This document shows positions 1 through 64,000 of a stretch of DNA of 64,000 nt, one piece after another. The stretch spans positions 1 through 64,000 of the IMG/VR virus record IMGVR_UViG_3300011116_000920. The stretch is one strand, 5' to 3'. Origin of the DNA: a virus. A program made the translations under genes and the position numbers. The first letter of the stretch is position 1, and each line of letters begins with the position of its first letter. Below the pieces are notes generated by a model. That model saw only the letters and a list, made by a program, of their open reading frames with translations, searched no databases and had not been told where the DNA came from.

Positions 1-2
1 AA

Positions 3-308
3 GCTAAGATTGGCATTCACTTGATGAGAACTCACGCGGCCGGTACATTTGCGTTGAATTGCTCATATCTTGGTATTCCTTGTATTGGATATAGAGGCTT
101 AGACACTCAGGAGTACCTACATCCCTATACTACCGTAGAACTAGGAGATGTAAAAGCAGCCGGAGAAATGGTTAGAAAATTATCCGACCCTATATTCTAT
201 AATACATGTTCCGAAGAGACTTTGTTCTTGTATAAGGAAAACTACCATGAAGATGTATTCAAAAAACGTTTTATAAACAAACTTAATAATCTAGTAAATG
301 AAAATTAG
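3..308 (+). CDS. Glycosyltransferase-like protein, C-terminal fragment
   Basis: The reading frame is open from the left edge, so the N-terminus is missing and the first internal ATG (position 24) is not a credible start. About 101 residues remain. The stretch around GTFALNCSYLGIPCIGY followed by a charged loop resembles the nucleotide-sugar binding half of GT-B glycosyltransferases, where a small-residue-rich helix precedes a conserved glycine and proline. The stop overlaps the next gene, a GT-A type glycosyltransferase, by 11 nt, which suggests co-translation. The assignment rests on a fragment and on its neighbour, so it is tentative. Confidence 0.5.
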   Translation, partial: AKIGIHLMRTHAAGTFALNCSYLGIPCIGYRGLDTQEYLHPYTTVELGDVKAAGEMVRKLSDPIFYNTCSEETLFLYKENYHEDVFKKRFINKLNNLVNEN

Positions 309-1668
309 TTTTATTGTTCCCGGAAGAAATAACTTAAAGTATTTCAAATGGTCTTATGATTCCATTATGAAAAATAAAGGAAATCATGAAGTTGAAATCT
401 GTTTTGCCGACGATGCCTCTACTGATGGTACATGGGAGTGGGTTTACAGTGAATCTTTAGTGAATCCTATGCTCAAAGTTATGCGTAACGAAGGGAGTGC
501 AAGATTAGGTCACACCACCTTGTACGACGCTTTAATTAGAAGATCTCTACATGATATATGCATTATATGGCATTGCGACATGTATTTAGCTCCGGGAGCA
601 CTAGATGCTATTGAGGCAAACATGTTAAATAAGAAAACCATTGTCTCTCTTACTAGAATAGAACCTCCATTACATCCTCCGGGACATGAAAAGATAACTG
701 CGGATTTAGGAACAGAACCGGAAACATTTATGGAAGGTAAGTTTTTAGAACTTATTCACAACATGAAAACAAAGTCATCTAAAAAAGAGAAGACAACGGG
801 AGGCGTGTTTGCTCCATGGGCTTTCTATAAAGAAGAATTTTTAAGCATTGGTGGACATGATTCCTTATTCTATGTTCAATCAAAAGAAGATTCTGACATT
901 TGGAATAGATTAATGTTAAATGGAGCAACATTCGTACAGACATGGGAAGGCTTTGTTTATCACATGACATGCAGAGGATCTAGATTTAATCCAACTATCA
1001 CACAAGTTGGTAAAAATTCAGATGAATGGGAGAAACAGAACATCATATCAACAAGAAATTTTATTAGAAAATGGGGAGGAATGCCACTTCAAAATGAATA
1101 TCATGCCATATCTCCTAATAAAAAATATAACATCGGAATCATTGTTGATATGTCTTCTGAAATAAATCAACCGAGTGATAATGAATTTATAGATTTTATT
1201 GGATTCCTAGAAATTTTTTGTGATTCTTTACATATCGTAGGAGATAAAAAATACCGAGAACTAATTCTATTTTATATAGATAGAGAGCAACCTAATACTT
1301 TATTCTATTTGGTAGATAGACTTTGGGGATATAATTATAAATATACTCCGGTAGACCATATAGTATTAGAAGAAAAGATAGTCATTAATATGGAGTGGGG
1401 AAAGATTAAAGTGAATGAAGTGTTTGAATTCCTGCAAAAATTTCCCTTTATTATTGAGAATTATAGTCCTGGATTATACGGAAGTGATATTGGGACAATA
1501 CATATTAAAGATGAAAGTTCTATTTCGACAACTTATGAAAAAGATTTAATAAAGGTAAATAATTTATATCAACTAAGAGAGTACAAAGAAATATACCCGG
1601 AACATTTCGATAGATATAAACCTGTTTTAGAATTTTTAGAAACGGAAAAAATAAACAATAACTTATAA
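298..1668 (+). CDS. Family 2 (GT-A) glycosyltransferase with extra C-terminal domain
   Basis: The 456-residue product begins with KISFIVPGRNN and has the nucleotide-sugar binding motif FADDASTDGTW at residues 36-46 and a DxD-like metal site in HCDMY at 92-96. These are hallmarks of GT2 enzymes, which transfer a sugar from a UDP- or GDP-sugar. The catalytic fold ends near residue 240; the remaining 210 residues are not recognised. It probably decorates virion proteins or modifies a cell-surface glycan. It overlaps the upstream glycosyltransferase fragment by 11 nt and is followed after 15 nt by a virion-type protein. Confidence 0.85.
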   Translation: MKISFIVPGRNNLKYFKWSYDSIMKNKGNHEVEICFADDASTDGTWEWVYSESLVNPMLKVMRNEGSARLGHTTLYDALIRRSLHDICIIWHCDMYLAPGALDAIEANMLNKKTIVSLTRIEPPLHPPGHEKITADLGTEPETFMEGKFLELIHNMKTKSSKKEKTTGGVFAPWAFYKEEFLSIGGHDSLFYVQSKEDSDIWNRLMLNGATFVQTWEGFVYHMTCRGSRFNPTITQVGKNSDEWEKQNIISTRNFIRKWGGMPLQNEYHAISPNKKYNIGIIVDMSSEINQPSDNEFIDFIGFLEIFCDSLHIVGDKKYRELILFYIDREQPNTLFYLVDRLWGYNYKYTPVDHIVLEEKIVINMEWGKIKVNEVFEFLQKFPFIIENYSPGLYGSDIGTIHIKDESSISTTYEKDLIKVNNLYQLREYKEIYPEHFDRYKPVLEFLETEKINNNL

Positions 1669-1683
1669 AAACAGAATTACATT

Positions 1684-2193
1684 ATGGATGATCAAAGGAA
1701 AGTACCTGAAAAATATCTTAAAGGACTAAAAGATAAGGGAAAAAAGGGGTCAAAAGAAGCAATGAAAAAAGAAATTGATAGATTTTCAGGCAAAGATGAT
1801 TATAAGCAAGATTGGGATGCTGACTATACTGACGATGGGAAGAGGATAAAGACAAAGCAGGGAGCAGCTACAAAGGCATTTGCAAAGAGGTTCGGAGAAA
1901 TCATACATCAAAAAGTAGTAGAATACATGGATGCTATTTCATTAGATGAAGATGCTTCAGAAGAAGGACTCAAAAATAAAGCAGAAAAATCTGATATCCC
2001 CTTAGGTATATTGCGTCAAGTTTACAATAAAGGTAAAGCTGCATGGAATTCTGGACACAGACCCGGCGTATCCCAAGACCAGTGGGCTATGGGTAGAGTA
2101 AACAGTTTTATAACAGGAGTGGGAGGTTCAAGGAGTGCTGATGATAAATTATGGAAGCAGGCTCAAGCAGCAAAGAAGAAAAAGAAGAAGTAA
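1684..2193 (+). CDS. Phage protein resembling DUF5824
   Basis: This 169-residue, very lysine-rich protein has a C-terminal block with AAWNSGHRPGVSQDQWAMGR followed by VNSFITG, the arrangement I associate with the phage family DUF5824, often encoded near virion genes. The N-terminal 60 residues are charged and low in complexity, and the protein ends in a run of six lysines, consistent with nucleic-acid contact or a disordered tail. Function is unknown. It lies in a plus-strand run with spacing of 15 nt upstream and 54 nt downstream. Confidence 0.7.
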   Translation: MDDQRKVPEKYLKGLKDKGKKGSKEAMKKEIDRFSGKDDYKQDWDADYTDDGKRIKTKQGAATKAFAKRFGEIIHQKVVEYMDAISLDEDASEEGLKNKAEKSDIPLGILRQVYNKGKAAWNSGHRPGVSQDQWAMGRVNSFITGVGGSRSADDKLWKQAQAAKKKKKK

Positions 2194-2227
2194 TACTGCA
2201 TATTCGTCTTTTATAATTCTTTTATAA

Positions 2228-2236
2228 CTATTTATA
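2228..2236 (+). promoter_or_regulatory. Candidate late promoter CTATTTATA
   Basis: CTATTTATA lies 11 nt upstream of the ATG at 2248 in a gap with no TAnnTTTG element. Closely similar sequences sit 8-17 nt upstream of structural or lysis genes at 8450, 53432, 55795 and 62421. Confidence 0.35.
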
Positions 2237-2247
2237 TAAAAAAGAAT

Positions 2248-2955
2248 ATGCTATATTTTGACAAAGAATATCTATCTCAATATTTGGACACAGGGTTGTC
2301 ATTAAAAGTTTTTGTTGACGGCAACATGCTCTCTGTATCTTCAAAAAATGATTTAGGAAAAAATAAAGGAACTGGCTACCAGGCTTCTGGTAAGCCATTC
2401 CCTTTTGACTATAAAGCTGTAACAAAAGTAAAAATAGGATCTAATACCTATACGCTAGACATGTTAAACAAGTCTGACGCTGCAATACCTGACATCGGAA
2501 GTGTTGAAGGGGGAGATGAAGAAGAGGTGAACAATGAATCGGTAATTTTTCTAAAAGAACAAATATATAAATTACTTGAAGGTAAATACAGCCATATAAA
2601 CTTTACACCTCCGGAAAGTGTAGCTAATGCAGCCGAAAGAGGCCTAGAAATGCGTAAAAAATCAGGAGGTAAAGGTGGCTTAAACGCAAAACAAGCTAAA
2701 AAAGCAGGAGTTGGATCCGGTGTACAAAGAGCTTCTAATCTAAAAAATAGAAGTAAAATGAGCCCGGAAACTGTAAAGAGAATGAGAAATTTTTTTAGCA
2801 GACACAATAAAAATTTAAAAGTAGATGCAGGTAAATCTCCATCAGAGGATAGGGGCTATATCGCAGGATTATTATGGGGAGGTAATCCCGGAAGGTCATG
2901 GGCTAATAAAATAATAAGACAAATGGATGCCGCAGACAAAAAAAGTAAAAAATGA
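2248..2955 (+). CDS. Phage protein with a widespread C-terminal phage domain
   Basis: The 235-residue protein has two parts. Residues 1-100 are unrecognised. Residues about 112-230 begin FTPPESVANAAERGLEMR, contain RMRNFFSRH, and end with YIAGLLWGGNPGRSWANK. That domain is shared by many tailed-phage proteins of unknown function. A glycine- and lysine-rich linker lies near residues 128-150. The gene follows a candidate late promoter and overlaps the next gene by 4 nt, so both are probably translated together in the virion-related group. Confidence 0.65.
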   Translation: MLYFDKEYLSQYLDTGLSLKVFVDGNMLSVSSKNDLGKNKGTGYQASGKPFPFDYKAVTKVKIGSNTYTLDMLNKSDAAIPDIGSVEGGDEEEVNNESVIFLKEQIYKLLEGKYSHINFTPPESVANAAERGLEMRKKSGGKGGLNAKQAKKAGVGSGVQRASNLKNRSKMSPETVKRMRNFFSRHNKNLKVDAGKSPSEDRGYIAGLLWGGNPGRSWANKIIRQMDAADKKSKK

Positions 2956-3566
2956 AATTACCAGAAATAACTAATTTATTTTATGGAATAACCGCCATAC
3001 TTAGCGCTCTAGGTATTAGGCATATTTTTTCTTATTGGATAAATAAGAATAAGCAAAAGTCTGTAGATTATAATACGTTATTGGGAAGACAAGATAAAAT
3101 AATAGAGGATTTAGAAGAAAAATTACATGAATTAGAATCTAAGTCTTCTACAACTTCTGAAGATAATTTAAAACTAAAACAAGAAATATTTGTTCTAAAA
3201 AATGGAATATCTTTGTTGGAGAGTTCAGCACTAGATTTACCTTTACCTATGTGGTTAAAAAGTTCAGAAGGTAAATTATTAGCAACAAATACAGCTTACG
3301 TGGAAACCTTTGTTAAAAATTGTACTGAATCCATATCTAATCACCTAGGTCAAACAGATAAATGTATACTAGGTCAGGAAGCTCACGACACAATATCTTT
3401 AAAAGAAAAAGAAATATTGGCTAATGGATCTGTTATAATATATAAAGAATCCGTTAAACTTGCAGGCATTATCACAGACTTTATTTTTATTCTCTTCCCT
3501 AGAAAGTTAGGAAAAGTCACTTTAGGAATAACAGGTATTGCGATAAATGAATCATCAATAAAGTAA
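2952..3566 (+). CDS. Membrane-anchored coiled-coil protein with PAS-like domain
   Basis: The 204-residue protein has a hydrophobic N-terminal segment (residues about 6-28), a charged heptad-rich stretch (about 35-90) and a C-terminal part that looks like a PAS sensor fold. There, LPLPMWLKSSEGKLLATNTAY is followed by HLGQTDKCILG and a closing beta-rich segment. This order (anchor, coiled coil, PAS) resembles the sensor half of signalling proteins, but no kinase or cyclase output domain follows. The ATG overlaps the preceding stop by 4 nt. The PAS call is from pattern only. Confidence 0.5.
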   Translation: MKLPEITNLFYGITAILSALGIRHIFSYWINKNKQKSVDYNTLLGRQDKIIEDLEEKLHELESKSSTTSEDNLKLKQEIFVLKNGISLLESSALDLPLPMWLKSSEGKLLATNTAYVETFVKNCTESISNHLGQTDKCILGQEAHDTISLKEKEILANGSVIIYKESVKLAGIITDFIFILFPRKLGKVTLGITGIAINESSIK

Positions 3567-3567
3567 G

Positions 3568-4293
3568 ATGGCAGATATAGACTTAAAACAACAGGATAAA
3601 GATATAAAAACACTGTCAACTGCCGAACTAGACCAGAAAGTTCAAAAGCAGGGCATGAAGTTTGAGTTTGCTGATTCTAAAAGAGCCGCAAAATCAATCC
3701 TAACATTAAAAAGATCCGACTTACCTAGAGGATACAAATCTAAGGTTGCTCAAGGTATTTTAAATCGTATAGATAGCGCCTTAAGCAGAACCAAAGATAA
3801 GATAAAAATATTCAATATTAAAAAAGCTAGGGCCTTATGGGAAAAATTCTTTGATACTTTTGCAGAAGAAAATCCGGAAGATGCAAAAAAAGATGCACTA
3901 GAGGATGACGATAAGACTAAAGTAAAAGATTTAGGAGCGCAGGGAGCAGATACAACTTTAGAGGAGAGTGGGTATCAGATTGTAAGAAATGATGCAGGAG
4001 ACAGTGGAGTTATTGTTAGACTACTAAAAGACAATGAGTTCTCTATTGGATATTTTAAGGAAGACCCGTCGGAATTAGTTGCCGCAAAGTTAAAAATAAA
4101 TGGCAGGGAGCTAAAAAATCAGGTAATGACTCTTCATATAAGTGAATTTATAGAAGAAGAAATAGAGCCTGTTGAAGACGTTCCAAAAAAGCGAGGAGAA
4201 AAGAAACCAGGAGAAGCCCCAGAAAAACCTAAACAAAAAGAACAACCTAAAAGTACACCTGCTAAATCTAACAAAGATGGAGAAGATTCGTGA
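3568..4293 (+). CDS. Hypothetical acidic phage protein
   Basis: I do not recognise this 241-residue protein. Residues 1-125 are mostly helical and mixed charge. Residues 130-185 look beta-rich. The last 40 residues are rich in lysine, glutamate and proline and probably disordered. It begins one base after the PAS-like gene and its end overlaps the next small gene by 17 nt, so it belongs to the same transcription unit of likely virion or assembly proteins. Confidence 0.6.
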   Translation: MADIDLKQQDKDIKTLSTAELDQKVQKQGMKFEFADSKRAAKSILTLKRSDLPRGYKSKVAQGILNRIDSALSRTKDKIKIFNIKKARALWEKFFDTFAEENPEDAKKDALEDDDKTKVKDLGAQGADTTLEESGYQIVRNDAGDSGVIVRLLKDNEFSIGYFKEDPSELVAAKLKINGRELKNQVMTLHISEFIEEEIEPVEDVPKKRGEKKPGEAPEKPKQKEQPKSTPAKSNKDGEDS

Positions 4294-4486
4294 TTATGAG
4301 GATGCTGCTATTAATTTGATATATGACATAACATCCAAAAATAATTTCACTAATTGGTCAGATAAAGCATCAAAAAATGAAAAAATAGACATTTCAGAAA
4401 AGATGTTGAAACATTTTGAAAAGACAAATGATTTTGCTAAATGTATTATAATTAAGAACGCTATAAAAAAAATAAAGCATGTATAG
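4277..4486 (+). CDS. Small hypothetical protein (69 aa)
   Basis: I chose ATG 4277 rather than an upstream in-frame ATG at 4172 because the latter would overlap the preceding gene by over 120 nt. The product is a charged, helical 69-residue protein starting MEKIRDYEDAAINLIYD. It overlaps both neighbours (17 nt upstream, 8 nt downstream), as expected for tightly packed phage genes. Function unknown. Confidence 0.6.
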   Translation: MEKIRDYEDAAINLIYDITSKNNFTNWSDKASKNEKIDISEKMLKHFEKTNDFAKCIIIKNAIKKIKHV

Positions 4487-4892
4487 ATTAAAATGGATTT
4501 CATCATTAGATAAAGTTTACATGTATTTGGTTGATCCACACACCGGGTATCCACTTACTGTAAAAATTTATGATTATTTTGAGGATGCTGTAAATGATAT
4601 ATCTAATGATTTATCCAATGTTGTATTACCCGAAGAATGGATAAAGAATGATAAAAAACATGAATATAAAATTACTATATATGATAATGGATTAAATGTT
4701 CAAGATTACATAAAGATATTCTACAATTTTTTAGGAATTACTAGTAGCATGGCGGAACAATTAGCCATCATTCTAAAAAATAAAAAAGTATTAGATTTTA
4801 AGAAAATACAAGATGTAGAACTAATGGGGGAGTATTGTGAAGACTTGATAGCTGATAATATGAATTTTGAAGTAACTGTAACAAACATATAA
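4479..4892 (+). CDS. Hypothetical protein (137 aa)
   Basis: The start codon overlaps the end of the preceding gene and the stop shares one base with the next ATG, indicating translational coupling. The product starts MYRLKWISSLDKVYMYLVDP, has a mixed alpha/beta pattern and no recognised motif. It precedes an HNH nuclease gene but has no visible link to it. Confidence 0.6.
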   Translation: MYRLKWISSLDKVYMYLVDPHTGYPLTVKIYDYFEDAVNDISNDLSNVVLPEEWIKNDKKHEYKITIYDNGLNVQDYIKIFYNFLGITSSMAEQLAIILKNKKVLDFKKIQDVELMGEYCEDLIADNMNFEVTVTNI

Positions 4893-5416
4893 TGGGCCTG
4901 TTTCAAAGAAAATCTTTTAATCCTAATGGTCGGCCACAAATAAATTTAAGTGAGTCTGAAATAAAATATGCGATAGAGAATACAAAATCTTCCGCACAAG
5001 CAGCTAGATTTCTTAGAATTTCTCCATCTACCTTTAAAAAATACGCGTCTATATATAAAAATCCTAATACAGGAGAGACCTGGTATGAGACTTCAAATAA
5101 TAAGAGTGGCGTAGGCGTTTTTAGAACACCTAAAGCATCTGACTTTTTTTCCGATTTACAAGAAGTATTAGAAGGTAAGAGAGTGTGTAAAAATAAAACT
5201 CATTTCAAAAAGAGGCTACTTATGTCCGGATTAGTCTCAAGTAAGTGTTGTTTATGCGGATTTCACGAAAAAAGACTAGCAGATGAATCAAGTCCGTTTC
5301 TCTTAGATCATATAGATGGTAATACAGATAATCAAAGAATAGAAAATATAAGAGTGTTGTGCTATAACTGTTATTACATAAACGTAGGAAATTTAATAGG
5401 ACCCAAAAATTTTTAA
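4892..5416 (+). CDS. HNH endonuclease with N-terminal helix-turn-helix-like region
   Basis: The 174-residue protein carries a zinc-ribbon HNH fold: CxxC at 119/122, the catalytic DH pair at 139-140 (FLLDHIDG), the asparagine in ENIRVLC near 152, and a second CxxC at 157/160. Residues about 20-52 (SAQAARFLRISPSTFKKYA) look like a helix-turn-helix that could bind DNA. HNH enzymes cut DNA using one metal ion; in phages they are often free-standing homing nucleases or packaging-associated nickases. No intron boundary is visible around it. Confidence 0.8.
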   Translation: MGLFQRKSFNPNGRPQINLSESEIKYAIENTKSSAQAARFLRISPSTFKKYASIYKNPNTGETWYETSNNKSGVGVFRTPKASDFFSDLQEVLEGKRVCKNKTHFKKRLLMSGLVSSKCCLCGFHEKRLADESSPFLLDHIDGNTDNQRIENIRVLCYNCYYINVGNLIGPKNF

Positions 5417-5418
5417 TT

Positions 5419-5649
5419 ATGATTTCACTAGAATGGAGCGAAAGTATTTTATACAATTCCGCAGAAAATACAGAAGATTATAAAACCTATTACAATGAAT
5501 ATTTGTTTAATATTTATCTGAATAGGAAAAATGAATTTACCGGGAAAAGAGAGGAACTAGAAAAATTTCTCATTTCTCATAAAATAAATCCTGATTTTTC
5601 CGAAGTTCAAGAGAGGATAAAAGAGTATATAGAAAATTACACAAAATAA
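5419..5649 (+). CDS. Small hypothetical protein (76 aa)
   Basis: A 76-residue acidic and aromatic-rich protein starting MISLEWSESILYNSAENTED. It starts 2 nt after the HNH gene and ends 1 nt before the next gene, so it is part of the same operon. No recognised domain. Confidence 0.6.
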   Translation: MISLEWSESILYNSAENTEDYKTYYNEYLFNIYLNRKNEFTGKREELEKFLISHKINPDFSEVQERIKEYIENYTK

Positions 5650-5650
5650 T

Positions 5651-5845
5651 ATGACTGAGCAAAAGGATTTGGACGCAATGTTTATAGAGCTAGGTAGAAT
5701 AGAGTATGAATTAAAATACTATATACAAATGGTAGAAAATCATACTTCGCTAAAAAATCAACTTGTAAATAAGATTGACAAAGCTCTATACTCTGATTTA
5801 CATAAAGAAGAAAAACCAGAAAAAAATGAAACAGATTTGGGTTAA
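5651..5845 (+). CDS. Small hypothetical coiled-coil-like protein (64 aa)
   Basis: This 64-residue protein is strongly helical and charged (ELGRIEYELKYYIQMVENH), consistent with a short coiled coil. It overlaps the next gene by 20 nt in a different frame. Function unknown. Confidence 0.55.
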   Translation: MTEQKDLDAMFIELGRIEYELKYYIQMVENHTSLKNQLVNKIDKALYSDLHKEEKPEKNETDLG

Positions 5846-6029
5846 AAAACAAGATGTCGAGAAAGTAAACAACGACATCCTCGTAACAGAATGTAGGCTA
5901 GAGGCCGAGTTATCCATATTAGAGTCAGGAGATTCACAATGGGTATCTGTCTATGTAACAGATGAGTATCTTACTAGACTAAAAGGAATGTTCACATTAA
6001 CTGAAAACAAAAAAGTAATACTAGGATAA
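5826..6029 (+). CDS. Small hypothetical protein (67 aa)
   Basis: I placed the start at ATG 5826 because an upstream in-frame ATG at 5775 would lie deep inside the preceding gene. The 67-residue product begins MKQIWVKKQDVEKVNND and has a beta-rich C-terminal half. It ends 1 nt before the oxygenase gene. Function unknown. Confidence 0.55.
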   Translation: MKQIWVKKQDVEKVNNDILVTECRLEAELSILESGDSQWVSVYVTDEYLTRLKGMFTLTENKKVILG

Positions 6030-6030
6030 T

Positions 6031-6618
6031 ATGGCAATAGGTTTCAAACAATTTGTTCCAAACTTAACAAATTACTACACTTTCTCAACAGGTTTTTCTG
6101 ACATTGAATTAGAAGCCATCGAAAGATTAGCTGATAAAGTGCAATCTCAAAATGCATCTGTATTAGGATCTCCTGATGATATCAACGAATACCGGAGAAG
6201 TACTATCAAATGGCTACCAAGTAACGAAGAGTACGCTTGGATATATGAAAAACTATTTCGTTATGCAGAAGAAGCCAATAATACTATGTGGCAATTCAAC
6301 ATTGGCGACAACGTAGAGAATATCCAATACACCATATATAATAGCGAAGACGCAGGAATGTATGACTGGCATATTGACTGTGGTGGAACACCTCCTGTAT
6401 GTTTTAGGAAAATTTCTATTACGGTACAACTAACGGGCCCAGAAGAGTATTCTGGCGGGGATTTAATTCTTAAATACGGTAAACACGACACGATTATACC
6501 AAAAAATAAAGGACGGGTCGCTATCTTCCCATCCTTTATGCTACATCGTGTTACTCCTGTAGAATCTGGAATTAGAAAATCCCTTGTTCTTTGGTTAGGA
6601 GGTTTGCCATACAGGTAA
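6031..6618 (+). CDS. 2-oxoglutarate/Fe(II)-dependent dioxygenase (PKHD/PiuC type)
   Basis: The 195-residue protein shows the iron-binding facial triad of the 2OG-Fe(II) oxygenase superfamily: H114 and D116 in YDWHIDCGG, H172 in FMLHRVTP, and R182 in GIRKSLVLW, which binds 2-oxoglutarate. Spacing and the SGGDLIL strand fit prolyl-hydroxylase-like PKHD enzymes common in large phages. These enzymes hydroxylate a protein, nucleobase or small molecule; the substrate here is unknown. It is the last gene of the left plus-strand run and abuts the convergent protease gene with no gap. Confidence 0.85.
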   Translation: MAIGFKQFVPNLTNYYTFSTGFSDIELEAIERLADKVQSQNASVLGSPDDINEYRRSTIKWLPSNEEYAWIYEKLFRYAEEANNTMWQFNIGDNVENIQYTIYNSEDAGMYDWHIDCGGTPPVCFRKISITVQLTGPEEYSGGDLILKYGKHDTIIPKNKGRVAIFPSFMLHRVTPVESGIRKSLVLWLGGLPYR

Positions 6619-8154
6619 TTATTTGATAGTATAAATTATTTTATTGCCTATTTCATCTACAGCTTGTATTGTATTTATCGTAATCTTTAATGTACTTTGT
6701 AAGTGATTAGCTATGTAGCTACAAATATCATGAACATCAGAACCATTTTTTACGAAAACACCATTCTCGTTAAAGAATTTATCAAAATACTGGCTATAGA
6801 AAAACAAAACTTCGTTATAATCTAATAATGTTTTTGTTTGAAGGACTACTTTTTTAATATATATCTTTTTGTATATTTTAGAATTTGTTAATTTATCTTT
6901 TTCAGAAATCGGCAATTTGTTAATATTGAATATGGTTGAATTTGTCTTTTTATCATTCCATGGATGCTGCACTTTCCATAAAAAAGAATGTGTAGCATCT
7001 ATTTCTAATGTTAAATTTCTAAATGTAGACCTTTTGCCTGGAATCGGAATTGCAGGCTCCTCAATTTCTTTAGGAGGATTTACTGGTTGTGGAGTAGGAG
7101 CAGTTTTAGAAAGTAATTTATCTAGCATAGGGAAACCATATCCATACTCAATATCTTTCCCTTCCGGCCCTCCATCTACAGCATTAGTAGACAAGAACGC
7201 TATAAGATCAGCCTGATTTTTAATTTCAGGATACCACTTCAATACATGTCCCATAGCAGCTGTACCATGAGGAGTAGCCATACTTGTACCATCCCAAGAC
7301 ACATAGCTGTTATTATCTTTAAAAGTAGACCAGATTGAAACACCAGGAGCTATTGCCTCTAGTTCAGTACCGTATTGAGAGAAATTAGCTCTTCTACCTG
7401 TACTATCACAAGCAGCCCAGGAAATGACTTCCTTATGAGCAGCAGGCCATCCTACTACGCCACTTCCATCATTACCGGCAGCAGCATTAACAAAAGCTCC
7501 CCTTGATATAACTTGCTCTATAGCTCTTGAAATTGCAGGAGTTTCAGATCCACCGCCCCAAGAAAAATTATATACCAATAAGTATCCTAGTTTTTTATAC
7601 TCTGTTTCCCATACATTAGCTGCATGAAGAATTGCATTTACTAACCAATCAGAAGCGCCGGATCCATTAGAGTTTAGTCCCTTTTGCGCCATGATGAGAT
7701 CTTCCGTAGGGGCATTGTTAACATAGGCCAAACCAAGCGGGAATCCATTAGGGTGTTTCCCCATAATAGTACCTGCAACGTGGTGGCCATGTCCGTGACC
7801 ATCGATTCCATTTTTATCGGTCGTATGGTCCAAACAGAATTTTTTTGGAACAAATTGGTTATTTGATAGTAGAGCATCGTGATTCGGATATGCCATAGTA
7901 TCGACAACACAATACAATATCTTACGAGTTGGTTTCTCACCCCTTTTTAATTTTTCTGCAATAAAATCTGTTTTCAAAAAACCGTAACCCCAATTACCAT
8001 CACTGAGGATTTTAGCCTGTAGCGTTGCGGAAATGGGGGTAGGAGGAGGGGGGAGAATAATCTCGTGATTCTCCCCTAGAGCATTAAAATATTTAGCAAC
8101 TAGCTCAAAATTTATTTTTTGAGCAAATTGTATGTCGGATGCGGAAAATTTCAT
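6619..8154 (-). CDS. Subtilisin-like serine protease (S8 family)
   Basis: The 511-residue protein contains the full S8 catalytic triad: D85 in CVVDT, H122 in DGHGHGHHVAGT, S291 in GTSMATPHGTAAMG, plus the oxyanion asparagine N228 in AAAGNDG. There is no signal peptide. Residues about 360-511, after a proline-rich linker, form an extra domain I do not recognise. In large phages such proteases can mature head proteins or process virion parts, but an S8 enzyme is not the usual prohead protease, so the role is uncertain. Its start overlaps the neighbouring minus-strand gene by 4 nt. Confidence 0.9.
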   Translation of the reverse strand: MKFSASDIQFAQKINFELVAKYFNALGENHEIILPPPPTPISATLQAKILSDGNWGYGFLKTDFIAEKLKRGEKPTRKILYCVVDTMAYPNHDALLSNNQFVPKKFCLDHTTDKNGIDGHGHGHHVAGTIMGKHPNGFPLGLAYVNNAPTEDLIMAQKGLNSNGSGASDWLVNAILHAANVWETEYKKLGYLLVYNFSWGGGSETPAISRAIEQVISRGAFVNAAAGNDGSGVVGWPAAHKEVISWAACDSTGRRANFSQYGTELEAIAPGVSIWSTFKDNNSYVSWDGTSMATPHGTAAMGHVLKWYPEIKNQADLIAFLSTNAVDGGPEGKDIEYGYGFPMLDKLLSKTAPTPQPVNPPKEIEEPAIPIPGKRSTFRNLTLEIDATHSFLWKVQHPWNDKKTNSTIFNINKLPISEKDKLTNSKIYKKIYIKKVVLQTKTLLDYNEVLFFYSQYFDKFFNENGVFVKNGSDVHDICSYIANHLQSTLKITINTIQAVDEIGNKIIYTIK

Positions 8155-8450
8155 AGTAATTTTTTTACTTGTGCTATTTTCTTAAGAGCCATATAATTAC
8201 CAATTAATTTTGTTAGGCTAAACAATACTAGCTTAACCAATTCAAACCAGTTGATAATTTCTTCTCCTTCACTATTATACATGACGTTACCATCTTTATC
8301 TGTCTTAAAGATGGTTTTATCCATGTTTCGGAAAAATATTTTGAGTATTTCTCTAAACATGTCTTTGTCAGTTAAACCCTGAGCATTAAATTCTAGAGAC
8401 TCGTACTCTTCATAGCACTTCTCCATTTGTTCTGTTACTTTGTTATTCAT
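8151..8450 (-). CDS. Small hypothetical protein (99 aa)
   Basis: A 99-residue protein with an acidic N-terminal half and a hydrophobic helix near residues 66-85 (LVKLVLFSLTKLIGNYMALKK). The position between a cell-wall hydrolase and a protease would suit a lysis accessory or membrane protein, but nothing proves it. It is translationally coupled to the protease. Confidence 0.55.
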   Translation of the reverse strand: MNNKVTEQMEKCYEEYESLEFNAQGLTDKDMFREILKIFFRNMDKTIFKTDKDGNVMYNSEGEEIINWFELVKLVLFSLTKLIGNYMALKKIAQVKKLL

Positions 8451-8463
8451 AATAGTTCTTTTG

Positions 8464-8473
8464 AAATAAATAG
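8464..8473 (-). promoter_or_regulatory. Candidate late promoter CTATTTATTT
   Basis: Read on the minus strand, CTATTTATTT ends 13 nt before the ATG at 8450. It matches the CTATTTATA-like sequences in front of other structural genes; no TAnnTTTG element is present. Confidence 0.3.
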
Positions 8474-8482
8474 TTATTAATC

Positions 8483-9403
8483 TTAGTTATTTAACCTACG
8501 AGGGAAATATAATTTTTTAAATTCCCAATATTCTTTCATGTAATCAGCCCTCATATTATAATCAGGACTTGTGTGATACCCGGACTTCATCATGCATTTA
8601 CACATATTTCTATAGATTTGAATAGCAGGAAGACTATAATCAGCCTTTCTGCACTTATCATATCTAGGAGCATTGAATACACTAGCCCATACTTTTACAC
8701 CCTCTTCGGTGTTACTTGCAGAAAAGAACTTTTGTTTCATACTTCTTTTCTTTCCTCTAATATACTCTATTGTCTTCAGGTTAACCCAATCGTAATTACC
8801 TATTTTCTTTATACCACCAGGATTACCGTATAATCTCCATAGTTCTGTTTCAACGCCCACAGAGGTAGCCTCCAATATAAAGTAAGCATATATAAAAGAT
8901 ACCGGGAAGTCAGTCATGTGATGTACTGCGTAGAAAAGAGAATCGTAGTTATACAATAGATTCAATCTCCTTAACGTAGTAAGACTTAAACCCTCTAAAT
9001 TTCTAAATCCTTTCTTACGTAGATAATCGGCAGCTTCTTTATGAGTATACTTCTCAAATTCGTGACCATAAGACCTAGAGGCAAATGCTGTGAAAGGAAT
9101 AGCAAAGGGAACGGACTTACTAGGCTTTGCAGTAGTTCCGTTCCTTTGTATATTCACTTTATTTTCTATGTACACTGTATCCTTTACTATCGTATAGTTT
9201 GATTTTTCTATATAGACAGTATCATAAACATATTGCACAACATATTCAATAGAACCTCCGGAGAATATTTCTTGCTTTTGGTAATCAGATATAGCGGTCC
9301 TACTAGTAATAGCGCCCAAGAAAAACGCTGTTACTATTGAAAGCCCGATATAGATAGGCAATCTTTTATTCTCCCGTATATAGGTTTCTACTCTTTCTCC
9401 CAT
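8483..9403 (-). CDS. Membrane-anchored glucosaminidase-like peptidoglycan hydrolase
   Basis: The 306-residue protein has an N-terminal hydrophobic helix (about 17-35) and a C-terminal domain from about residue 112. IYAYFILEATSVGVETELW, with the candidate catalytic glutamate E168, followed by LYGNPGGIKK resembles the glucosaminidase/FlgJ fold, in which a helix ending in a catalytic Glu precedes an N-[LP]-x-G-[IV]-K motif. Such enzymes cleave the glycan chain of peptidoglycan. It may be an inner-membrane-anchored lysin or an injection hydrolase. The window has a second lysis enzyme, an amidase, at 57.2 kb. Confidence 0.65.
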   Translation of the reverse strand: MGERVETYIRENKRLPIYIGLSIVTAFFLGAITSRTAISDYQKQEIFSGGSIEYVVQYVYDTVYIEKSNYTIVKDTVYIENKVNIQRNGTTAKPSKSVPFAIPFTAFASRSYGHEFEKYTHKEAADYLRKKGFRNLEGLSLTTLRRLNLLYNYDSLFYAVHHMTDFPVSFIYAYFILEATSVGVETELWRLYGNPGGIKKIGNYDWVNLKTIEYIRGKKRSMKQKFFSASNTEEGVKVWASVFNAPRYDKCRKADYSLPAIQIYRNMCKCMMKSGYHTSPDYNMRADYMKEYWEFKKLYFPRRLNN

Positions 9404-9404
9404 G

Positions 9405-9668
9405 TTAATCTACACTTACGTTTTCTATAGCGTCTATGATTGCTTTAACTTGACGATATGTTTTATAAACTAGAGAGGCGCTATCAAAAATTGTTACCGA
9501 CCATTCTCCTTGGGACTTATCTAATTCATCGCTACACTCATTCGTAATCAAACTTATGTATGTTCGATCTTTATTTTTTTTGTCAAAGTCATACGCATAG
9601 TAATAAACATCAGGTTCATCTGCGTATTCTTTTGTAAAACCTAATAACTCTAATTCTGCTTCTTTCAT
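9405..9668 (-). CDS. Small hypothetical protein (87 aa)
   Basis: An acidic 87-residue protein starting MKEAELELLGFTKEYADEPD and alternating strands and helices. It lies one base upstream of the hydrolase gene on the same strand. No recognised family. Confidence 0.55.
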   Translation of the reverse strand: MKEAELELLGFTKEYADEPDVYYYAYDFDKKNKDRTYISLITNECSDELDKSQGEWSVTIFDSASLVYKTYRQVKAIIDAIENVSVD

Positions 9669-9722
9669 CTTTTGTCATTTTATATTACGCCAAATAAAGT
9701 TTTAACGAGAGGATTTGGCAAA

Positions 9723-10316
9723 TTATACTCTCTCGATATCATTACCAGGAATCATAGACATATCGGCCTCCAAATAAGATAACGGCTTCAACATCTTACC
9801 ATCCGACATCCTATGGAAATAATAGAAATCTTCACCCTCTACTGTACAGGACTTAATTTCAATAATATCATCCGTAGTCATTCCATACTTCTTCCGAACG
9901 CCTAGCAACTGCGATTCTGCAAGTGACTTTGAGGGCAGGAACTTACTAAAATTACTTTCGTTCACTTTCTCGACAGCTTCAAGGACCGGAATGTCTAATT
10001 GCACTAAGATGCCTAACAATGTATAAATAACATCAACTGCCTCCTTTGCAATGTTCTTCCTGTTAATAAGTTCAAAAGCAATGTTATCATTTAAGTCAGA
10101 ATCATCTAAAGGCATGAACTCATCAATAAATTCAGTGTTTTCATCAAGGAACATAGCTAGCGAGTTCCTTAAATCCTGCACCGTGGTTTGTTCATGTCGT
10201 CCTAACATCTTTTGGAATTTGACAACATCTTCTAATACATCTCTCTTCATCTTTAATGATTTGTGATTGTTGATATAATAAAATTTTGGAATGGACATAA
10301 AAACATTTTTACACAT
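9723..10316 (-). CDS. MazG-like nucleoside triphosphate pyrophosphohydrolase
   Basis: The 197-residue protein has the paired acidic helices of the all-alpha NTP pyrophosphatase superfamily: LDENTEF (E59 and E62) and KEAVDVIYTL (E92 and D95), the metal-binding EXXE...EXXD pattern. These enzymes hydrolyse (d)NTPs to monophosphates, and phage versions can lower alarmones or unusual nucleotides. The C-terminal 60 residues are a separate beta-rich extension. An internal ATG at 10250 (MKRDVLEDV) is an equally plausible start. Confidence 0.75.
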   Translation of the reverse strand: MCKNVFMSIPKFYYINNHKSLKMKRDVLEDVVKFQKMLGRHEQTTVQDLRNSLAMFLDENTEFIDEFMPLDDSDLNDNIAFELINRKNIAKEAVDVIYTLLGILVQLDIPVLEAVEKVNESNFSKFLPSKSLAESQLLGVRKKYGMTTDDIIEIKSCTVEGEDFYYFHRMSDGKMLKPLSYLEADMSMIPGNDIERV

Positions 10317-10384
10317 GCGGACATCTAAGAGGCAGCATGCGAATTAACATTTATTTGTTTGTTTTGAGAGAGGGGAAAGGTTAG

Positions 10385-10456
10385 TAGCGAGAACCAGAGT
10401 CGAACTGATAGTATAGGATCATGAGTCCTATGTGTTAACCATTACACTATCTCGCT
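10385..10456 (-). tRNA. tRNA-Met (anticodon CAT)
   Basis: The 72-nt minus-strand sequence folds into a complete cloverleaf: acceptor AGCGAGA/TCTCGCT, anticodon stem TAGGA/TCCTA with loop CTCATGA (anticodon CAT), and T-arm ATCAG/CTGGT with loop TTCGACT. No CCA is encoded. The CAT anticodon could also be the isoleucine form modified to lysidine. Confidence 0.9.
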
Positions 10457-10461
10457 ATATT

Positions 10462-10563
10462 TTAACCTTGTACTACGGTGGTATAAATTTTACACTCTCG
10501 TAGCATCATTTTTATTTTCTTTGGCACCTTTTGTATAGGCACTTCTTTCTTGGCTTTTTCCAT
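10462..10563 (-). CDS. Very small basic protein (33 aa)
   Basis: A 33-residue, lysine-rich ORF (MEKAKKEVPIQKVPKKIKMM...) begins 17 nt downstream of a well-formed Bacteroidota promoter on the same strand and is followed by the tRNA-Met gene. The promoter position supports translation, but the length gives little statistical support. It could instead be only the leader of a tRNA transcript. Confidence 0.4.
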   Translation of the reverse strand: MEKAKKEVPIQKVPKKIKMMLRECKIYTTVVQG

Positions 10564-10579
10564 ATTGCTAAATTTTAAA

Positions 10580-10611
10580 CAAAGATAAACCAAAAAAGTT
10601 TAATATGCAAG
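10580..10611 (-). promoter_or_regulatory. Bacteroidota-type promoter for the small gene and tRNA-Met
   Basis: On the minus strand, CTTG at 10611-10608 and TATCTTTG at 10587-10580 are separated by exactly 20 nt, the spacing used throughout this genome. It points toward the 33-codon gene and tRNA-Met. Confidence 0.7.
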
Positions 10612-10956
10612 TTTTTTTTCTCTAATCCACTTATTTATTTTTCTCCGCACATCATATCTTACAAAAGCAGGCTCTTTACCATACTTCTTATAGCCCAAGT
10701 AACCAGCATTTCCTGTACTCATGTAGTAAGTCCATCGGCCATTTACTATAACAAAATTATCGGAGTTAGGATTTAGGCACTCCACTAAAGAATTTACGAA
10801 TTGTTTTTGAGACGGAATGGTATCTTCTCCGAACATAAAAGTACCGGATTTGTAAGATGCCCAGGGCCCGTTGTTTACTAGAATAGAATCTTGATATCTT
10901 TGACTTAAAGCTAGAGTGCTAACTAAAAGACAAAGAACTACTAGATAAGTTCTCAT
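10600..10956 (-). CDS. Secreted small protein with signal peptide (118 aa)
   Basis: The first 18 residues (MRTYLVVLCLLVSTLALS) form a classical signal peptide with probable cleavage before QRYQDS. The mature part of about 100 residues is aromatic-rich and mixed alpha/beta, with no recognised family. Export to the periplasm suggests a role in surface exclusion or lysis, which is only inference. A second signal-peptide protein, at 36515, has a similar size. Confidence 0.65.
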   Translation of the reverse strand: MRTYLVVLCLLVSTLALSQRYQDSILVNNGPWASYKSGTFMFGEDTIPSQKQFVNSLVECLNPNSDNFVIVNGRWTYYMSTGNAGYLGYKKYGKEPAFVRYDVRRKINKWIREKKLAY

Positions 10957-11009
10957 TGGTTTGATTTTTAGTATATATATGTACTATGAGTACAATTTTG
11001 TGCTTTATT

Positions 11010-11303
11010 TTAAACTTTTTCTTTCATATACTTCATACTTACAAATTTTCCACTTAGGCTACCAAAAATATAAGAGGCAATCATATAGAGATTTCCTTGT
11101 ATCAGAGCATCAATAGAAAAGTAAAGAGAAGCAAGAGATACGACATTTATCATAAGGCTGTTTATTAAGGATTTATTAATTTGTTTGTTATAGGTATATT
11201 GTATTTCAAGCGTCTTCAATATGTTAAAAGAAAATTGAAATATAAACAAAAGTATCACATCCATATTATCGGTAATCGTATTTAGCACTGTCATATAAAG
11301 CAT
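11010..11303 (-). CDS. Small membrane protein, possibly DUF5698-like
   Basis: The 97-residue protein is mostly hydrophobic with three likely membrane helices (about 14-33, 48-66, 70-85) and a basic C-terminus. The pattern resembles small integral membrane proteins of the DUF5698 type found in phages and Bacteroidota, but this is a weak match by eye. A holin role is possible given nearby hydrolases. Its start overlaps the end of the methyltransferase-like gene by 38 nt; a later internal start (MDVILLF) would remove the overlap. Confidence 0.5.
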   Translation of the reverse strand: MLYMTVLNTITDNMDVILLFIFQFSFNILKTLEIQYTYNKQINKSLINSLMINVVSLASLYFSIDALIQGNLYMIASYIFGSLSGKFVSMKYMKEKV

Positions 11304-11832
11304 TCAAGTCATCCATGTTAATATTTTCCTTCGGCCGGACCTCGACAAGTGTACCGGTTTGGCTCACAATCTCGACGTACCGCAAGATATCGTGGTAGTG
11401 GGTACGAGAAGTAAAGTCATGTATTAAAATCGATTGTACGCCTTTTATGACCGCTTTACAGGCACAGGCTAATCTAAACCTACCATCCACTAACGCAACA
11501 TCTATATCCTCGTACTTATCAATAACACTAGAATACAAAGGAAAGTTGTCTTTCTTCTTGTTATCTTGAGGTCTACCCATACTCTCCCCAGCATTAATGT
11601 CAATATGGTGAAACGTAATATCTGGGTGGATCTTTACTGCCTCGTATTGCTTCACCTCGTCTATCCACATTTTTTGAGACTCTACCGATACTACCTTCCC
11701 CGCCCCATTTTTGCACGCTCGGAAAGTACTACCGCCGGATCCCCACTCGAAGTAAAAGCCCACACCCCGGACAGCATTTACAAACATTTCCTCCTCATCT
11801 TTTTTCATTAATATACCCGGCTCTTTTTTCAT
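11266..11832 (-). CDS. SAM-dependent methyltransferase-like protein
   Basis: The 188-residue protein has a Rossmann-type start with FEWGSGGST (SAM-binding motif I) near residues 28-36, an acidic loop end (VVSVESQ), and VALVDGRFR as the motif IV strand. This matches class I methyltransferases found beside glycan-synthesis genes. The substrate cannot be inferred. It is the first gene of the minus-strand group and is preceded by a long AT-rich gap. Confidence 0.65.
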   Translation of the reverse strand: MKKEPGILMKKDEEEMFVNAVRGVGFYFEWGSGGSTFRACKNGAGKVVSVESQKMWIDEVKQYEAVKIHPDITFHHIDINAGESMGRPQDNKKKDNFPLYSSVIDKYEDIDVALVDGRFRLACACKAVIKGVQSILIHDFTSRTHYHDILRYVEIVSQTGTLVEVRPKENINMDDLNALYDSAKYDYR

Positions 11833-12665
11833 AAATTCTTTTTACATGTTTCCTAATTTCTTTCATATATAAGTACATTCAGAGAGCATTCTTATTACAT
11901 CATTATTGCATTTTACATATTATCATCTTTTCATTTTACATTTTATAACATTTTCTCTATATTTACTTATTATTCTTTTTTTCATTTAATATCTCATGCT
12001 TTCTTAAATCTTATTTTTCATTCAATATCTCATGTATTTTAAATCTTATTTTTCATTTAGTACCAATCCATATTTCATCTTAGTTTCATGTTATTTTTAT
12101 TTTATATTTCATGTGTTTTTCATCCTATTTTCATGTATTTTTCATTTTGTTTTCATGTATCTTAAATGTAAAAGACATCTGTAGTCATTTTTATTTGTCC
12201 GCGGTTTTTTAAATATTGATTCCCGAGAGATGCCGAAATCGTATAGGGAAAACATAAAGTCTTGGTAATTAATAGGTTGCTTAGTTAATTACTTCAAATG
12301 GTATATAAATAACTAGTAGGGAAAAAAATGGACCTCGATATGTGAATTGGTATATCCCCGCACCTATTTTTTGGCTTTTTTGTGGCTTATGGAAAATAAT
12401 GGAATGGCTGAAACCCTTATGGTTATTGGGTTTCTGATCAAAAGTCAATTTTTTTGAAAAATAGTGCTTGACACCCAATATCTGAAAACCTATCTTTGTA
12501 TCGTTCTTATTGCTTAACGCATGAACACATGTACAAACGTGTACATGAAATTTGAAACGTCGAAAGTTTATATCTAATGTGTACGAGGAATACACAAAGG
12601 ATATAAAGGAATAAAAATAATTTAAAAAAAACTTGCAAATAGTTTTTACTTTCAAAAAAAGTTTT
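11833..12665. repeat. AT-rich non-coding gap with degenerate TTTTCAT repeats
   Basis: This divergent gap between the minus-strand group and the small-gene array holds many TTTTCAT(T/G) words on the plus strand. Three near-copies start with TTCATT at 11981, 12017 and 12052 (period about 36 nt, each with AATATCTCATG or a variant). No TAnnTTTG promoter is visible before 12666. A 124-codon minus-strand ORF inside (12281-12655) looks spurious. It may hold a divergent control region or replication origin, but I see no iteron-like array. Confidence 0.5.
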
Positions 12666-12673
12666 TAGATTTG
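12666..12673 (+). promoter_or_regulatory. Promoter -7 element TAGATTTG
   Basis: TAGATTTG fits TAnnTTTG. The position 20 nt upstream reads AGTTT rather than TTTG. The same flanking words (AAAAACTTGCAA, then TAGTTT) recur before the -7 element at 13204, so the two form a related pair. TGCAAAT upstream and ATTTGCA at the -7 form an inverted repeat. Confidence 0.55.
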
Positions 12674-12716
12674 CATCATCAAATTAATTTTTAACCACTT
12701 TTAAAATCTTTTAATT

Positions 12717-12842
12717 ATGAAAAAGCAGGATTATTTAATCATCGCCGTAGGTATCATCATTGCCGCTATCTTTTTGGTAACTTTGGTTACCGTAGCACTA
12801 ACCGTTAATACGGCGAATGCTGGGTTACACATGACCCCTTAA
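12717..12842 (+). CDS. Tiny membrane protein (41 aa)
   Basis: A 41-residue ORF follows a promoter and the leader TTAACCACTTTTAAAA. The product MKKQDYLIIAVGIIIAAIFL... has one long hydrophobic helix (residues 6-30) and a short polar tail ending in TANAGLHMTP. The VNTANA end of the helix could be a signal-peptidase site, so it may be either a membrane peptide or a secreted precursor. It is the first gene of the small-gene array. Confidence 0.65.
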   Translation: MKKQDYLIIAVGIIIAAIFLVTLVTVALTVNTANAGLHMTP

Positions 12843-12924
12843 TCATGTGCTAAAGGGGGTGCGACCTTGAAAAAAACGCATGTTTTTTTAATCATTTTTT
12901 AATAATTTTTTAAATCTTAATGTT

Positions 12925-13155
12925 ATGTTTAATTTATTAGTTTCATTAACTCACGAACAACTATTTTGGAGTTTATTAGCTTCAATTGCTATGATAATAG
13001 CTTCTTTAGGATATTTTTTGGTATGGCTTGATAAAGTCATGCAAACTGACCCTAATAAAAGGAACGAAGCTTTATTAATCTTTTGGTTATTTGCACAAGG
13101 CTTATTGTTCGCCATTGAGCTTGATTGTATGATTTATTGTATAAATCACGCTTAA
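12925..13155 (+). CDS. Small membrane protein (76 aa), two helices
   Basis: The 76-residue product has two hydrophobic helices (about 13-35 and 46-70) joined by the polar loop MQTDPNKRNEA, giving a hairpin in the membrane. It is in the same transcription unit as the tiny membrane protein upstream. Function unknown; a host-envelope role is an inference from topology. Confidence 0.65.
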   Translation: MFNLLVSLTHEQLFWSLLASIAMIIASLGYFLVWLDKVMQTDPNKRNEALLIFWLFAQGLLFAIELDCMIYCINHA

Positions 13156-13203
13156 ACTTTTAAAAAAAACTTGCAAGGTAGTTTCTTTTGTCAAAAAGTT
13201 TTT

Positions 13204-13211
13204 TATCTTTG
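13204..13211 (+). promoter_or_regulatory. Promoter -7 element TATCTTTG
   Basis: TATCTTTG precedes the gene at 13259 with the leader AACAAATCAATTAAC. The -33 position reads GTTT instead of TTTG, as in the related promoter at 12666. Confidence 0.55.
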
Positions 13212-13258
13212 CACTAACAAATCAATTAACATTTTTTTAATCTTTAAATCTTATTATT

Positions 13259-13591
13259 ATGCAAAAAGAACTTGAATTGTTTCTTAGAAACGCAAGGATT
13301 GTTAACCAATCCAATTCTTTAGTGGAAAAAAACCCCCGTCGCTTCATGCGTGCGGGACAATGGGTAACAGAATATACCGTCCACATATTTAATGAAATAG
13401 CGGGACTATCCCTAAGGGGAAAAATTTACAATTATGAGGGCGGCCGGGTTGAAACTTTTTTAGTATATTCTTGTTATGGAGACCTTTGGATTTCTAAACA
13501 AGAGGACCAAAGAAGGTCTAAAATTATGGGGCACCTTAAAAAATATGGTGCCATGTACGAAATTGAACCGCCAATAAGGTGGTTCAATTAA
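13259..13591 (+). CDS. Small hypothetical protein (110 aa)
   Basis: A basic 110-residue protein starting MQKELELFLRNARIVNQSNS, with own promoter and A/T-rich leader ending TTATTATT just before ATG. It contains two strand-rich blocks (YTVHIFNEIAG, VETFLVYSCYGDLWIS) and ends with YEIEPPIRWFN. A rho-independent terminator follows within 10 nt. No family recognised. Confidence 0.65.
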   Translation: MQKELELFLRNARIVNQSNSLVEKNPRRFMRAGQWVTEYTVHIFNEIAGLSLRGKIYNYEGGRVETFLVYSCYGDLWISKQEDQRRSKIMGHLKKYGAMYEIEPPIRWFN

Positions 13592-13597
13592 AAGAAA

Positions 13598-13631
13598 GCC
13601 CTGGACCGGTAACGGTTCGGGGTTTTTTTTT
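13598..13631 (+). terminator. Rho-independent terminator
   Basis: An imperfect GC stem (CCCTGGACCG / CGGTTCGGGG) with a GTAA loop is followed by nine T residues. Confidence 0.85.
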
Positions 13632-13639
13632 GCCCGGTT

Positions 13640-14410
13640 CTAACCACCATTAGATCCGGGCTTCGCCCGACGACGTACAGGGCACCTACCGACAGACCGA
13701 ACTACAGAAAGACCGACGCACCTACCTAACGACAGGGCATTGGACAGGCGTACATTAGACAGGACAATCTCGCGGGGCCCTACATACATCAACACATCAC
13801 ACATACACTACATACATCATACATTACATACACATGATACAATAGATGATACAATAGATAGATAACATGATAGATAGATATAATAAATAAGATACAATAG
13901 AAATATATAATGAATTGCCTGATAAGATATGTACCATGTATATTAGATGTATATTAGATGTTATATAGATTAAATGATATACCTTATGTTGTATAGATGT
14001 TATATAGATTAAATGATGTTATATAGATTAGATGATAGATGTATTAGATGCTATATAGATTGTTTAATAAATGTTATATGATTATTAGGATATGTTATTT
14101 AAATGTTGTATATTAGATGTATGTTAGATAGATGTATAATAAGAATAATGTATGTTAGATGTTATATAGATTAGATGATATAATAGATGATATGTAATAG
14201 ATGTATACTGGAATAGATTAGTATAGTAGATGTTATATAGATGATAGGATGTATGTTAGATGTTTACTGTATGCTGGATGGATGGTATGATAGTTGGTAG
14301 AGCCCCGCGGAAAAACAGCACAACGGAACCGACGAACGGACAGGACCGACGGATAGACCCAACGAAAGGACGGACAGAATGACGGACGGATAGGATGAAT
14401 CGATTGACGG
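13640..14410. repeat. Non-coding repeat region: GACGGA-rich flanks and ATATAGATT core
   Basis: About 770 nt without a credible gene. Both flanks (13660-13770 and 14300-14410) carry repeated CGGACGGA/ACCGACGGA words. The core (about 13800-14290) is AT-only in large part and is built of degenerate copies of TAGATGTTATATAGATTAGATGAT-like units, each broken by small changes. A similar AT-rich element with ATGTTATATGGATGAT lies at 40.2-40.3 kb. No promoter consensus is seen until class A copy 1. Confidence 0.6.
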
Positions 14411-14415
14411 ACGAA

Positions 14416-14532
14416 TTTCAATCGGGATGAGAGGAAGGAAGCCCGAGTAAATTTTTTGAGGTCAAAATATGGTGTTTTTGGTAAAATATATGTACCAATA
14501 TTATGAATTTATAGTTTTCTGTTGTATATTTG
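14416..14532 (+). promoter_or_regulatory. Class A hairpin-promoter cassette, copy 1
   Basis: It starts TTTCAATCGGG, carries the hairpin loop GAGAGGAAGGA then AAGCCCGAGTAAATTTTTTG, and ends with the -7 element TATATTTG. The left stem has one mismatch (GGGAT). This copy lacks a TTG at the -33 position (ATATTA instead). Length 117 nt as in the other copies. Confidence 0.75.
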
Positions 14533-14576
14533 TAGGGCAGTCGCAAATGAGCAACTGGCTTAAACTTTGAAAAAAA

Positions 14577-14849
14577 ATGGAACAAATCTTTTTTGTGGTT
14601 TCGGCTGGATTCACAGTCCAAAACCAACAGACAGGCAAGGCGAAAAATTACCTCGTAGAGGTAATCGTCAAGTATTCACAGAAAAGCGATAGCAATACAG
14701 TTATCGCATACCTTGAAAATCCGAAAAGGAAAGAAGGTGTGAAAATCTTCGAAAATTTCCCTGTAGATGTAAAAGAGTTTATTCTACAGGGAGGCACCTG
14801 GAGGAGATGTAGAATGGAGGAGTTAAAAATCCTTCAATCACAAAATTAA
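14577..14849 (+). CDS. Small hypothetical protein (90 aa)
   Basis: A basic 90-residue protein, MEQIFFVVSAGFTVQNQQTG..., with beta strands in the first half (YLVEVIVKYSQKSDSNTVIAY) and a tail with several lysines. It follows class A cassette 1 by 44 nt and is closed by a terminator, so it is a single-gene unit. Unknown family. Confidence 0.65.
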   Translation: MEQIFFVVSAGFTVQNQQTGKAKNYLVEVIVKYSQKSDSNTVIAYLENPKRKEGVKIFENFPVDVKEFILQGGTWRRCRMEELKILQSQN

Positions 14850-14853
14850 GACA

Positions 14854-14885
14854 AGCCCCGCGGTGACAGAGCGGGGCTATCTTTT
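14854..14885 (+). terminator. Rho-independent terminator
   Basis: Stem AGCCCCGC / GCGGGGCT, followed by ATCTTTTG. The same stem with loop GGTGACAGA recurs at 15505. Confidence 0.8.
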
Positions 14886-14922
14886 GTTTCAAAGTAATTG
14901 TAACCAATTAAATCTATTATAT

Positions 14923-15060
14923 ATGGAATTTACAAGTTTTGAGGAGTTCTTAGATATTAGATTAGACTCTTCGTTTTTAGAACAGTGGGCTGATGATTTC
15001 GCCCTCAATGAACTCTTAGCGGAAATAGAACAAGAGAAGGAAGAGGAAGAAGAGGAGTAA
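14923..15060 (+). CDS. Small acidic protein (45 aa)
   Basis: ATG 14923 was chosen because it follows the leader TAACCAATTAAATCTATT, while the upstream in-frame ATG at 14863 lies in the terminator stem region. The 45-residue product starts MEFTSFEEFLDIRLDSSFLE and ends in a run of glutamates (EKEEEEEE), net strongly acidic. This is like DNA-mimic or host-factor-binding phage peptides, but there is no specific evidence for that. Confidence 0.6.
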   Translation: MEFTSFEEFLDIRLDSSFLEQWADDFALNELLAEIEQEKEEEEEE

Positions 15061-15065
15061 AACGG

Positions 15066-15100
15066 AAGCCCCCGGACGGAAACGGACGGGGGCTCTCTCT
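15066..15100 (+). terminator. Rho-independent terminator
   Basis: Stem AGCCCCCG / CGGGGGCT with loop GACGGAAACGGA, followed by CTCTCTTATT. Confidence 0.75.
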
Positions 15101-15135
15101 TATTCAATGGAACGCAGCCGGAGAGGGCTAGCGTA

Positions 15136-15252
15136 TTTCAATCGGGCTGAGAGGAAGGAAGCCCGAGTAAATTTTTTGAGGGCAAAATATGGCGTTTTTG
15201 GTAAAATATATGTGAAAATACTTGCATTATATGGTATTATAGCGTATATTTG
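15136..15252 (+). promoter_or_regulatory. Class A hairpin-promoter cassette, copy 2
   Basis: Hairpin TCGGGCT / AGCCCGA with loop GAGAGGAAGGA, then GTAAATTTTTTGAGGGCAA and a promoter with CTTG (15221) and TATATTTG (15245), spacer 20 nt. Total length 117 nt. Confidence 0.85.
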
Positions 15253-15283
15253 TATCATTAATTAACTACTTAAATTTTCTGTT

Positions 15284-15496
15284 ATGGAAAAATTATTTTT
15301 CGGCGACGTAGTCGCATTCAATTTTTATCAGCTTGCCAATGGCAAGTGGGCAGGTCGTAATTCGTCACATGTCTATGTGACAGTTAAACCTTTCCCAAAG
15401 GGCGTAAGCCCTGTAAGATTTAAGCACGAACGTTGCGTTCGTGCAACACCAAAGCAATCCCACGAGTATCTAGATGCGTTCATCATACGTCTCTAG
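15284..15496 (+). CDS. Small hypothetical protein (70 aa)
   Basis: A basic 70-residue protein with a compact beta-rich pattern (GDVVAFNFYQLANGKWAGRN, HVYVTVKPFPKGV), suggesting a small barrel. Driven by class A copy 2 and closed by a terminator. No family recognised. Confidence 0.65.
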   Translation: MEKLFFGDVVAFNFYQLANGKWAGRNSSHVYVTVKPFPKGVSPVRFKHERCVRATPKQSHEYLDAFIIRL

Positions 15497-15504
15497 TTCA
15501 GTAA

Positions 15505-15536
15505 AGCCCCGCGGTGACAGAGCGGGGCAATTTTTA
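15505..15536 (+). terminator. Rho-independent terminator
   Basis: Stem GCCCCGC / GCGGGGC with loop GGTGACAGA, followed by AATTTTTAACC; near-identical to that at 14854. Confidence 0.8.
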
Positions 15537-15554
15537 ACCAATTAACAAAAAAAA

Positions 15555-15740
15555 ATGATTTTATTGATTAAATTAACAACCGCCGCCGCTTTATCAGCAA
15601 ACCGTGGCGGGTTCATCGAACCGGGGGAAGCCTCTCCCGAATTTCAAAAGTTAATCTTAATACTACTACTATTAGCGGTAGTATTATCAGCAATCTTTAC
15701 TCTCCTAGATATAAGGAGAGAAAAGAAAAGATTAAAATAA
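15555..15740 (+). CDS. Small membrane protein (61 aa)
   Basis: The 61-residue protein has a semi-polar N-terminal half, one strong membrane helix (about 31-51, LILILLLLAVVLSAIFTLL) and a basic tail DIRREKKRLK, predicting N-out/C-in topology. It lacks its own class A module and follows a terminator by 18 nt, so it is probably read through from the 15284 unit. Confidence 0.6.
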   Translation: MILLIKLTTAAALSANRGGFIEPGEASPEFQKLILILLLLAVVLSAIFTLLDIRREKKRLK

Positions 15741-15744
15741 AAGA

Positions 15745-15778
15745 AGCCCCGGTCGAAAACGACCGGGGTTTTTTTTTG
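15745..15778 (+). terminator. Rho-independent terminator
   Basis: Perfect stem CCCCGGTCG / CGACCGGGG with loop AAAA, followed by nine T. Confidence 0.9.
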
Positions 15779-15818
15779 CCCAAACGGAACGTATCGAAAC
15801 GGAACGGGTGCCGACGAA

Positions 15819-15935
15819 TTTCAATCAGGCTGAGAGGAGCGAAGCCTGAGTAAATTTTTTGGGATTGAAATATGGTGTTTTTAGCAAAATAATTGAGTAA
15901 AAACTTGTATTTTTCAGTTTTATATTGTACTTTTG
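15819..15935 (+). promoter_or_regulatory. Class A hairpin-promoter cassette, copy 3
   Basis: The stem here is TCAGGCT / AGCCTGA, a compensated G-C to A-T change relative to copies 2 and 5; the loop is GAGAGGAGCGA. Promoter CTTG (15904), 20 nt, TACTTTTG (15928). Length 117 nt. Confidence 0.85.
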
Positions 15936-15965
15936 AGTCATTGTTAATCACTTAAATATTTAGCT

Positions 15966-16238
15966 ATGCAAAATTTAAAAGTTTTGAGCGTACGCTCAAA
16001 AAAAGAAAACCCAACTTATAACGAACTAAGCATCTTGCGTACTCACGCAAGGTCAATTAGTTTCTCTCGAGAGAGAGATATTGTTGAGCTTTTGGAGAAA
16101 TCCACAGAAGGTAGTATAACCCTGGAAGTAGGCAGAAATGTCTACGATTGCGCGGGACCAGGGTGGAGTCACTCCTGTAATTATGAAATACTAGGGGAGG
16201 CTACCTATGCTATAGGGAATCCCTGGGACTCTATATGA
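15966..16238 (+). CDS. Small hypothetical protein (90 aa)
   Basis: A 90-residue protein starting MQNLKVLSVRSKKENPTYNE. The C-terminal part holds VYDCAGPGWSHSCNYEILG, with two cysteines. Driven by class A copy 3. Unknown family. Confidence 0.65.
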   Translation: MQNLKVLSVRSKKENPTYNELSILRTHARSISFSRERDIVELLEKSTEGSITLEVGRNVYDCAGPGWSHSCNYEILGEATYAIGNPWDSI

Positions 16239-16248
16239 ATAAATAAGA

Positions 16249-16280
16249 TTGCCCCTCGCCAAAAGCGGGGGGCAATTTTT
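16249..16280 (+). terminator. Rho-independent terminator
   Basis: Stem TTGCCCC / GGGGCAA with an inner GC/GC pair, followed by TTTTT. Confidence 0.8.
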
Positions 16281-16302
16281 AACCGTTTAAATTAAAAAAA
16301 AA

Positions 16303-16404
16303 ATGAAAAATCAAAAGGTAGAAAACGAAGTCGTATGGATTGCGGCATTAGTTTTATTCGTATCTGTTCTCTTTATATCCGCAGGCATGGCTTGTGGATG
16401 CTAA
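16303..16404 (+). CDS. Tiny membrane protein (33 aa)
   Basis: A 33-residue ORF with the leader AACCGTTTAAATTAAAAAAAAA before ATG. Residues 12-29 (WIAALVLFVSVLFISAGM) form a membrane helix, and the protein ends with ACGC. Like the 15555 and 18161 genes, it is a second membrane-peptide gene placed between a terminator and another terminator. Confidence 0.6.
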   Translation: MKNQKVENEVVWIAALVLFVSVLFISAGMACGC

Positions 16405-16411
16405 AACAGAA

Positions 16412-16441
16412 GCCCCGGCCGGTAACGGTCGGGGTTTTTTT
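16412..16441 (+). terminator. Rho-independent terminator
   Basis: Stem CCCCGGCCG / CGGTCGGGG (one G-T wobble), loop GTAA, followed by seven T. Confidence 0.85.
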
Positions 16442-16500
16442 ATGCTCAAACGGAACGCATCAAAACAGACCGACAACCGGACGGAACGGATGCCGATGGA

Positions 16501-16617
16501 TTTCAATCAGGCTAAGAGGAGCGAAGCCTGAGTAATTTTTTTGGGATCAAAATATGGTGTTTTTGGTAAAATAATTGAGTAAAAACTTGTATTTTACAGT
16601 TTTATATCGTACTTTTG
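16501..16617 (+). promoter_or_regulatory. Class A hairpin-promoter cassette, copy 4
   Basis: Stem TCAGGCT / AGCCTGA with loop AAGAGGAGCGA. Promoter CTTG (16586), 20 nt, TACTTTTG (16610). Length 117 nt. Confidence 0.85.
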
Positions 16618-16649
16618 AGTCATTGTTAATCACTTAAATTTTTATTATT

Positions 16650-16979
16650 ATGCAACCAAATGTTTTAGGTCATTTCCAGAAAAATGAATTAGTAGATATG
16701 ATTCGCGTATTAAGCGGATTGTATCTTTCCAAAAACCAAACAACCAAAATGCTAAGCAGGCAATGGGCAGAGCCCATTTCAGTTGGCACAGCAAACGGGA
16801 GGTTTTACAATGACCTTGTTGAGGTCGAATTAGATAGATTATATTCGCTTGAGCTTAATAGCGAATATAAAAAATCAATTCCAAGGTGGATATGGGAGGC
16901 TCAAAACAAAGATATAGCTATGGATAACGTAGCAAAAACTATCGAGTTTGCCGCACATTTTGCGGGAGTCAAAAGATAA
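16650..16979 (+). CDS. Small hypothetical protein (109 aa)
   Basis: A helical 109-residue protein starting MQPNVLGHFQKNELVDMIRV, driven by class A copy 4 with the leader CACTTAAATTTTTATTATT. The C-terminal 40 residues contain SIPRWIWEAQ and a helical end. No family recognised. Confidence 0.65.
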   Translation: MQPNVLGHFQKNELVDMIRVLSGLYLSKNQTTKMLSRQWAEPISVGTANGRFYNDLVEVELDRLYSLELNSEYKKSIPRWIWEAQNKDIAMDNVAKTIEFAAHFAGVKR

Positions 16980-16983
16980 CAGA

Positions 16984-17018
16984 AGCCCCGGACCGGTAAC
17001 GGTTCGGGGTTTTTTTTT
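16984..17018 (+). terminator. Rho-independent terminator
   Basis: Stem CCCCGGACCG / CGGTTCGGGG, loop GTAA, followed by nine T; related to the terminator at 13598. Confidence 0.9.
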
Positions 17019-17059
17019 GCCTAAACGGAACGTATCGAAACGGAACGGATGCCGACGGA

Positions 17060-17176
17060 TTTCAATCGGGCTGAGAGGAAGGAAGCCCGAGTAAATTTTT
17101 TGAGGGCAAAATATGGTGTTTTTGGTAAAATAATTGAGTAAAAACTTGTATTTTACAGTTTTATATCGTACTTTTG
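17060..17176 (+). promoter_or_regulatory. Class A hairpin-promoter cassette, copy 5
   Basis: Stem TCGGGCT / AGCCCGA, loop GAGAGGAAGGA. Promoter CTTG (17145), 20 nt, TACTTTTG (17169). Length 117 nt. The promoter half is almost identical to copy 4 although the hairpin half is closer to copy 2. Confidence 0.85.
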
Positions 17177-17208
17177 AGTCATTGTTAACCACTTAAATAT
17201 TTTCACTT

Positions 17209-17622
17209 ATGACTACTATTGAGTTTGAAAAAAACAGTTTTTTATTTGTTGCCTATGTTCAAAGGGAAACTGAGAAGGCTTTCCTATGTGAACTTATTTG
17301 TTTCACAGGACCGTTTGATGCGGTGAAGTTGAATAGATTAATTTGGCTACCTAAATCTGCGGTAAATAACGGTAAGTTAGCCAATTGGCTCGCGTATAAG
17401 TTAGACCTAAGCGGTTCATGGGAAGGAGTTTCACTATCATATCCCAAATCAGCGCCTACCCAAGAGGCTGTAGTGTGTGATGATTACAAAGAGTTGAGAG
17501 ATGCTCGTAATTGTGATGCTGATGAGCAAGAAAACGAAGACCGTGCGGAGCAAGCCGAAGTTTGGTTTGCGAGTCAGGGAGGGCACTCTTACCGAGGAAG
17601 CGACCTGAGTGACTTGCTATAG
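17209..17622 (+). CDS. Small hypothetical protein (137 aa)
   Basis: The 137-residue protein has a beta-rich N-terminal domain to about residue 75 (FLFVAYVQRETEKAFLCELI, RLIWLPKSAV) and a very acidic C-terminal tail. The WLPKS strand resembles small Bacteroidota phage and plasmid proteins of unknown function. Driven by class A copy 5, closed by a terminator. Confidence 0.65.
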   Translation: MTTIEFEKNSFLFVAYVQRETEKAFLCELICFTGPFDAVKLNRLIWLPKSAVNNGKLANWLAYKLDLSGSWEGVSLSYPKSAPTQEAVVCDDYKELRDARNCDADEQENEDRAEQAEVWFASQGGHSYRGSDLSDLL

Positions 17623-17628
17623 GAAAGA

Positions 17629-17659
17629 GCCCCGGCCGGAAACGGTCGGGGTTTTTTTT
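17629..17659 (+). terminator. Rho-independent terminator
   Basis: Stem CCCCGGCCG / CGGTCGGGG, loop GAAA, followed by eight T. Confidence 0.9.
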
Positions 17660-17700
17660 GCCCAAACGGAACGTATCGAAACGGAACGGGTGCCGACGGA

Positions 17701-17817
17701 TTTCAATCGGGCTAAGAGGAAGGAAGCCCGAGTAAATTTTTTGGAGGCAAAATATGGTGTTTTTAGCAAAATATATGTACCAATATTAGGAATTTACAGT
17801 TTTATATTGTATTTTTG
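17701..17817 (+). promoter_or_regulatory. Class A hairpin-promoter cassette, copy 6
   Basis: Stem TCGGGCT / AGCCCGA, loop AAGAGGAAGGA, -7 element TATTTTTG (17810). As in copy 1, the -33 TTG is absent and ATATGTACCAATATTA takes its place. Length 117 nt. Confidence 0.8.
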
Positions 17818-17843
17818 AGTCATTATTAATCACTTAAATATTT

Positions 17844-18095
17844 ATGACTATGTCAAGCGCATTCATTTTGAGCCAAGTATTATCAGATGTAATTATTTCA
17901 ACTTATGTTGAACAAAAGTATTACGGGACAAAGGAATCACAGGAAAAATACCTTGAATCCATCCTAAAGGCGAGAGCAGATTTTTATAGATTAAAAGAGA
18001 AATTTGGAACAACCAAAATCGATGACATCTATCTAATTTCAACCGAGAGAAATTTAAACAATGCGATAGAATTCATTCAAGATTGTTTAAAATAG
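17844..18095 (+). CDS. Small hypothetical protein (83 aa)
   Basis: A helical, charged 83-residue protein starting MTMSSAFILSQVLSDVIIST; an in-frame second ATG lies two codons in. Driven by class A copy 6. No family recognised. Confidence 0.65.
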   Translation: MTMSSAFILSQVLSDVIISTYVEQKYYGTKESQEKYLESILKARADFYRLKEKFGTTKIDDIYLISTERNLNNAIEFIQDCLK

Positions 18096-18109
18096 GCCTA
18101 AACCAAACA

Positions 18110-18140
18110 GCCCTGCGGTTTTATCGCAGGGCACTTTTTT
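18110..18140 (+). terminator. Rho-independent terminator
   Basis: Perfect stem GCCCTGCG / CGCAGGGC with loop GTTTTAT, followed by ACTTTTTT. Confidence 0.9.
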
Positions 18141-18160
18141 CACCACTTAAACAAAAAATC

Positions 18161-18295
18161 ATGACAAGATCTAAAAGAATCCTAATTGACATTAAAAACA
18201 ATTATGCAATCATTTTTTGCATGTCATTTTATTTAGGCATGTGTCTTATGATGGTAGCGATTGTAATAGACATCATCATTAAGAACATATTTTAG
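18161..18295 (+). CDS. Tiny membrane protein (44 aa)
   Basis: ATG 18161 follows the standard leader CACCACTTAAACAAAAAATC; an upstream in-frame ATG at 18083 lies inside the previous gene and the terminator and is rejected. The product has a basic start (MTRSKRILIDIKNN) and one membrane helix (about 17-39). Confidence 0.65.
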   Translation: MTRSKRILIDIKNNYAIIFCMSFYLGMCLMMVAIVIDIIIKNIF

Positions 18296-18302
18296 AACGG
18301 AC

Positions 18303-18335
18303 GAACCCCGGCTTAGAACGGTCGGGGTTCATTTT
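18303..18335 (+). terminator. Rho-independent terminator
   Basis: Stem GAACCCCGG / TCGGGGTTC, followed by ATTTTAT. Confidence 0.75.
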
Positions 18336-18385
18336 ATCATTAGAACGGATTACATTTTATTACATTACATTTTAAACATTATAAC

Positions 18386-18655
18386 ATGAACAACCTATCA
18401 TCTTTATTGAACAATCATGCAATCCAATTTGGAACAGATGTAATGAGATTCTTATCCATTGATGCTGTTCCTCATGGTTGGGCATTTTGGATTAAATTAT
18501 TGTTAGTCATTATTGTCATTAATAACATTTGGGATATATGTAAAGAATTATTAAACATTATTAGTAAAGAAGATTATATTAATTTAAGATCTATATTTAA
18601 TGATGTTGTTTGGATTTACATTGCATTAGTATGTCTTAAGTACTGGTTCTTATAG
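18386..18655 (+). CDS. Small membrane protein (89 aa), two helices
   Basis: The 89-residue protein has membrane helices at about 32-50 (WAFWIKLLLVIIVINNIW) and 70-88 (WIYIALVCLKYWF). No class A module precedes it; its leader is ACATTTTAAACATTATAAC. Function unknown. Confidence 0.6.
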   Translation: MNNLSSLLNNHAIQFGTDVMRFLSIDAVPHGWAFWIKLLLVIIVINNIWDICKELLNIISKEDYINLRSIFNDVVWIYIALVCLKYWFL

Positions 18656-18701
18656 ATGTGATAGATGGCTGGGAATTAGATTAGATTAGTTCCCCGCCGG
18701 A

Positions 18702-18818
18702 TTTTGCTAGGGCTGAGAGGAAAGAAGCCCGAGTAAATTTTTTGAGGCCTAAATAACGTATAATAGGTAAAATAAATAGGCAAATAGTTGATTTATTCAA
18801 TTTTATTTTGTATTTTTG
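18702..18818 (+). promoter_or_regulatory. Class A hairpin-promoter cassette, copy 7 (divergent)
   Basis: Starts TTTTGCTAGGGCTGAGAGG and keeps AAGCCCGAGTAAATTTTTTG, so the outer base pair is lost but the stem core remains. Promoter GTTG (18787), 20 nt, TATTTTTG (18811). Despite much sequence divergence the length is still 117 nt. Confidence 0.8.
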
Positions 18819-18850
18819 ATTCATCGTTAATTAGTTAAATAAATCAAGTT

Positions 18851-19270
18851 ATGAACAACACAAATTTCGTGGCGACTATGTTCCACGCTATGTTCCCTCT
18901 GCTAAACGCTGCAAGAGTTTATGTTCCTTCCTTCGGTATTGAGGATAGAACAAAAATAGCCTTTCTTAAAGCATTCAATGAGTCTTTAATTGAATTAGAG
19001 AAAGTGTCAACATTAAATATTGAGCCAGAGTGGTACATAGCTCAATTTAAAAATTGGGCTAAGTCAAGCGAGGAGGGTATTTTTATGAGTATGTTATCCT
19101 ATCATCCTGAACAGTTTTATCCACAACAAATCGAGGATATGCCTGGAGATGAGGATTTCTGGTGGGGGATGTATCAGAAAGAGCAATGGGATTTATACGA
19201 GCACCCATTCTTTGACAGTTGGTTACAAGAAGCTCAAGAAATAACTTACGAAATGTGGCAAGAGCATTAA
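18851..19270 (+). CDS. Small hypothetical acidic protein (139 aa)
   Basis: A 139-residue, tryptophan-rich acidic protein starting MNNTNFVATMFHAMFPLLNA. It has helical blocks and a W/E-rich end (DEDFWWGMYQKEQWDLYE). Driven by class A copy 7, closed by a terminator. No family recognised. Confidence 0.65.
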   Translation: MNNTNFVATMFHAMFPLLNAARVYVPSFGIEDRTKIAFLKAFNESLIELEKVSTLNIEPEWYIAQFKNWAKSSEEGIFMSMLSYHPEQFYPQQIEDMPGDEDFWWGMYQKEQWDLYEHPFFDSWLQEAQEITYEMWQEH

Positions 19271-19276
19271 ACGAAA

Positions 19277-19308
19277 GAGCCCCGGTCGAAAACGGTCGGG
19301 GTTTTTTT
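19277..19308 (+). terminator. Rho-independent terminator
   Basis: Stem CCCCGGTCG / CGGTCGGGG (imperfect), loop AAAA, followed by seven T. Confidence 0.85.
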
Positions 19309-19336
19309 ATGCCCAAACGGAACGGATGCCGACGAA

Positions 19337-19453
19337 TTTCAATCAGGCTGAGCGGAGCGAAGCCTGAGTAAATTTTTTGGGATTGAAATATGGCATTTTT
19401 GGTAAAATATATGCGAAAATACTTGATTTATTCAATTATATGTTGTATTTTTG
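19337..19453 (+). promoter_or_regulatory. Class A hairpin-promoter cassette, copy 8
   Basis: Stem TCAGGCT / AGCCTGA, loop GAGCGGAGCGA. Promoter CTTG (19422), 20 nt, TATTTTTG (19446). Length 117 nt. Confidence 0.85.
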
Positions 19454-19485
19454 ATTCATCATTTAATACTTAAAAAAATCAAGTT

Positions 19486-19785
19486 ATGAGAACATTAGAA
19501 ATGGATGCGGCTGAATTGAGAGAATTATTAGCCACAAAAGCAATTTTAGAAGCAAGAGAAAAAACGCTTCGTGCTCAAATTGTTGAGGGTCTTGAGTTGA
19601 GAAATTTGACTCAATTAAGATTAGGTGGGTTTATGGTATCCCTTAGCAATCGCAAAACGTGGACTTATTCTAAATGGGTTAGAACGCTCGAGAAAATGCT
19701 TAAGACTCGTAAAACGAAAGAGCAAAACAGCGAAGAAACTTTCTTTACTGTATCGAGAACATGTCAACTAACAAACGAAAAGTAA
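19486..19785 (+). CDS. Small helical protein of a recurrent phage family (99 aa)
   Basis: Residues 1-40 form a heptad-like helix (AAELRELLATKAILEAREKTL), followed by a short strand (LGGFMVSLSNRKTWTYS) and another helix. The order helix, VSxxxRKTWTYS, helix with LEKMLKTRKTKE is repeated in the gene at 37436, so the two are probably distant members of one phage family of unknown function. Driven by class A copy 8. Confidence 0.65.
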   Translation: MRTLEMDAAELRELLATKAILEAREKTLRAQIVEGLELRNLTQLRLGGFMVSLSNRKTWTYSKWVRTLEKMLKTRKTKEQNSEETFFTVSRTCQLTNEK

Positions 19786-19793
19786 GACAAAAG

Positions 19794-19826
19794 GGGTAGG
19801 CGAAAGCCTACCCTACCTTAACAAAT
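19794..19826 (+). terminator. Terminator-like hairpin
   Basis: Stem GGGTAGGC / GCCTACCC with a GAAA tetraloop; the T-run follows only after 16 nt, so termination is less certain. Confidence 0.55.
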
Positions 19827-19849
19827 TTTTAACTTTTAAATCATAAATC

Positions 19850-20086
19850 ATGTTAGGCAAATTAGTAATTATTGTAATTTATGTTTATGTATGTGTTCCA
19901 CAGTCAAACGGTGGCAAAACGGAATACATGGAAAGAGTAGGTGCGCGGTCGTGGGAAATGCCCGGAACGTTCACCAAAACGGATTCCCTAATCAACGAAA
20001 CGATTAAGTATTACGGAATCGACCTTGAATATAACAGTATCAAAGTTGACGTAAATACACTACGGATAAAGTGTGAATGTGACTAA
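19850..20086 (+). CDS. Small exported or membrane-anchored protein (78 aa)
   Basis: The first 17 residues (MLGKLVIIVIYVYVCVP) form a hydrophobic signal or anchor. The rest is polar and ends with VNTLRIKCECD, where CxC could bind metal. It shares the 19486 transcription unit. Confidence 0.6.
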   Translation: MLGKLVIIVIYVYVCVPQSNGGKTEYMERVGARSWEMPGTFTKTDSLINETIKYYGIDLEYNSIKVDVNTLRIKCECD

Positions 20087-20114
20087 GAACAGCACAGAGC
20101 CAGGTCGGAGCGAA

Positions 20115-20246
20115 TTTCGCTCCGGCAGGGCTTTGCCCTGCCTGAGTAAATTTTTGGCGGATCCGTTTTTAACATTTCTTTAACTAAAATAAGGAAAACA
20201 TTAACATTTCATTAACTACTTGATACTGTTTTTTTGTTTATCTTTA
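20115..20246 (+). promoter_or_regulatory. Class B hairpin / TTAAC-box cassette, copy 1
   Basis: Hairpin GGCAGGGC / GCCCTGCC with loop TTT, then TGAGTAAATTTTTGGCGG, four TTAAC boxes at 20169, 20180, 20201 and 20212 (spacing 11, 21, 11) and the -7 element TATCTTTA at 20239. CTTG lies only 16 nt before the -7 element. Confidence 0.8.
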
Positions 20247-20288
20247 TAGTGCAGTCGCAATGAAGCGAAGGCGTTAAATAGACAGGTT

Positions 20289-20465
20289 ATGTATTTATTC
20301 ATTTTAATTTTCGTTTTGGCTATTTGGTTTCCTATTAGTCTGTATGCTTTAATCCTTAACAGTGAATCCGATGGAGACACTGTAAAAGAAACATTATTAA
20401 AACTTTATATGGGTGTTTCTGTATGGTTAATTTTGATTGTATCTTGCGTCGTACTAATAGTTTAA
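20289..20465 (+). CDS. Small membrane protein (58 aa), two helices
   Basis: The 58-residue ORF starts MYLFILIFVLAIWFPISLYA and ends with WLILIVSCVVLIV, giving two membrane helices around a polar loop with SESDGDTVKE. It follows class B copy 1 (leader with GCAGTCGCAATGAAGCGAAG, shared with copy 2). Too short for routine ORF calling but well placed. Confidence 0.65.
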   Translation: MYLFILIFVLAIWFPISLYALILNSESDGDTVKETLLKLYMGVSVWLILIVSCVVLIV

Positions 20466-20479
20466 CAAAACATTAATAT

Positions 20480-20518
20480 GGGAGGATTTTGATTCCTCAA
20501 TTATCCTCCCTATATTTG
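20480..20518 (+). promoter_or_regulatory. Class C dyad promoter, copy 1
   Basis: Arms GGGAGGAT / ATCCTCCC enclose TTTG (20488); TATATTTG begins at 20511 directly after the right arm; spacer 19 nt. Preceded by TTAAC and TTAAT spaced 11 nt. Confidence 0.8.
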
Positions 20519-20551
20519 CTTTATAATTTTAAACCACTAAAAACAAAAAAA

Positions 20552-20782
20552 ATGCCATCAAAAAAAGAAAAAATAGCAGCCCTAAAAACCCTTAATTCGG
20601 CTATTAAAAAAGCTATTTCAGAAAGTGGTAATTTAGATTTTAACGATTTTGTAGATTTGTCCTACGAATTAGAAAATAAAATCTATAAGTATCAAGTAGT
20701 TTTTAGGATAAAACCTATGGAAAATATCCCGATTCCTGAAACGGACAATCCATCAAACGGACCGTATATTTCAGTTCACTAA
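20552..20782 (+). CDS. Small charged protein (76 aa), paralogue of the 21263 gene
   Basis: ATG 20552 follows the leader AAACCACTAAAAACAAAAAAA; an upstream in-frame ATG overlaps the promoter and is rejected. The product starts MPSKKEKIAALKTLNSAIKK and shares the pattern LKTLxSAIxKxxSExxNLDFxDF with the gene at 21263, showing a local duplication. Function unknown. Confidence 0.65.
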   Translation: MPSKKEKIAALKTLNSAIKKAISESGNLDFNDFVDLSYELENKIYKYQVVFRIKPMENIPIPETDNPSNGPYISVH

Positions 20783-20790
20783 TAAGGTTT

Positions 20791-20825
20791 AATACCCACT
20801 AAACGGAAATGTTTAGTGGGTATTC
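20791..20825 (+). terminator. Terminator-like hairpin
   Basis: Long perfect stem AATACCCACTAAAC / GTTTAGTGGGTATT with loop GGAAAT; only a short T-poor tail follows (CCTATG). Confidence 0.7.
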
Positions 20826-20838
20826 CTATGCCAGTGAA

Positions 20839-20970
20839 TTTCGCTCAGGGCAGGGCGGAGCCCTGCCTGAGTAAATTTTTGGCGGATCCGTTTTTAACAT
20901 TTCTTTAACTAAAACAGCGAAAATATTAACACTTATTAACTACTTGGTATTGTTTTTTTGTTTATCTTTG
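20839..20970 (+). promoter_or_regulatory. Class B hairpin / TTAAC-box cassette, copy 2
   Basis: Hairpin GGCAGGGC / GCCCTGCC, loop GGA. TTAAC boxes at 20894, 20905, 20926, 20936 (spacing 11, 21, 10). CTTG (20943), 16 nt, TATCTTTG (20963). Length 132 nt. Confidence 0.8.
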
Positions 20971-21012
20971 TGACGCAGTCGCAATGAAGCGAAGGCGTTA
21001 AATAAACAGGTT

Positions 21013-21201
21013 ATGAAAAGTATGATGTTGGAATCAAATGGAATTAGAATTGTCTTCTCTTTTGGCGGTAAAGTACGCGTCAACCAGTTAGGCAAGGAAG
21101 TTGAATCGGTAAACAATTTTTCCACGTTCAAGAAGTGGGCGAAGGGTATTTTATCCGATAGCCAAATTAAAGTAGCGAAGGCTCAATTCAACCGTATGTA
21201 A
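21013..21201 (+). CDS. Small basic protein (62 aa)
   Basis: A 62-residue basic protein starting MKSMMLESNGIRIVFSFGGK, with beta strands then a helical end rich in lysine. It follows class B copy 2, whose leader shares GCAGTCGCAATGAAGCGAAG with copy 1. Closed by a terminator. Confidence 0.65.
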   Translation: MKSMMLESNGIRIVFSFGGKVRVNQLGKEVESVNNFSTFKKWAKGILSDSQIKVAKAQFNRM

Positions 21202-21209
21202 GATTTAAA

Positions 21210-21242
21210 AGCCCCTACGATTAAGTCGTGGGGGCAATTTTA
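21210..21242 (+). terminator. Rho-independent terminator
   Basis: Stem GCCCCTACGA / TCGTGGGGGC, loop TTAAG, followed by AATTTT. Confidence 0.8.
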
Positions 21243-21262
21243 AACCACTAAAAACTCAAAAA

Positions 21263-21499
21263 ATGGTAACTTTATCAGAGAAAAAAGGCACTTTAAAAAC
21301 CTTACAATCAGCCATCCTAAAATCATATTCTGAAAACAAGAATTTAGATTTTACCGATTTTGAGGACGCGGCTTTTGATTTACAAGTAGATATAGAAACA
21401 GAAGAGGACGAAATAGAAACGGAACGTAATTCATTCTATGCGGACTATCAACAAAGCATAGACGCTGACTACTACGCATTCAGACAGTCGCAAATGTAA
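21263..21499 (+). CDS. Small acidic protein (78 aa), paralogue of the 20552 gene
   Basis: Starts MVTLSEKKGTLKTLQSAILK and continues NLDFTDFEDAAFDL, matching the 20552 product over the first 45 residues. The C-terminal half is more acidic and tyrosine-rich (FYADYQQSIDADYYAF). The pair lies on either side of class B copy 2. Confidence 0.65.
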   Translation: MVTLSEKKGTLKTLQSAILKSYSENKNLDFTDFEDAAFDLQVDIETEEDEIETERNSFYADYQQSIDADYYAFRQSQM

Positions 21500-21508
21500 A
21501 ACTAATAG

Positions 21509-21544
21509 AATATTCCCGCCGAACGGACGGTTCGGTGGGTATTC
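21509..21544 (+). terminator. Terminator-like hairpin
   Basis: Stem AATATTCCCGCCGAAC / GTTCGGTGGGTATT (imperfect); tail CCTATGCC as at 20791. Confidence 0.7.
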
Positions 21545-21557
21545 CTATGCCAGTGAA

Positions 21558-21689
21558 TTTCGCTCAGGGCAGGGCGGAGCCCTGCCTGAGTAAATTTTGG
21601 CGGATCCGGTTTTAACATTTCTTTAACTAAAATAGGGAAAACATTAACACTTCGTTAACTACATAGTATTGATTTTATGCCTATATTTG
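21558..21689 (+). promoter_or_regulatory. Class B hairpin / TTAAC-box cassette, copy 3
   Basis: Hairpin GGCAGGGC / GCCCTGCC, loop GGA. TTAAC at 21612, 21623, 21644, 21655 (11, 21, 11). -7 element TATATTTG (21682). No TTG at 16 or 20 nt upstream; ACTACATAGTATTG takes its place. Length 132 nt. Confidence 0.8.
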
Positions 21690-21723
21690 CATCAGATTCT
21701 TTTACTACTTAAATTAACAAGTT

Positions 21724-22428
21724 ATGAAAATTTTCGGTTTTAATTTTATTTTAGGTCAGACAGTACATTCAATCGACCTTAAATTGTCAGCGACTAAAAA
21801 ACTTGGCGGTCGTCTTGTTGTGCAAACATACCACTATGATTTGCAACAAATTATAAACAATGACTTTACTATGGATAAAGAAAATTGTTTAGATTGTCCT
21901 TTTAGTTATAACCAAAATAACGGTAAAAGCGGCGGCTGTTATACACATAAAGGCAATATGCTAAAAGGTCTAAAGTCTAAATTACGCTCTCTTAATAAGA
22001 GATATAAATTAGGCTTACTAACTTCGGACTATAGTGCGGTTTTACCTACATTATTCAAGTATGCAAGTAAAAAAGATATATCTTTAGTACGGTTTGGTTC
22101 TTACGGCGAAGCGGTTACATTGCCTTTAGATTTGCTAAACGGTTTATCCAAATTATCAAAGCGTAAAACGGGTTATACGCACCAATGGAATAAGCCACAA
22201 TATAAGGAATACGCTTCTTTATTAATGGCTTCGACGCACAATGTTTTTGAAGCAAATATAGCAAATGATTTAGGCTTTAGGACATTCAATGTAGGCGCTA
22301 TAGAAAACAGTATTATGTGTCCCTCATCACCAACTATAGAAAAGGATAAAAGGGTATCTTGTGCAAATTGTGGCTTATGTGCGGGAAATTCAATAAAGGC
22401 AAAAAATATCTTTATTCCTAAACACTAA
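21724..22428 (+). CDS. Gp88-like cysteine-rich protein, copy 1
   Basis: The 234-residue protein resembles the phage Gp88/DUF7227 group. It has CLDCPFSYN followed by GGCYTH near residues 58-78, RFGSYGE near 120, GYTHQW near 156, and a C-terminal cluster CPSSPTIEK...VSCANCGLC. At least six conserved cysteines suggest an iron-sulfur or zinc site. Function is unknown. The paralogue at 27289 has about the same length and every motif. It is one of the largest genes in the array and is driven by class B copy 3. Confidence 0.65.
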   Translation: MKIFGFNFILGQTVHSIDLKLSATKKLGGRLVVQTYHYDLQQIINNDFTMDKENCLDCPFSYNQNNGKSGGCYTHKGNMLKGLKSKLRSLNKRYKLGLLTSDYSAVLPTLFKYASKKDISLVRFGSYGEAVTLPLDLLNGLSKLSKRKTGYTHQWNKPQYKEYASLLMASTHNVFEANIANDLGFRTFNVGAIENSIMCPSSPTIEKDKRVSCANCGLCAGNSIKAKNIFIPKH

Positions 22429-22436
22429 AAAAATGT

Positions 22437-22478
22437 AGGGGGAATGTTTGGAAATTTCAAATATTCCCCTTATATTTG
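22437..22478 (+). promoter_or_regulatory. Class C dyad promoter, copy 2
   Basis: Arms GGGGAATGTTT / AAATATTCCCC; TTTG (22447), 20 nt, TATATTTG (22471). Confidence 0.8.
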
Positions 22479-22513
22479 ATTTATAATTAGTTCACCACTT
22501 AAAAACAAATAAA

Positions 22514-22780
22514 ATGATAGTAAAATGTTTAGATGATTTTTTACCGTTAAGGAATGTAAACGATTTAGAATTTACGGTATTAAACAAAGAAACCGATGAA
22601 AAGCTTCTATGGTACATAGAAGATGTATTAGATGAAATAAATAGAGACAGGTCCGAAAAATGGATTGATTATAGTAAGAATGATTGGTTTGAGGGATGGG
22701 CGGAATGGTGCGAAGATGATACATATACCATACTATCAATAGAGGACAAAGAAGATAAAGTATATAGACCTTTCTTATAA
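22514..22780 (+). CDS. Small acidic protein (88 aa), paralogue of the 34870 gene
   Basis: The 88-residue protein contains YIEDVLDEINRDRSEKW and DWFEGWAEWCEDD, both shared with the product at 34870, 12 kb away. Acidic and tryptophan-rich. Driven by class C copy 2, closed by a terminator. Unknown function. Confidence 0.7.
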   Translation: MIVKCLDDFLPLRNVNDLEFTVLNKETDEKLLWYIEDVLDEINRDRSEKWIDYSKNDWFEGWAEWCEDDTYTILSIEDKEDKVYRPFL

Positions 22781-22801
22781 AGAAATAGTAACTTGTTTTT
22801 T

Positions 22802-22836
22802 GCCCCGTTGGATTCAGTGTCCGACGGGGATTTTTA
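22802..22836 (+). terminator. Rho-independent terminator
   Basis: Stem GCCCCGTTGGA / TCCGACGGGG, loop TTCAGTG, followed by ATTTTTATG; related to the terminator at 25121. Confidence 0.8.
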
Positions 22837-22847
22837 TGACCAGTAAA

Positions 22848-22979
22848 TTTCGCTCAGGGCAGGGCGGAGCCCTGCCTGAGTAAATTTTGGCGGGGCGGAT
22901 CTTAACATTTCTTTAACTATAATAGGGAAAACATTAACACTACCTTAACTACTTTGTATTTGTTTTACCCTTATCTTTG
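22848..22979 (+). promoter_or_regulatory. Class B hairpin / TTAAC-box cassette, copy 4
   Basis: Hairpin GGCAGGGC / GCCCTGCC, loop GGA. TTAAC at 22902, 22913, 22934, 22945 (11, 21, 11). TTTG (22953), 15 nt, TATCTTTG (22972). Length 132 nt. Confidence 0.8.
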
Positions 22980-23012
22980 CATCATATTCTTAACCACTCA
23001 AAATAAGTTATT

Positions 23013-23510
23013 ATGAAGTCAATTAATGAGTTTATCGCGGGTTTATCCTCAAAGAACACCTTTGCAGCTATCCAGTACGAGTCTTCAGCAGATAAGGTAG
23101 CAAAAAAGCTAACTTATGGTTGGTTGGCAGCCAATGGTATTTCTCGCGAAGAAGTACGTTGTATTACTTTCCGCACTTGTCAGTTAGGTAGCACTTATAA
23201 GACAAGAGTAGAAAATAGAGAAGGCGAAGGCGTGGCTATAAATCCAGGTTGGGCAAGAGCCTTAGACAACAAAGGGCATTTATTCGACAATCCAAAGAAC
23301 CTTAAGAGATTCCTACGCGTGTTCTTAGTGCCAGGCAAACAAGTTACTTGGGGCTTTCCGGATGCAACAACAGAACGGAACCGATTAGCCTTAGTTAAGA
23401 GAATGCAGGAAATAGAGCCGGAAACGGAATCCAATACGTTTGAAGTAAGAATGATTGAGTTGGAATGTATTCAGAGTTTAAAAGCAAAAGAAGTTTTTCA
23501 ATTAGCGTAA
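23013..23510 (+). CDS. Hypothetical basic protein (165 aa)
   Basis: A basic 165-residue protein starting MKSINEFIAGLSSKNTFAAI. It holds RTCQLGSTYKTRVENREGEG and an AKELFQLA-like helical end. No family recognised. Driven by class B copy 4 with the leader AACCACTCAAAATAAG. Confidence 0.65.
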   Translation: MKSINEFIAGLSSKNTFAAIQYESSADKVAKKLTYGWLAANGISREEVRCITFRTCQLGSTYKTRVENREGEGVAINPGWARALDNKGHLFDNPKNLKRFLRVFLVPGKQVTWGFPDATTERNRLALVKRMQEIEPETESNTFEVRMIELECIQSLKAKEVFQLA

Positions 23511-23518
23511 AAAAAAGT

Positions 23519-23559
23519 AGGGGAATGTTTTGATATGTTAAATATTCCCCTTATCTTTG
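23519..23559 (+). promoter_or_regulatory. Class C dyad promoter, copy 3
   Basis: Arms GGGGAATGTTT / AAATATTCCCC; TTTG (23529), 19 nt, TATCTTTG (23552). Confidence 0.8.
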
Positions 23560-23592
23560 CAACATATTAATCACTTAAATACTTAAAAAAAA

Positions 23593-23985
23593 ATGAACAA
23601 GGAAGGTTTAAAAATTTCGCTTACAAATGAATTAAGCGAAGAGATTTTTTTCAATGCTTTATGTAATTCAATGGATTATATGTGTAGCTCTTATGGACTT
23701 GATTTAAAGTACAAAGAATCTGACTACCGTAAAGCTAAAGCTAAATTGAGTTCTCCATGTTTTGAAGATGTTTTGATGCAGATGATAAAAGATGGAATGG
23801 TATTTGGAATTAAGGATTTAGAAGGGGGTGAGGATGATGTTTTTATTACATTAGAGAGTATACATGAAAGAGTTAAAAATGTTCCATTAGATCATTTGTT
23901 AGACATGATAAATGGAAATGATGATGCAACTACTGGCGATGTTGTTTTACAGACTGTTCTTTACAATGAAATTATTTTTGGATAG
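23593..23985 (+). CDS. Hypothetical acidic protein (130 aa)
   Basis: A helical 130-residue protein starting MNKEGLKISLTNELSEEIFF, driven by class C copy 3 with the leader ATCACTTAAATACTTAAAAA. No family recognised. Confidence 0.65.
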   Translation: MNKEGLKISLTNELSEEIFFNALCNSMDYMCSSYGLDLKYKESDYRKAKAKLSSPCFEDVLMQMIKDGMVFGIKDLEGGEDDVFITLESIHERVKNVPLDHLLDMINGNDDATTGDVVLQTVLYNEIIFG

Positions 23986-23999
23986 GATTTAAAAAAGAT

Positions 24000-24040
24000 G
24001 GGAGAATGTTTGGAAATGTAAAATGTTCTCCCTATCTTTG
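24000..24040 (+). promoter_or_regulatory. Class C dyad promoter, copy 4
   Basis: Arms GGGAGAATGTTT / AAATGTTCTCCC; the third base pair is A-T here and G-C in copies 2 and 3. TTTG (24009), 20 nt, TATCTTTG (24033). Confidence 0.85.
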
Positions 24041-24076
24041 TATCATAATTATTTCACCACTTTAAATTTTAAAAAC

Positions 24077-24328
24077 ATGAGCGCACCAAAAGGATGGTAT
24101 CGAAATTTGATTAGTGATTCTAACATCAGAATTGCATTCACTCACTCACGGATTATTGGTTGTACAATCGTTGACAACTCCAAAACTTTAGAGGATTTAG
24201 AGAAGTCAGAAGACCAATATGCACAATACTATATTGATGGACTGAAGTCTGGAAGTATGGTTACGATTGTAGAGAATAATGTCATAGACAGATACTTTAA
24301 GAGGGGGGAACTTTATTTCCTTGGCTAA
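24077..24328 (+). CDS. Small hypothetical protein (83 aa)
   Basis: ATG 24077 follows the leader CACCACTTTAAATTTTAAAAAC; an upstream in-frame ATG lies inside the promoter. The product starts MSAPKGWYRNLISDSNIRIA, mixed alpha/beta. Unknown family. Confidence 0.65.
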   Translation: MSAPKGWYRNLISDSNIRIAFTHSRIIGCTIVDNSKTLEDLEKSEDQYAQYYIDGLKSGSMVTIVENNVIDRYFKRGELYFLG

Positions 24329-24337
24329 AAAAAAGAT

Positions 24338-24378
24338 GGGAGAATGTTTGTATATACTAAATGTTCTCCCTATCTTTG
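24338..24378 (+). promoter_or_regulatory. Class C dyad promoter, copy 5
   Basis: Arms GGGAGAATGTTT / AAATGTTCTCCC, loop region TATATACT unlike copy 4; TTTG (24347), 20 nt, TATCTTTG (24371). Confidence 0.85.
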
Positions 24379-24413
24379 TAGTATAATTGTTCATCACTTT
24401 AAATTTTAAAACA

Positions 24414-24659
24414 ATGCAGTATCAAATTAAAAGAGAATGTTGGAATGAGAAAACATTAAATGGATATGTAGATAATCCATATTGGAAAATAGATTTAAAT
24501 AATTTAAGTTTTGGACTAACAGATAATGGTTATTTGTGGGCGATAGGAGTAACGGGACATATTGCAGAAAATCAATGCAAAGTCTATAAAATGTATATAC
24601 AAAAATTAATTAAGGAGTGTAAACTTAGTATTGATATTAATAACCCCGCGGAAAATTAA
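24414..24659 (+). CDS. Small hypothetical protein (81 aa)
   Basis: ATG 24414 follows the leader CATCACTTTAAATTTTAAAACA. The product starts MQYQIKRECWNEKTLNGYVD and contains LSFGLTDNGYLWAIGVTGH. Its last codons (NNPAEN) are written in the recurring motif CCCCGCGGAAAATTAA, which supplies the stop. It is followed 4 nt later by another gene. Confidence 0.65.
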   Translation: MQYQIKRECWNEKTLNGYVDNPYWKIDLNNLSFGLTDNGYLWAIGVTGHIAENQCKVYKMYIQKLIKECKLSIDINNPAEN

Positions 24660-24663
24660 TAAG

Positions 24664-24864
24664 ATGAAAAATAAGAAAAAATTATTTGATGAGATTGGGT
24701 ATATCCAATTATACAAACGAGGTATGTGTATTACTATTTGGTATGAACGTACATATCATCAGTACTGGTATTATACTCAAAAGGAGGCAATCCGTTTGTT
24801 TAAAGAAAAATATGGAATCAAAGGTAAAGTAGAGAAAACTAATTTTTGTCCATACACATTTTAA
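24664..24864 (+). CDS. Small basic protein (66 aa)
   Basis: A basic, tyrosine-rich 66-residue protein starting MKNKKKLFDEIGYIQLYKRG. Placed 4 nt after the previous stop, so in the same operon. The pattern with HQYWYYTQKEAIRLFKEKYG suggests a small beta-alpha fold in which an ANK/EAI-type helix closes a sheet. Unknown function. Confidence 0.6.
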   Translation: MKNKKKLFDEIGYIQLYKRGMCITIWYERTYHQYWYYTQKEAIRLFKEKYGIKGKVEKTNFCPYTF

Positions 24865-24894
24865 ATGCTCACCCACTTGAAAATATTAAATAAA

Positions 24895-25107
24895 ATGAAT
24901 AACAAACATATTTGGGAAGGTTGGACTGTTCAAGATTTTATAAATGAACTTGAACCCACATTTAATAGAATTGTTAACGGCCATTCCTGGACAGCACCTT
25001 TTAAGAACAGCAAAGAATTAAAAGAGTGGCTTATGGATAATCAACCGTATTATAAGAAGCATATCCCTGAGGTATTTAATTACTTTAAGGAAAGACTAAA
25101 GATATAA
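24895..25107 (+). CDS. Small hypothetical protein (70 aa)
   Basis: ATG 24895 was preferred over an upstream in-frame ATG at 24865 because AATATTAAATAAA precedes it as in other array genes. Starts MNNKHIWEGWTVQDFINELE. Helical, tryptophan-rich. Third gene of the 24414 operon, closed by a terminator. Confidence 0.6.
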   Translation: MNNKHIWEGWTVQDFINELEPTFNRIVNGHSWTAPFKNSKELKEWLMDNQPYYKKHIPEVFNYFKERLKI

Positions 25108-25120
25108 TAACTTGTTTTTT

Positions 25121-25156
25121 TGCCCCGTCGGATTTAGTGTCTGGCGGGGATTTTTA
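25121..25156 (+). terminator. Rho-independent terminator
   Basis: Stem GCCCCGTCGGA / TCTGGCGGGG (imperfect), loop TTTAGTG, followed by ATTTTTAGG; a close relative of the terminator at 22802. Confidence 0.75.
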
Positions 25157-25167
25157 GGATCAGTGAA

Positions 25168-25300
25168 TTTCGCTCAAGGCAGGGCAAAGCCCTGCCTGAG
25201 TAATTTTTGGCAGGACTCCTTTTTAACATTTCTTTAACTATTATGGGAAAAACATTAACACTTCATTAACTACTTGGTATTGGTTTTACCCTTATCTTTG
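25168..25300 (+). promoter_or_regulatory. Class B hairpin / TTAAC-box cassette, copy 5
   Basis: Hairpin GGCAGGGC / GCCCTGCC, loop AAA. TTAAC at 25223, 25234, 25255, 25266 (11, 21, 11). CTTG (25273), 16 nt, TATCTTTG (25293). Length 133 nt. A second promoter follows at 25371. Confidence 0.8.
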
Positions 25301-25334
25301 TGGTGTTATTAAGAGAAAGGGTAAGCAAATAGAA

Positions 25335-25402
25335 AGGCAAAAAAGTAATTTAAAAAAAGTTTGCCTAAAATTTGGAAATTAGAAAACTACTCTTTATCTT
25401 TG
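25335..25402 (+). promoter_or_regulatory. Second promoter with AGGCAAA / TTTGCCT dyad
   Basis: Inverted repeat AGGCAAA (25335) / TTTGCCT (25360), then TTTG (25371), 20 nt, TATCTTTG (25395). The same arrangement lies at 27188-27255. A transcript from the upstream class B promoter would carry the inverted repeat in its leader. Confidence 0.75.
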
Positions 25403-25436
25403 CAAAAGATTCTTAACCACTTTAAATTTTTAAACT

Positions 25437-26162
25437 ATGATTCTTTCAGAAGTAAAAAGCGCAAACCTAAGCGCTAAGTATGTGGCTATCAGTTCACAAA
25501 AATTGATTAATGACCTTAAATCTAATGGGTTTGAACTTTCAGGCTTTCAGACCAAAAAGAAAGGTGCTAAAAGTTCCGCACACCTTATTAGAATGAGGTA
25601 CAATAAGGAATTAATCTTAAAGGGTGAAACCTTATACCCCGAAGTTGTTATTCGTAATTCTTTTGACGGAACGGTTGGGTTTGAATGTTCAATGGGAATA
25701 TTTAGATTAGTATGCTCAAACGGACTAACTGTATCAGATTCAAGATTTGAGTCCAAGATTTACAAAGTAAAGCATTTCGGAAAAAAAGCAATGGATATTT
25801 CGGAAAAGGTTATTTCGGGTGAAATCGTAGCTAACTTTTTTGATTTGCTACCTAAACTTGAGGAATATGTATTGCAGCAAATGTCTGTAAACTTGACCGA
25901 AGAAAAGGCTATTGAGTTTGCTATGAAAGCTGCTGCCTTGCGTTTTAAGAGAATCTTTACAGAAAAAGAAGCAAAAGTACTACTTGCTTCAGAAAGGTTT
26001 GCTGATGATGAAAATACCCTTTGGGCAATTCAGAACCGTATTCAAGAAAAATTGATTAATGGGTTTGCAGGTAGAAGAAAATATTCTGCTTTAAAAGACC
26101 CTAACAAAACTGCGGTTATCAATGAGAGGTTAGCTAATCTTTCTATGGAGTTCGCAAATTAA
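25437..26162 (+). CDS. DUF932-like protein
   Basis: The 241-residue protein has the DUF932 signature around residues 75-105: VVIRNSFDGTVGFECSMGIF followed by RLVCSNGLTV. DUF932 proteins occur widely in phages and plasmids, often near anti-restriction or early genes; the biochemical role is unknown. It is expressed from two stacked promoters, class B copy 5 and the consensus promoter at 25371. That arrangement is shared with the second Gp88-like gene. Confidence 0.8.
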   Translation: MILSEVKSANLSAKYVAISSQKLINDLKSNGFELSGFQTKKKGAKSSAHLIRMRYNKELILKGETLYPEVVIRNSFDGTVGFECSMGIFRLVCSNGLTVSDSRFESKIYKVKHFGKKAMDISEKVISGEIVANFFDLLPKLEEYVLQQMSVNLTEEKAIEFAMKAAALRFKRIFTEKEAKVLLASERFADDENTLWAIQNRIQEKLINGFAGRRKYSALKDPNKTAVINERLANLSMEFAN

Positions 26163-26175
26163 TTTAAAAAAATGT

Positions 26176-26216
26176 GGGGGGATATTTGGATATGTCAACT
26201 ATCCCCCATATATTTG
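26176..26216 (+). promoter_or_regulatory. Class C dyad promoter, copy 6
   Basis: Arms GGGGGAT / ATCCCCC; TTTG (26185), 20 nt, TATATTTG (26209). Confidence 0.8.
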
Positions 26217-26251
26217 CATCAGATTATTAATCACTTTAAAATGTCTTAAAA

Positions 26252-26416
26252 ATGGATAAGTATGTTTTAGTTTGTTGGCCGGAAAGTCAATTATTAATGG
26301 ACGTGGAATGGTTCGATGAATGTATACTAATGAATGACATGGAGCATTTAGCTGACATAGGTTCTTCTGCCTACTTTGTTCCGGAGGATAGATATTTGGA
26401 ATTAACAAGTAAGTAA
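26252..26416 (+). CDS. Small acidic protein (54 aa)
   Basis: A 54-residue ORF starting MDKYVLVCWPESQLLMDVEW, placed between two class C promoters with leader AATCACTTTAAAATGTCTTAAA. Acidic (DVEWFDECILMNDMEHLAD). Unknown family. Confidence 0.65.
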   Translation: MDKYVLVCWPESQLLMDVEWFDECILMNDMEHLADIGSSAYFVPEDRYLELTSK

Positions 26417-26423
26417 TAAAGAT

Positions 26424-26464
26424 GAGGGAATGTTTGGAAATGTAAAATGTTCCCCCTATCTTTG
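26424..26464 (+). promoter_or_regulatory. Class C dyad promoter, copy 7
   Basis: Arms GGGAATGTTT / AAATGTTCCC; TTTG (26433), 20 nt, TATCTTTG (26457). Confidence 0.8.
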
Positions 26465-26498
26465 CGCTATAATTATTCACCACTTAATATTTTAAATC

Positions 26499-26975
26499 AT
26501 GCACAATCTTCATTTAATTAGAACAAAAGCTGATTCTCATTCCGACGCTCTTAGTATTGTTGAAGACTTTTTACAAAGTTGGGGTACTGAGAATAATTGG
26601 TCAACTGTATTGGGTTCTCATTGCAAAGAGGATAAATCATTTTCGGAACATTTTGACGAAAAATGGGTAACTAAGGATGAATTACTAAATGACCCAAATA
26701 GATTTGATTTCTTAACAGAGGTAAATGCCTACTATAAGGAAGCATTCCATAAGGTATCTAATTTAGGAGGTACTGTATTGATTAAACCTTTTGATTGGAG
26801 GGCTGCTGCTAAATACTGCAAAGAGCAATCTGAGATATCAAATCTTTTAGACCCTACTAAAGTTGATATATGGTCAGATACTTTCTACGAGTTTGATATT
26901 GACGAGCCTGGCATTACAGACCTATGTTATGATGGTGCTCTAACTTTCATTGTGTTGGTTGATATGCACTCGTAA
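26499..26975 (+). CDS. Hypothetical acidic protein (158 aa)
   Basis: A 158-residue acidic protein starting MHNLHLIRTKADSHSDALSI. Aromatic residues are spread through the chain (NNWSTVLGSHC, WVTKDELL, DIWSDTFYEFD). No family recognised. Driven by class C copy 7, closed by a strong terminator. Confidence 0.65.
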   Translation: MHNLHLIRTKADSHSDALSIVEDFLQSWGTENNWSTVLGSHCKEDKSFSEHFDEKWVTKDELLNDPNRFDFLTEVNAYYKEAFHKVSNLGGTVLIKPFDWRAAAKYCKEQSEISNLLDPTKVDIWSDTFYEFDIDEPGITDLCYDGALTFIVLVDMHS

Positions 26976-26978
26976 ATA

Positions 26979-27011
26979 AAAACCCTCTTAGTGAAAGCTA
27001 AGAGGGTTTTT
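26979..27011 (+). terminator. Rho-independent terminator
   Basis: Perfect stem AAACCCTCTTA / TAAGAGGGTTT, loop GTGAAAGC, followed by TTCTATG. Confidence 0.85.
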
Positions 27012-27024
27012 CTATGCCAGTGAA

Positions 27025-27157
27025 TTTCGCTCAGGGCAGGGCAAAGCCCTGCCTGAGTAATTTTTGGCGGGATCCCTTTTTAACATTTCTTTAACTATAC
27101 CAGGGAAAACATTAACACTCCCTTAACTACTAGGTATTGTATTTATGCTTATCTTTG
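27025..27157 (+). promoter_or_regulatory. Class B hairpin / TTAAC-box cassette, copy 6
   Basis: Hairpin GGCAGGGC / GCCCTGCC, loop AAA. TTAAC at 27080, 27091, 27112, 27123 (11, 21, 11). -7 element TATCTTTG (27150); ACTACTAGGTATTG replaces a TTG -33 element. Length 133 nt. Confidence 0.8.
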
Positions 27158-27187
27158 CAGTGTTATAAAGAGAGAGGGTAAATAGAA

Positions 27188-27255
27188 AGGCAAAAAAGTA
27201 ATTTAAAAAAAGTTTGCCTTAAATTTGGAAAATAGAAAAATACCCCTTATCTTTG
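27188..27255 (+). promoter_or_regulatory. Second promoter with AGGCAAA / TTTGCCT dyad
   Basis: Inverted repeat AGGCAAA (27188) / TTTGCCT (27213), then TTTG (27224), 20 nt, TATCTTTG (27248). Copy of the arrangement upstream of the DUF932-like gene. Confidence 0.75.
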
Positions 27256-27288
27256 CCAAAGATTTTTAACCACTTAAATAAACTTGCT

Positions 27289-27996
27289 ATGTTAAAGCAA
27301 ATTAATTTCAGATTAGGCGACGTTATCCATTGCATAGATATCAAGCCTAGCGCTACGCCTAAGCTCGCTAAAAAAGGCGAAATTATCCTACAAACTTATC
27401 ATTTTTCTATCGACCAGATTAATGAGGGCAGCCTAAAAAATGATTCCAAGGTGTGTTTTGATTGTAAGTTCTCTTACAATGCAAACGGTGGAAAATCAGG
27501 CGGTTGCTATACCCATGCGAACGGATCCTTAGCGTGGGGATTAATAGCAAAAGTAAAAGCTTTAAAGAAGCGTTTGGATAACGGATTAATTCCGGAGGGA
27601 ACAAATGGGGTAATGGAACAAATTACAAGCGTTACAAAAAAGGTTAAAATATCCTTTGCTAGAATGGGAACGTATGGGGAGCCTACCTTATTACCTTTTG
27701 AATTGCTAGAACAAATAAGGCCTTTGGTTGGCAAGGTATCGGGATATACTCACCAATGGCATAAACCCGAAAATAAGCAATATGCAAAATACCTAATGGC
27801 AAGTACGCATAATATATTTGACGTAAAATTGGCCGAAGGTTTGGGATTTAGGTCTTACAATGCGAGTGAGGTTGAAGGTGCTATCCTTTGTCCATCAGCG
27901 CCAACCATAGCAAAGGAGAAGCAAGTAAGCTGCGCTAAATGTGGATTGTGTGAAGGTGGAAAGAAGGCTAAGAATATCTACAATGTAATCCATTAA
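27289..27996 (+). CDS. Gp88-like cysteine-rich protein, copy 2
   Basis: ATG 27289 follows the leader AACCACTTAAATAAACTTGCT; an upstream in-frame ATG at 27253 overlaps the promoter. The 235-residue protein matches copy 1 (21724) throughout: CFDCKFSYN, GGCYTH, RMGTYGE, GYTHQW, CPSAPTIAK, SCAKCGLC. The substitutions are spread evenly, so this is an old duplication. Two stacked promoters drive it. Function unknown; the cysteine set suggests metal binding. Confidence 0.65.
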   Translation: MLKQINFRLGDVIHCIDIKPSATPKLAKKGEIILQTYHFSIDQINEGSLKNDSKVCFDCKFSYNANGGKSGGCYTHANGSLAWGLIAKVKALKKRLDNGLIPEGTNGVMEQITSVTKKVKISFARMGTYGEPTLLPFELLEQIRPLVGKVSGYTHQWHKPENKQYAKYLMASTHNIFDVKLAEGLGFRSYNASEVEGAILCPSAPTIAKEKQVSCAKCGLCEGGKKAKNIYNVIH

Positions 27997-28010
27997 CATA
28001 ATCTTAACAT

Positions 28011-28049
28011 AGGGGGACTTGGTTTTATCAAATGTTCCCCCTATCTTTG
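28011..28049 (+). promoter_or_regulatory. Class C dyad promoter, copy 8
   Basis: Arms AGGGGGA / TCCCCCT (AGGGGGACTT / AATGTTCCCCCT overall); CTTG (28018), 20 nt, TATCTTTG (28042). Preceded by two TTAAC boxes 11 nt apart. Confidence 0.8.
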
Positions 28050-28081
28050 CATCATATTAATAACCACTTAAATTAAAAAAC

Positions 28082-28492
28082 ATGAAAAGGATTAAGGTTA
28101 GATTCTCTTTACAACGTGGAGAGAATTACATGAAATGGAGAGTCATTGGTAGCGATGGGGTTGTCACATATTACAATCCATGTGACGTTCAATTAATCAT
28201 GAGAGGTTGCACGTTAAGGAACAATAAGAAATTAGCTACAAAGATTTACAATGGTGAAAGTACGAAGGTTGTATGTGCATGGATTTTATGTGATGATTTA
28301 GAGATTAGACATTCTGATTTTATTAAGGAATCTGATTTTAAAATTAAGTACAACCCTAAACTTGCTCCTCACTGGATGTTCCTGGGAGAGGATATAGATA
28401 ATAGGAATATTTCTTACATTGTTTCGGTTGACTTTAAGTTATGTATTGATTTGATTCCCGATGCTATGGGATTGGGAGGATATAAGAGTTAA
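28082..28492 (+). CDS. Hypothetical basic protein (136 aa)
   Basis: A 136-residue basic protein starting MKRIKVRFSLQRGENYMKWR. It has a beta-rich first half, CTLRNNKKLATKIYNGESTK, then VVCAWILCDDL. This order resembles hypothetical proteins common in Bacteroidota phages, but no function is known. Driven by class C copy 8. Confidence 0.65.
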   Translation: MKRIKVRFSLQRGENYMKWRVIGSDGVVTYYNPCDVQLIMRGCTLRNNKKLATKIYNGESTKVVCAWILCDDLEIRHSDFIKESDFKIKYNPKLAPHWMFLGEDIDNRNISYIVSVDFKLCIDLIPDAMGLGGYKS

Positions 28493-28528
28493 GAATTCCC
28501 CACGGAAAATTAACAAAACATTAACGAT

Positions 28529-28567
28529 AGGGGGTATTGCATATTATATCCGATACCCCTATCTTTG
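28529..28567 (+). promoter_or_regulatory. Class C dyad promoter, copy 9
   Basis: Arms AGGGGGTATTG / CGATACCCCT with one weak pair; TTG (28537), 20 nt, TATCTTTG (28560). Preceded by CCCCACGGAAAATTAAC and a second TTAAC 11 nt later. Confidence 0.8.
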
Positions 28568-28601
28568 CATCATAATTAATCACCACTTTAAAACAAAAAA
28601 A

Positions 28602-28898
28602 ATGGAAAACATTGAGCAGCCAATGGAAACTTTTGATTTTTTCCTTGACCAAAAAATAACTACATGGATGCGTACTAGATTTAGCGTGGAAGCTACATCA
28701 AGAGAAGAGGCAATAGAGAAAGCTAAGAAGGAGTATGAGGAGTTATGCCGGGATGAATCTTGGGAGGAGATTCCGGACGTTCAAGAAACAATGACTGTAA
28801 GAGATAACGCTGGTTTTAGCACCGAAGAAGTTTACATAGATGAATTTCCTACAATTAAGATTTGGGAAAATGGCATGAACTCATTAGAAGATTTTTAA
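28602..28898 (+). CDS. Small acidic protein (98 aa)
   Basis: ATG 28602 follows the leader CACCACTTTAAAACAAAAAAA; an in-frame ATG at 28461 lies in the previous gene and is rejected. The product contains MRTRFSVEATSREEAIEKAK, a strand-then-helix pattern seen in small phage proteins that end in an AIEKAK helix. Strongly acidic. Function unknown. Confidence 0.65.
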   Translation: MENIEQPMETFDFFLDQKITTWMRTRFSVEATSREEAIEKAKKEYEELCRDESWEEIPDVQETMTVRDNAGFSTEEVYIDEFPTIKIWENGMNSLEDF

Positions 28899-28913
28899 CA
28901 AAACATTAACGAT

Positions 28914-28951
28914 AGGGATATTGCATAGTATATCCAATACCCTTATCTTTG
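28914..28951 (+). promoter_or_regulatory. Class C dyad promoter, copy 10
   Basis: Arms AGGGATATTG / CAATACCCT (one unpaired base); TTG (28921), 20 nt, TATCTTTG (28944). Two TTAAC boxes 11 nt apart lie just upstream. Confidence 0.8.
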
Positions 28952-28986
28952 CATCATAATTAATCACCACTTTAAAACAAAAAAAA

Positions 28987-29244
28987 ATGGAAAAGAATTT
29001 AGAAATTAAAACTTTTTGGACTAATAAGGCTAAAGAAGTTCTTCTCGGTAGAAAAATTGTAGGTGTTAGATATCTAACCGACAAAGAAATGCAGACACTT
29101 GATTGGTATGAAAGGTCTGTTGTATTTGTTTTAGATAATGGTACTCTATGTTTTATAGCATCAGATGATGAAGGTAATGGTGGGGGTAGTCTTCACTATT
29201 TTCTCAACAACGATGAATTTAATATCTTGCCTACATTATCATAA
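28987..29244 (+). CDS. Small hypothetical protein (85 aa)
   Basis: Starts MEKNLEIKTFWTNKAKEVLL and continues GRKIVGVRYLTDKEMQTLDW; the latter half has VVFVLDNGTLCFIASDDEGN. The short GxxI-DW-xR pattern followed by a strand pair is seen in other phage hypothetical proteins. First gene of a four-gene unit to 29924 with only short leaders between genes. Confidence 0.65.
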   Translation: MEKNLEIKTFWTNKAKEVLLGRKIVGVRYLTDKEMQTLDWYERSVVFVLDNGTLCFIASDDEGNGGGSLHYFLNNDEFNILPTLS

Positions 29245-29272
29245 TTAATCACCACTTAAAAAACAAAAAAAA

Positions 29273-29503
29273 ATGAACTTTATTGAATTAACTGAATTAG
29301 ACGGTACAAAATTTATTGCAAACATAAATCTCATACTAAGAGTTTATGTAAATAGTAAAGGTCTAACCACGATTATTGATTTGAACACCACTTTGAACAC
29401 CACAGGTTATCCAATCTATGTTGAGGAATCATACGCAGAGGTTATAGAGAAAATCTATACAGTTGATACTAATACTCTTAGACTTAAATATAAAAATCAA
29501 TAA
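29273..29503 (+). CDS. FlbD-like small protein (76 aa), copy 1
   Basis: Starts MNFIELTELDGTKFIANINL and ends with YVEESYAEVIEKIY, the strand order of the FlbD-like small-protein fold (I-x-L-x-x-L-D-G ... N-x-x-x-I ... V-x-E-S-x-x-x-V-x-x-x-I). The 31821 gene is a close paralogue. In bacteria FlbD is a flagellar-operon protein of unclear role; in phages the family is common but unassigned. Confidence 0.6.
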   Translation: MNFIELTELDGTKFIANINLILRVYVNSKGLTTIIDLNTTLNTTGYPIYVEESYAEVIEKIYTVDTNTLRLKYKNQ

Positions 29504-29523
29504 CCACTTTAAAACAAAAAAAA

Positions 29524-29736
29524 ATGAAACACACTGTTAAGGTAGTATTTGGAAAAGAACAAGTCAAAAAACTTTACGAAGGTGAGACACTTACTGATGA
29601 TGAGATTTATAGTAATGTACAAGAATATGATTTTGATACTTCAGCTGAAAAATCTGCTTTTATCAAAGGTCTATTTGAGTCTTTAGGATGGGAAGATATT
29701 TGTATTCCTGAACTTGAATTTAATCATAATAAATAA
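29524..29736 (+). CDS. Small acidic protein (70 aa)
   Basis: Starts MKHTVKVVFGKEQVKKLYEG. Alternating strand and helix, ends in acidic and asparagine residues. Its leader AACCACTTTAAAACAAAAAAA starts right after the previous stop, so it has no promoter of its own. Confidence 0.6.
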   Translation: MKHTVKVVFGKEQVKKLYEGETLTDDEIYSNVQEYDFDTSAEKSAFIKGLFESLGWEDICIPELEFNHNK

Positions 29737-29756
29737 CCACTTTAAAACAAAAAAAA

Positions 29757-29924
29757 ATGTTAGTAGAACTAAAGGAAATCTCAAGAAGAGATTTAGTAGA
29801 GGCTTTAGAGGAATTACTTTCAGATGAGTTTGATTCATCAGAACTTGTTTACTTGACCGAAGAAGAACTCATTAGGTCTATAATCAATGCAGCTAAATTC
29901 TACAAAGAATCGTATAATAATTAA
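29757..29924 (+). CDS. Small acidic protein (55 aa)
   Basis: A 55-residue helical acidic ORF starting MLVELKEISRRDLVEALEEL, with the same leader repeated a third time in this operon (AACCACTTTAAAACAAAAAAA). It ends 10 nt before a tRNA-like gene. Confidence 0.65.
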   Translation: MLVELKEISRRDLVEALEELLSDEFDSSELVYLTEEELIRSIINAAKFYKESYNN

Positions 29925-29934
29925 ATAAAAAGTA

Positions 29935-30005
29935 AGTCAGGTAGCTCAATGGTAAGAGCGGATGCAGTCGGGTAGGCGGTGCAGGTTCGATTCCTGCCCT
30001 GACTT
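29935..30005 (+). tRNA. tRNA-like gene with irregular anticodon arm
   Basis: Acceptor AGTCAGG / CCTGACT, D-stem GCTC / GAGC with AATGGTAA loop, and T-arm GCAGG / CCTGC with loop TTCGATT are perfect. Nucleotide 30005 and the following CCA (30006-30008) look like an encoded 3' end. The middle part, GGATGCAGTCGGGTAGGCGG, does not form a 5-bp anticodon stem in any register I tried, so no anticodon is assigned. It may be a decayed tRNA, a tRNA mimic or one needing editing. Confidence 0.65.
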
Positions 30006-30036
30006 CCAAAGGTTAATAGATGTTTAAGTGGTTTGG

Positions 30037-30066
30037 CTCCTGGCAGTAATGTCAGGAGTTTTTTTT
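30037..30066 (+). terminator. Rho-independent terminator
   Basis: Stem CTCCTG(GCA) / (TGT)CAGGAG, followed by eight T; it closes the operon ending with the tRNA-like gene. Confidence 0.85.
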
Positions 30067-30078
30067 GTTGCTAGCAAA

Positions 30079-30246
30079 TTTCGCTCAGGCAAGGCTTCGC
30101 CTTGCCTGAGTAAATTTTGCCGCTCCCCCTTTCCGGGATGGCCAGGGATCTATGGGGAAAATCCAGGCGTTAACATTTTTTAACATTTCTTTAAGATCCT
30201 TTTAACATTTGAAATTAGGATATTAGATAGATGGGATGTATCTTTG
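30079..30246 (+). promoter_or_regulatory. Class B-related hairpin, copy 7, with shifted promoter
   Basis: TTTCGCTCAGGCAAGGC-TTCG-CCTTGCCTGAGTAAATTTT keeps the class B framework, but one stem base pair is A-T instead of G-C on both sides and the loop is TTCG. Downstream, TTAAC-type boxes at 30170, 30180, 30191 and 30202 (third box TTAAG) and TATCTTTG at 30239 follow; the spacing pattern (10, 11, 11) differs from copies 1-6. Confidence 0.7.
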
Positions 30247-30309
30247 CAATGTCAATTAGATGATGGGGAATAGATGAGATATGGTATGGGTTACATTTTA
30301 CTGCATTTC

Positions 30310-30369
30310 ATTTTAACATGACTTTAACATTTTAGGATTAGGATATTAGATGGAATGTCATTATCTTTG
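30310..30369 (+). promoter_or_regulatory. Tandem copy of the preceding promoter
   Basis: TTTTAACAT, ATTAGGATATTAGATGG and TATCTTTG (30362) repeat the order found at 30200-30246, so the gene at 30405 is served by a duplicated promoter. No TTG lies 20 nt upstream of the -7 element in either copy. Confidence 0.6.
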
Positions 30370-30404
30370 CGACATATTATTAACCACTTTAAATTTTTAG
30401 AATC

Positions 30405-30977
30405 ATGCCAAATTGGTGTTCAAATTGTATCTCATTTGAAGGTAATGAGAAAGCTATGGAAACATTTAGAAAAGATGTTGCCAGTATTGAGGACGGTCAT
30501 TGTATATTTACTGCATTGACGGATTATAAAGAAGAATGGAGCTATGATGCTTGGTGTAATGAGTTCGGCACTAAATGGAGTGTAACGATGGACGATGACA
30601 TTAGACATTCAGTAGAAAACAATGATTACTTTAATTGTGAAACGGCTTGGAGTCCATGTACGGAATTTGTTAAGAAGGTATGTAAGAAGTACGGAATAGA
30701 AGGACGGATTGAATATTCAGAACCAGGGAATGACTTTGCAGGATTTGTATCTATTGATGTGGATGGATGTATAGTAGATGAAGTAGTGATGTCTTGTAAG
30801 GAATATGAATATAAGCATTTAGATGTTGATTATTTATTTGAGAATTTTGTCGATGATGTTAAAGAAGGATTGATTGAAAGTGAGGAGGATGTAAGAGAGG
30901 AATATTCATTTGTTACTGAGGGAGATATGGAGAGATTGATTACATTGTATTATAATAATCTCCCCTCGAAAAATTAA
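30405..30977 (+). CDS. Api92-like phage protein
   Basis: The 190-residue protein starts MPNWCSNCISFEGNEKAMET, the signature start of Api92-like (ferredoxin-like fold) phage proteins, and continues with W-rich blocks (EWSYDAWCNEFGTKWSV). These proteins are widespread in phages with no established role. The tail is acidic. Its last codons LPSKN read into a variant of the CCCCGCGGAAAATTAA motif. Confidence 0.8.
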   Translation: MPNWCSNCISFEGNEKAMETFRKDVASIEDGHCIFTALTDYKEEWSYDAWCNEFGTKWSVTMDDDIRHSVENNDYFNCETAWSPCTEFVKKVCKKYGIEGRIEYSEPGNDFAGFVSIDVDGCIVDEVVMSCKEYEYKHLDVDYLFENFVDDVKEGLIESEEDVREEYSFVTEGDMERLITLYYNNLPSKN

Positions 30978-30992
30978 CATAATATTAACGCT

Positions 30993-31030
30993 AGGGGTAT
31001 TGCGTAGTAAATTCAATACCCCTATCTTTG
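30993..31030 (+). promoter_or_regulatory. Class C dyad promoter, copy 11
   Basis: Perfect 10-bp arms AGGGGTATTG / CAATACCCCT; TTG (31000) inside the left arm, 20 nt, TATCTTTG (31023). Two TTAAC boxes 11 nt apart just upstream. Confidence 0.9.
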
Positions 31031-31062
31031 CACTATATTCTTTACCACTAAACTAAAAAAAA

Positions 31063-31734
31063 ATGAGAGTTTTAATTGCGTGTGAGGAAAGCCAAGCAAC
31101 AACAAAGGAATTTAGAAAGTTAGGACACGAGGCATTTTCTTGCGACTTACTACCGTGTAGCGGTGGCCATCCGGAATGGCATTTCCAATGCGACGTTTTC
31201 AAAGTAATAAATGAAGGTTGGGATTTACTGATTGGCCATCCACCTTGTACGTTCCTAACGGGAAGCGGTGTTCAATGGTTATCTAATCCCGAAGATAAGG
31301 ACTTGCCTTTCGAAGAGCGTAGGCCTCATCCTAAGTACCCTAACAGAAGAAAGGATATGTTAGATAGCGTGGAATTTGTAAAGGCTCTTTATGATTCTAA
31401 TATAAAACACGTTGCTATTGAGAACCCCGTTGGCTTATTGAGTAGCAGATGGAAGAAGCCTAATCAAATAGTTCAGCCTTATATGTTTGGGGATGAGGCG
31501 ACAAAGACTACTTGCTTATGGTTAAAGAACCTACCCGAATTAGAGCCTACGAACATAGTAGGTAAAGGTGAAAGAACATTTTTCAGCTCGGGTAAATCAC
31601 ACCCTAAATGGTATGCCGATGCTTTGAAGAATGCTAAGACTAAGCAAGAAAGACAGACGTTGAGAAGTAAGACATTCTTAGGAATGGCAGAAGCGATGGC
31701 TACTCAATGGTCAAAATACATAGAAGAAAATTAA
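31063..31734 (+). CDS. Small C5-cytosine-methyltransferase-like protein
   Basis: The 223-residue protein starts MRVLIACEESQATTKEFRKL, fits a Rossmann strand, and has GHPPCTFLTGSG (PPC at 60-62, the nucleophile motif IV of C5 methyltransferases) and VAIENPVGLL (EN at 120-121, motif VI). It is shorter than typical enzymes and lacks an obvious target-recognition domain. It could modify phage or host DNA or act on a nucleotide. Paired with class C copies 11 and 12. Confidence 0.65.
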   Translation: MRVLIACEESQATTKEFRKLGHEAFSCDLLPCSGGHPEWHFQCDVFKVINEGWDLLIGHPPCTFLTGSGVQWLSNPEDKDLPFEERRPHPKYPNRRKDMLDSVEFVKALYDSNIKHVAIENPVGLLSSRWKKPNQIVQPYMFGDEATKTTCLWLKNLPELEPTNIVGKGERTFFSSGKSHPKWYADALKNAKTKQERQTLRSKTFLGMAEAMATQWSKYIEEN

Positions 31735-31749
31735 CAAAACATTAACGCT

Positions 31750-31787
31750 AGGGGTATTGCGTAGTAAATTCAATACCCCTATCTTTG
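31750..31787 (+). promoter_or_regulatory. Class C dyad promoter, copy 12
   Basis: Identical to copy 11 across the dyad (AGGGGTATTG / CAATACCCCT) and -7 element, so a recent duplication flanks the methyltransferase-like gene. Two TTAAC boxes 11 nt apart upstream. Confidence 0.9.
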
Positions 31788-31820
31788 CACTAAATTATTC
31801 ACCACTTTAAAACAAAAAAA

Positions 31821-32027
31821 ATGAACTTTATTGAATTAACTGAATTAGACGGTAAAAAATTTATTGGAAACATAAATCTCATACAAAGAGTTTATGTAAA
31901 TAGTAAAGGTGTAACCGTGGTTATTGGTTGGAAAACCTCTGGTTATCCACACTTTATTGAGGAATCATACGAAAAGGTTGTAGAGAAAATCAATGCGAGG
32001 TTAGCGGGTGTCAATAGACTTAAATAA
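31821..32027 (+). CDS. FlbD-like small protein (68 aa), copy 2
   Basis: Starts MNFIELTELDGKKFIGNINL, close to the 29273 product, and ends with FIEESYEKVVEKINARL. Copy 2 lacks the TTLNTT insertion of copy 1. Function unknown. Confidence 0.6.
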   Translation: MNFIELTELDGKKFIGNINLIQRVYVNSKGVTVVIGWKTSGYPHFIEESYEKVVEKINARLAGVNRLK

Positions 32028-32053
32028 TTAATCACCACTTTAAAACTAAAAAA

Positions 32054-32242
32054 ATGAAAAAAGTCATTGAAGGGAAAAGACCTGCTCCGATGAAGGATGA
32101 GAAGTACATCATCTTTAAGGGCGAGAGTATTGTAGGTACTGCAAATTCTCTTGCGAAAGCTTGGGAAATCTACGATGGTCAAAAACCAAAAATCCGGATC
32201 CTTGACGGTCGGGCTATCTATAGAGCAATCCACGAAGAGTAA
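32054..32242 (+). CDS. Small basic protein (62 aa)
   Basis: A 62-residue protein starting MKKVIEGKRPAPMKDEKYII, with the helix TANSLAKAWEIYDG. No promoter of its own; leader AATCACCACTTTAAAACTAAA links it to the previous gene. Confidence 0.6.
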   Translation: MKKVIEGKRPAPMKDEKYIIFKGESIVGTANSLAKAWEIYDGQKPKIRILDGRAIYRAIHEE

Positions 32243-32275
32243 AAATTAATCACCACTTTAAAACTAAAAAAAAAA

Positions 32276-32512
32276 ATGAACGAAGTAGAAAAGGCAAAAG
32301 CAGTATTAAGAGCGAATGGTTACTTTGTAGATAACCTATGGCATATCCAGGATGTACAAGCTAACTACATGAAGGCTAGCGACGAAGAAGCTCAAAAGAT
32401 TTTAAACATAGCGCTAACCAACGAAGCTACTATGGAACAAATATCGTTTGCAATTACCGATGCGATAGAGTCTTACTTTGATGATGAGTTAGATAACGAT
32501 TACGAAGATTAA
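32276..32512 (+). CDS. Small acidic protein (78 aa)
   Basis: Starts MNEVEKAKAVLRANGYFVDN, continues with LWHIQDVQANYMKASDEEAQ and ends acidic (YFDDELDNDYED). The first part, a helix then NGYFVDNLWHIQDV, resembles a small phage family with a similar strand-helix order. Third gene of the 31821 unit. Confidence 0.65.
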   Translation: MNEVEKAKAVLRANGYFVDNLWHIQDVQANYMKASDEEAQKILNIALTNEATMEQISFAITDAIESYFDDELDNDYED

Positions 32513-32527
32513 CATAATCTTAACGAT

Positions 32528-32565
32528 AGGGGTGTTGCATATTATATCCGATACCCTTATCTTTG
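32528..32565 (+). promoter_or_regulatory. Class C dyad promoter, copy 13
   Basis: Arms AGGGGTGTTG / CGATACCCT (partly mismatched); TTG (32535), 20 nt, TATCTTTG (32558). Two TTAAC boxes 11 nt apart. Confidence 0.75.
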
Positions 32566-32599
32566 CACTATATTATTTACCACTAAACTAAAAAAACAA

Positions 32600-32890
32600 A
32601 TGACAAGGGAATTCGTTGAGAGCATAGAGTCCAAGTTAAATATTAATTTCGGGTATTTTATCAGATGCGATGACGAGAGAGTACGTGTAAATCCTAATAT
32701 CTCTACACCTAAAGGTATAGCTACTGACATGTACTTTCACCTTTGGGAAACCGAAAGGTTAATCTATGCGTTGGAATTATTCGAAAAGCATAATTTAAAC
32801 TATGATTTTGGGTTTCAGGAATGGGATGAGGAATCTCAAGAAATTGATGAAATACTGTACGTAGATAATAATTACCTAAATAATTGTTAG
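32600..32890 (+). CDS. Small acidic protein (96 aa)
   Basis: Starts MTREFVESIESKLNINFGYF; the C-terminal half is acidic (DFGFQEWDEESQEIDEILY). Driven by class C copy 13 with the leader TACCACTAAACTAAAAAAAC. No family recognised. Confidence 0.65.
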   Translation: MTREFVESIESKLNINFGYFIRCDDERVRVNPNISTPKGIATDMYFHLWETERLIYALELFEKHNLNYDFGFQEWDEESQEIDEILYVDNNYLNNC

Positions 32891-32902
32891 TAAAAAAATG
32901 TA

Positions 32903-32942
32903 AGGGAATGTTTGGATATGTTAAATACTTCCCCTATCTTTG
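32903..32942 (+). promoter_or_regulatory. Class C dyad promoter, copy 14
   Basis: Arms GGGAATGTTT / AAATACTTCCC (one bulge); TTTG (32911), 20 nt, TATCTTTG (32935). Confidence 0.75.
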
Positions 32943-32974
32943 CACTAAATTATTAACCACTAAACTAAAAAAAA

Positions 32975-33709
32975 ATGGGCGACCAAAAAATTAAGATTGT
33001 AGAAGATTTTGTATGGCTATTGATTACCGACAAAGCTAAGGAAGTTTACCAGTCGGGTTTATTTGATGGTTCTATCTGTGCGCTACATGATGACGGTAGC
33101 GAGGATTTATGTGAGACCTACGAAGACCTTACCGAAGCATTAGAGAGAGGTCTTGAAATCGGGATAGAGGTTGGTCATATAAACAAACCAGAGCCTAAGA
33201 AAATAGAATGGTTTAATGACCTACGTAATTTAGATGTTAGGGAATTTAGGAACCTAGACCCTATTATGGAAGCTAAGACAGATGAGGAGTGGGTTAGAGC
33301 AGGAGAGCAAGGCATTCCAGCTTGGTGCTACTACAACAATGACCCAGCGAACAACGAAATATTTGGCAAGCTATATAATTGGCATGCGGTAAATGATAAG
33401 AGAGGACTTGCACCAGAAGGATATAGAATCCCAACCATAAAGGAGTTAGATGATTTGTATATTAGTCCAGGTTATCCAGCGTCAGGGTGGCGTACTAAAA
33501 TAACTAATTTCTGTAAACATCTTCACGGAAATTACTTCACTTGTTTTGATGGCCTTAGAGAAAGAAGTTTCATTTGGAGTTCTACGGAAGATGATATTGA
33601 TACAGATTTTGCTTGGTACAGTTACTTTACAAGACACCACGATACTACTCAGGGCATAGACGTAAATTACAAGTCAATGGGTGCATCGGTTATCTGCATC
33701 AAAGATTAA
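32975..33709 (+). CDS. FISUMP-domain protein (Fibrobacter paralogous domain)
   Basis: Residues about 105-244 form a FISUMP domain: NEIFGKLYNWHAVNDKRGL, APEGYRIPTIKELDDLY, FIWSSTEDDIDTDFAWY and a closing YKSMGASVICIKD. In Bacteroidota and Fibrobacteres these domains occur in exported proteins. Here there is no signal peptide, and an unrelated acidic N-terminal region (1-95) is fused. It is probably a host-derived domain captured by the phage. Driven by class C copy 14. Confidence 0.75.
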   Translation: MGDQKIKIVEDFVWLLITDKAKEVYQSGLFDGSICALHDDGSEDLCETYEDLTEALERGLEIGIEVGHINKPEPKKIEWFNDLRNLDVREFRNLDPIMEAKTDEEWVRAGEQGIPAWCYYNNDPANNEIFGKLYNWHAVNDKRGLAPEGYRIPTIKELDDLYISPGYPASGWRTKITNFCKHLHGNYFTCFDGLRERSFIWSSTEDDIDTDFAWYSYFTRHHDTTQGIDVNYKSMGASVICIKD

Positions 33710-33723
33710 CAAAATTTTAACAT

Positions 33724-33762
33724 GGGGGGATTTGGATTTCTTGTTTATCCCCCCTATATTTG
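33724..33762 (+). promoter_or_regulatory. Class C dyad promoter, copy 15
   Basis: Arms GGGGGGAT / ATCCCCCC; TTTG (33731), 20 nt, TATATTTG (33755). Two TTAAC boxes 11 nt apart precede it. Confidence 0.8.
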
Positions 33763-33795
33763 CATCATATTATTCACCACTTTAAAACTACAAAA

Positions 33796-34089
33796 ATGAA
33801 CGTTGACAGAAGTTCTTATTTATTCAAGATTGTTTCTTATCATGTATCAAACATCTGTAATGAAATTCTTAATGAGGATGATGAAAAATCAGAAAGGTAC
33901 GGAACAAAGAAAGCTAAAGACATTTTAGAATACACTCACATGATGGGTTCATTTGAGTCAATCATGGAAAACTTAGATGCATTGACATGTAAGATAGTAG
34001 AGAATGTTCCTACCCACATCTTAGAAGGACATGATGAAATGTTATATGATTATGTTTTCATTAGTTTCTTAAATCACTTTTCAAAATAA
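33796..34089 (+). CDS. Small hypothetical protein (97 aa)
   Basis: ATG 33796 follows the leader CACCACTTTAAAACTACAAAA; an in-frame ATG at 33760 lies in the promoter. Helical, starting MNVDRSSYLFKIVSYHVSNI. No family recognised. Confidence 0.65.
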   Translation: MNVDRSSYLFKIVSYHVSNICNEILNEDDEKSERYGTKKAKDILEYTHMMGSFESIMENLDALTCKIVENVPTHILEGHDEMLYDYVFISFLNHFSK

Positions 34090-34094
34090 ACAAC

Positions 34095-34295
34095 ATGAGA
34101 AATAGTAAAGAATGGATAGCTGTCTTAAATGGCACAAGGATTGATTCTAATGGGTTCTACTGTGGTGCGGCCTGTGTTACCTCCTACAATAAGAAAGAGG
34201 CCATACGATTGCTCTCTAAGGCTAAGATGCATTACTTCGGCACCTATAAGATTAACAAGGAGGTTAGGAAGAATACAAACATCTACGCTAATTAA
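34095..34295 (+). CDS. Small basic protein (66 aa)
   Basis: Starts MRNSKEWIAVLNGTRIDSNG, has two cysteines in GFYCGAACVTS, then the helix KKEAIRLLSKAKMHYFG. Sits 5 nt after the previous stop, so it is co-transcribed. Unknown family. Confidence 0.6.
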   Translation: MRNSKEWIAVLNGTRIDSNGFYCGAACVTSYNKKEAIRLLSKAKMHYFGTYKINKEVRKNTNIYAN

Positions 34296-34310
34296 CAAAA
34301 TTTTAACATG

Positions 34311-34348
34311 AGGGGTATTGTATATATCATGTAAGCTCCTTATCTTTG
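34311..34348 (+). promoter_or_regulatory. Class C promoter, copy 16 (weak dyad)
   Basis: AGGGGTATTG on the left and GCTCCT on the right pair poorly, so the dyad has decayed. ATTG (34317), 20 nt, TATCTTTG (34341), with two TTAAC boxes 11 nt apart upstream, are intact. Confidence 0.7.
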
Positions 34349-34381
34349 TATCATATTATTAACCACTTTAAATTTTAAATC

Positions 34382-34612
34382 ATGCAGTTAGATAAAGTAA
34401 TGTTGGATAAATTGGAATCCTGGTTTGAGACCTATAATCCTGATAGTATGTTATTTGGATTTGATATAGATGAAGAGGATGAAGAGTTGATGTATAAAGA
34501 TTATCAAGAGTTAATTGAGTTACTGGGGAGAGCTAAGAGGAATGAGTTAACAGATGATGATAAAGATGTTATATCATTCCATTTAGATTGTATTGAAAAT
34601 GATGAAGAGTAA
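34382..34612 (+). CDS. Small acidic protein (76 aa)
   Basis: A strongly acidic helical protein (MQLDKVMLDKLESWFETYNP ... FDIDEEDEELMYKDYQEL). Driven by class C copy 16 with the leader AACCACTTTAAATTTTAAATC. Charge pattern would allow DNA mimicry, but that is only a guess. Confidence 0.65.
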   Translation: MQLDKVMLDKLESWFETYNPDSMLFGFDIDEEDEELMYKDYQELIELLGRAKRNELTDDDKDVISFHLDCIENDEE

Positions 34613-34642
34613 TTTTTAGTCACCGCGAAAAACTTAAAAAAA

Positions 34643-34873
34643 ATGATAGACCAAATTAAATTTCATAATGGCGATTTAGATTTTGAGATTGATAAAATTA
34701 AATCTTTTGTTTGCCATACATCGATTACAGTCAATGAAGATTATAATCTTGACTATCCATTTATATTAGATGTAGAGGATAGTTCTTATTTCTATGCAAA
34801 TAAATTAGACAGAGACTCTGATTATATTAAATTAAAAGAATTATTGTTCACCACGAAAAACTTAAAAAAATGA
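34643..34873 (+). CDS. Small acidic protein (76 aa)
   Basis: Starts MIDQIKFHNGDLDFEIDKIK. Its leader CACCGCGAAAAACTTAAAAA recurs as CACCACGAAAAACTTAAAAA inside its own 3' end, in front of the next gene. It overlaps the next start by 4 nt. Confidence 0.6.
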   Translation: MIDQIKFHNGDLDFEIDKIKSFVCHTSITVNEDYNLDYPFILDVEDSSYFYANKLDRDSDYIKLKELLFTTKNLKK

Positions 34874-35145
34874 TAGACGAAAAAGAGTTAAGTGATTTTC
34901 TCCCAGGAAGGGATGTAAATGATTTTGTATTCACCGTGTTAGATAAGCACAGCGATGAAGTACTTACATGGTACATAGAAGATGTCCTTGATGAAATAAA
35001 CAGAGACAGATCCGGAAAGTGGGTTGATTATACTAAGGATGATTGGTTCGATGGATGGTCGGCATTTTGTGAGGACGACATCTTTACCATGTTACAGATA
35101 GAAGATAAGGGAGATATAGTAGGAGCGCCTTTCCCCTTCATTTAA
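34870..35145 (+). CDS. Small acidic protein (91 aa), paralogue of the 22514 gene
   Basis: Shares FLPGRDVNDFVFTVLD (FLPLRNVNDLEFTVLN in the paralogue), YIEDVLDEINRDRSGKW and DWFDGWSAFCEDD with the gene at 22514. Starts in the ATGA overlap with the previous stop. Function unknown. Confidence 0.7.
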   Translation: MIDEKELSDFLPGRDVNDFVFTVLDKHSDEVLTWYIEDVLDEINRDRSGKWVDYTKDDWFDGWSAFCEDDIFTMLQIEDKGDIVGAPFPFI

Positions 35146-35153
35146 AATATATC

Positions 35154-35224
35154 AGCAAGGTAGTTCAGTGGTAGAATGGGATTTTATTATTCCCAGGACG
35201 CAGGTTCGATTCCTGCCCTTGCTA
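35154..35224 (+). tRNA. tRNA, probably Ile (anticodon TAT)
   Basis: Acceptor AGCAAGG / CCTTGCT, T-arm GCAGG / CCTGC with TTCGATT, and the D-arm are regular. The anticodon stem GGGAT / TTCCC has a T-T mismatch at its inner end and the loop TTTATTA gives anticodon TAT. The body is very like that of the tRNA-Leu at 45320 (same acceptor and T-arm). Confidence 0.75.
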
Positions 35225-35238
35225 CTAAAAATAATAAC

Positions 35239-35415
35239 ATGAGTTACGAATCAAAGTATATTGAGCAGCCAGTAGTGAGCGTGCATGATTCAGGTGAGGA
35301 AGGACCTATGCTTGTAATCCACAGTCACATCAACCAGAAGGGTAAGATGATTCTAAGCAAAGACGAAGCATCCCTACTGTTACTAGAGCTGTATAAATTC
35401 ATTGAAAACAACTAA
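35239..35415 (+). CDS. Small hypothetical protein (58 aa)
   Basis: ATG 35239 lies 15 nt after the tRNA; an upstream in-frame ATG is inside the tRNA. Starts MSYESKYIEQPVVSVHDSGE, ends with a helix (SKDEASLLLLELYKFIENN). It ends 1 nt before the epimerase gene. Confidence 0.6.
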   Translation: MSYESKYIEQPVVSVHDSGEEGPMLVIHSHINQKGKMILSKDEASLLLLELYKFIENN

Positions 35416-35416
35416 C

Positions 35417-36424
35417 ATGAAAGTATTAATAACGGGTGTCGCAGGATTCATTGGCAGTCATCTAGCACATTCTATGTTAACCCAATGTCACAAAGTGATA
35501 GGTGTGGACTTCATTGATGGAAGCGATACCCAGTTATTAAAGATGATGAGATTGAATGATGTATGGGATAATCAACAGGATAGAAAAAACACCGGGTACT
35601 ACAACTTGGACATAGCAGACAAGAAGAAGGTAGACATCTTATTCTCCCTGCACAGGTTTGACCTAGTTGTTCACTTGGCAGGACAGGCCGGAGTTAGAGC
35701 TAGCGTCAAGGATCCGGATCTATTTGCCCGATCAAATGTCCAAGGATTCTTAAACATTATAGAAGCATGTAAGAAATATGAAGTAAAGCATTTAGTGTAT
35801 GCATCTAGTTCAAGTGTATATGGAATGGGTAGTAACATGGATATGGCATTTAGTACAGATGATAGAACAGATGGGCCGGTATCCTTTTATGCAGCGACTA
35901 AGAAGATGAATGAATTGACGGCACATGTATATAGTCATTTGTTCAACATGCGTACTACAGGTCTTAGATTCTTTACAGTGTATGGTCCATGGGGTAGACC
36001 GGATATGATGGTTTATAAATTTACATATAACATCCATAATAACATTCCTATTAACATTTATAATCATGGAGAGATGTTTAGAGAATTTACTTACATTGAT
36101 GATATTATTGATGGGATTAATATTGTGATTAAAAATGAAACGGATGTCAAGTACATGTTATATAATGTAGGGAGCAATGAGAGCATTAAGATTTTAGATT
36201 TCATTGATGTTCTGGAGGAGGAGATTGGAAAGAAGGCCCGCCGGAATTTAGAACGGATGCAGGACGGAGATGTTTACTTCACTGCGTCCGATGTATCACC
36301 CCTAAGAAGATTAGGATACGAACCGAAAGTAAAATACAGGGAAGGAATCAGACGGTTTTTAAAATGGTATGATTCAATAGACGATATAGAACACCGGACC
36401 ATAATGGAACAGACCGGTGTGTAA
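35417..36424 (+). CDS. NAD-dependent nucleotide-sugar epimerase
   Basis: The 335-residue extended short-chain dehydrogenase has GVAGFIGS (residues 7-14, NAD-binding GxxGxxG) and the catalytic YAATK (Y158, K162) with SSSVYG upstream. RFFTVYGPWGRPDM near 194-207 is typical of UDP-glucuronate 4-epimerases and dTDP-glucose dehydratase relatives. It likely provides an activated sugar for the phage's glycosyltransferases, or remodels host surface sugar supply. I chose ATG 35417; five extra in-frame codons exist upstream. Confidence 0.85.
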   Translation: MKVLITGVAGFIGSHLAHSMLTQCHKVIGVDFIDGSDTQLLKMMRLNDVWDNQQDRKNTGYYNLDIADKKKVDILFSLHRFDLVVHLAGQAGVRASVKDPDLFARSNVQGFLNIIEACKKYEVKHLVYASSSSVYGMGSNMDMAFSTDDRTDGPVSFYAATKKMNELTAHVYSHLFNMRTTGLRFFTVYGPWGRPDMMVYKFTYNIHNNIPINIYNHGEMFREFTYIDDIIDGINIVIKNETDVKYMLYNVGSNESIKILDFIDVLEEEIGKKARRNLERMQDGDVYFTASDVSPLRRLGYEPKVKYREGIRRFLKWYDSIDDIEHRTIMEQTGV

Positions 36425-36449
36425 GAGCAAAGTTTAAGTGGTGCATTTT

Positions 36450-36495
36450 AGAAGGTGGGCTCTAACCTCCCCGGTTAACCTACCTTCCTTTTAAA
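36450..36495 (+). terminator. Terminator-like hairpin
   Basis: Stem GAAGGTGGG / CCTACCTTC (with wobble) around a pyrimidine-rich loop, followed by CTTTTAAAA. It separates the epimerase from the next gene. Confidence 0.6.
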
Positions 36496-36514
36496 AAACA
36501 AACAAATCAATTAT

Positions 36515-36862
36515 ATGAGATCAATTCTTTCAACCTTTTTACTCTTAGGAGTGTTTTATTCTTATGGCCAAGAACCGATTAATTGTGTAATAAACAACAC
36601 CGTTCTATTCGAAAATCTTGAGCCCGATCAAGATAAGTTCGAGTACGTTATCGTGGACCGGAGTACAGACCTGATAGACGGTATTAATCACATGCTTATG
36701 TTCGTAGTACCCCAAAGAAACAACCGGGTTGTATCTTTCCGGGGAGAAGAGCGGGAAGTGATTTACAACGCTAAGAAGAGACGGTACATCTTTGACGGAG
36801 GAACCTACAAGACCTACCCGGATCTACTTTCGGCGGTGAAGTTCTTTTTATTAACCAATTAA
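36515..36862 (+). CDS. Secreted small protein with signal peptide (115 aa)
   Basis: A signal peptide (MRSILSTFLLLGVFYSYGQ, cleavage after residue 18 or 19) precedes a 96-residue mature domain of mixed alpha/beta type (FEYVIVDRSTDLIDGINHML). No family recognised. It resembles the exported protein at 10600 only in layout. Confidence 0.65.
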   Translation: MRSILSTFLLLGVFYSYGQEPINCVINNTVLFENLEPDQDKFEYVIVDRSTDLIDGINHMLMFVVPQRNNRVVSFRGEEREVIYNAKKRRYIFDGGTYKTYPDLLSAVKFFLLTN

Positions 36863-36874
36863 CACATTTCTCAC

Positions 36875-37285
36875 ATGTCCAAAAAATTAAATTCAACGGA
36901 TCTTATACCATTAGATTCATTATCATTAGGAGAGCCATTAGGTAATAAGATGGAAATATTTAATAACGTCATTACATCTATTAAAACATTTCCAGATTCA
37001 AATTATTTATGTTGTGCTTACTTGCTTATAGAAGATCCGGAAGATGAAACAAATGTATTCTTCTTTCCATTGTTTGAAGATGATAATAAGAACATGCAAG
37101 CATTCTTATTGAAAACGGAAGATGATACAAAAGTTTTTATAGATTACATGAAGAAAGTATCTGAAAATGTAAAAGTTCCAAAGTTGAAAGAATTCATAGA
37201 TGAGATAAATCATGAGATTAAAATAGATTCTGAAAAAGGAAAATATTATAAATCATGTAGAGGAGTATTAACCATACCGGCATAA
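36875..37285 (+). CDS. Hypothetical acidic protein (136 aa)
   Basis: A 136-residue protein starting MSKKLNSTDLIPLDSLSLGE, with FFFPLFEDDNKNMQAFLLKT and an acidic middle. Codon usage is more AT-rich than the neighbouring epimerase. Twelve nt after the previous gene. Unknown family. Confidence 0.6.
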   Translation: MSKKLNSTDLIPLDSLSLGEPLGNKMEIFNNVITSIKTFPDSNYLCCAYLLIEDPEDETNVFFFPLFEDDNKNMQAFLLKTEDDTKVFIDYMKKVSENVKVPKLKEFIDEINHEIKIDSEKGKYYKSCRGVLTIPA

Positions 37286-37382
37286 ATTAGTCGCCGGGCC
37301 TGGAAAATTGGCCCCGCGGAAAATTAAGGAACGCATTTAGATTAGAGCCCAAAAAAAATATGGAAAAAAATATTCGCCGGGG

Positions 37383-37414
37383 CTTGCATATATCAAAAGA
37401 ATGTATTATCTTTG
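37383..37414 (+). promoter_or_regulatory. Bacteroidota-type promoter
   Basis: CTTG (37383), 20 nt, TATCTTTG (37407), with no dyad and no class A/B hairpin. Just upstream lies CCCCGCGGAAAATTAA (37312). Confidence 0.75.
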
Positions 37415-37435
37415 CAGCATATTAAAATGATCAAC

Positions 37436-37780
37436 ATGGAAAATGAAAAAATAGAACGGCTGTTAAATAGAACGGCAATTCTTATACAACAACGGAAAGA
37501 GTTAGAGGATAAAGAGAACGCACTTAAGAAAGAAGTACAAGAGGCCTTAGAAGAAGCAGATCTCCCAACGCTATCGACTTCAATGATATCGGTAATAAAA
37601 GTAACAAAGAAGTCCTTTACTTACTCTCCGGAAATTCAACGGCTGGAGAAAGAGGTGAAGGCAAGGAAAAGCCAGGAAGAGATTTACGGTATAGCAAAAG
37701 AAACGCTTAAGTCTCACTACATGTACACACTAAGTAAACAATTCGTAAAGGATGCTTATGACGACTTTGGAGACATTTAA
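37436..37780 (+). CDS. Small helical protein of a recurrent phage family (114 aa)
   Basis: Starts MENEKIERLLNRTAILIQQR; ATG 37427 two codons upstream is an alternative, and one at 37412 lies in the promoter. After a coiled-coil-like helix comes MISVIKVTKKSFTYS, then IQRLEKEVKARKSQEE. This is the same helix, VxxxKxxxTYS, LEK-KxRK order as the 19486 product. It overlaps the next gene by 23 nt. Confidence 0.65.
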   Translation: MENEKIERLLNRTAILIQQRKELEDKENALKKEVQEALEEADLPTLSTSMISVIKVTKKSFTYSPEIQRLEKEVKARKSQEEIYGIAKETLKSHYMYTLSKQFVKDAYDDFGDI

Positions 37781-38063
37781 AGAACGATTCACCGACGCAC
37801 TTTCCATTAGGTTGAACGGTGTTAGATACTGCGGTAAACGACTACAAACAGACGGAGTTGAATTATATGTTTTAACCGGTGACTATAATCCGGTTCATAA
37901 ACAATACATGGAGTACATGGCAATGGTCCACTCTCCAACCGGTAATATAAACATAATAAGCATGGAAGAGAACGGTAAGTTATTTCCTTGGATTACTTTG
38001 AACATGGCCAAACAGATCACAGAATTTATAAACATTAACAAAAAGGGTGCAGCCCGTAAATAA
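37758..38063 (+). CDS. Small basic protein (101 aa)
   Basis: Starts MTTLETFKERFTDALSIRLN; two more in-frame codons at 37752 are possible. It is beta-rich in the middle (YCGKRLQTDGVELYVLTGDY) with a basic tail. Placed between the helical protein and the SSB-tailed protein, it could belong to a DNA-replication group, but no motif supports that. Confidence 0.6.
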   Translation: MTTLETFKERFTDALSIRLNGVRYCGKRLQTDGVELYVLTGDYNPVHKQYMEYMAMVHSPTGNINIISMEENGKLFPWITLNMAKQITEFININKKGAARK

Positions 38064-38069
38064 ATTAAC

Positions 38070-38489
38070 ATGGAACAACAGAAGAGTAAAAAGTTTGTAG
38101 GTAACGGCAGACTAATCACAACGAAAGATTCGACCGGCTTTGGTATGAGTATATGTATCACCGATCTATTCGAATTATGCATGAAGGATCCGGAAGTATC
38201 TCAATTCATTTATGTGTCAGAGAAGACCGGTAAGAAATATTTACCGCTTATCGCATGGCCACTAAAAGAAGTAAGAGACGAGGATAAGTTCCGGACCCAC
38301 GCCATTAGCATAGACACTTATAAGAAAGACGAAGCTAAAGGCCAGACATCATACACAGCAAAAGCAAACCCGGAGCCAAAGCCGAAGGCCGCACCAAAAG
38401 AGAATAAGTTCGACGATGTTTTTGAGAATGCATTTCCAACAGCAGCGGCTACAACTACAGTGTTAACGGATGACGATTTGCCATTCTAA
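38070..38489 (+). CDS. SSB-tailed protein (139 aa), putative single-strand binding
   Basis: The final residues DDDLPF are the acidic tip by which bacterial SSB proteins bind partner proteins (usually DDDIPF). It is preceded by a disordered alanine/proline/lysine-rich linker (about 92-130). The N-terminal 90 residues (KKFVGNGRLITTKDSTGFGM) could fit a small beta fold but are not a standard SSB OB-fold by eye. It may be a phage SSB or a decoy that recruits SSB-binding host enzymes. Confidence 0.55.
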   Translation: MEQQKSKKFVGNGRLITTKDSTGFGMSICITDLFELCMKDPEVSQFIYVSEKTGKKYLPLIAWPLKEVRDEDKFRTHAISIDTYKKDEAKGQTSYTAKANPEPKPKAAPKENKFDDVFENAFPTAAATTTVLTDDDLPF

Positions 38490-38533
38490 TCTTACATGAA
38501 TTAACTTTATATAACCATTAAATCTTTTAAAAA

Positions 38534-38719
38534 ATGCTATCAACAAGCGTATTAGTTTTATTATCTATCACATCCATTATCTTTATGATCATGGGTATAG
38601 CAGTTCTATCCGACAAAGCAAAAGTAGATTCTCCATGGGAAAAGAAAGTACCCGGATCCTTGCTATTGTTCTCCGGATTAGCTCTATCCCTCGCATGTAT
38701 CATAGACATACTTGGTTAA
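38534..38719 (+). CDS. Small membrane protein (61 aa), two helices
   Basis: Starts MLSTSVLVLLSITSIIFMIM; helices at about 3-22 and 40-59 separated by SDKAKVDSPWEKKVPGS. Closed by a strong terminator. Function unknown. Confidence 0.6.
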   Translation: MLSTSVLVLLSITSIIFMIMGIAVLSDKAKVDSPWEKKVPGSLLLFSGLALSLACIIDILG

Positions 38720-38731
38720 TGGTTGCATGTG

Positions 38732-38766
38732 AGAAGGGAACCGATGAAAGTCGGTTCCCTTTCTTT
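38732..38766 (+). terminator. Rho-independent terminator
   Basis: Stem AAGGGAACCGA / TCGGTTCCCTT, loop TGAAAG, followed by TCTTT. Confidence 0.85.
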
Positions 38767-39050
38767 ATGTTCTATCTCCCTGGTCACAAAAAAATATAAA
38801 AAAAATGTAAATGATTGATTGTCAATGGTATTTTAATTTCAAACATGTCAATTAGATCAAAAAAATGCATTTTATTCTATCTCCCTGGCCACAAAAAGAT
38901 CAAAAAAAACATAAAAAGTTGACAATCAATGCTATTTTTTATCAACATTTCTCATAAATGCACAGTAAAATGTATAAAAAATGCACAAATGATGTAAAAA
39001 TCCATCATTAAGCATGTTTTTTTAATGTAATGTTGCAAAAATCAAACAAA
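38767..39050 (+). repeat. Non-coding region with paired direct repeats before the RHH gene
   Basis: TTCTATCTCCCTGG-C/T-CACAAAAA occurs at 38770 and 38874. Each copy is followed by a T/A-rich stretch and then GATTGTCAATGGTATTTT (38817) or GACAATCAATGCTATTTT (38921), in which the TTG-TCAA core is inverted between copies. The rest is poly-A rich (CAAAAAAA, AATGCACA). Such paired repeats are typical of autoregulator operators; the next gene encodes a ribbon-helix-helix-like protein. Confidence 0.55.
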
Positions 39051-39671
39051 ATGGAAAAAATTAATAGAAAAGGCATCCCATATAAGAAGGATGCGGACAA
39101 ACAAACCACTAGTGTTATTATTAGAGTAACAGAAGGCCTAAAGAAAACAATTCAAGACGCAGCTACTAAAGAGAATAAAACTGTGTCCGAAATGCTTAGA
39201 GACCTTACTTTAAACGATAAACCTATAAAGAAACCCGTTAAAGCAACCGTTAAAAAAGCAGTTGTTAAAGAAGAGGCTAAAGCAGTTGTTAAAGAAGAGG
39301 CTAAAGCAGTTGTACAAAAAGAGAAAAAGAACAAGAAAAAGCTAGCATGGAACGGTATATTTGGTGGTAATAGAGTCTATCAACATATAATAATTTGGCA
39401 TGACGTTAAAGCGGAAGTCCCGGCCGATGCTGCAAGAAGTTACGATAGATACCATGAAGACATCCATGTAGATGGTTGTAAGTTATTGTTATTAGTTAAG
39501 GTAAAAGAGGATGGTGAAACATATCTTGAGCTAGAAGAAGGATGGTATGATGCTAAGATGGACAGAAATCACATATATAGAGAGAAAGGTGCAGAGGGAA
39601 AGGTTATCGCCTACGCTTTTGTACAGGCCATCGAACCCATAATGATATTTAATAAAACAGAAGAAGACTAA
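39051..39671 (+). CDS. Ribbon-helix-helix-like protein with charged repeats
   Basis: The 206-residue protein has an N-terminal block TSVIIRVTEGLKKTIQDAAT then KENKTVSEMLRDLT that fits an Arc/MetJ-type ribbon-helix-helix (strand, helix, turn, helix). Next is a low-complexity basic segment with EEAKAVVK repeats, then a 100-residue domain with IIIWHDVKAEVP. RHH proteins bind DNA as dimers, and the repeats directly upstream could be its operator. Start ATG 39051 follows AATCAAACAAA; seven extra codons exist upstream. Confidence 0.6.
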   Translation: MEKINRKGIPYKKDADKQTTSVIIRVTEGLKKTIQDAATKENKTVSEMLRDLTLNDKPIKKPVKATVKKAVVKEEAKAVVKEEAKAVVQKEKKNKKKLAWNGIFGGNRVYQHIIIWHDVKAEVPADAARSYDRYHEDIHVDGCKLLLLVKVKEDGETYLELEEGWYDAKMDRNHIYREKGAEGKVIAYAFVQAIEPIMIFNKTEED

Positions 39672-39676
39672 AACAA

Positions 39677-39811
39677 ATGGAAGAAAATAACGAACATTGG
39701 ATATCTAAACTAACGGATAAACAGGTATACATCATATCTTTCATCCTAATAGTCACTCCAACACTCTTATATTATGGATTTAAATATGTGTTTAATCTGC
39801 TTTCCAATTAG
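39677..39811 (+). CDS. Tiny membrane protein (44 aa)
   Basis: Starts MEENNEHWISKLTDKQVYII; one helix from about 16 to 40. Five nt after the RHH-like gene, so in the same operon. Confidence 0.55.
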   Translation: MEENNEHWISKLTDKQVYIISFILIVTPTLLYYGFKYVFNLLSN

Positions 39812-39869
39812 ACATCAAAGAATCCATTTTAAGGCATATAGCGTTCATTCTGCTGCATCTTCTCATACC

Positions 39870-39905
39870 GGGTGGAACTAGATGAAGGGTTCCACCCAAA
39901 GTTTA
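39870..39905 (+). terminator. Terminator-like hairpin
   Basis: Perfect stem GGGTGGAAC / GTTCCACCC, loop TAGATGAAGG, followed by AAAGTTTATT. Confidence 0.7.
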
Positions 39906-40318
39906 TTAGGAGCCAACTGTGAGGGAAAAAAAGGCATTCGATGAAAAAATTCGCCTGATTCCCCCCGCCTTATCTACATACTAAACCACATGCACTACAA
40001 TTTAACTTACCACATAGAACGTATTTTTTGCTGCTCATTTCCCGATACTTGCACATCACTTCCAGTACTACTCCTACACGTTATTGATTTATTCATCTTA
40101 TTTTTATCATTTTCTTTCATTTATCATCTATCTTTTCATGTTACAGTCATATTGATTAGGATTACATTTATTATTCTTTATGTTCTTGATATGCTTTATA
40201 GATGATTTTATATTGGATGTCTTTATTAGCTGTATGTAGATGTTATATGGATGATGTTAGAATGTTATATGGATGATTTTATATTAGATTTGTATTATCA
40301 TGTTATTTTTATGTTTTA
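39906..40318. repeat. AT-rich non-coding gap with ATGTTATATGGATGAT repeats
   Basis: From 40180 to 40310 the sequence is built of degenerate units like ATGTTATATGGATGATTTTATATTAGAT, related to the repeats at 13.8-14.3 kb. A 71-codon plus-strand ORF at 39990 lies in this composition and is probably spurious. No other gene is visible. Confidence 0.55.
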
Positions 40319-40350
40319 TTTGGATATTATTATTTTATGTTGTATCTTTG
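40319..40350 (+). promoter_or_regulatory. Bacteroidota-type promoter
   Basis: TTTG (40319), 20 nt, TATCTTTG (40343). First promoter of the 40449-42409 operon. Confidence 0.75.
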
Positions 40351-40448
40351 TATTCATGTTATATAATGTATATTGATGTTATTATTTAATTTTATTATTT
40401 AATTGCTGGGATTGTGTATTATGTAGTGTCCCCGCGCAAAAGTAGAAA

Positions 40449-40742
40449 ATGATTGACTTAAATGATATGGAAAGGAAATTGGATGAAGCATTGAGTAAAG
40501 AGACTAAAGAAACATTGACTGATTTTGTAAACATGAAAAGAAACAAAATGGAAAAGACAGCCGTAGAATGGTTGATTGATTGGATGAAGTCAAATCAATA
40601 CTTTATAGGAAATGATTTATTAGAGGCAGCACATACAGCTAAGGCAATGGAGTACTTCCAAAATAAAAAAATGTATGAGAGAGGTGCCGAAGATTTTGTA
40701 AAAAAAGTTAATCAATTAAGTAAACCATCATCTAATGAATAA
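40449..40742 (+). CDS. Small helical protein (97 aa)
   Basis: Starts MIDLNDMERKLDEALSKETK; the middle part AVEWLIDWMKSNQYFIGNDL then LLEAAHTAKAMEYFQNKKMY is a pattern seen in small Bacteroidota phage proteins. Overlaps the next gene by 8 nt. Function unknown. Confidence 0.65.
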   Translation: MIDLNDMERKLDEALSKETKETLTDFVNMKRNKMEKTAVEWLIDWMKSNQYFIGNDLLEAAHTAKAMEYFQNKKMYERGAEDFVKKVNQLSKPSSNE

Positions 40743-41106
40743 TGAATTTGTAAGCTATGAAGTTGCATCAGAACTTAAAGAATTAGGATTTGATGAATCT
40801 TGTTTTGGATATTATGATTGCGAAAGAGATTTTAAATTTTTACCTAATAAAAGTGAATTTCTTGAATGTGAATTCGCTGCACCGACATTTTCTCATGTAT
40901 TTAGATTTTTTAGAGAGAAGTATGATCTTTTTGGATGTATTGATTTACATGTGAGTACACCTCTTCATTGGTATGTAAGAATTGATAAAATTTCTATTAA
41001 TGATTATCTTTACCATTCAGAAGATGATTTTATATATTATGCGAATTACGAGGATGCGGAGTTAGCTTGTTTAATGAAATTAATTGAAATTGTTGAAAAT
41101 GTATAA
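40735..41106 (+). CDS. Small phage protein, tandem paralogue 1 (123 aa)
   Basis: Contains LKELGFDESCFGYYD, APTFSHVFRFFREKYDLF and YEDAELACLMKLIEIV. These three blocks define a family common in Bacteroidota phages; two more copies follow directly. The conserved LGFDExCF, APxFSxxFRFFRxK and AELACLxKLI suggest one structural scaffold with a variable middle. Function unknown. Confidence 0.75.
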   Translation: MNNEFVSYEVASELKELGFDESCFGYYDCERDFKFLPNKSEFLECEFAAPTFSHVFRFFREKYDLFGCIDLHVSTPLHWYVRIDKISINDYLYHSEDDFIYYANYEDAELACLMKLIEIVENV

Positions 41107-41108
41107 TT

Positions 41109-41501
41109 ATGATGAATGAACTTATTTCTTATAATGATTCTTTAATGCTTAGAGAATTGGGATTTGATGAGGCATGTTTTGCTTGGTATAGTAAGGGTCA
41201 ATTAATACTTGAACATCATATCATATTTACTGGAGATCAATATTACATGAGAGAAGAGGATTGTAATGCCCCCACATTTTCTCAGGCCTTTAGATTTTTT
41301 AGAAAGAAATTTAATCTTTTTAGTTGTGTTGAATTACATCTTAACTTTCCTATCCGTTATTATTTTATGATTGAGGAAATTGGTAATGATGATTTTGTTT
41401 ATCACACAGAAAATGAAACCATATTTTATGATAAATATGAGGATGCGGAAATAGCTTGTTTAAAACTATTAATTGAATTAGTTAAAAATAAATCAATATG
41501 A
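41109..41501 (+). CDS. Small phage protein, tandem paralogue 2 (130 aa)
   Basis: Has LRELGFDEACFAWYS, APTFSQAFRFFRKKFNLF and YEDAEIACLKLLIELV. Closest to paralogue 1. Begins with two ATG codons. Overlaps paralogue 3 by 4 nt. Confidence 0.75.
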   Translation: MMNELISYNDSLMLRELGFDEACFAWYSKGQLILEHHIIFTGDQYYMREEDCNAPTFSQAFRFFRKKFNLFSCVELHLNFPIRYYFMIEEIGNDDFVYHTENETIFYDKYEDAEIACLKLLIELVKNKSI

Positions 41502-41929
41502 AACATACCCTTGAATTGAAAAAAGAATTTGTAAAATACGAAGTGGCGGTAGAACTTAAAAAATTAGGATTTGATGAGCCTTGTTTGGGTAGATGGTTAG
41601 TGGTAAAAGAATGGGAGGAACCAACGGGAGAAATTATACTACAATTAGGAACTAAAGCGGAGGACTATGATAAAAGTCAATGTCCAGCACCCCTATTTTC
41701 TCAAGCATTTAGGTTTTTTAGGGAGAAGTATCAATGGCAATCATACATAGAACCAACTTCTGATCAACATAGTCGCGAACTTGGATACAACTATTATCTT
41801 TGGAATTATAAAACAGGTGAGGAATATAATACAATGCCTCAAAATTGCCCCTCCGGAGATTGGGAATTTGAAAAGTATGAAGATGCAGAATTGGCATGTT
41901 TAATTAAATTGATTAAAATAAACTCATGA
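41498..41929 (+). CDS. Small phage protein, tandem paralogue 3 (143 aa)
   Basis: Has LKKLGFDEPCLGRWL, APLFSQAFRFFREKYQWQ and YEDAELACLIKLIKI. The middle part differs from the other two, with an extra LGYNYYLWNYKTG segment. Overlaps the next gene by 4 nt. Confidence 0.75.
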   Translation: MKHTLELKKEFVKYEVAVELKKLGFDEPCLGRWLVVKEWEEPTGEIILQLGTKAEDYDKSQCPAPLFSQAFRFFREKYQWQSYIEPTSDQHSRELGYNYYLWNYKTGEEYNTMPQNCPSGDWEFEKYEDAELACLIKLIKINS

Positions 41930-42141
41930 GACTAACACCGAAAGAAAAAGCAGAAGAATTAGTATTGAGGTATCTAAGAATCGATAATAATACTAAAGAA
42001 TGGTTTAATTCGTATATAGCAAAACAATGTGCTTTAATTGCAGTTGATGAGATATTAAAAGCAAGAGAAGTTAGTCCAGGGGGATTAATTTTAGATGGAG
42101 ATTATTGGTTAGAAGTTAAAGAGGAAATTATTAAACTTTAA
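41926..42141 (+). CDS. Small helical protein (71 aa)
   Basis: Starts MRLTPKEKAEELVLRYLRID and continues with AKQCALIAVDEILKA; this pair of helices is a small protein common in Bacteroidota phages next to the LGFDExCF family. Function unknown. Confidence 0.7.
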   Translation: MRLTPKEKAEELVLRYLRIDNNTKEWFNSYIAKQCALIAVDEILKAREVSPGGLILDGDYWLEVKEEIIKL

Positions 42142-42154
42142 AAACAATTATAAA

Positions 42155-42409
42155 ATGTCAGAAGAAAAAGCATTGTTAGCAGCTCATATTTTAGAGAGAC
42201 TTACTAAATTTAGACGTATTTTTAAAATCTTAGCAGAAAGTAGAGAGATACCTGAAATTGTATTTAGATGTAAAGATATTAACTTTAAGGAAACTACTTT
42301 ACATATTAATGGAGAGGATGCAGGATTGAAGAGTATTTTTGTTGAGTTTAATAAAGATGCTATAAGTAATCATATTTTTAGACTAGAGGAAGAATTAGAG
42401 AATTTGTAG
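42155..42409 (+). CDS. Small hypothetical protein (84 aa)
   Basis: Starts MSEEKALLAAHILERLTKFR, mixed charge, with VFRCKDINFKETTLHINGED. Last gene of this operon; followed by CCCCGCGGAAAATTAA (42414) and class C copy 17. Confidence 0.6.
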   Translation: MSEEKALLAAHILERLTKFRRIFKILAESREIPEIVFRCKDINFKETTLHINGEDAGLKSIFVEFNKDAISNHIFRLEEELENL

Positions 42410-42443
42410 ATTCCCCCGCGGAAAATTAAGAAACTATTAACAT

Positions 42444-42482
42444 AGGAGGAGTTGACTTTATCGAATATTCCTCCTATATTTG
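42444..42482 (+). promoter_or_regulatory. Class C dyad promoter, copy 17
   Basis: Arms AGGAGGA / TCCTCCT; GTTG (42451), 20 nt, TATATTTG (42475). Two TTAAx boxes 11 nt apart upstream. It lies 8 kb away from the rest of the class. Confidence 0.8.
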
Positions 42483-42513
42483 CAACATAATATTTACCAA
42501 TTACAAAAATGAT

Positions 42514-42876
42514 ATGATAAACGAGCTAAGAAAAAAAGAAGCACAACAAATTAAAAACGAAAACATGATAAACAAGATTAATGAAGAAATTGCGGAGCAG
42601 TTTGGTTTAAACTTTGATGAATTACTAGATGATTTTTTAGAAGATTCTTATAATGAACATAGGCGAGGATCTACATTCTATGTACAATCTATTGTGGAAA
42701 TAGATGAAGAGAATTATCCGGATATTGATAAACAACTTTATGGTTATTGGCAAACAAATCAATATGTTTTTAGCGATGATTACGGTTATGACAAAAGAGA
42801 TATTGATACCTTAACGAGAGTAACCGTAAAAGAAAAAACTGTTATTGAAAAATATTGGGAAGAAGTAGAAAATTAA
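42514..42876 (+). CDS. Hypothetical acidic protein (120 aa)
   Basis: Starts MINELRKKEAQQIKNENMIN, then an acidic helical region (FGLNFDELLDDFLEDSYNEH) and a closing strand region. Driven by class C copy 17. No family recognised. Confidence 0.6.
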   Translation: MINELRKKEAQQIKNENMINKINEEIAEQFGLNFDELLDDFLEDSYNEHRRGSTFYVQSIVEIDEENYPDIDKQLYGYWQTNQYVFSDDYGYDKRDIDTLTRVTVKEKTVIEKYWEEVEN

Positions 42877-42886
42877 TGGTAAAATT

Positions 42887-43390
42887 ATGAACAAAGAATT
42901 TCCAGCATCTTATAAGCATTTAATTTCCCTAGCGCCCAGGACATTGAAAGAGTTATTATTCAATCAATGGGGAGCTAAACAAAACGTAGTATGGCATCCA
43001 GAGGGGAATACCTTAAAGCATATTATTGTAGTATTGCGAAGAGCTTATGAAGAGTATCCGGATAATCCTAATATAATAATGGCAGCTCTATTCCACGACT
43101 TAGGGAAAATGGAAACCTATGGTATAAACGAAAAAACGGGGCAGCCAACTGCGTATGGACATGAACATAAGTCAGCAGAGTATGTTTTGCAGTATAAAGA
43201 TTGGATCCTGTCTTTTGAGGGAACGGACATTGAATCCATACATTTTATAGTAAAGAATCACATGTTGGTAAAGTACCCCAATCCCGTGATAGAATCCATG
43301 AGACCCTTTAAGCGAGAAGCCATTGAAAATCATAGGTCATTCAATGATTTAATATCTTTCTCTACAATCGACAAAGGAGGAATTATTTAA
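42887..43390 (+). CDS. HD-domain phosphohydrolase
   Basis: The 167-residue protein has the HD-superfamily metal ligands: H45 in TLKHIIV, the HD pair at 70-71 in ALFHDLGKM, H92/H94 in YGHEHKSAEY and a distal histidine in VKNHMLVKY. HD enzymes hydrolyse phosphate esters of nucleotides. The layout (LKHIIVVL...ALFHDLGK...GHEHKSAE) is like small 5'-nucleotidase or HDIG relatives. It could control nucleotide pools or second messengers. Confidence 0.85.
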   Translation: MNKEFPASYKHLISLAPRTLKELLFNQWGAKQNVVWHPEGNTLKHIIVVLRRAYEEYPDNPNIIMAALFHDLGKMETYGINEKTGQPTAYGHEHKSAEYVLQYKDWILSFEGTDIESIHFIVKNHMLVKYPNPVIESMRPFKREAIENHRSFNDLISFSTIDKGGII

Positions 43391-43407
43391 CTTTAAAAAC
43401 ATAAATT

Positions 43408-43668
43408 ATGAGCTCAATATCAGTAGAGATAGATGTCGACTTCGAGGATTACCTAGATGAAATTGTTTATGAATTTAAGAACAGTAATCGTTTCAGGCGA
43501 CAGCTATTAAAAGCAATGGAAGAAGAGGATATTAAAGTGGTCGACAAAAATGATGAAAATGAGGATGATGATGAAAGATGTGTATGGATTAATAAAATTT
43601 TAGTTAATTATTGGAAGTTGACTCAAGAAGAAACTGATTTAATTAAAAAAATTGCAGATAGATTTTAA
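43408..43668 (+). CDS. Small acidic protein (86 aa)
   Basis: An acidic 86-residue protein starting MSSISVEIDVDFEDYLDEIV, with KNDENEDDDERC in the middle. Eighteen nt after the HD gene. Unknown family. Confidence 0.6.
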   Translation: MSSISVEIDVDFEDYLDEIVYEFKNSNRFRRQLLKAMEEEDIKVVDKNDENEDDDERCVWINKILVNYWKLTQEETDLIKKIADRF

Positions 43669-43683
43669 AATGACATGAAATAA

Positions 43684-43714
43684 TTTGTTTTTGTCATTTT
43701 TATTCGTATCTTTG
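43684..43714 (+). promoter_or_regulatory. Bacteroidota-type promoter
   Basis: TTTG (43684), 19 nt, TATCTTTG (43707). Confidence 0.75.
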
Positions 43715-43747
43715 TGTATTATTATTTCACTTTTAAAAATATTAATT

Positions 43748-43945
43748 ATGTCTAAAGAATCGTCTAATTCAGGTGTTAGTTTCATGGGTGCATTAACTAT
43801 CCTATTCACTGCCTTAAAACTTACTAATTATATAGATTGGTCTTGGTGGTGGGTTCTGTCTCCTATGTGGCTTCCGCTATTTGTTTTATTAATGTCTGCG
43901 GGACTAATATCGGTTATTAAGTATGTTAAAAGTACAAAAAAATAA
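43748..43945 (+). CDS. Small membrane protein (65 aa)
   Basis: ATG 43748 follows the promoter and leader ATTTCACTTTTAAAAATATT; an upstream ATG overlaps the promoter. One or two hydrophobic helices (about 12-26 and 33-58, rich in tryptophan). Function unknown. Confidence 0.65.
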   Translation: MSKESSNSGVSFMGALTILFTALKLTNYIDWSWWWVLSPMWLPLFVLLMSAGLISVIKYVKSTKK

Positions 43946-43951
43946 ATAGTT

Positions 43952-44215
43952 ATGAGTAGTTTTGATTATCAAGGTTTAACGCCTAAAAGAGTATTTCCGG
44001 AGTCTATGGATGAAAGTCTCATTGGAAGAAAAGTAATGTATAAAGAGGAATGGAATAATGTCAATGTTCAATATGAGCATGGTACCATCACTTCATTTAA
44101 TGAGAGATATATTTTTATTGATTTTAGAGGTAATGGATTTGGGCAAGCGTGTAAATATCATAATGTCTTGTTAGCCCCCACGAGTATTGCCCCTCACATT
44201 TGTACACTACCTTAA
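43952..44215 (+). CDS. Small hypothetical protein (87 aa)
   Basis: Beta-rich 87-residue protein with LIGRKVMYKEEWNNVNVQYE and HGTITSFNERYIFIDFRGNG, the strand order of a small SH3-like barrel. Overlap or 6-nt spacing links it to the upstream membrane protein. Function unknown. Confidence 0.6.
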   Translation: MSSFDYQGLTPKRVFPESMDESLIGRKVMYKEEWNNVNVQYEHGTITSFNERYIFIDFRGNGFGQACKYHNVLLAPTSIAPHICTLP

Positions 44216-44229
44216 TTAAATCTTATATC

Positions 44230-44865
44230 ATGTTGTATGTTAGTATTGATATTGAAACAAGTGGATTGAATCCTAAGAAAGATCAAATCCTATCATTTGG
44301 AGCAATCATTGAAGATACAAGTAAAATGTTATCATTTGAAGATTGTCCTAAGTTCTATGCTACTGTTATTCATAGACGTATTAAAGGATCTCCGAAAGCA
44401 TTATTGATGAATGTAGATTTAATTAAAGACATTTCAGATTATTTAGAAAATGAGGATTTAAGTTTAGATGATGAAAATAATACATGGAATGGAATTTTTA
44501 TCGATTCTTTTTTATTGACTGAATCTTTTACTACATTTCTACATACTCATGGATTTAGACATGTTAATTCTAAATATAGGATAAATGTAGCTGGAAAGAA
44601 TTTTGCTATGTTTGATATGTTATTCTTAAATAATCTTCCTGGATGGAATTGTCATGTTCATGTTAATAAGAGAGTGTTGGACCCCGCAATTTTATATTTT
44701 GATTTGATAAGAGATTCCGAGTTACCATCTTTAGATATATGTAAGATGAGAGCTAAGATTGATGGGGATGTTAGTCATAATGCTTTATTGGATGCATGGG
44801 ATGTTATTCAATTAATAAGACATAAATTTGAAATGACTCACAGCGGAAAATTAACATCTTATTAA
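44230..44865 (+). CDS. DEDDh 3'-5' exonuclease (DnaQ-like)
   Basis: The 211-residue protein carries the four acidic residues and histidine of DEDDh exonucleases: D7 and E9 in YVSIDIETSG, D129 in AMFDMLF, and H193 and D198 in VSHNALLDAWD. These degrade DNA or RNA from the 3' end and act in proofreading, RNA maturation or host nucleic-acid turnover. ATG 44230 was chosen over a weaker upstream start. Its end carries CAGCGGAAAATTAAC, a variant of the recurring motif. Confidence 0.85.
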   Translation: MLYVSIDIETSGLNPKKDQILSFGAIIEDTSKMLSFEDCPKFYATVIHRRIKGSPKALLMNVDLIKDISDYLENEDLSLDDENNTWNGIFIDSFLLTESFTTFLHTHGFRHVNSKYRINVAGKNFAMFDMLFLNNLPGWNCHVHVNKRVLDPAILYFDLIRDSELPSLDICKMRAKIDGDVSHNALLDAWDVIQLIRHKFEMTHSGKLTSY

Positions 44866-44870
44866 TAAAG

Positions 44871-44963
44871 ATGGATAAACGTAAGGACAGCGTAATAGCT
44901 TGTAAAAAGGTTTCCGAAAAAGTTGCAAATTCAAATCCTGTCATTTCTGCAAAAAAGTTATAA
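44871..44963 (+). CDS. Tiny basic protein (30 aa)
   Basis: A 30-residue ORF (MDKRKDSVIACKKVSEKVAN...) begins 5 nt after the exonuclease stop and ends before the next leader. Lysine-rich. The surrounding DNA could also be read as a very degraded tRNA, so confidence is low. Confidence 0.35.
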   Translation: MDKRKDSVIACKKVSEKVANSNPVISAKKL

Positions 44964-44987
44964 AAAATAACACTTTAAAACAAATAA

Positions 44988-45311
44988 ATGATGTTTAGAA
45001 AATTAAAAAGAGTATGGTCGTATAATAGTTATTCGTACATACCAAAATTTCAAGAAACGTTTCCTGAATTACGAAATGTGTCGTATGAGGATATGTGTGA
45101 CAGATGGCAATCTCTTAAGATTGATTTCTATACGGAGGAGAAAACAGAAGCAAAATGGTGGGTAAGATTAACTCTTCCATTGGCCTTAATGGTTGTTATA
45201 GTAATGTGGATTGGACTTCCTTTTCACTATATATTTACGGGTAAATGGTCATATAGCCCCGGAGACAAAAGCCGAGTTTTAAATTGGTTTCGGTCTTTAG
45301 GAATTAGTTAA
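44988..45311 (+). CDS. Small membrane protein (107 aa)
   Basis: Starts MMFRKLKRVWSYNSYSYIPK. One strong membrane helix (about 60-82, VRLTLPLALMVVIVMWIGLPF) and a basic aromatic C-terminus. Leader AACACTTTAAAACAAATAA is of the array type. Precedes tRNA-Leu. Confidence 0.65.
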   Translation: MMFRKLKRVWSYNSYSYIPKFQETFPELRNVSYEDMCDRWQSLKIDFYTEEKTEAKWWVRLTLPLALMVVIVMWIGLPFHYIFTGKWSYSPGDKSRVLNWFRSLGIS

Positions 45312-45319
45312 ATTAACAT

Positions 45320-45406
45320 AGCAAGGTGGCGGAATTGGCAGACGCTATACTTAAGCAGTTGAAGCTAGGTAATTCAACATTGCAGGTTCGAATCCTGCCC
45401 TTGCTA
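45320..45406 (+). tRNA. tRNA-Leu (anticodon TAA, irregular)
   Basis: 87 nt with acceptor AGCAAGG / CCTTGCT, D-arm GGCGGAATTGGCAGACGC typical of leucine tRNAs, T-arm GCAGG / CCTGC with TTCGAAT, and a long variable arm. The loop CTTAAGC gives anticodon TAA with T33 and G37. The stem CTATA / AGTTG has two mismatches, and GTTGAA / TTCAAC in the variable region competes for the same bases. Confidence 0.8.
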
Positions 45407-45409
45407 CGC

Positions 45410-45770
45410 AAAAAACATAAGATGGAGTTTCCTTACCTTGTAAAAGATGGGTTTTAGAAATCTTAACTAGTCAGGTGGCATATTGGTACGCATTGGGATT
45501 ATAGTATCACTTGCGAGAATGGATTTATCTTTAAAATATTAAATCAGCGAAGGGGTACGATTCAAATTTTTAATAGCGATGGGACTCCTTTAAAATGTGG
45601 AGAAAAAATATATTAAAAACTTGTAGGTTGGATATATATTTTCGATAGCCTGTACCCTTGAGAAACTCGTATTAGCCAGGCTGTGAATATAACGGCAGGT
45701 AAGATAAGCAGGCATGCTCTGATATAAAAGGGTAATAGAATAAAGAGCAAGTTTTAACTTAAAAATGTAA
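45410..45770 (+). ncRNA. Unexplained structured region, possible non-coding RNA
   Basis: About 360 nt with no credible ORF. Hairpin 1 is AGCCTG (45647) / CAGGCT (45677). Hairpin 2 is GCTCT (45716) / AGAGC (45744). Loop 1 contains TACCCTT (45653) and loop 2 contains AAGGGTA (45728), exact complements able to form a 7-bp kissing or pseudoknot pair. A further CTCC / GGAG hairpin lies near 45584. A segment from 45470 (AGTCAGGTGGCATATTGGTAC) resembles the 5' half of a tRNA. I do not recognise a known RNA family. Confidence 0.45.
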
Positions 45771-45774
45771 AAAA

Positions 45775-45948
45775 ATGTTTGAGAAGATGTATGAAGGTTT
45801 TAAAGATGTAGAGGATCCTAGTAGATTGTATGAAATTAAAATGGATATTAGGAAATCTAGATATGAAATGTATGAAAAATGTTTTAGTAACCTAGCAAAG
45901 CCTATCGTTAAATTTTTTACCGATGATTGGTTTGTTTTAAAAAGATAA
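45775..45948 (+). CDS. Small hypothetical protein (57 aa)
   Basis: A 57-residue ORF starting MFEKMYEGFKDVEDPSRLYE, charged and helical, with a C-terminal aromatic end (FFTDDWFVLKR). It ends one base before the phosphoesterase gene. Confidence 0.6.
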   Translation: MFEKMYEGFKDVEDPSRLYEIKMDIRKSRYEMYEKCFSNLAKPIVKFFTDDWFVLKR

Positions 45949-45949
45949 T

Positions 45950-46681
45950 ATGAAAAGTGTAATTATTGGCGACATTCATGGTAGAACATCATGGGAACAA
46001 ATTGTTGAAAAAGAAAATGATGCAGATAGATTTATATTTGTAGGAGATTACTTTGATACACATGAATCGATAAGAGTCATAATTCAATTACATAATTTTA
46101 AACGTTTGATTGAATTTAAGAATGATTCAAAAGCAGATGTTATTATGTTAATTGGTAATCATGACTTTCATTACATGCCTTTTGCTAATGAAACGTATTC
46201 AGGACATCAGAGAGGACATCATCATACTATTCAGATGTTATTGATGGAAAATATAAAGGAGTTATCTATGTGTTATAAGATGGATAATTATTTATTTAGT
46301 CATGCGGGAGTTAGTTCTAAATGGTTAGAGTACTGGGGTAGTAAGATGAAGGTAAATATGAAGGATGATGTTGATGTTATTGTTAATGATTTATTTATTG
46401 GTTCTCCCCGCGCTTTTAAATTCGCAGGATGGGACCCTTATGGAGACAGTGCTGAATCTTCTCCTATATGGATCCGGCCTAAGTCATTACAGGAATCTAA
46501 CTATGATACCTTTCGGAAAGAGTACATCCAGGTTGTAGGCCATACACAACAAAAGAAAATAGATATTAAGGGGCATACTACGGGAGGGAGATATTACTAC
46601 ATTGACACTCTAGGTACTAGCCAGGAATATCTAATTATCAAAGATGGTGAAGTTAGCGTAGGCCAATTAACAAGTGATTAA
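45950..46681 (+). CDS. Calcineurin-like metallophosphoesterase
   Basis: The 243-residue protein has all metallophosphoesterase motifs: GDIH (7-10), GDYFD (32-36), GNHD (69-72), FSHAG (about 116-120) and VVGHTQQ (about 195). Two metal ions in this site hydrolyse phosphomono- or diesters. Phage members include protein phosphatases and nucleotide or RNA-processing enzymes; the substrate is not evident. It is near the RNA ligase and PAP2 genes. Confidence 0.9.
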   Translation: MKSVIIGDIHGRTSWEQIVEKENDADRFIFVGDYFDTHESIRVIIQLHNFKRLIEFKNDSKADVIMLIGNHDFHYMPFANETYSGHQRGHHHTIQMLLMENIKELSMCYKMDNYLFSHAGVSSKWLEYWGSKMKVNMKDDVDVIVNDLFIGSPRAFKFAGWDPYGDSAESSPIWIRPKSLQESNYDTFRKEYIQVVGHTQQKKIDIKGHTTGGRYYYIDTLGTSQEYLIIKDGEVSVGQLTSD

Positions 46682-46691
46682 CAAAAAAAAA

Positions 46692-46723
46692 CTTGGATAC
46701 TACTCAGAATTGTTCTATATTTA
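46692..46723 (+). promoter_or_regulatory. Bacteroidota-type promoter (weak)
   Basis: CTTG (46692), 20 nt, TATATTTA (46716), one base off consensus. Confidence 0.55.
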
Positions 46724-46745
46724 TGTAAAGTTGTAAAAATAAAGT

Positions 46746-47111
46746 ATGCAAAAAGAAAATTTTAAAAATATCTTGAAATCTTATTATGATGTATGCATTC
46801 ACATAAGTGATTTACATGATATAGGATTTAATTTATCGGATAATAAACGTTTTCCTATAGATTTTTTGATTTCTAATATATTCAGTCAAAGTATCCTATC
46901 CCATTATAACGATGATGGATTAGATTGGGTAACATGGTATCTCTTTGAATTTATTAAAGTACGTACTCTTAATTCAGATGATGAGTTGATGTATCCGGAT
47001 AGAGAACCTGCTGCATGGGATTCCGAGGGTTCTCCTATATGTTTTAATATTGATGTATTATACGATTACATTAATAAGAATTGTAAACCTGAAAAACAAG
47101 AATGTTGCTAG
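46746..47111 (+). CDS. Hypothetical acidic protein (121 aa)
   Basis: Starts MQKENFKNILKSYYDVCIHI; aromatic acidic middle (WVTWYLFEFIKV) and a C-terminus ending CKPEKQECC. Overlaps the DUF4326 gene by 10 nt. Unknown family. Confidence 0.6.
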   Translation: MQKENFKNILKSYYDVCIHISDLHDIGFNLSDNKRFPIDFLISNIFSQSILSHYNDDGLDWVTWYLFEFIKVRTLNSDDELMYPDREPAAWDSEGSPICFNIDVLYDYINKNCKPEKQECC

Positions 47112-47419
47112 TAAAATCAAAAGTTGTACATTGTAAGAAAGAAAGTTATAATGTATATATTGGAAGGCCGAGCAAGTGGGGGAACCCTTTCACGCACCGG
47201 CCGGATGGAAAAACTCTTGCTAAGTATGTAGTGAAAGATAGGAATGCTGCTGTCAATGCTTATAGGGAATGGATTACAAATGGAGATGGAAAACATTTAT
47301 TGGAGGATTTACATGAATTAAAAGGTGGAAAGATTCTTGGATGTTGGTGTAAGCCACAAGCATGTCATGGAGATGTTTTGTTAGAATTGTTAGATAAATT
47401 AACCCTGCAAAATAAATAA
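47102..47419 (+). CDS. DUF4326 protein
   Basis: The 105-residue protein shows the DUF4326 signature: YIGRPSKWGNPF near residues 20-31, AVNAYREWI, and LGCWCKPQACHGDVLLELL near the end. The conserved arginine, tryptophan, CxC and CHGD are typical. The family is widespread in phages and bacteria with no known function, possibly nucleotide-related. Confidence 0.85.
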   Translation: MLLVKSKVVHCKKESYNVYIGRPSKWGNPFTHRPDGKTLAKYVVKDRNAAVNAYREWITNGDGKHLLEDLHELKGGKILGCWCKPQACHGDVLLELLDKLTLQNK

Positions 47420-47420
47420 C

Positions 47421-47663
47421 ATGAATTTAGAATCTATACTTGAAAAATATCCGGATGAAACATTTTTAAAAGCAGATGGATTTGATGATGCTATACTTGG
47501 AGTAGATGAATCTTCCATGCGTCTTATCTATTCTATATCTAAATGTATTGATATTCTGATGGAAGACATGTCAGATGAAGATGCTTTAGAACATTTTTAT
47601 TATAATGTTAGTGGTGCTTATGTTGGAGAACAAACTCCTATTTGGTGCGATGATTTTGATTAA
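47421..47663 (+). CDS. Small acidic protein (80 aa)
   Basis: Starts MNLESILEKYPDETFLKADG and continues FDDAILGVDESSMRLIYSIS, a pattern found in small phage proteins that start with a DDAI-GxDxxxxRLxYS strand. One nt after the DUF4326 gene. Function unknown. Confidence 0.65.
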   Translation: MNLESILEKYPDETFLKADGFDDAILGVDESSMRLIYSISKCIDILMEDMSDEDALEHFYYNVSGAYVGEQTPIWCDDFD

Positions 47664-47678
47664 CTTAAATTTATTATT

Positions 47679-48236
47679 ATGTACATCTTAATTATTTTAT
47701 TCATTATTATAATTGGGTATATCCCCGCGATAATTCTCTATTACTATATTAAATCCTATGTGTCTTATAAAATAGGATATTATAAATTGAGAAAAAAGTT
47801 TGGGTCAATGTCAACCAATCATAAAAGATACAAATTTCCTCCTGTTGCTTTCAAAGATATTCTAAGGTGCTTTTCAAATAAACGTGATGATAAGTACCAA
47901 TACCTTGGCATTTCCTGGAATATATTTAAAGAAGGTACAGATTTACATAAACATCTAGAAGACTTTATTATGTTTGTTGCAAAGAAAGCTAAACCATGGT
48001 GGTGTCCTGCATTTGTGTTGAATCTCCTTCATTTATTTGCTAATGATAACTCCATTGTTAGGTGTAGGAACCAACATTTATCAGCTGCTCTTAGATATAT
48101 TACTGGCGGATTGTTAATAACTGATATAAAAGTAAAATATGGTACAATAAGAGTTTATGGCTATTTTACTAAAGAGATTGACGAGGAATTAACAAAACTT
48201 GAAGAATTAATCGATCCACATTTAGAGGCTTATTGA
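47679..48236 (+). CDS. Membrane-anchored hypothetical protein (185 aa)
   Basis: An N-terminal membrane helix (about 3-25, ILIILFIIIIGYIPAIILYY) is followed by a soluble aromatic-rich domain of 155 residues. Ends in an acidic helix. No family recognised. Confidence 0.6.
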   Translation: MYILIILFIIIIGYIPAIILYYYIKSYVSYKIGYYKLRKKFGSMSTNHKRYKFPPVAFKDILRCFSNKRDDKYQYLGISWNIFKEGTDLHKHLEDFIMFVAKKAKPWWCPAFVLNLLHLFANDNSIVRCRNQHLSAALRYITGGLLITDIKVKYGTIRVYGYFTKEIDEELTKLEELIDPHLEAY

Positions 48237-48237
48237 T

Positions 48238-48537
48238 ATGATTACACAAAAAAGAAAAGAGTATCTTAGAAATAGATTTGCTAACTTGTCAGAAGAAAAA
48301 AAAGAGGAGCATAGAAAAAAAAGATTAGCGGACTACCATTCAATGTCTGAATATGCTAAAGAAAAAGAAGTGAAAAGACGACGAAAATATTACATAGAAA
48401 ACAAAGAGAAGTTAAGAGAAAGACAAAGAGAATACTATGCGAAAAACAGGGAAATTTATGTCGAATACGCTAGGAATAAAAGAGAAAAAGAAAAAGAATT
48501 AAAAAAGTCGTTAATTAGTTTGGAAGTTACAAAATAA
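48238..48537 (+). CDS. Highly charged helical protein (99 aa)
   Basis: Lys/Arg/Glu-rich with repeated tyrosines, for example KRRRKYYIENKEKLRERQRE then YYAKNREIY. Similar YYxxNKEK repeats form the linkers of some phage HNH nucleases, but no nuclease domain is present here. A long single helix or nucleic-acid-binding tail is likely. One nt after the previous stop. Confidence 0.6.
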   Translation: MITQKRKEYLRNRFANLSEEKKEEHRKKRLADYHSMSEYAKEKEVKRRRKYYIENKEKLRERQREYYAKNREIYVEYARNKREKEKELKKSLISLEVTK

Positions 48538-48550
48538 TAAGTTATCTTTG
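48519..48550 (+). promoter_or_regulatory. Bacteroidota-type promoter for the RNA ligase
   Basis: TTTG (48519), 20 nt, TATCTTTG (48543). The upstream half lies inside the 3' end of the preceding gene. Confidence 0.75.
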
Positions 48551-48569
48551 TGTCATTAAATGATAGTTT

Positions 48570-49703
48570 ATGAAAAATGAAAATAGTGTTTGTTTCGTGT
48601 CCGTTATAAATAACATTCAATCTATTCCGGATGCTGATAATATAGAACTAGCTGTTATAAATGGCTGGCACTGTGTTATAAAAAAAGGTTCTCATTCAAT
48701 TGGAGATTTAGTTATTTGCGCTACTACAGATGCTACAATACCTTTGGAAATTTCAGAAAAATTAGGTGTCACTAATTATCTCCGTAATAAAGAAAGGGTC
48801 AGAACAATTAAGTTAAGAGGCGTTTATAGTGAATGCTTGATAATGCCAATTGATTTAATTCCTGAAAATAAAAGGAAAAATGGTGAAGATTTAATGGATG
48901 TCCTTAAAATATCTAAGTATGAACCTCCGGTTAAAATGATTAGATTAGCCAATGGTAAAAAGAGAAAATACTATGAAAATCCTAATTTTCCCATTTACTA
49001 CAAATTTCCTAATTTTAAAAATGTTCCTAATATTTTTGATGAAAATGATTATGTAGAAATCACTAGAAAAATACATGGAACAAATGCAAGATACGGGATT
49101 GTTAAGAAGAATAAGCTATCTCTGTGGATCAAAATTAAAAAATTCTTTGGTTTTGAGACAGGTTGGGATGAATATGAATTCGTGATAGGTTCTCATAATG
49201 TAGAAAAAGGATCTGATAGTCAGGGTTTTTATGATACTAATGTTTGGTATGATATTGATGCAAAATATGGTATTAAAGATAAACTTTGGCACCTCGCTAA
49301 AAAAAATTTATGGTTGGGTGATGCGGGCATAGGTACAGGTTTTATAATCTACGGTGAAATATATGGAAAAGGAATCCAGAAAAATTATGAGTATGGGTTA
49401 GATGATATACAACTTTGTATTTTTGATGTCGAATTGGATAAAAAGTATTTTAATTTGACTGCTGCTAAATATGTGGTTGAGGACTATTTAAATCTACCTT
49501 ATGTTGAAGTACTATATAAAGGACTTTATTCAGAGGAAGTAAAAAATTCATTCGTGTTCAATAATTTTATAAACAACACTAAAGTTCCTCACGAAGGTGT
49601 TGTTATAAAAGCTGTTGATGGAAATAGATCGAAAGTAGCTAAAGTAATAAACCCGGATTACTTAATATATAGTGAAAAAAATAATGTCGGGGATTCACAT
49701 TAA
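48570..49703 (+). CDS. RNA ligase (Rnl2-like, DRB0094 type)
   Basis: The 377-residue protein has an N-terminal OB-like domain (about 1-120) followed by the nucleotidyltransferase domain. K167 in TRKIHGTNARYG is the lysine that takes AMP (motif I, KxHG), IYGEIYG holds the E263 motif, and PHEGVVIKAVDG is motif IV. These enzymes seal RNA nicks using ATP; in phages they repair tRNAs cut by host anticodon nucleases. A polynucleotide kinase partner is not in the window. It has its own promoter. Confidence 0.85.
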   Translation: MKNENSVCFVSVINNIQSIPDADNIELAVINGWHCVIKKGSHSIGDLVICATTDATIPLEISEKLGVTNYLRNKERVRTIKLRGVYSECLIMPIDLIPENKRKNGEDLMDVLKISKYEPPVKMIRLANGKKRKYYENPNFPIYYKFPNFKNVPNIFDENDYVEITRKIHGTNARYGIVKKNKLSLWIKIKKFFGFETGWDEYEFVIGSHNVEKGSDSQGFYDTNVWYDIDAKYGIKDKLWHLAKKNLWLGDAGIGTGFIIYGEIYGKGIQKNYEYGLDDIQLCIFDVELDKKYFNLTAAKYVVEDYLNLPYVEVLYKGLYSEEVKNSFVFNNFINNTKVPHEGVVIKAVDGNRSKVAKVINPDYLIYSEKNNVGDSH

Positions 49704-49727
49704 TCAATCACAATTATATCACAAAGT

Positions 49728-49949
49728 ATGAGAAAATTTTCTGTTAATTTATTGGTTTTATTTTTCTTTTTATTAACAACTTGTATTGGATCTTTTATGG
49801 TTATGGTATGTTGGAATTTTTCAATTGCAGATTATTTTGAATTGAAAGATTTATCCTTCCTTCAATCTTTTGGACTTTATGTCATGTTAAGAGTTATCTT
49901 AGACAATCCTATAAAAATAGAGGCGACAGATCAGTCGGATAATGAATAA
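49728..49949 (+). CDS. Small membrane protein (73 aa)
   Basis: Starts MRKFSVNLLVLFFFLLTTCI; helices at about 5-27 and 40-57, acidic tail. Follows the RNA ligase by 24 nt and is closed by a terminator. Confidence 0.6.
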   Translation: MRKFSVNLLVLFFFLLTTCIGSFMVMVCWNFSIADYFELKDLSFLQSFGLYVMLRVILDNPIKIEATDQSDNE

Positions 49950-49962
49950 TAAAATAAACAAG

Positions 49963-49997
49963 TATGAGGCCTTTTTGTAAAGGTCTCATATTTATTT
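49963..49997 (+). terminator. Rho-independent terminator
   Basis: Stem TATGAG(G)CCTTT / AAAGG(T)CTCATA, loop TTGT, followed by TTTATTT. Confidence 0.75.
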
Positions 49998-50007
49998 AAA
50001 AGACATT

Positions 50008-50661
50008 ATGGATTCTAAGAAAATAGATTCGGTTAAATTTGGAAATCAACCAGAAGAGTATGTAAGAAAGATTGAGAAAGATAAATACGGAACTCTTAAA
50101 AAAGCAAAAGATTCCGGTATGATAGATGAATTTATAAAAAAGTTCCCTCCTCCAAAGAATTCTTCCGATACCACAAAGAAAGAACTTGAACATCTTAAAA
50201 AGATTTCTGATAATGTTACGGATAAAGAAAAAAGTATGTGTTTTTACATGGAGCATCATCATTTAGATTTCTTCGTGAAAACGGCGGAAAAATTGGGTAT
50301 TAAAGGTGTAGACCGGAAAAAAGTTAACTCCTGGTCGGATGAGGCTTATCCCATAGTATATTTCCTTAAAGATTACTTTAATAGACCTAGGCCAAACGAA
50401 CTAGCCGGAGAGTACGGAATTAAACTACATCCTATAACTAGAACCGATGCAAATTCAGCTGCTTACCCTTCCGGACATACCATGGATTTCCTAGTTATGA
50501 TTTATCAATTAATGAAATTGAAACCCTCCTCGAGAAAATATTTTGTAGATCTTTATAATAAAATAAAGGATGTTAGAGAATTATCCGGAGTTCATTACCC
50601 TTCGGATAGTGATGGGAGTGAAGAATTGTTCAAATTAATGCTGAAATACAAAATAATATAG
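50008..50661 (+). CDS. Soluble PAP2-family phosphatase
   Basis: The 217-residue protein carries the PAP2 motifs: K121-x6-R128-P129 in KDYFNRPRP, PSGH at 154-157, and R190-x5-H196-x3-D200 in RELSGVHYPSD. These form the phosphate-binding pocket of acid phosphatases and lipid phosphatases. Unlike lipid PAP2 enzymes it has no membrane helices, so its substrate is probably soluble (nucleotide or sugar phosphate). Confidence 0.8.
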   Translation: MDSKKIDSVKFGNQPEEYVRKIEKDKYGTLKKAKDSGMIDEFIKKFPPPKNSSDTTKKELEHLKKISDNVTDKEKSMCFYMEHHHLDFFVKTAEKLGIKGVDRKKVNSWSDEAYPIVYFLKDYFNRPRPNELAGEYGIKLHPITRTDANSAAYPSGHTMDFLVMIYQLMKLKPSSRKYFVDLYNKIKDVRELSGVHYPSDSDGSEELFKLMLKYKII

Positions 50662-50727
50662 TTATATTTGCACAATAAACTTAGCGTGTTTTTTAAAAAA
50701 ATTTAGTTTACTAAAAAGTTTCAAACA

Positions 50728-51591
50728 ATGAAAGCAGAATTAATTGATTTTATGGGAAGCGACCTTAAGATTGCAAATGTCGCTCGGGTTTCTTATGATA
50801 AAGAAGCATCAAATTACCCAGATAGCCAAAATGAAAATTTATTAGAGTTTTTATGGGAAGAAGGGCATGTATCTCCCTTCAGGCATGCGCAACTACAATT
50901 TAGGTTGTCCTGTCCAATATATGTAGAAAGGCAGCTTAGAAAGCACGAAATTGGCGTTGAAGTGAATTTACCAATGGAGAATATGTCTGTGAATTCGATA
51001 TCAGGAAGATATGTAGATTTTTCAGATTCTTACTATGCTATTCAAACATTTAGATCCCAGTCAAAAGATTCAAAACAAGGCAGTGGCGAAGATTTGAGTA
51101 AATTAAGTAATGTGATAGCAAATATTACTCAAGATGAAATAATAGAGAATGCTAAAATAGCTTATGAAAAATTACTTGAATTAGGAACAAGTAAAGAACA
51201 GGCTAGATCCGTACTTCCATTATCCTTGGAGACAACTTTTATTTGGACTATGAGTTTTTTAGCTTTTATGCACTTGGTTAAATTAAGAATCAAGAATGAC
51301 GTACAGAAAGAGACTAGAGACTTAGTTGCAGATATGTTGGAGCAAGTGAAAAATATGCCGGGTAATCCTTTTAAGAAGTCTTTAGAACTCTTAGAAAGAA
51401 AAGAAGAGGCGTTTGTTGTGACAAACAATAGCGGAGATATTATATCTATATTTACTAGTCTAAGAAAATTAAAAAAACATTTTTCGAATAAAGGTTGGAT
51501 TTTTGATAAAACTTCTTTATCTTTGCAGAATAATTTGAAAACATTATTTATTACTAAAATGGGATTAGACGAAAGTTATGAAAAGATCTAA
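50728..51591 (+). CDS. thyX: FAD-dependent thymidylate synthase ThyX, with C-terminal extension
   Basis: Residues 1-215 match ThyX: SPFRHAQLQFRL near 49-60, ERQLRKHEIG near 67-76, and VNSISGRYVDF near 88-98 make up the ThyX signature with the R-Y end. The enzyme makes dTMP from dUMP using FAD and methylene-tetrahydrofolate. About 60 extra residues follow (EEAFVVTNNSGDIISIFTSL...), not part of usual ThyX and of unknown role. A promoter lies inside this extension. A weak TATATTTG sits at 50663. Confidence 0.85.
   Translation: MKAELIDFMGSDLKIANVARVSYDKEASNYPDSQNENLLEFLWEEGHVSPFRHAQLQFRLSCPIYVERQLRKHEIGVEVNLPMENMSVNSISGRYVDFSDSYYAIQTFRSQSKDSKQGSGEDLSKLSNVIANITQDEIIENAKIAYEKLLELGTSKEQARSVLPLSLETTFIWTMSFLAFMHLVKLRIKNDVQKETRDLVADMLEQVKNMPGNPFKKSLELLERKEEAFVVTNNSGDIISIFTSLRKLKKHFSNKGWIFDKTSLSLQNNLKTLFITKMGLDESYEKI
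51495..51525 (+). promoter_or_regulatory. Promoter inside the thyX 3' end
   Basis: TTG (51495), 20 nt, TATCTTTG (51518). It points to the gene at 51578. Confidence 0.65.
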
Positions 51592-52081
51592 AGGTATTTT
51601 TTACATTGAAGGAGTTATAGGAAGCGAAGTATATGCTTCTCTATTTAGAAAAAATTTGTACGGAAAAGAGAATTATGATAAAACCATAATTTTTGATGAA
51701 ATTATGCATAAAATAAATGGAGAAATAAGGATAGAGTCCTTAGTTTATCCAGGAAAAAACGCTAAGATAATTCAACAAAATGAATTTGACAATAACGGAA
51801 TTTCAAAAATTGGACTTGTTTCAGATAAAATAGAAAATGTTTACTTTTTATACCCCCCTACGGGTTGGTATGATAGCGAAATACATTTAGATGAGCAAGG
51901 AGAAGTTGAACAAGTCATTTTTGATTTTAAGTATTTAGATTCAGAAAATCCGGACGATATAGATGATTTACTATTCTTTGATTCAAAGTACCTTCGTCTA
52001 TTTATGGATAGTTCTCTAAAAGTAAAAGACTGTTATAAATTCACAAACTTAAATTTATTATGTTACAATCACAAGATTTAA
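51578..52081 (+). CDS. Hypothetical acidic protein (167 aa)
   Basis: Starts MKRSKGIFYIEGVIGSEVYA, beta-rich, with FDNNGISKIGLVSDKIENVY and an acidic end. Overlaps thyX by 14 nt and the next gene by 22 nt. No family recognised. Confidence 0.65.
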   Translation: MKRSKGIFYIEGVIGSEVYASLFRKNLYGKENYDKTIIFDEIMHKINGEIRIESLVYPGKNAKIIQQNEFDNNGISKIGLVSDKIENVYFLYPPTGWYDSEIHLDEQGEVEQVIFDFKYLDSENPDDIDDLLFFDSKYLRLFMDSSLKVKDCYKFTNLNLLCYNHKI

Positions 52082-52353
52082 AAAGGGATTTACCTAAATT
52101 TATTATTGCTTCTACTTCTTATTCATCAGAAGAAACCTTTATATTTGAAGCAGAAGACATAAAAGGCCGTCCAAAAATAGTAAGATGTGGAGGAATTGAA
52201 GAGTTAACCGGATTAGCTAAGAGATGGGGAAATGAAAATTGGGAATCAAAGGAAGATGCGGTTAATTTATATGCCTCAGGTTCCTATGTACTTGTCAAAA
52301 AAGAAGTATCGGATTTTGACAGTGCTTATTTATATATGTTAAAAAATCATTAA
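52060..52353 (+). CDS. Small hypothetical protein (97 aa)
   Basis: Starts MLQSQDLKRDLPKFIIASTS, with FEAEDIKGRPKIVRCGGIEE and a mixed C-terminus. Tightly coupled to both neighbours. Confidence 0.6.
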   Translation: MLQSQDLKRDLPKFIIASTSYSSEETFIFEAEDIKGRPKIVRCGGIEELTGLAKRWGNENWESKEDAVNLYASGSYVLVKKEVSDFDSAYLYMLKNH

Positions 52354-52354
52354 A

Positions 52355-52789
52355 ATGAAAAAAGTATTTGTTTTTATGTTATTGTTTTATACTGTGAAAG
52401 GTTTTTCTCAGCATTTCATTTTAAATAATCCTGTTAGAAAATCAATTGACAGTATTATATGTGTGACCATTGAGTACAAAAAAAGAGCTCCTGCTCCTTG
52501 TAGTATAGAAATGGATACTTACGAAGTTCCTATTTATATGATTAGGGTCGGCCTTTACGATAGAAATATAAAGTCGGGTCCAGAGATAATCAAAATAAAG
52601 TTAGGGATACAGAACTACTACTACTATGCTCGTATGTATAATTCGTACAACAAGGCTGTTATTGATTTAGGAAAACTAAAGAAAGCGGGATTTTGCGATG
52701 CGTTTATTACAGCGGCTCCTTTTGATATGAGAGGGTTCTCATTTTTTCCGGAGGGAGCTACTTTTTCAGACGAAACTCTTATTAAATAA
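52355..52789 (+). CDS. Secreted protein with signal peptide (144 aa)
   Basis: The first 18 residues (MKKVFVFMLLFYTVKGFS) form a signal peptide before QHFILNNPV. The mature domain has a proline-cysteine turn (RAPAPCSIEMDTYEV) and strand pairs. Unknown family. Third exported small protein in the window; closed by a terminator. Confidence 0.65.
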   Translation: MKKVFVFMLLFYTVKGFSQHFILNNPVRKSIDSIICVTIEYKKRAPAPCSIEMDTYEVPIYMIRVGLYDRNIKSGPEIIKIKLGIQNYYYYARMYNSYNKAVIDLGKLKKAGFCDAFITAAPFDMRGFSFFPEGATFSDETLIK

Positions 52790-52793
52790 CACT

Positions 52794-52819
52794 AAGGCCT
52801 GCTTTTAGCGGGCCTTTTT
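52794..52819 (+). terminator. Rho-independent terminator
   Basis: Stem AAGGCC / GGCCTT with inner GC pairs, loop TTTTA, followed by TTTAATTT. Confidence 0.8.
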
Positions 52820-52831
52820 AATTTAATTTTT

Positions 52832-53083
52832 ATGGAAACACCTTTAGAGCATATTTTATATTGGGCGGAAGCAAAAAAAGACCAGTACAGTGCTTTATCC
52901 AATGTCTCAAATGATCCTTCCTTTCATTTAGGTAGACTAGACGTAATGTTAGAACTAGTGTCTATAATTTATAAAAAACTACCAGAAGAAAAGGAAATGA
53001 TTGAAAATGCTTATGAAGATGGTAAAACGGGAAATGGTAGAGGTAGCCACTACTACGAATCCCTATTTAATCAAGATTCTTAA
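52832..53083 (+). CDS. Small hypothetical protein (83 aa)
   Basis: Starts METPLEHILYWAEAKKDQYS and ends ENAYEDGKTGNGRGSHYYES. Helical. Last plus-strand gene before convergence; overlaps the opposing gene by 17 nt at their 3' ends. Confidence 0.6.
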   Translation: METPLEHILYWAEAKKDQYSALSNVSNDPSFHLGRLDVMLELVSIIYKKLPEEKEMIENAYEDGKTGNGRGSHYYESLFNQDS

Positions 53084-53432
53084 GCAAATAAGTCGTTTGA
53101 TATATTAAACTTGCTATTTCGTCACAGATATTCATCAAATAAGTATCTTTTGGAAGAGTCTTAGATTTACTTTCAACATATTTACTTAACATATCAAAGT
53201 ATTTTATAATATCTTCATCTGTTTTTATATTGTATATACTACCAGGAACTTTTATATCTTTTATAATTCCATATTTACCTTGATAAGACTCAGCTAATGT
53301 ATCAACTAAATCAAGAATAGTATCGTAATATGATTGAAGAGCTTTATGCTTGGCAAAAGATGATGTTTGTAGATGGTAAATTCTCGTTTGAGTGCTAGAA
53401 TGTAGTAAAAATCCGATGTATTCGTTTATCAT
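53067..53432 (-). CDS. Hypothetical protein (121 aa)
   Basis: A helical 121-residue protein starting MINEYIGFLLHSSTQTRIYH, with three or four helices likely. It follows a candidate late promoter and precedes nothing on its strand, so it is a short unit at the convergence. The overall helix pattern resembles small T4-like assembly proteins but without a specific match. Confidence 0.6.
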   Translation of the reverse strand: MINEYIGFLLHSSTQTRIYHLQTSSFAKHKALQSYYDTILDLVDTLAESYQGKYGIIKDIKVPGSIYNIKTDEDIIKYFDMLSKYVESKSKTLPKDTYLMNICDEIASLIYQTTYLLKNLD

Positions 53433-53440
53433 AGTTTTTT

Positions 53441-53450
53441 TATATAAATA
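53441..53450 (-). promoter_or_regulatory. Candidate late promoter TATTTATATA
   Basis: On the minus strand, TATTTATATA ends 8 nt before the ATG at 53432. Confidence 0.3.
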
Positions 53451-53469
53451 TTATGTTTTATTATAAAAA

Positions 53470-54069
53470 TTAACTTCTCAAATAAAAATCTAACAATCTA
53501 ACCAATACTTCTTCGTGGTCTACACACGCTTCTTTGTCCATTATATCGTTAAATGAATCTATAGTGGTATCATAATCATCGGCATCAAAGTTTATTTTTA
53601 GCGTCTTTAATTTATGTACGACAAGGGCATCCGGATCTTTCTCTTTAAACATGGAGTCTATGAACTTTCTATTAAAACCTAGCAAGTCGATATCCATTTC
53701 ACTCTTTAGGATAATATCGAACTCTTCCTTTAGCATATCGTAATCCCATTCTCCGGAAAGCGCTATCTTGTTGTCTGCTATGATGAAAGCTCTTTTTTTA
53801 TCATCAGTAAGGTGGGTAAGTCGTATTGTGGGAACCTCTTCAAGATTTAAATGTTTGGCTGCCATAAATCTTCCATGTCCAGCTATAATTTCATTATCTT
53901 CGTCTATGATAATCGGATTAACGAAACCAAATTCTGCTATACTATTTGCAATCTTCTCTACTTGAGCTTCATTATGTATTCTCGAGTTATAATTTGATTC
54001 TTTTATTTCAGCAATGTCAACAATTTCTATATTTAATTTACTCATGATGTCTTTCATTATAGTGTTCAA
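53470..54069 (-). CDS. ParB-like nuclease-domain protein, copy 1
   Basis: The 199-residue protein has the ParB N-terminal fold: YNSRIHNEAQVEKIANSIAE, FGFVNPIIIDEDNEIIAGHG and RFMAAKHLN, with the GHGR motif (GxxR) at 64-67. In phages, stand-alone ParB-like domains occur next to terminase genes and may act in DNA recognition, packaging or nicking. It overlaps copy 2 by 32 nt. Confidence 0.85.
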   Translation of the reverse strand: MNTIMKDIMSKLNIEIVDIAEIKESNYNSRIHNEAQVEKIANSIAEFGFVNPIIIDEDNEIIAGHGRFMAAKHLNLEEVPTIRLTHLTDDKKRAFIIADNKIALSGEWDYDMLKEEFDIILKSEMDIDLLGFNRKFIDSMFKEKDPDALVVHKLKTLKINFDADDYDTTIDSFNDIMDKEACVDHEEVLVRLLDFYLRS

Positions 54070-54652
54070 TCAATAATCTTATAACTTCTGCGTTAGCTTT
54101 TATGTCGTTCTCATTCATCACTGTCTTGAATTTCTTCATCATGTTTGTATAATCTTCTATGTTATATGAGAAGACAATGCTTTTTTTATTTTTAGATGCA
54201 GCAGAAGATTCAGATTTAGTTGCAGATAAGATGTCATCATCATTTTGGAAAGATTCATTTAACATTTCAAAATCCTCATAATCAAATCCCATGGCCATTG
54301 CATCTATGTCGACAGAATTGAGATATTCTAATTCATCGCTTAATTTTGTATAGTCCCATTCTCCTAATTCTGTCAGTTTGTTATCTGCTATTGAGTAGGC
54401 TCTTATTTGATCATCTGTTAAATTTTCGATGCGGATGGCGGGTATAGCATCTATATGTAATGCCTTAGCTGCCAGGAATCGAGCATGTCCAGCAATAATC
54501 ATGTTTTTCTTATCAATGAGGATAGGAATGTTAAATCCGAACTCTGTGATGCTCTTCATTAATTTTGCTATCTGTTCATCCGGATGTATCTTACTGTTTC
54601 TTGGATTCTCTGATAATCTATTTACATCTATATATTCAATCTTATTCTTCAT
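54038..54652 (-). CDS. ParB-like nuclease-domain protein, copy 2
   Basis: The 204-residue protein has the same order as copy 1: NPRNSKIHPDEQIAKLMKSI, FGFNIPILIDKKNMIIAGHA, RFLAAKAL, with GHAR at 55-58, then IADNKLTELGEWDYTKL. The tandem pair arose by duplication and both keep the CTPase-like pocket motif. Its start overlaps the terminase-like gene by 11 nt, which suggests a packaging role. Confidence 0.85.
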   Translation of the reverse strand: MKNKIEYIDVNRLSENPRNSKIHPDEQIAKLMKSITEFGFNIPILIDKKNMIIAGHARFLAAKALHIDAIPAIRIENLTDDQIRAYSIADNKLTELGEWDYTKLSDELEYLNSVDIDAMAMGFDYEDFEMLNESFQNDDDILSATKSESSAASKNKKSIVFSYNIEDYTNMMKKFKTVMNENDIKANAEVIRLLIEHYNERHHE

Positions 54653-54959
54653 CTTTTAATGTTTGGGCTCTCCGTTGTCTATATATTTCTTTATCTTTTC
54701 TTTCTTCATATTTTTTTAAAGCTCTTATGTTTCCACTTTTAGCTTCTTCAAATAGTTTCATGTCTATGACGTAGTCTGCTTTATCTATTCCTTTCTTGTA
54801 TGCTCTATAGACTTCACTATTCTTATTGTAAAATTCATCTGTAAATGATTTCATATCAGATGTAGGAATATCTAATACATTCATTATTTTTTCTAATGAG
54901 TATCCTAATGTTCCTACGCCTACTATTCTTCTTAGAAAGTCTTCATCATTAAAATTCAT
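54642..54959 (-). CDS. Small terminase-like protein (tentative)
   Basis: The 105-residue helical protein has GYSLEKIMNVLDIPTSDMKS (a helix-turn-helix-like DNA-binding start) followed by VYRAYKKGIDKADYVIDMKL then FEEAKSGNIRALKKYEERK. This order is typical of phage small terminase subunits or their relatives, and the ParB neighbours support it. No large terminase gene is in the window. Confidence 0.5.
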   Translation of the reverse strand: MNFNDEDFLRRIVGVGTLGYSLEKIMNVLDIPTSDMKSFTDEFYNKNSEVYRAYKKGIDKADYVIDMKLFEEAKSGNIRALKKYEERKDKEIYRQRRAQTLKDEE

Positions 54960-55480
54960 GTTTCTGGGTTTATGGATTGGTTTCTTAAATCTTTGTTCTT
55001 TACTCTTTCTTTATATGCTTTTTTCATTTTCATTGATTCATTCTTTGATTCTTCCCATTGTGCTCCTAGTATCTGATGCATCCATTTCCAATAATCCCCG
55101 CCCTTTTTTTTGACTAGCCATTTCTCATACTCTGATCTCCTCAATACATCCTCTTTCCTACATTCCTTGATAAAGACATCATAAATGAATGCTTCATCTT
55201 TTTTCATCTTTTCATGTCTTCCGAATGGGAAATAATAATACATGGCATCAATTAGAAAATAAATTCTATCTGCGGAAGAAATGTCATTAAATGTTTTAGA
55301 ATCTACGACAAATGCAAACAATCCTTTAATAGCATTTAGATGTAGTTTATCCCTGCGACGAATTAACCTATCACTATAATCAGCACCTTCCTCTGCTATA
55401 ATCTGCAAGTATTTATGAAAGTTGTCTAAGTCTTTTCGTAAATATCTTCTCAAATAATCGGTAATGATAATACCACTCAT
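54956..55480 (-). CDS. Hypothetical protein (174 aa)
   Basis: A basic helical 174-residue protein starting MSGIIITDYLRRYLRKDLDN. It overlaps the small-terminase-like gene by 4 nt, so is translationally coupled to it. No family recognised; a packaging accessory is possible from context only. Confidence 0.6.
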   Translation of the reverse strand: MSGIIITDYLRRYLRKDLDNFHKYLQIIAEEGADYSDRLIRRRDKLHLNAIKGLFAFVVDSKTFNDISSADRIYFLIDAMYYYFPFGRHEKMKKDEAFIYDVFIKECRKEDVLRRSEYEKWLVKKKGGDYWKWMHQILGAQWEESKNESMKMKKAYKERVKNKDLRNQSINPET

Positions 55481-55486
55481 GTAAAA

Positions 55487-55795
55487 CTATTTTTTAAATC
55501 CTCTGAAAAAACTTAGTGTAGCATCTTTTAATTTATGTAATATAGATTTTTCCTCTTGTTTTGCTTTTTTAATGGAGTCCACTATCTTTGATACACCTTC
55601 AGTAACTATAACTTTTTCTCCCTGCGAAGTATTTACCTTGAGTTTATACACATGCTCCGGAGAGATTGTAGTTCTAAATCCCGAAGCATCCTCTCTTGTC
55701 TTATTTACAGGAGATGCTTTCTTTTTCTTTTGAACTTCTTGATTCGTTTTTACTTCTTTTTTTGAATCTATTTCTGTTTTTCTAGGTCTGCCCAT
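55487..55795 (-). CDS. Small basic protein with AT-hook-like start (102 aa)
   Basis: Starts MGRPRKTEIDSKKEVKTNQE; GRPRK is an AT-hook core that binds the minor groove of AT-rich DNA. The rest is lysine-rich with a strand-rich middle (FRTTISPEHVYKLKVNTSQG). In front of the packaging group. Confidence 0.6.
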   Translation of the reverse strand: MGRPRKTEIDSKKEVKTNQEVQKKKKASPVNKTREDASGFRTTISPEHVYKLKVNTSQGEKVIVTEGVSKIVDSIKKAKQEEKSILHKLKDATLSFFRGFKK

Positions 55796-55810
55796 AATTA
55801 TAGGTTTTTA

Positions 55811-55820
55811 TTATAAATAG
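55811..55820 (-). promoter_or_regulatory. Candidate late promoter CTATTTATAA
   Basis: On the minus strand, CTATTTATAA ends 15 nt before the ATG at 55795, at the head of the ParB/terminase-like operon. Confidence 0.35.
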
Positions 55821-55861
55821 TGTTATTTTGCTATAAACTTACCTTTTTATATAATTACACA

Positions 55862-56539
55862 TTAATATCGATTATTTGTTAAGGGTTTTAAATTGTAGTA
55901 TAATTCTAAATCTTTTTCCGCTAAACATTTTATTAATCTTTTAGATCCTTCACTATGATTTAATTTATGTGAATCTGATGTATTCAATCTTTTTAATTCT
56001 GTAAATGGTATATTTAATTTATTGCATATATCCCTAAAGTCCTCATCTAAAAATTCTGTTCGTCCTATAAAATTAATTGGCTTATCTATCCATGATATTT
56101 GAGTTACATGACTATCCATTATATTTTCATTTATAGCAGGGTAGAACCAAAAATCATTTAGTAATTGAATTATCATTACATGCTTCTCGTATAATGTGTC
56201 ATTTACAGGCTCCGGGAGAGTGTTATCATCTGTCAAAACCAAACCTAAATTTTTTTTTGCTAGTTCACTGTTTTTATCCCATGAATAATTTAAAAGATCT
56301 GAATAATATGATTTGTACCACTGATAAGGTTCGCGTATGAAGGTAAATTTATAGTAAGAATTCCATATTGTATGACCATATTTTTCTAACAGCTGTGAAC
56401 ATGTTTCGTGTCCATACGGAGGTTTGTCGTCCGATGAAATACAATCCGGATCAACTTCTTTTAAATAAGTCTCTACGCTAGTTGAACCAGTCTTAGGAAT
56501 TCTTACGAAGATACATTTATATTTATGAGATATAATCAT
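55862..56539 (-). CDS. Sulfotransferase-family protein
   Basis: The 225-residue protein starts MIISHKYKCIFVRIPKTGST; RIPKTGSTS is the 5'-phosphosulfate loop that binds PAPS and FIREPYQWYKSYY the 3'-phosphate motif. Such enzymes transfer sulfate to sugars or proteins. I chose ATG 56539, since the seven residues upstream are not part of the fold. Sulfation of glycans made by the phage glycosyltransferases, or of host surface sugars, is a reasonable guess. Confidence 0.8.
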   Translation of the reverse strand: MIISHKYKCIFVRIPKTGSTSVETYLKEVDPDCISSDDKPPYGHETCSQLLEKYGHTIWNSYYKFTFIREPYQWYKSYYSDLLNYSWDKNSELAKKNLGLVLTDDNTLPEPVNDTLYEKHVMIIQLLNDFWFYPAINENIMDSHVTQISWIDKPINFIGRTEFLDEDFRDICNKLNIPFTELKRLNTSDSHKLNHSEGSKRLIKCLAEKDLELYYNLKPLTNNRY

Positions 56540-56586
56540 AATAAACAGGTCTATAAACAATTATTTAACGTAAAAATAAAAAAATA

Positions 56587-56618
56587 GTTGCGTAAGTTAA
56601 TTGTTTTTGTTATATTTG
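56587..56618 (+). promoter_or_regulatory. Bacteroidota-type promoter for the YopX-like gene
   Basis: GTTG (56587), 20 nt, TATATTTG (56611). It drives a plus-strand gene set between minus-strand operons. Confidence 0.75.
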
Positions 56619-56651
56619 TACTTATTATTTATTTTTAAACATGAACATACT

Positions 56652-57230
56652 ATGGAAACTATTTTTAGACTGAGATTTAAAGCGGAAAAAAGTTTTGCGG
56701 AATTAAAGAAAGGTGAAATTATTGAAGTATTTGAAAACATATTCGATACCGACGATAAAGATTTGGGATATGTATATGCGGGAACACCTAGGGGATTCTC
56801 TCTTGAGTCCTGTGATGCGTGGACGGGCTTTAGAGACTCTCTAGGGAATCGAATCTATGAAAATGATAACATACTAAGCAGATTCCTTGGAGACGATTAC
56901 AAGCTATATATAAAGCTAGAAAGGGTAAGGTGGAATCCGGTTACTTTACAATTTTTTTGCGGGGACTATCCATTATATAGATACCAAGAAATCAAAAGAT
57001 TAAATATCATTAGTAATATAACAAAAGATAAATTTAATGAGATACAAAAAATTATAGGACATAATTTCTCAAATGAAGATTTAACTCATTTAATATGCCC
57101 TTTTGAAGTCATGGGAAATATTTACGACCTATCAAAAGATATAGATGGCAAAGAAGATAAATTCTACCTACCACCAAGTAAAAAGATTAGAAATCCAAAA
57201 AAATCAGAAACGTATGACCCAGTGATTTAA
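56652..57230 (+). CDS. YopX-like protein
   Basis: ATG 56652 follows the promoter; an upstream in-frame ATG at 56601 precedes the promoter. The 192-residue product contains AWTGFRDSLGNRIYENDNIL, a VRWNPVTLQFFCGDYPL strand block, and ends near FEVMGNIYDLSKD, matching the YopX fold. YopX proteins are phage and prophage proteins of unknown function, usually expressed early. It is alone on the plus strand here. Confidence 0.8.
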   Translation: METIFRLRFKAEKSFAELKKGEIIEVFENIFDTDDKDLGYVYAGTPRGFSLESCDAWTGFRDSLGNRIYENDNILSRFLGDDYKLYIKLERVRWNPVTLQFFCGDYPLYRYQEIKRLNIISNITKDKFNEIQKIIGHNFSNEDLTHLICPFEVMGNIYDLSKDIDGKEDKFYLPPSKKIRNPKKSETYDPVI

Positions 57231-58135
57231 ATACTTCTTATCATATCAATCATTTCATCCTGAGGGAAAATATCCCACTTGCCGGACATAATAACGTTTG
57301 TATGAGAAAATACTCCTTTTACAAGACCTTTCTTTACATCATCTTTATAGTCTAAAGCTAAGAACGGATCTTGTGAATTAAAATAAGTGTGTAATCCTCC
57401 TTTTAAATCTATAGAGTGGTCATTAGATATTTTTATAAGTAATTTTTTCAATGCAGATATTTGATTGTCAGAATACCTATGAAAATGTCTAAACCCTCTA
57501 AAATCTTTTTTTAATGTGACTACTTGACTAGGGTCTACTTCTCTTTTTGTGTAAGTATAGAATTTAGTACCTTCTTTTGTTAAATATCCAAAGTTGCAAA
57601 GTTCTATACCTACAGATCTTAAGTGCATATAAGTAGCTCCGATTCCTAAATGATATGCGTAGTATTCTTTAGGGAAGGCCTCCACTATTACACCGTCGTA
57701 TTTATGAGAAACATTTGTAACATTCTGCCCACCGATAACATATTGAGTTCCTATCCTGCCTCTAGTATCCGTAGCCCATCCATGAATAACATTATACGGA
57801 TTATCCCAACCTGCTGTGTGGTGTAAGAATATATACTCCTTTTTTGTTTCTGTCTTTATATACTCTTTATCCGGCATGTGTCTTCGGTCAATAACTAAGT
57901 CTCCGGATACTTCTACTCTACTTAAAAAATCAGTAGTTAGTTCCCCTTCAAAAATAAGATTAACAGTATAATTATCTAATTTTCCGTCGGGGTAAACCTC
58001 ATTATTTCTTTGAACATTCTTTACCGCAGCTTCTGTCAACGGGTCATATTGTCCAGTTTTACTAAATCCAAAATACTCTTGAATTCTTTTTATTAAATCC
58101 ATGTCTTGCATTTTATTACATTGTTTCAATCCCAA
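57227..58135 (-). CDS. N-acetylmuramoyl-L-alanine amidase endolysin
   Basis: The 302-residue protein has an N-terminal peptidoglycan-binding repeat (LIKRIQEYFGFSKTGQYDPL to about residue 62) and an amidase-2 domain. Zinc ligands are in YIFLHHTAGW (H105), with YAYHLGIG near 162, SVGIELCNFG near 174, and a distal GGLHTYFNSQDP. It cleaves the bond between MurNAc and L-alanine. Probable endolysin, next to tail genes. A start nine or twelve codons later is possible. It ends 4 nt into the opposing YopX-like gene. Confidence 0.9.
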   Translation of the reverse strand: MGLKQCNKMQDMDLIKRIQEYFGFSKTGQYDPLTEAAVKNVQRNNEVYPDGKLDNYTVNLIFEGELTTDFLSRVEVSGDLVIDRRHMPDKEYIKTETKKEYIFLHHTAGWDNPYNVIHGWATDTRGRIGTQYVIGGQNVTNVSHKYDGVIVEAFPKEYYAYHLGIGATYMHLRSVGIELCNFGYLTKEGTKFYTYTKREVDPSQVVTLKKDFRGFRHFHRYSDNQISALKKLLIKISNDHSIDLKGGLHTYFNSQDPFLALDYKDDVKKGLVKGVFSHTNVIMSGKWDIFPQDEMIDMIRSI

Positions 58136-58153
58136 AAAAATATAAACAACATC

Positions 58154-58687
58154 TTATCTCTTTCCTATTGACATAGCGGCACCAACCAATCTGCCAATAC
58201 CTCCAACTTTTCCACTCTTAGGCTTTCTACTATAATACCCTTCATCTGTCTTCTTAAATGCATTAGAATCATTCTCTAATTCATTTGACATATATTGACA
58301 TAGGGTTGTCATGTAATCGTGAGCTTTAGTTATTTTAGATTCAACCCATTCTGGTAAATCATCTCTTTCATTTATCATCTTGTGAATCTCTAAAGCATAT
58401 TTCATAATATCTTTAGCCTGGTTTTTTGCCATTCTACCTTCTTCTGCATTTTCTCCATCATTAGGTTTTACATCTGGCATTACATTTTCTTTTTTCATGT
58501 TTAATAATTCTCTTAGTTCATCAATATCTTCTTTTGTTAATTTAGTATATTTGTCGATTTCCTTATCTGACATATCTTTAGCTGCATCTTCTACATTTTT
58601 TCCTACATCTGCTGCGGACATTTTCTTATCTTTATAGGCTTTTACTATTTGAAAGAATTTTTGCTGTTTTTCTGATTTTGCTGGCAT
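58154..58687 (-). CDS. DUF3008-like small virion protein
   Basis: The first 60 residues, starting MPAKSEKQQKFFQIVKAYKD and continuing with AADVGKNVEDAAKDMSDKEI, match the DUF3008 pattern of small phage proteins. A longer helical C-terminus (about 60-177) follows and is unusual for the family. Possibly a capsid-associated or core protein; function unknown. Confidence 0.7.
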   Translation of the reverse strand: MPAKSEKQQKFFQIVKAYKDKKMSAADVGKNVEDAAKDMSDKEIDKYTKLTKEDIDELRELLNMKKENVMPDVKPNDGENAEEGRMAKNQAKDIMKYALEIHKMINERDDLPEWVESKITKAHDYMTTLCQYMSNELENDSNAFKKTDEGYYSRKPKSGKVGGIGRLVGAAMSIGKR

Positions 58688-58707
58688 TTTGTTTTGTTTT
58701 TAATTTT

Positions 58708-59697
58708 TTATGCTAAACATATACTTGTTACTGATTTATTGTATTCTTCTGTGCTTGTTACAATTCCTGAAGACCTACCTGCTGCTACAAATGCAACACT
58801 TTGTGTTCCTGAACCTTCAAGTCTATATCTTGCAGTTATCATTGCACCCCCTGCTGACCAAGATGTTCCATTGTATTCTTCTGTGCAAGATACAAATGTA
58901 CCTGAAAAACCTCCTGCAACAAGTGCTGCGTTTTGCGTTCCTGCTCCTGCCATTTCAGCTGCAAATGAGAACATTCTATTACCCCCTGCTGACCAAGATG
59001 TTCCATTGTATTCTTCTGTTGCACCTGTGTTAAAACTTGTTATTCCTCCTGCGGCAAGACCTTCATTTTGTGTTCCTGCTCCTGCTAAACCATATCTTGC
59101 TGTTATCAATGTACCACCTTCTGACCAAGATGTGCCATCATATTCTTCTGTGCAAGAAACCCTTACATTTCCATAACCTCCTACTGCAAGTCCTGCATTT
59201 TGTGTTCCTGCACCTGCTAACTTATACCTTGCAATTGACAATGAACCACCTGCTGACCAACTTGTACCATTGTATTCTTCTGAATTAGCAATACGAGTAA
59301 TATTGTCAGATAAGAGTCCACCAAAAACAAGAGCCTCATTTTGTGTACCCGTTCCTGCTAAACCAAATCTTGCTGTTGCCAATGTACCACCTGCTGACCA
59401 AGATGTGCCATTATATTCTTCTGAAGAAGGTGAATTAAACCCACCCATTATAAGTCCAACATTTTGAGTTCCTGCTGCTGCAGGACCATCTTTTAAATTT
59501 ATTAAAAAACCACCTGTTGACCAACTACCTGCTCCATACACAACACAACAAGACTTACCATATAATTCAGAAATACCATCAGGAGATGTTAAATTTGCAC
59601 AAGCGGAATATGCCCGTAATCCTACATTTGAACATGCGTTTCCTAATTCTGCTGCTAATTGTGAAAATGATATTTGTCCGCTTGATGGTAAAGGCAT
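58708..59697 (-). CDS. Tail protein with Kelch-like repeats
   Basis: The 329-residue protein starts MPLPSSGQISFSQLAAELGN, a common N-terminus of phage tail proteins. Then six 42-47-residue repeats follow, each like SWSAGGxLxTARYGLAGAGT, QNxGLAxGG, EEYNGT. The repeats resemble Kelch-like beta-propeller blades, so a six-bladed ring is likely. It probably contributes to receptor recognition at the tail tip, next to two fibre genes. Confidence 0.8.
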   Translation of the reverse strand: MPLPSSGQISFSQLAAELGNACSNVGLRAYSACANLTSPDGISELYGKSCCVVYGAGSWSTGGFLINLKDGPAAAGTQNVGLIMGGFNSPSSEEYNGTSWSAGGTLATARFGLAGTGTQNEALVFGGLLSDNITRIANSEEYNGTSWSAGGSLSIARYKLAGAGTQNAGLAVGGYGNVRVSCTEEYDGTSWSEGGTLITARYGLAGAGTQNEGLAAGGITSFNTGATEEYNGTSWSAGGNRMFSFAAEMAGAGTQNAALVAGGFSGTFVSCTEEYNGTSWSAGGAMITARYRLEGSGTQSVAFVAAGRSSGIVTSTEEYNKSVTSICLA

Positions 59698-59698
59698 G

Positions 59699-61063
59699 TT
59701 ATTTTTCTTTTATTATTTTTATTTCATTACTTAATTCATTTATACATTCTATAAGTAATGGAATTATCTTTTCATATCTAACTGCATAATATCCACTATC
59801 ATTTATTCTTAATGCTTGTGGTAAAACATATTCTAAATCTTGAGCAATCACACCAACATCATTTCCCTCATAACCATGTATATTAAAATGTTCTTTTATC
59901 CAATCAAATTCAACTCCATTTAATTTTGATAATTTTTCAATAGGATTTTCAATTTTTTTTATGTTTTCTTTTAATCTTCTATCTGATGTTGAAAATGCTA
60001 CAATATCATTACTTGCATCTATTCTGCCATCTGTTGCACTATTTGCTATGTTTCCCCCCACTGAAATTGAACCTGCTGTTATTTTTAAATCACCTGCAAC
60101 AACTGTTAATGTTGTACCATCAAATGTCAAATTAGATTCCGCATTTATTGTTGTAGAAGATACTGATGTTAATACTCTATTGTCGGCAGGATTTGTGTAT
60201 GATGTTATACCCGCACTTGCTCCTGTTGCACCTTGTGCTCCTGTTGTACCTTGTAAACCTGTAGGGCCTTGGTTACCTTTAGCACCTTTAGTGCCATTTG
60301 TTCCCTCTGTACCTTGTATACCTGTAGGGCCTTGATTACCTTGAGCTCCTTGGTTACCTTGAGCACCGTTAGTACCTACTGTTCCGTTAGTGCCTTGTAA
60401 TCCAGTTGGTCCTTGATTACCTTGTGCTCCTGTTGTACCCTGTAAACCTGTAGGACCTTGGTTACCTTGTAATCCAGTTGGTCCTTGATTACCTTGTGCT
60501 CCTGTTGTACCCTGTAAACCTGTAGGACCTTGGTTACCTTGTAATCCAGTTGGTCCTTGATTACCTTGAGCTCCTGTTGTACCTTGAATTCCTGTAGGCC
60601 CTTGATTACCTTGAGCTCCTTGGTTACCTTGAGCACCGTTAGTACCTACTGTTCCATTAGTTCCTTGTAGACCTGTCGGCCCTTGGTTACCTTGAGCTCC
60701 TTGGTTACCCTGTGTTCCTTGGTTTCCCTGTGTACCTTGAGCACCCGTTAAAGATAAATTACTTCTATATACCAAGCCACCATTACCATCTACTAACACT
60801 ATATTAGTCTCCGAAGTACCTTGTGGTATAGTAGGTAGTTTTATACTTCCTGTGAATGAGCCTGACAGTGTTGTTGCTTTAAGTTGTCCTTGTACTGCTA
60901 TACTACCTGTTACTACTAATTTTTTGGTGGGATTATTAGTTCCTATTCCTACATTACCTGTATTAGATATGTATAAGTAGTTATCATTTACTCTTAGTGG
61001 TGTTACAGCTAAGCTAGATGATATGGATAGTGAGCCTGATAAGTTTATTCTGTCTATTCTCAT
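59699..61063 (-). CDS. Collagen-like tail fibre with C-terminal S74 chaperone domain
   Basis: 454 residues: a virion-binding start with YLYISNTGNVGIGTNNPTKK (about 29-48), a Gly-x-y collagen-like region (about 107-285) such as GAQGNQGPTGLQG, a beta segment, and an intramolecular chaperone of the S74 type from about 355 with STSDRRLKENIKKI, then VGVIAQDLEYVLPQALRIND. The chaperone trimerises the fibre and cuts itself off. The collagen part includes three tandem 72-nt copies (24 residues) starting near 60398, 60470 and 60542. Confidence 0.9.
   Translation of the reverse strand: MRIDRINLSGSLSISSSLAVTPLRVNDNYLYISNTGNVGIGTNNPTKKLVVTGSIAVQGQLKATTLSGSFTGSIKLPTIPQGTSETNIVLVDGNGGLVYRSNLSLTGAQGTQGNQGTQGNQGAQGNQGPTGLQGTNGTVGTNGAQGNQGAQGNQGPTGIQGTTGAQGNQGPTGLQGNQGPTGLQGTTGAQGNQGPTGLQGNQGPTGLQGTTGAQGNQGPTGLQGTNGTVGTNGAQGNQGAQGNQGPTGIQGTEGTNGTKGAKGNQGPTGLQGTTGAQGATGASAGITSYTNPADNRVLTSVSSTTINAESNLTFDGTTLTVVAGDLKITAGSISVGGNIANSATDGRIDASNDIVAFSTSDRRLKENIKKIENPIEKLSKLNGVEFDWIKEHFNIHGYEGNDVGVIAQDLEYVLPQALRINDSGYYAVRYEKIIPLLIECINELSNEIKIIKEK
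60398..60613 (-). repeat. 72-nt tandem repeat, three copies, in the fibre gene
   Basis: The word TAATCCAGTTGGTCCTTG recurs at 60398, 60470 and 60542, exactly 72 nt apart. The first two copies are nearly identical and the third diverges in its second half. Recent slippage or recombination has extended the collagen-like shaft. Confidence 0.85.
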
Positions 61064-61110
61064 TTTTTATGGTTCTTCTTTCCCAAAATTTTATGGCATT
61101 TTATTTTGTT

Positions 61111-61446
61111 TTATGTGTTAGAGCTTCCACTTGGTATTGGTATCCATGGCGGACTAGATTGTACTATTTTAGGATTTTCTATATTGTCTATTGAATTAAT
61201 TAAAGTGCTTTGTAAACTATTAATATCTAAACTCCCACTTATCCATCCAATTACTATATTCTCTTGCAACTCATCAAATGGTACAAAAATAGATTCAGGA
61301 GGATTTAACTCTGTATTTCCTCCTATTCCCGTTGATATAGTACCTTTTGTTGCTTCATAATTCCAATAGACTTTATTAACTACTTTTTCGTAATTATTGT
61401 ATGTAGGTATGTACTCTAATCTTGTTATTTTTATTTTATATTTCAT
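61111..61446 (-). CDS. Small tail-associated hypothetical protein (111 aa)
   Basis: A basic-to-neutral 111-residue protein starting MKYKIKITRLEYIPTYNNYE, beta-rich, ending PPWIPIPSGSSNT. Seven nt from the fibre gene upstream of it. It could be a fibre cap or chaperone; there is no direct evidence. Confidence 0.6.
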   Translation of the reverse strand: MKYKIKITRLEYIPTYNNYEKVVNKVYWNYEATKGTISTGIGGNTELNPPESIFVPFDELQENIVIGWISGSLDINSLQSTLINSIDNIENPKIVQSSPPWIPIPSGSSNT

Positions 61447-61452
61447 TGTTAT

Positions 61453-62421
61453 TTAATTTATAGCTATCCAATTAATAGGTACAAGATTGGGATTTGAACG
61501 GTAGAAACTAAAAGAAGTTGTAGAAATTGAGTGTACCGATATATATTGTTGGACTGAATATTCCACAATAGCAACAACAGTAGGAGTCGATGAAAAAGAA
61601 GTGGGGAAAGTAATAGTACCAGATTGACCTGCATTAGGGTAAACTCCAAAAAGTATTTTATTTACTCCTGATAATATTCCTGCTGCACCTTGAGCTCCCG
61701 TTGCTCCTTGAGCACCTGTTGAACCATTAGTACCTGCTGTACCCTGTAAACCTGTAGGGCCTTGATTACCTTGAGCACCTGTTGAACCATTACTACCTGC
61801 TGTACCTTGTAATCCTTTTGGGCCTTGATTACCTTGAGCGCCTTTTGAACCCTGCGAACCTTTTGGGCCTTGGTTACCTTGTGGGCCTTGGTTGCCTTGA
61901 GCTCCTGTTGAACCCTGCAAACCTGTAGGGCCTTGGTTACCTTGTGGGCCTTGGTTGCCTTGAGCTCCTGTTGAACCATTACTACCTGCTATACCTTGTA
62001 AACCTGTTGGGCCTTGATTACCTTGAGCTCCCGTTGCTCCTTGTGCACCGTTAACTCCTATAGTACCATTAGTTCCTTGAAAACCTTGAGCACCTTGAGC
62101 TCCTGTTAAAGATAAGTTACTTCTATATACTAGACCTCCATTCCCATCTACTAATACTATATTTGTTTCGGAAGTACCTTGTGGTATAGTTGGTAATTTT
62201 ATGCTTCCTGTGAATGAACCTGATAGTGTTGTTGCTCTAAGTTGTCCTTGTACTGCTATACTACCTGTTACAACTAATTTTGAAGTAGGTGTTTTTGTCC
62301 CTATTCCTACATTACCAGTGTTTGAAACAAATAAAAAATTATCGTTTACCCTTAAAGGGTTTGTGGCTAAGCTTGATGATATTGATAAAGAACCTGTTAA
62401 CTCTATTTGGTCTATTCTCAT
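61453..62421 (-). CDS. Collagen-like tail fibre, second copy
   Basis: 322 residues. The first 107 are almost identical to the other fibre (MRIDQIELTGSLSISSSLAT... versus MRIDRINLSGSLSISSSLAV...), with VGIGTKTPTSKLVVTGSIAV. A shorter collagen-like part follows (about 107-245). The C-terminus is a different domain (about 250-322, FGVYPNAGQSGTITFPTSFS) without S74 chaperone. Probably alternative receptor-binding tips on a shared anchor. Confidence 0.9.
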   Translation of the reverse strand: MRIDQIELTGSLSISSSLATNPLRVNDNFLFVSNTGNVGIGTKTPTSKLVVTGSIAVQGQLRATTLSGSFTGSIKLPTIPQGTSETNIVLVDGNGGLVYRSNLSLTGAQGAQGFQGTNGTIGVNGAQGATGAQGNQGPTGLQGIAGSNGSTGAQGNQGPQGNQGPTGLQGSTGAQGNQGPQGNQGPKGSQGSKGAQGNQGPKGLQGTAGSNGSTGAQGNQGPTGLQGTAGTNGSTGAQGATGAQGAAGILSGVNKILFGVYPNAGQSGTITFPTSFSSTPTVVAIVEYSVQQYISVHSISTTSFSFYRSNPNLVPINWIAIN

Positions 62422-62437
62422 TACTTATCTGTTATTA

Positions 62438-62449
62438 CTTATAAATATG
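62438..62449 (-). promoter_or_regulatory. Candidate late promoter CATATTTATAAG
   Basis: On the minus strand, CATATTTATAAG ends 16 nt before the ATG at 62421, heading the fibre operon. Confidence 0.3.
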
Positions 62450-62460
62450 TAGTAACTAAG

Positions 62461-63126
62461 CTATTTGTCATATTTCTCGAAGTATATTTTTGTGTCATTA
62501 TCTATTATGCTATTAAATGTTTGTGATGATAATGTCTGTGAGAATGGAGATGCTTTTATGTTTTTGAATGTGTAGACTTTTCCTCCATTGCTTAGTACAT
62601 GTTTTGTTAAGTAATCATCTCCGAACCATATTTTTAATTCATTTGGGATGTCTGTCCATGTGTATCTATGTAATATGAAGAAGCATCCCCACCCCGTTCC
62701 TCTGCCTTCATTGTCTGTTAAGTATATTTTATTGGATGTTGGTTCTTCTATGTAACATGATGTTGATATGCCATAGATACTAGTATAGATGTCTTTATTA
62801 TCTTGATGTGTTTTTATTATGTTCTTTAATGTTTTTTTAGATGTTATATGGAAGTCATCATTTACTATCATTAAGTGTTTCCCGTGAGATTCTAATGCGC
62901 CTAAGTTCCATGCCGGGTTTACATATATGTTTTCTTCTTGTGGATAATATTTTATTTTAGGAGTTAGATTTAATATATTTTGTTTTATTGTTTGTTTGAA
63001 TGTTATGTCATTGTCTATTAATATGATTTCTTTTATTTGAGGTTCCCCGCCGAAAATTTGGAGGGTCTTATAAAATTCTTCTAAGTTACATCTCCATAAG
63101 GTAGGAATGATTACACTATAAGTCAT
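62461..63126 (-). CDS. Family 2 glycosyltransferase
   Basis: The 221-residue protein starts MTYSVIIPTLWRCNLEEFYK and has EIILIDND (nucleotide-sugar site) and LMIVNDDFHI (DxD-type site), followed by CCSCYIEEPTSN-like loops and GTGWGCFFILHRYTW, typical of GT-A rhamnosyl- and galactosyltransferase relatives. Overlaps the upstream glycosyltransferase by 11 nt. A phage surface- or virion-glycan role is inferred. Confidence 0.8.
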   Translation of the reverse strand: MTYSVIIPTLWRCNLEEFYKTLQIFGGEPQIKEIILIDNDITFKQTIKQNILNLTPKIKYYPQEENIYVNPAWNLGALESHGKHLMIVNDDFHITSKKTLKNIIKTHQDNKDIYTSIYGISTSCYIEEPTSNKIYLTDNEGRGTGWGCFFILHRYTWTDIPNELKIWFGDDYLTKHVLSNGGKVYTFKNIKASPFSQTLSSQTFNSIIDNDTKIYFEKYDK

Positions 63127-64000
63127 CGTATATATAATTTACATGATTTTCATCTTTTTCAAATCTACTTTCTACATTTAAGGGATTGTCTTTATTCTCC
63201 TTATATGCATAATCAATAACTCCTAATTCTTTAAATCTTTCATTTATTGCATCATTATAGAAATACATGATTGATCTAACTCTTCTCTGGATATCTGCTC
63301 TAGATAAGTCATGTGTATTTCTTCCATTTGAATTATTGTATATGTATTGAAGATATCCTAATTTTGGTACTTTTACAAATTTAGTTTTTAGGAATGTTCT
63401 AACAATGAGTTCATAATCATCTGCAATGGATAGATTTCTATTATGTCCTCCCACCGAAAAATATACGTCTCTTCTCCATGCTCTTATATGATTTGGCACT
63501 CCTACGATATGTCTGATTGTTTTTGGATTAATATTTGGTGAATCTACAACATCCCAAGTTTTTTCATAATGATATTCTTTTCTATACTTTCCATACCCAA
63601 AACAAAAGCCATCCGGATAAGTCATAGAATTATTCCATTCATCTAACTCAACACTATCTGTATATATGAATCCCGCATCTGGAAATTTATTGGATGCTCC
63701 TATTATATATCTAGCACAATGAGGCATTAAATAATCATCATGGTCTAACTCTGCTAACCATTTTCCTTTGGTGAGAGTTGCTGCCCGATATTTAGATTCT
63801 CCTATAATTCCTCCTGACTTTTCCCTGAAATCATATACGATAACTCTAGGATCTTGTGATGCTATCTCCAAAGCAATCTTTAATGTTTTGCCTCCATCAG
63901 AAGAATCATTTACTATAACCCACTCCCAATCCGGATAAGTTTGATTTCTAACCGATTCATAAGTTCTCCAAAGTTTTTCTTTTGTATTGTAAATTGGTGT
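63116..64000 (-). CDS. Family 2 glycosyltransferase (5' end outside the window)
   Basis: The frame is open to the right edge; the visible start begins TPIYNTKEKLWRTYESVRNQ, then WEWVIVNDSSDGG (nucleotide-sugar site) and WLAELDHDDYLMP (DHDD metal site). The first ATG at 63871 is internal and not the true start. This is a typical GT-A enzyme, closely resembling those in capsule or lipopolysaccharide gene sets. Confidence 0.85.
   Translation of the reverse strand, partial: TPIYNTKEKLWRTYESVRNQTYPDWEWVIVNDSSDGGKTLKIALEIASQDPRVIVYDFREKSGGIIGESKYRAATLTKGKWLAELDHDDYLMPHCARYIIGASNKFPDAGFIYTDSVELDEWNNSMTYPDGFCFGYGKYRKEYHYEKTWDVVDSPNINPKTIRHIVGVPNHIRAWRRDVYFSVGGHNRNLSIADDYELIVRTFLKTKFVKVPKLGYLQYIYNNSNGRNTHDLSRADIQRRVRSIMYFYNDAINERFKELGVIDYAYKENKDNPLNVESRFEKDENHVNYIYDDL

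Follow-up and report, generated by a model that had tools for sequence, protein, structure and literature searches.

The six class B cassettes repeated within 20.1-27.2 kb on the + strand of this virus record presumably combine a terminator-like hairpin with a promoter that is served by the RNA polymerase of the host and requires a host response regulator of the OmpR/PhoB family, a reading of the sequence to which we assign a probability of about 0.7. The record comprises 68.4 kb, of which a 64-kb stretch, referred to as the window, was analysed, and its promoters are of the Bacteroidota type with a TAnnTTTG -7 element. Promoter scans of the sigma-70 type carry no information in this phylum, and a nucleotide search of the cassette region against named phages gave no match.

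Architecture of the class B and class C promoters

Each cassette consists of a GC hairpin with the 3' end GAGTAA(A)TTTT(T), followed by four TTAAC boxes, present as direct repeats of TTTAACA/TTAAC(A), and a TAnnTTTG/A element. The sequence TTAACATTTCTTTAACTA was found in six copies on the + strand (20169, 20894, 21612, 22902, 25223 and 27080). As described in the sequence-only reading, five copies have boxes spaced 11/21/11 and the remaining one, copy 2, has 11/21/10, and the helical phasing of the boxes that it had proposed is supported. The window contains 22 occurrences of the doublet TTAAC-N6-TTAAC, compared to 0.49 expected from shuffles (maximum 3). The last box precedes the -7 element by exactly 22 nt in all six copies, a constant gap which that reading overlooked together with the doublets of the class C promoters, which it called host-like.

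The -33 TTG had correctly been reported as missing in two copies, which are 3 and 6, and as lying 15-16 nt from TAnnTTTG in the other four; a TTG 18-21 nt before TAnnTTTG was detected in none of the six. The GC hairpin is real, its stem pairing being retained despite letter changes across the phage group (GGCAGGGC/GCCCTGCC and GGCAAGGC/GCCTTGCC). The class B features are:

20124..20142 (+): module 1 GC hairpin, terminator-like, GGCAGGGC-TTT-GCCCTGCC then GAGTAAATTTTT; pairing kept across the group
20169..20216 (+): module 1 TTAAC boxes at 20169, 20180, 20201 and 20212
20239..20246 (+): module 1 -7 element TATCTTTA, 22 nt past the last box
20848..20868 (+): module 2 GC hairpin; pairing kept across the group
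20894..20940 (+): module 2 TTAAC boxes at 20894, 20905, 20926 and 20936, last spacing 10
20963..20970 (+): module 2 -7 element TATCTTTG
21567..21587 (+): module 3 GC hairpin
21612..21659 (+): module 3 TTAAC boxes at 21612, 21623, 21644 and 21655
21682..21689 (+): module 3 -7 element TATATTTG
22857..22877 (+): module 4 GC hairpin, preceded by a separate ordinary terminator (22803-22829)
22902..22949 (+): module 4 four TTAAC boxes
22972..22979 (+): module 4 -7 element TATCTTTG
25177..25197 (+): module 5 GC hairpin, terminator-like, preceded by a separate terminator (25123-25149)
25223..25270 (+): module 5 four TTAAC boxes
25293..25300 (+): module 5 -7 element TATCTTTG; the DUF932 gene 25437-26162 lies downstream
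27034..27054 (+): module 6 GC hairpin, terminator-like
27080..27127 (+): module 6 four TTAAC boxes
27150..27157 (+): module 6 -7 element TATCTTTG

The predicted target genes of class B are DUF932 genes or have no assigned family. The phage also encodes ParB-like proteins.

The boxes are not confined to class B. A motif search detected the same doublet in nine further promoters (27993-34348), mostly of class C, each with one doublet 33 nt (once 34 nt) before the -7 element:

27993..28049 (+): class C, 33 nt
28510..28567 (+): class C, 34 nt
28895..28951 (+): class C, 33 nt
30313..30369 (+): 33 nt, class C palindrome absent from the spacer
30974..31030 (+): class C, 33 nt
31731..31787 (+): class C, 33 nt
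32509..32565 (+): class C, 33 nt
33706..33762 (+): class C, 33 nt
34292..34348 (+): class C, 33 nt

Classes B and C thus share the TTAAC boxes, and on account of these nine promoters a sharp separation between them is not supported. In class B the doublet is present twice and takes the place of the -33 element; class C has a single copy, followed by a TTG that lies some 20 nt before the -7 element. The proposal of class B as a separate activator-dependent class therefore holds in part: dependence on an activator is the best reading of phased boxes without a normally spaced -33 element, but a sharp separation from class C is not supported.

For comparison, 35 modules of this phage and its relatives were collected by the four-box pattern, the gap to the -7 element not being a search criterion; the four boxes recur in all 35 because the modules were found by them. 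The gap amounts to 22 nt in 32 modules and to 32-33 nt in three, located in L003/L004, in which an additional helical turn separates the whole array from the -7 element. The ordinary Bacteroidota sigma-A -33 element, TTG 18-21 nt before TAnnTTTG, was found in none of the 35. Conservation of AACTACnnnGTATTG, which had been postulated as a whole, was confirmed for its AACTAC part (32/35), while the complete motif is present in only 20 of the 35. Exact-pattern scans of IMG/VR detected the combination of four boxes and a 22-nt gap in this phage group only (five further records). A further fragment (L074/L231) lies inside a Saprospiraceae MAG, and the binning of a related phage contig into a MAG is weak evidence for Saprospiraceae as the host.

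Occurrence of the same geometry in host genomes and other viruses

The pattern TTAAC-N6-TTAAC-N21..23-TAnnTTTG was detected 26 times in 20 Bacteroidota genomes, two of the matches being on a phage contig (G018), compared to one match of the reversed pattern; this genome set is a non-random sample because it was reached through the four-box scan. Matches of that scan outside the Bacteroidota, many of them simple repeats or other arrays, were excluded from use. In 61 Saprospiraceae genomes the same pattern gave 31 matches, two of them phage, versus three for the reversed pattern. A scan with free gap (12-42 nt) of 60 evenly drawn Bacteroidia genomes yielded 61 matches after removal of the phage contig, of which 23 have a gap of 22 nt, eight of 32 nt and three of 33 nt; the binomial statistics on these peaks treat the genomes as if they were unrelated. 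One host match with gap 33 (G018:C102) is similar to phage promoters and may itself stem from a phage. Phage and hosts thus agree in the distance to TAnnTTTG: the phage values are 22 and 33 nt, and the host matches peak at 22 and 32-33 nt. The -33 TTG is present in only one of 54 host promoters with gap 22 and is rare at gaps 31-34 as well (1/15).

The genes downstream of the host doublets were predicted to encode DUF1573 (11 cases), thioredoxin-like (six), PDZ (five), DsbD (three) and MoxR (two) proteins, among others. Single Pho-type genes, named by eye, are also located near boxes, namely a PstS-like gene (L219), a DUF47-like gene (L143) and a PhoB-type regulator gene (L153). Envelope/redox and Pho genes are thus mixed near the host boxes, and the regulator may accordingly be PhoP/ArcA-like or PhoB.

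A selection-free test used 30 moxR and 30 pstS loci picked by protein family alone. Relaxed doublets were detected upstream of moxR in 23 of 30 loci (7/30 in the reversed control) and upstream of pstS in 10 of 30 (1/30 in the control). The moxR boxes cluster 32-33 and 42-43 nt from TAnnTTTG and are mostly 10 bp apart, versus 11 bp in the phage, which was counted against the preferred reading. The few pstS boxes that could be resolved lie 10, 21, 32 and 43 nt from the -7 element, which was present in few of the pstS loci.

Among viruses, a narrow scan for the doublet and TATCTTTG at gaps of 20-22 nt revealed at least 46 further loci; 42 of the 58 matches listed have gap 22, four of them from this phage group. 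At wide gaps, 55 of the 104 matches listed lie at 32-33 nt compared to 4 of 88 for the reversed-box control; this count leaves out the main phage-group members and the narrow-scan loci, and because of the latter its histogram cannot show a peak at gap 22. Before counting, the viral contigs were filtered only for identical matches and main phage-group members. Some of the gap-33 matches (L365, L357) resemble this phage group by sequence. Among the matches listed, the -33 TTG is present in 4 of 37 at gap 22 and in 34 of 59 at gap 32-33. Three other viral records carry 8, 11 and 14 such promoters, respectively. In a scan of 13 named Bacteroidota phages the pattern was detected in Polaribacter phage P12002L (two promoters) and Nonlabens phage P12024L (one); its absence from the other 11 was counted against the preferred reading. 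The Burkholderia phage BcepMigl (JX104231) served as negative control.

Candidate regulator and alternative explanations

We propose that a host regulator binds the TTAAC(A) direct repeats 11 bp apart. The proximal doublet, 22 nt before TAnnTTTG, would occupy the usual -33 position, and the bound regulator would therefore make up for the absent -33 contact in a class II-type activation, while the second doublet, three turns (32 bp) further upstream, would increase occupancy. In class C the regulator would bind the single doublet just upstream of the retained -33 TTG, at a distance of 33 nt to the -7 element. Since boxes of a host-regulator type stand at the distances found at host genes, the phage seems to rely on a signalling protein of its host to turn its genes on. 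The host presumably possesses such a regulator, which would activate rather than repress the class B promoters and would be a PhoP/ArcA-like envelope-redox regulator, not PhoB.

A candidate of this kind is PhoP of Riemerella anatipestifer, an OmpR-type response regulator with the DAP-seq core TTTAACA; GLPGLI and AhpC/TSA family genes are also listed among its direct targets (PMC9603813). The system resembles the phage case in belonging to the Bacteroidota and in the core motif; however, its regulon is chromosomal, and the part of the report available mentions no phages and gives neither box spacing nor distance to the -7 element (PMC9603813). The nearest phage precedent found are cyanophage genes that the host PhoBR system controls via TTAA-type boxes in the promoters of these genes, with EMSA as the test (PMC10976474). 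There, as predicted here for classes B and C, a host two-component regulator acts on boxes in phage promoters, but the cyanophages differ in host phylum and promoter type and show a phosphate response of some genes (PMC10976474), whereas this phage carries about fifteen repeated promoters for genes mostly without assigned function. A literature search gave no report of host-regulator-driven promoters in Bacteroidota phages and little on promoters of these phages in general.

In phage T4, the phage-encoded activator MotA controls the middle genes, and its box replaces the upstream core element. Class B resembles the T4 middle promoters as a repeated phage promoter class with an activator box in place of the upstream core element, and the repetition of its cassettes points to a programme coordinated by the phage. 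Most phage genes lack an assigned function, and one of them might supply an activator that steers the polymerase of the host to the genes of class B (and C). We nevertheless consider this quite improbable, and an activator special to the phage is not favoured: in Bacteroidota genomes these boxes, at matching distances, form a promoter type of the hosts, other phages share them, and a host response regulator of Riemerella binds this motif (PMC9603813). Furthermore, no OmpR-type DNA-binding domain (PF00486) was detected in five related phage records (G000-G004), a search that covers OmpR-type activators only. The activator is thus probably not the phage's own.

That the host factor is PhoB, and the cassettes are phosphate-starvation promoters as in cyanophages, was our first working idea. 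Pho boxes are direct repeats with an 11-bp period, placed on the upstream core-promoter position or adjacent to it, a layout that class B shares, and the Bacillus PhoP boxes resemble TTAACA repeats 11 bp apart. The resemblance extends to the cyanobacterial Pho box (PMC10976474), and both the excess of doublets upstream of pstS and the arrays at the PhoB-type regulator and DUF47-like genes point in the same direction. This explanation is now considered an unlikely rival because the host genes with exact gap-22 doublets are mostly envelope/redox genes; moreover, the few resolved pstS boxes lie at distances other than 22 and 33 nt, and none of ten phage proteins scanned matched a phosphate-metabolism family.

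A host regulator might also bind the boxes and mainly repress or delay the class B genes, as a protein at the -33 position could block the polymerase and Riemerella PhoP represses 34 but activates only 16 of its direct targets (PMC9603813). This seems highly improbable, since moxR-Bat, with like boxes, is among the activated targets (direct upregulation of MoxR, BatA and BatC, PMC9603813), and the lack of a normally spaced -33 element in all 35 modules makes a strong unaided class B promoter unlikely. Strict spacing and A/T richness would also suit an upstream element contacted by the polymerase itself, and the ParB-like proteins would suit replication or partition iterons. Such a role can hardly be reconciled with the low number of exact matches in host genomes, about one in each, and their placement before particular genes, nor with a position tied to TAnnTTTG and a spread over many promoters.

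Implications for Bacteroidota phages

Judged by their promoter sequences, unrelated Bacteroidota phages appear to use the same host-regulator wiring. It is a tentative generalisation, and one we regard as somewhat less than even, that Bacteroidota phages wire large gene sets to a host envelope/redox regulator by two promoter layouts and thereby track host stress. In addition, the host regulon may lose regulator to the repeated arrays by titration. The rule TTAAC-N6-TTAAC, 22 or 32-33 nt, TAnnTTTG predicts regulated phage promoters as well as the host regulon, and would link the expression of phage genes to a host two-component system of a known kind.

Inverted repeats within the class C promoters

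The class C promoters at 20462-34348 and 42423, as well as those of the database loci L001-L004 and L232, contain an inverted repeat between the -33 and the -7 element. The spacer forms a stem of 9.8 pairs on average compared to 5.7 pairs in shuffled spacers; letter changes occur in both arms, G-T pairs are present and the repeat has the 3' end TATCTTTG. It may additionally act as an intrinsic terminator for the upstream transcript which is superimposed on the promoter. Since palindromic spacers were also detected in several of the 11 doublet promoters (gap between the last TTAAC box and the -7 element 32-33 nt) of the phage record IMGVR_UViG_3300042868_011883 (L246, G147), e.g. GGCGAATAGAAATATTCGCC, this feature may not be confined to the present phage group.

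Class A cassettes and sequences downstream of class B modules

Eight class A cassettes (14412-19482) possess a hairpin with the same flanks as in class B, GAATTTC...GAGTAAATTTT. However, their promoter, TTG-N20-TACTTTTG, lacks the TTAAC boxes of class B.

Furthermore, a second promoter-like repeat with the layout GGCAAAAAAG...GTTTGCC followed by TTTGG...TATCTTTG was detected behind two class B modules:

25327-25430, between module 5 and its gene
27180-27280, between module 6 and its gene

Due to this position the genes behind both modules may possess tandem promoters. The leaders of module 1 (20247-20290) and module 2 (20971-21013) have GCAGTCGCAATGAAGCGAAGGCGTTAAAT in common ahead of the start codon, a sequence which recurs in relatives. 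At 29935-30008 ARAGORN additionally predicted a tRNA-like gene whose anticodon would comprise four bases (gtcg).

TTAAC boxes in host moxR promoters and shifted arrays in relatives

Host moxR promoters (loci L542-L571) carry TTAAC doublets mostly spaced by 10 bp (TTAACATTTTTTAAC), the boxes being located 32-33 and 42-43 nt from TAnnTTTG. This doublet is likely to be a conserved regulon site in Bacteroidia.

In three modules from loci of this phage's group the distance from the four-box array to the -7 element is longer by one helical turn (10-11 bp):

L003, module at 486
L003, module at 1226
L004, module at 8747

These shifted modules constitute a phasing experiment made by nature.
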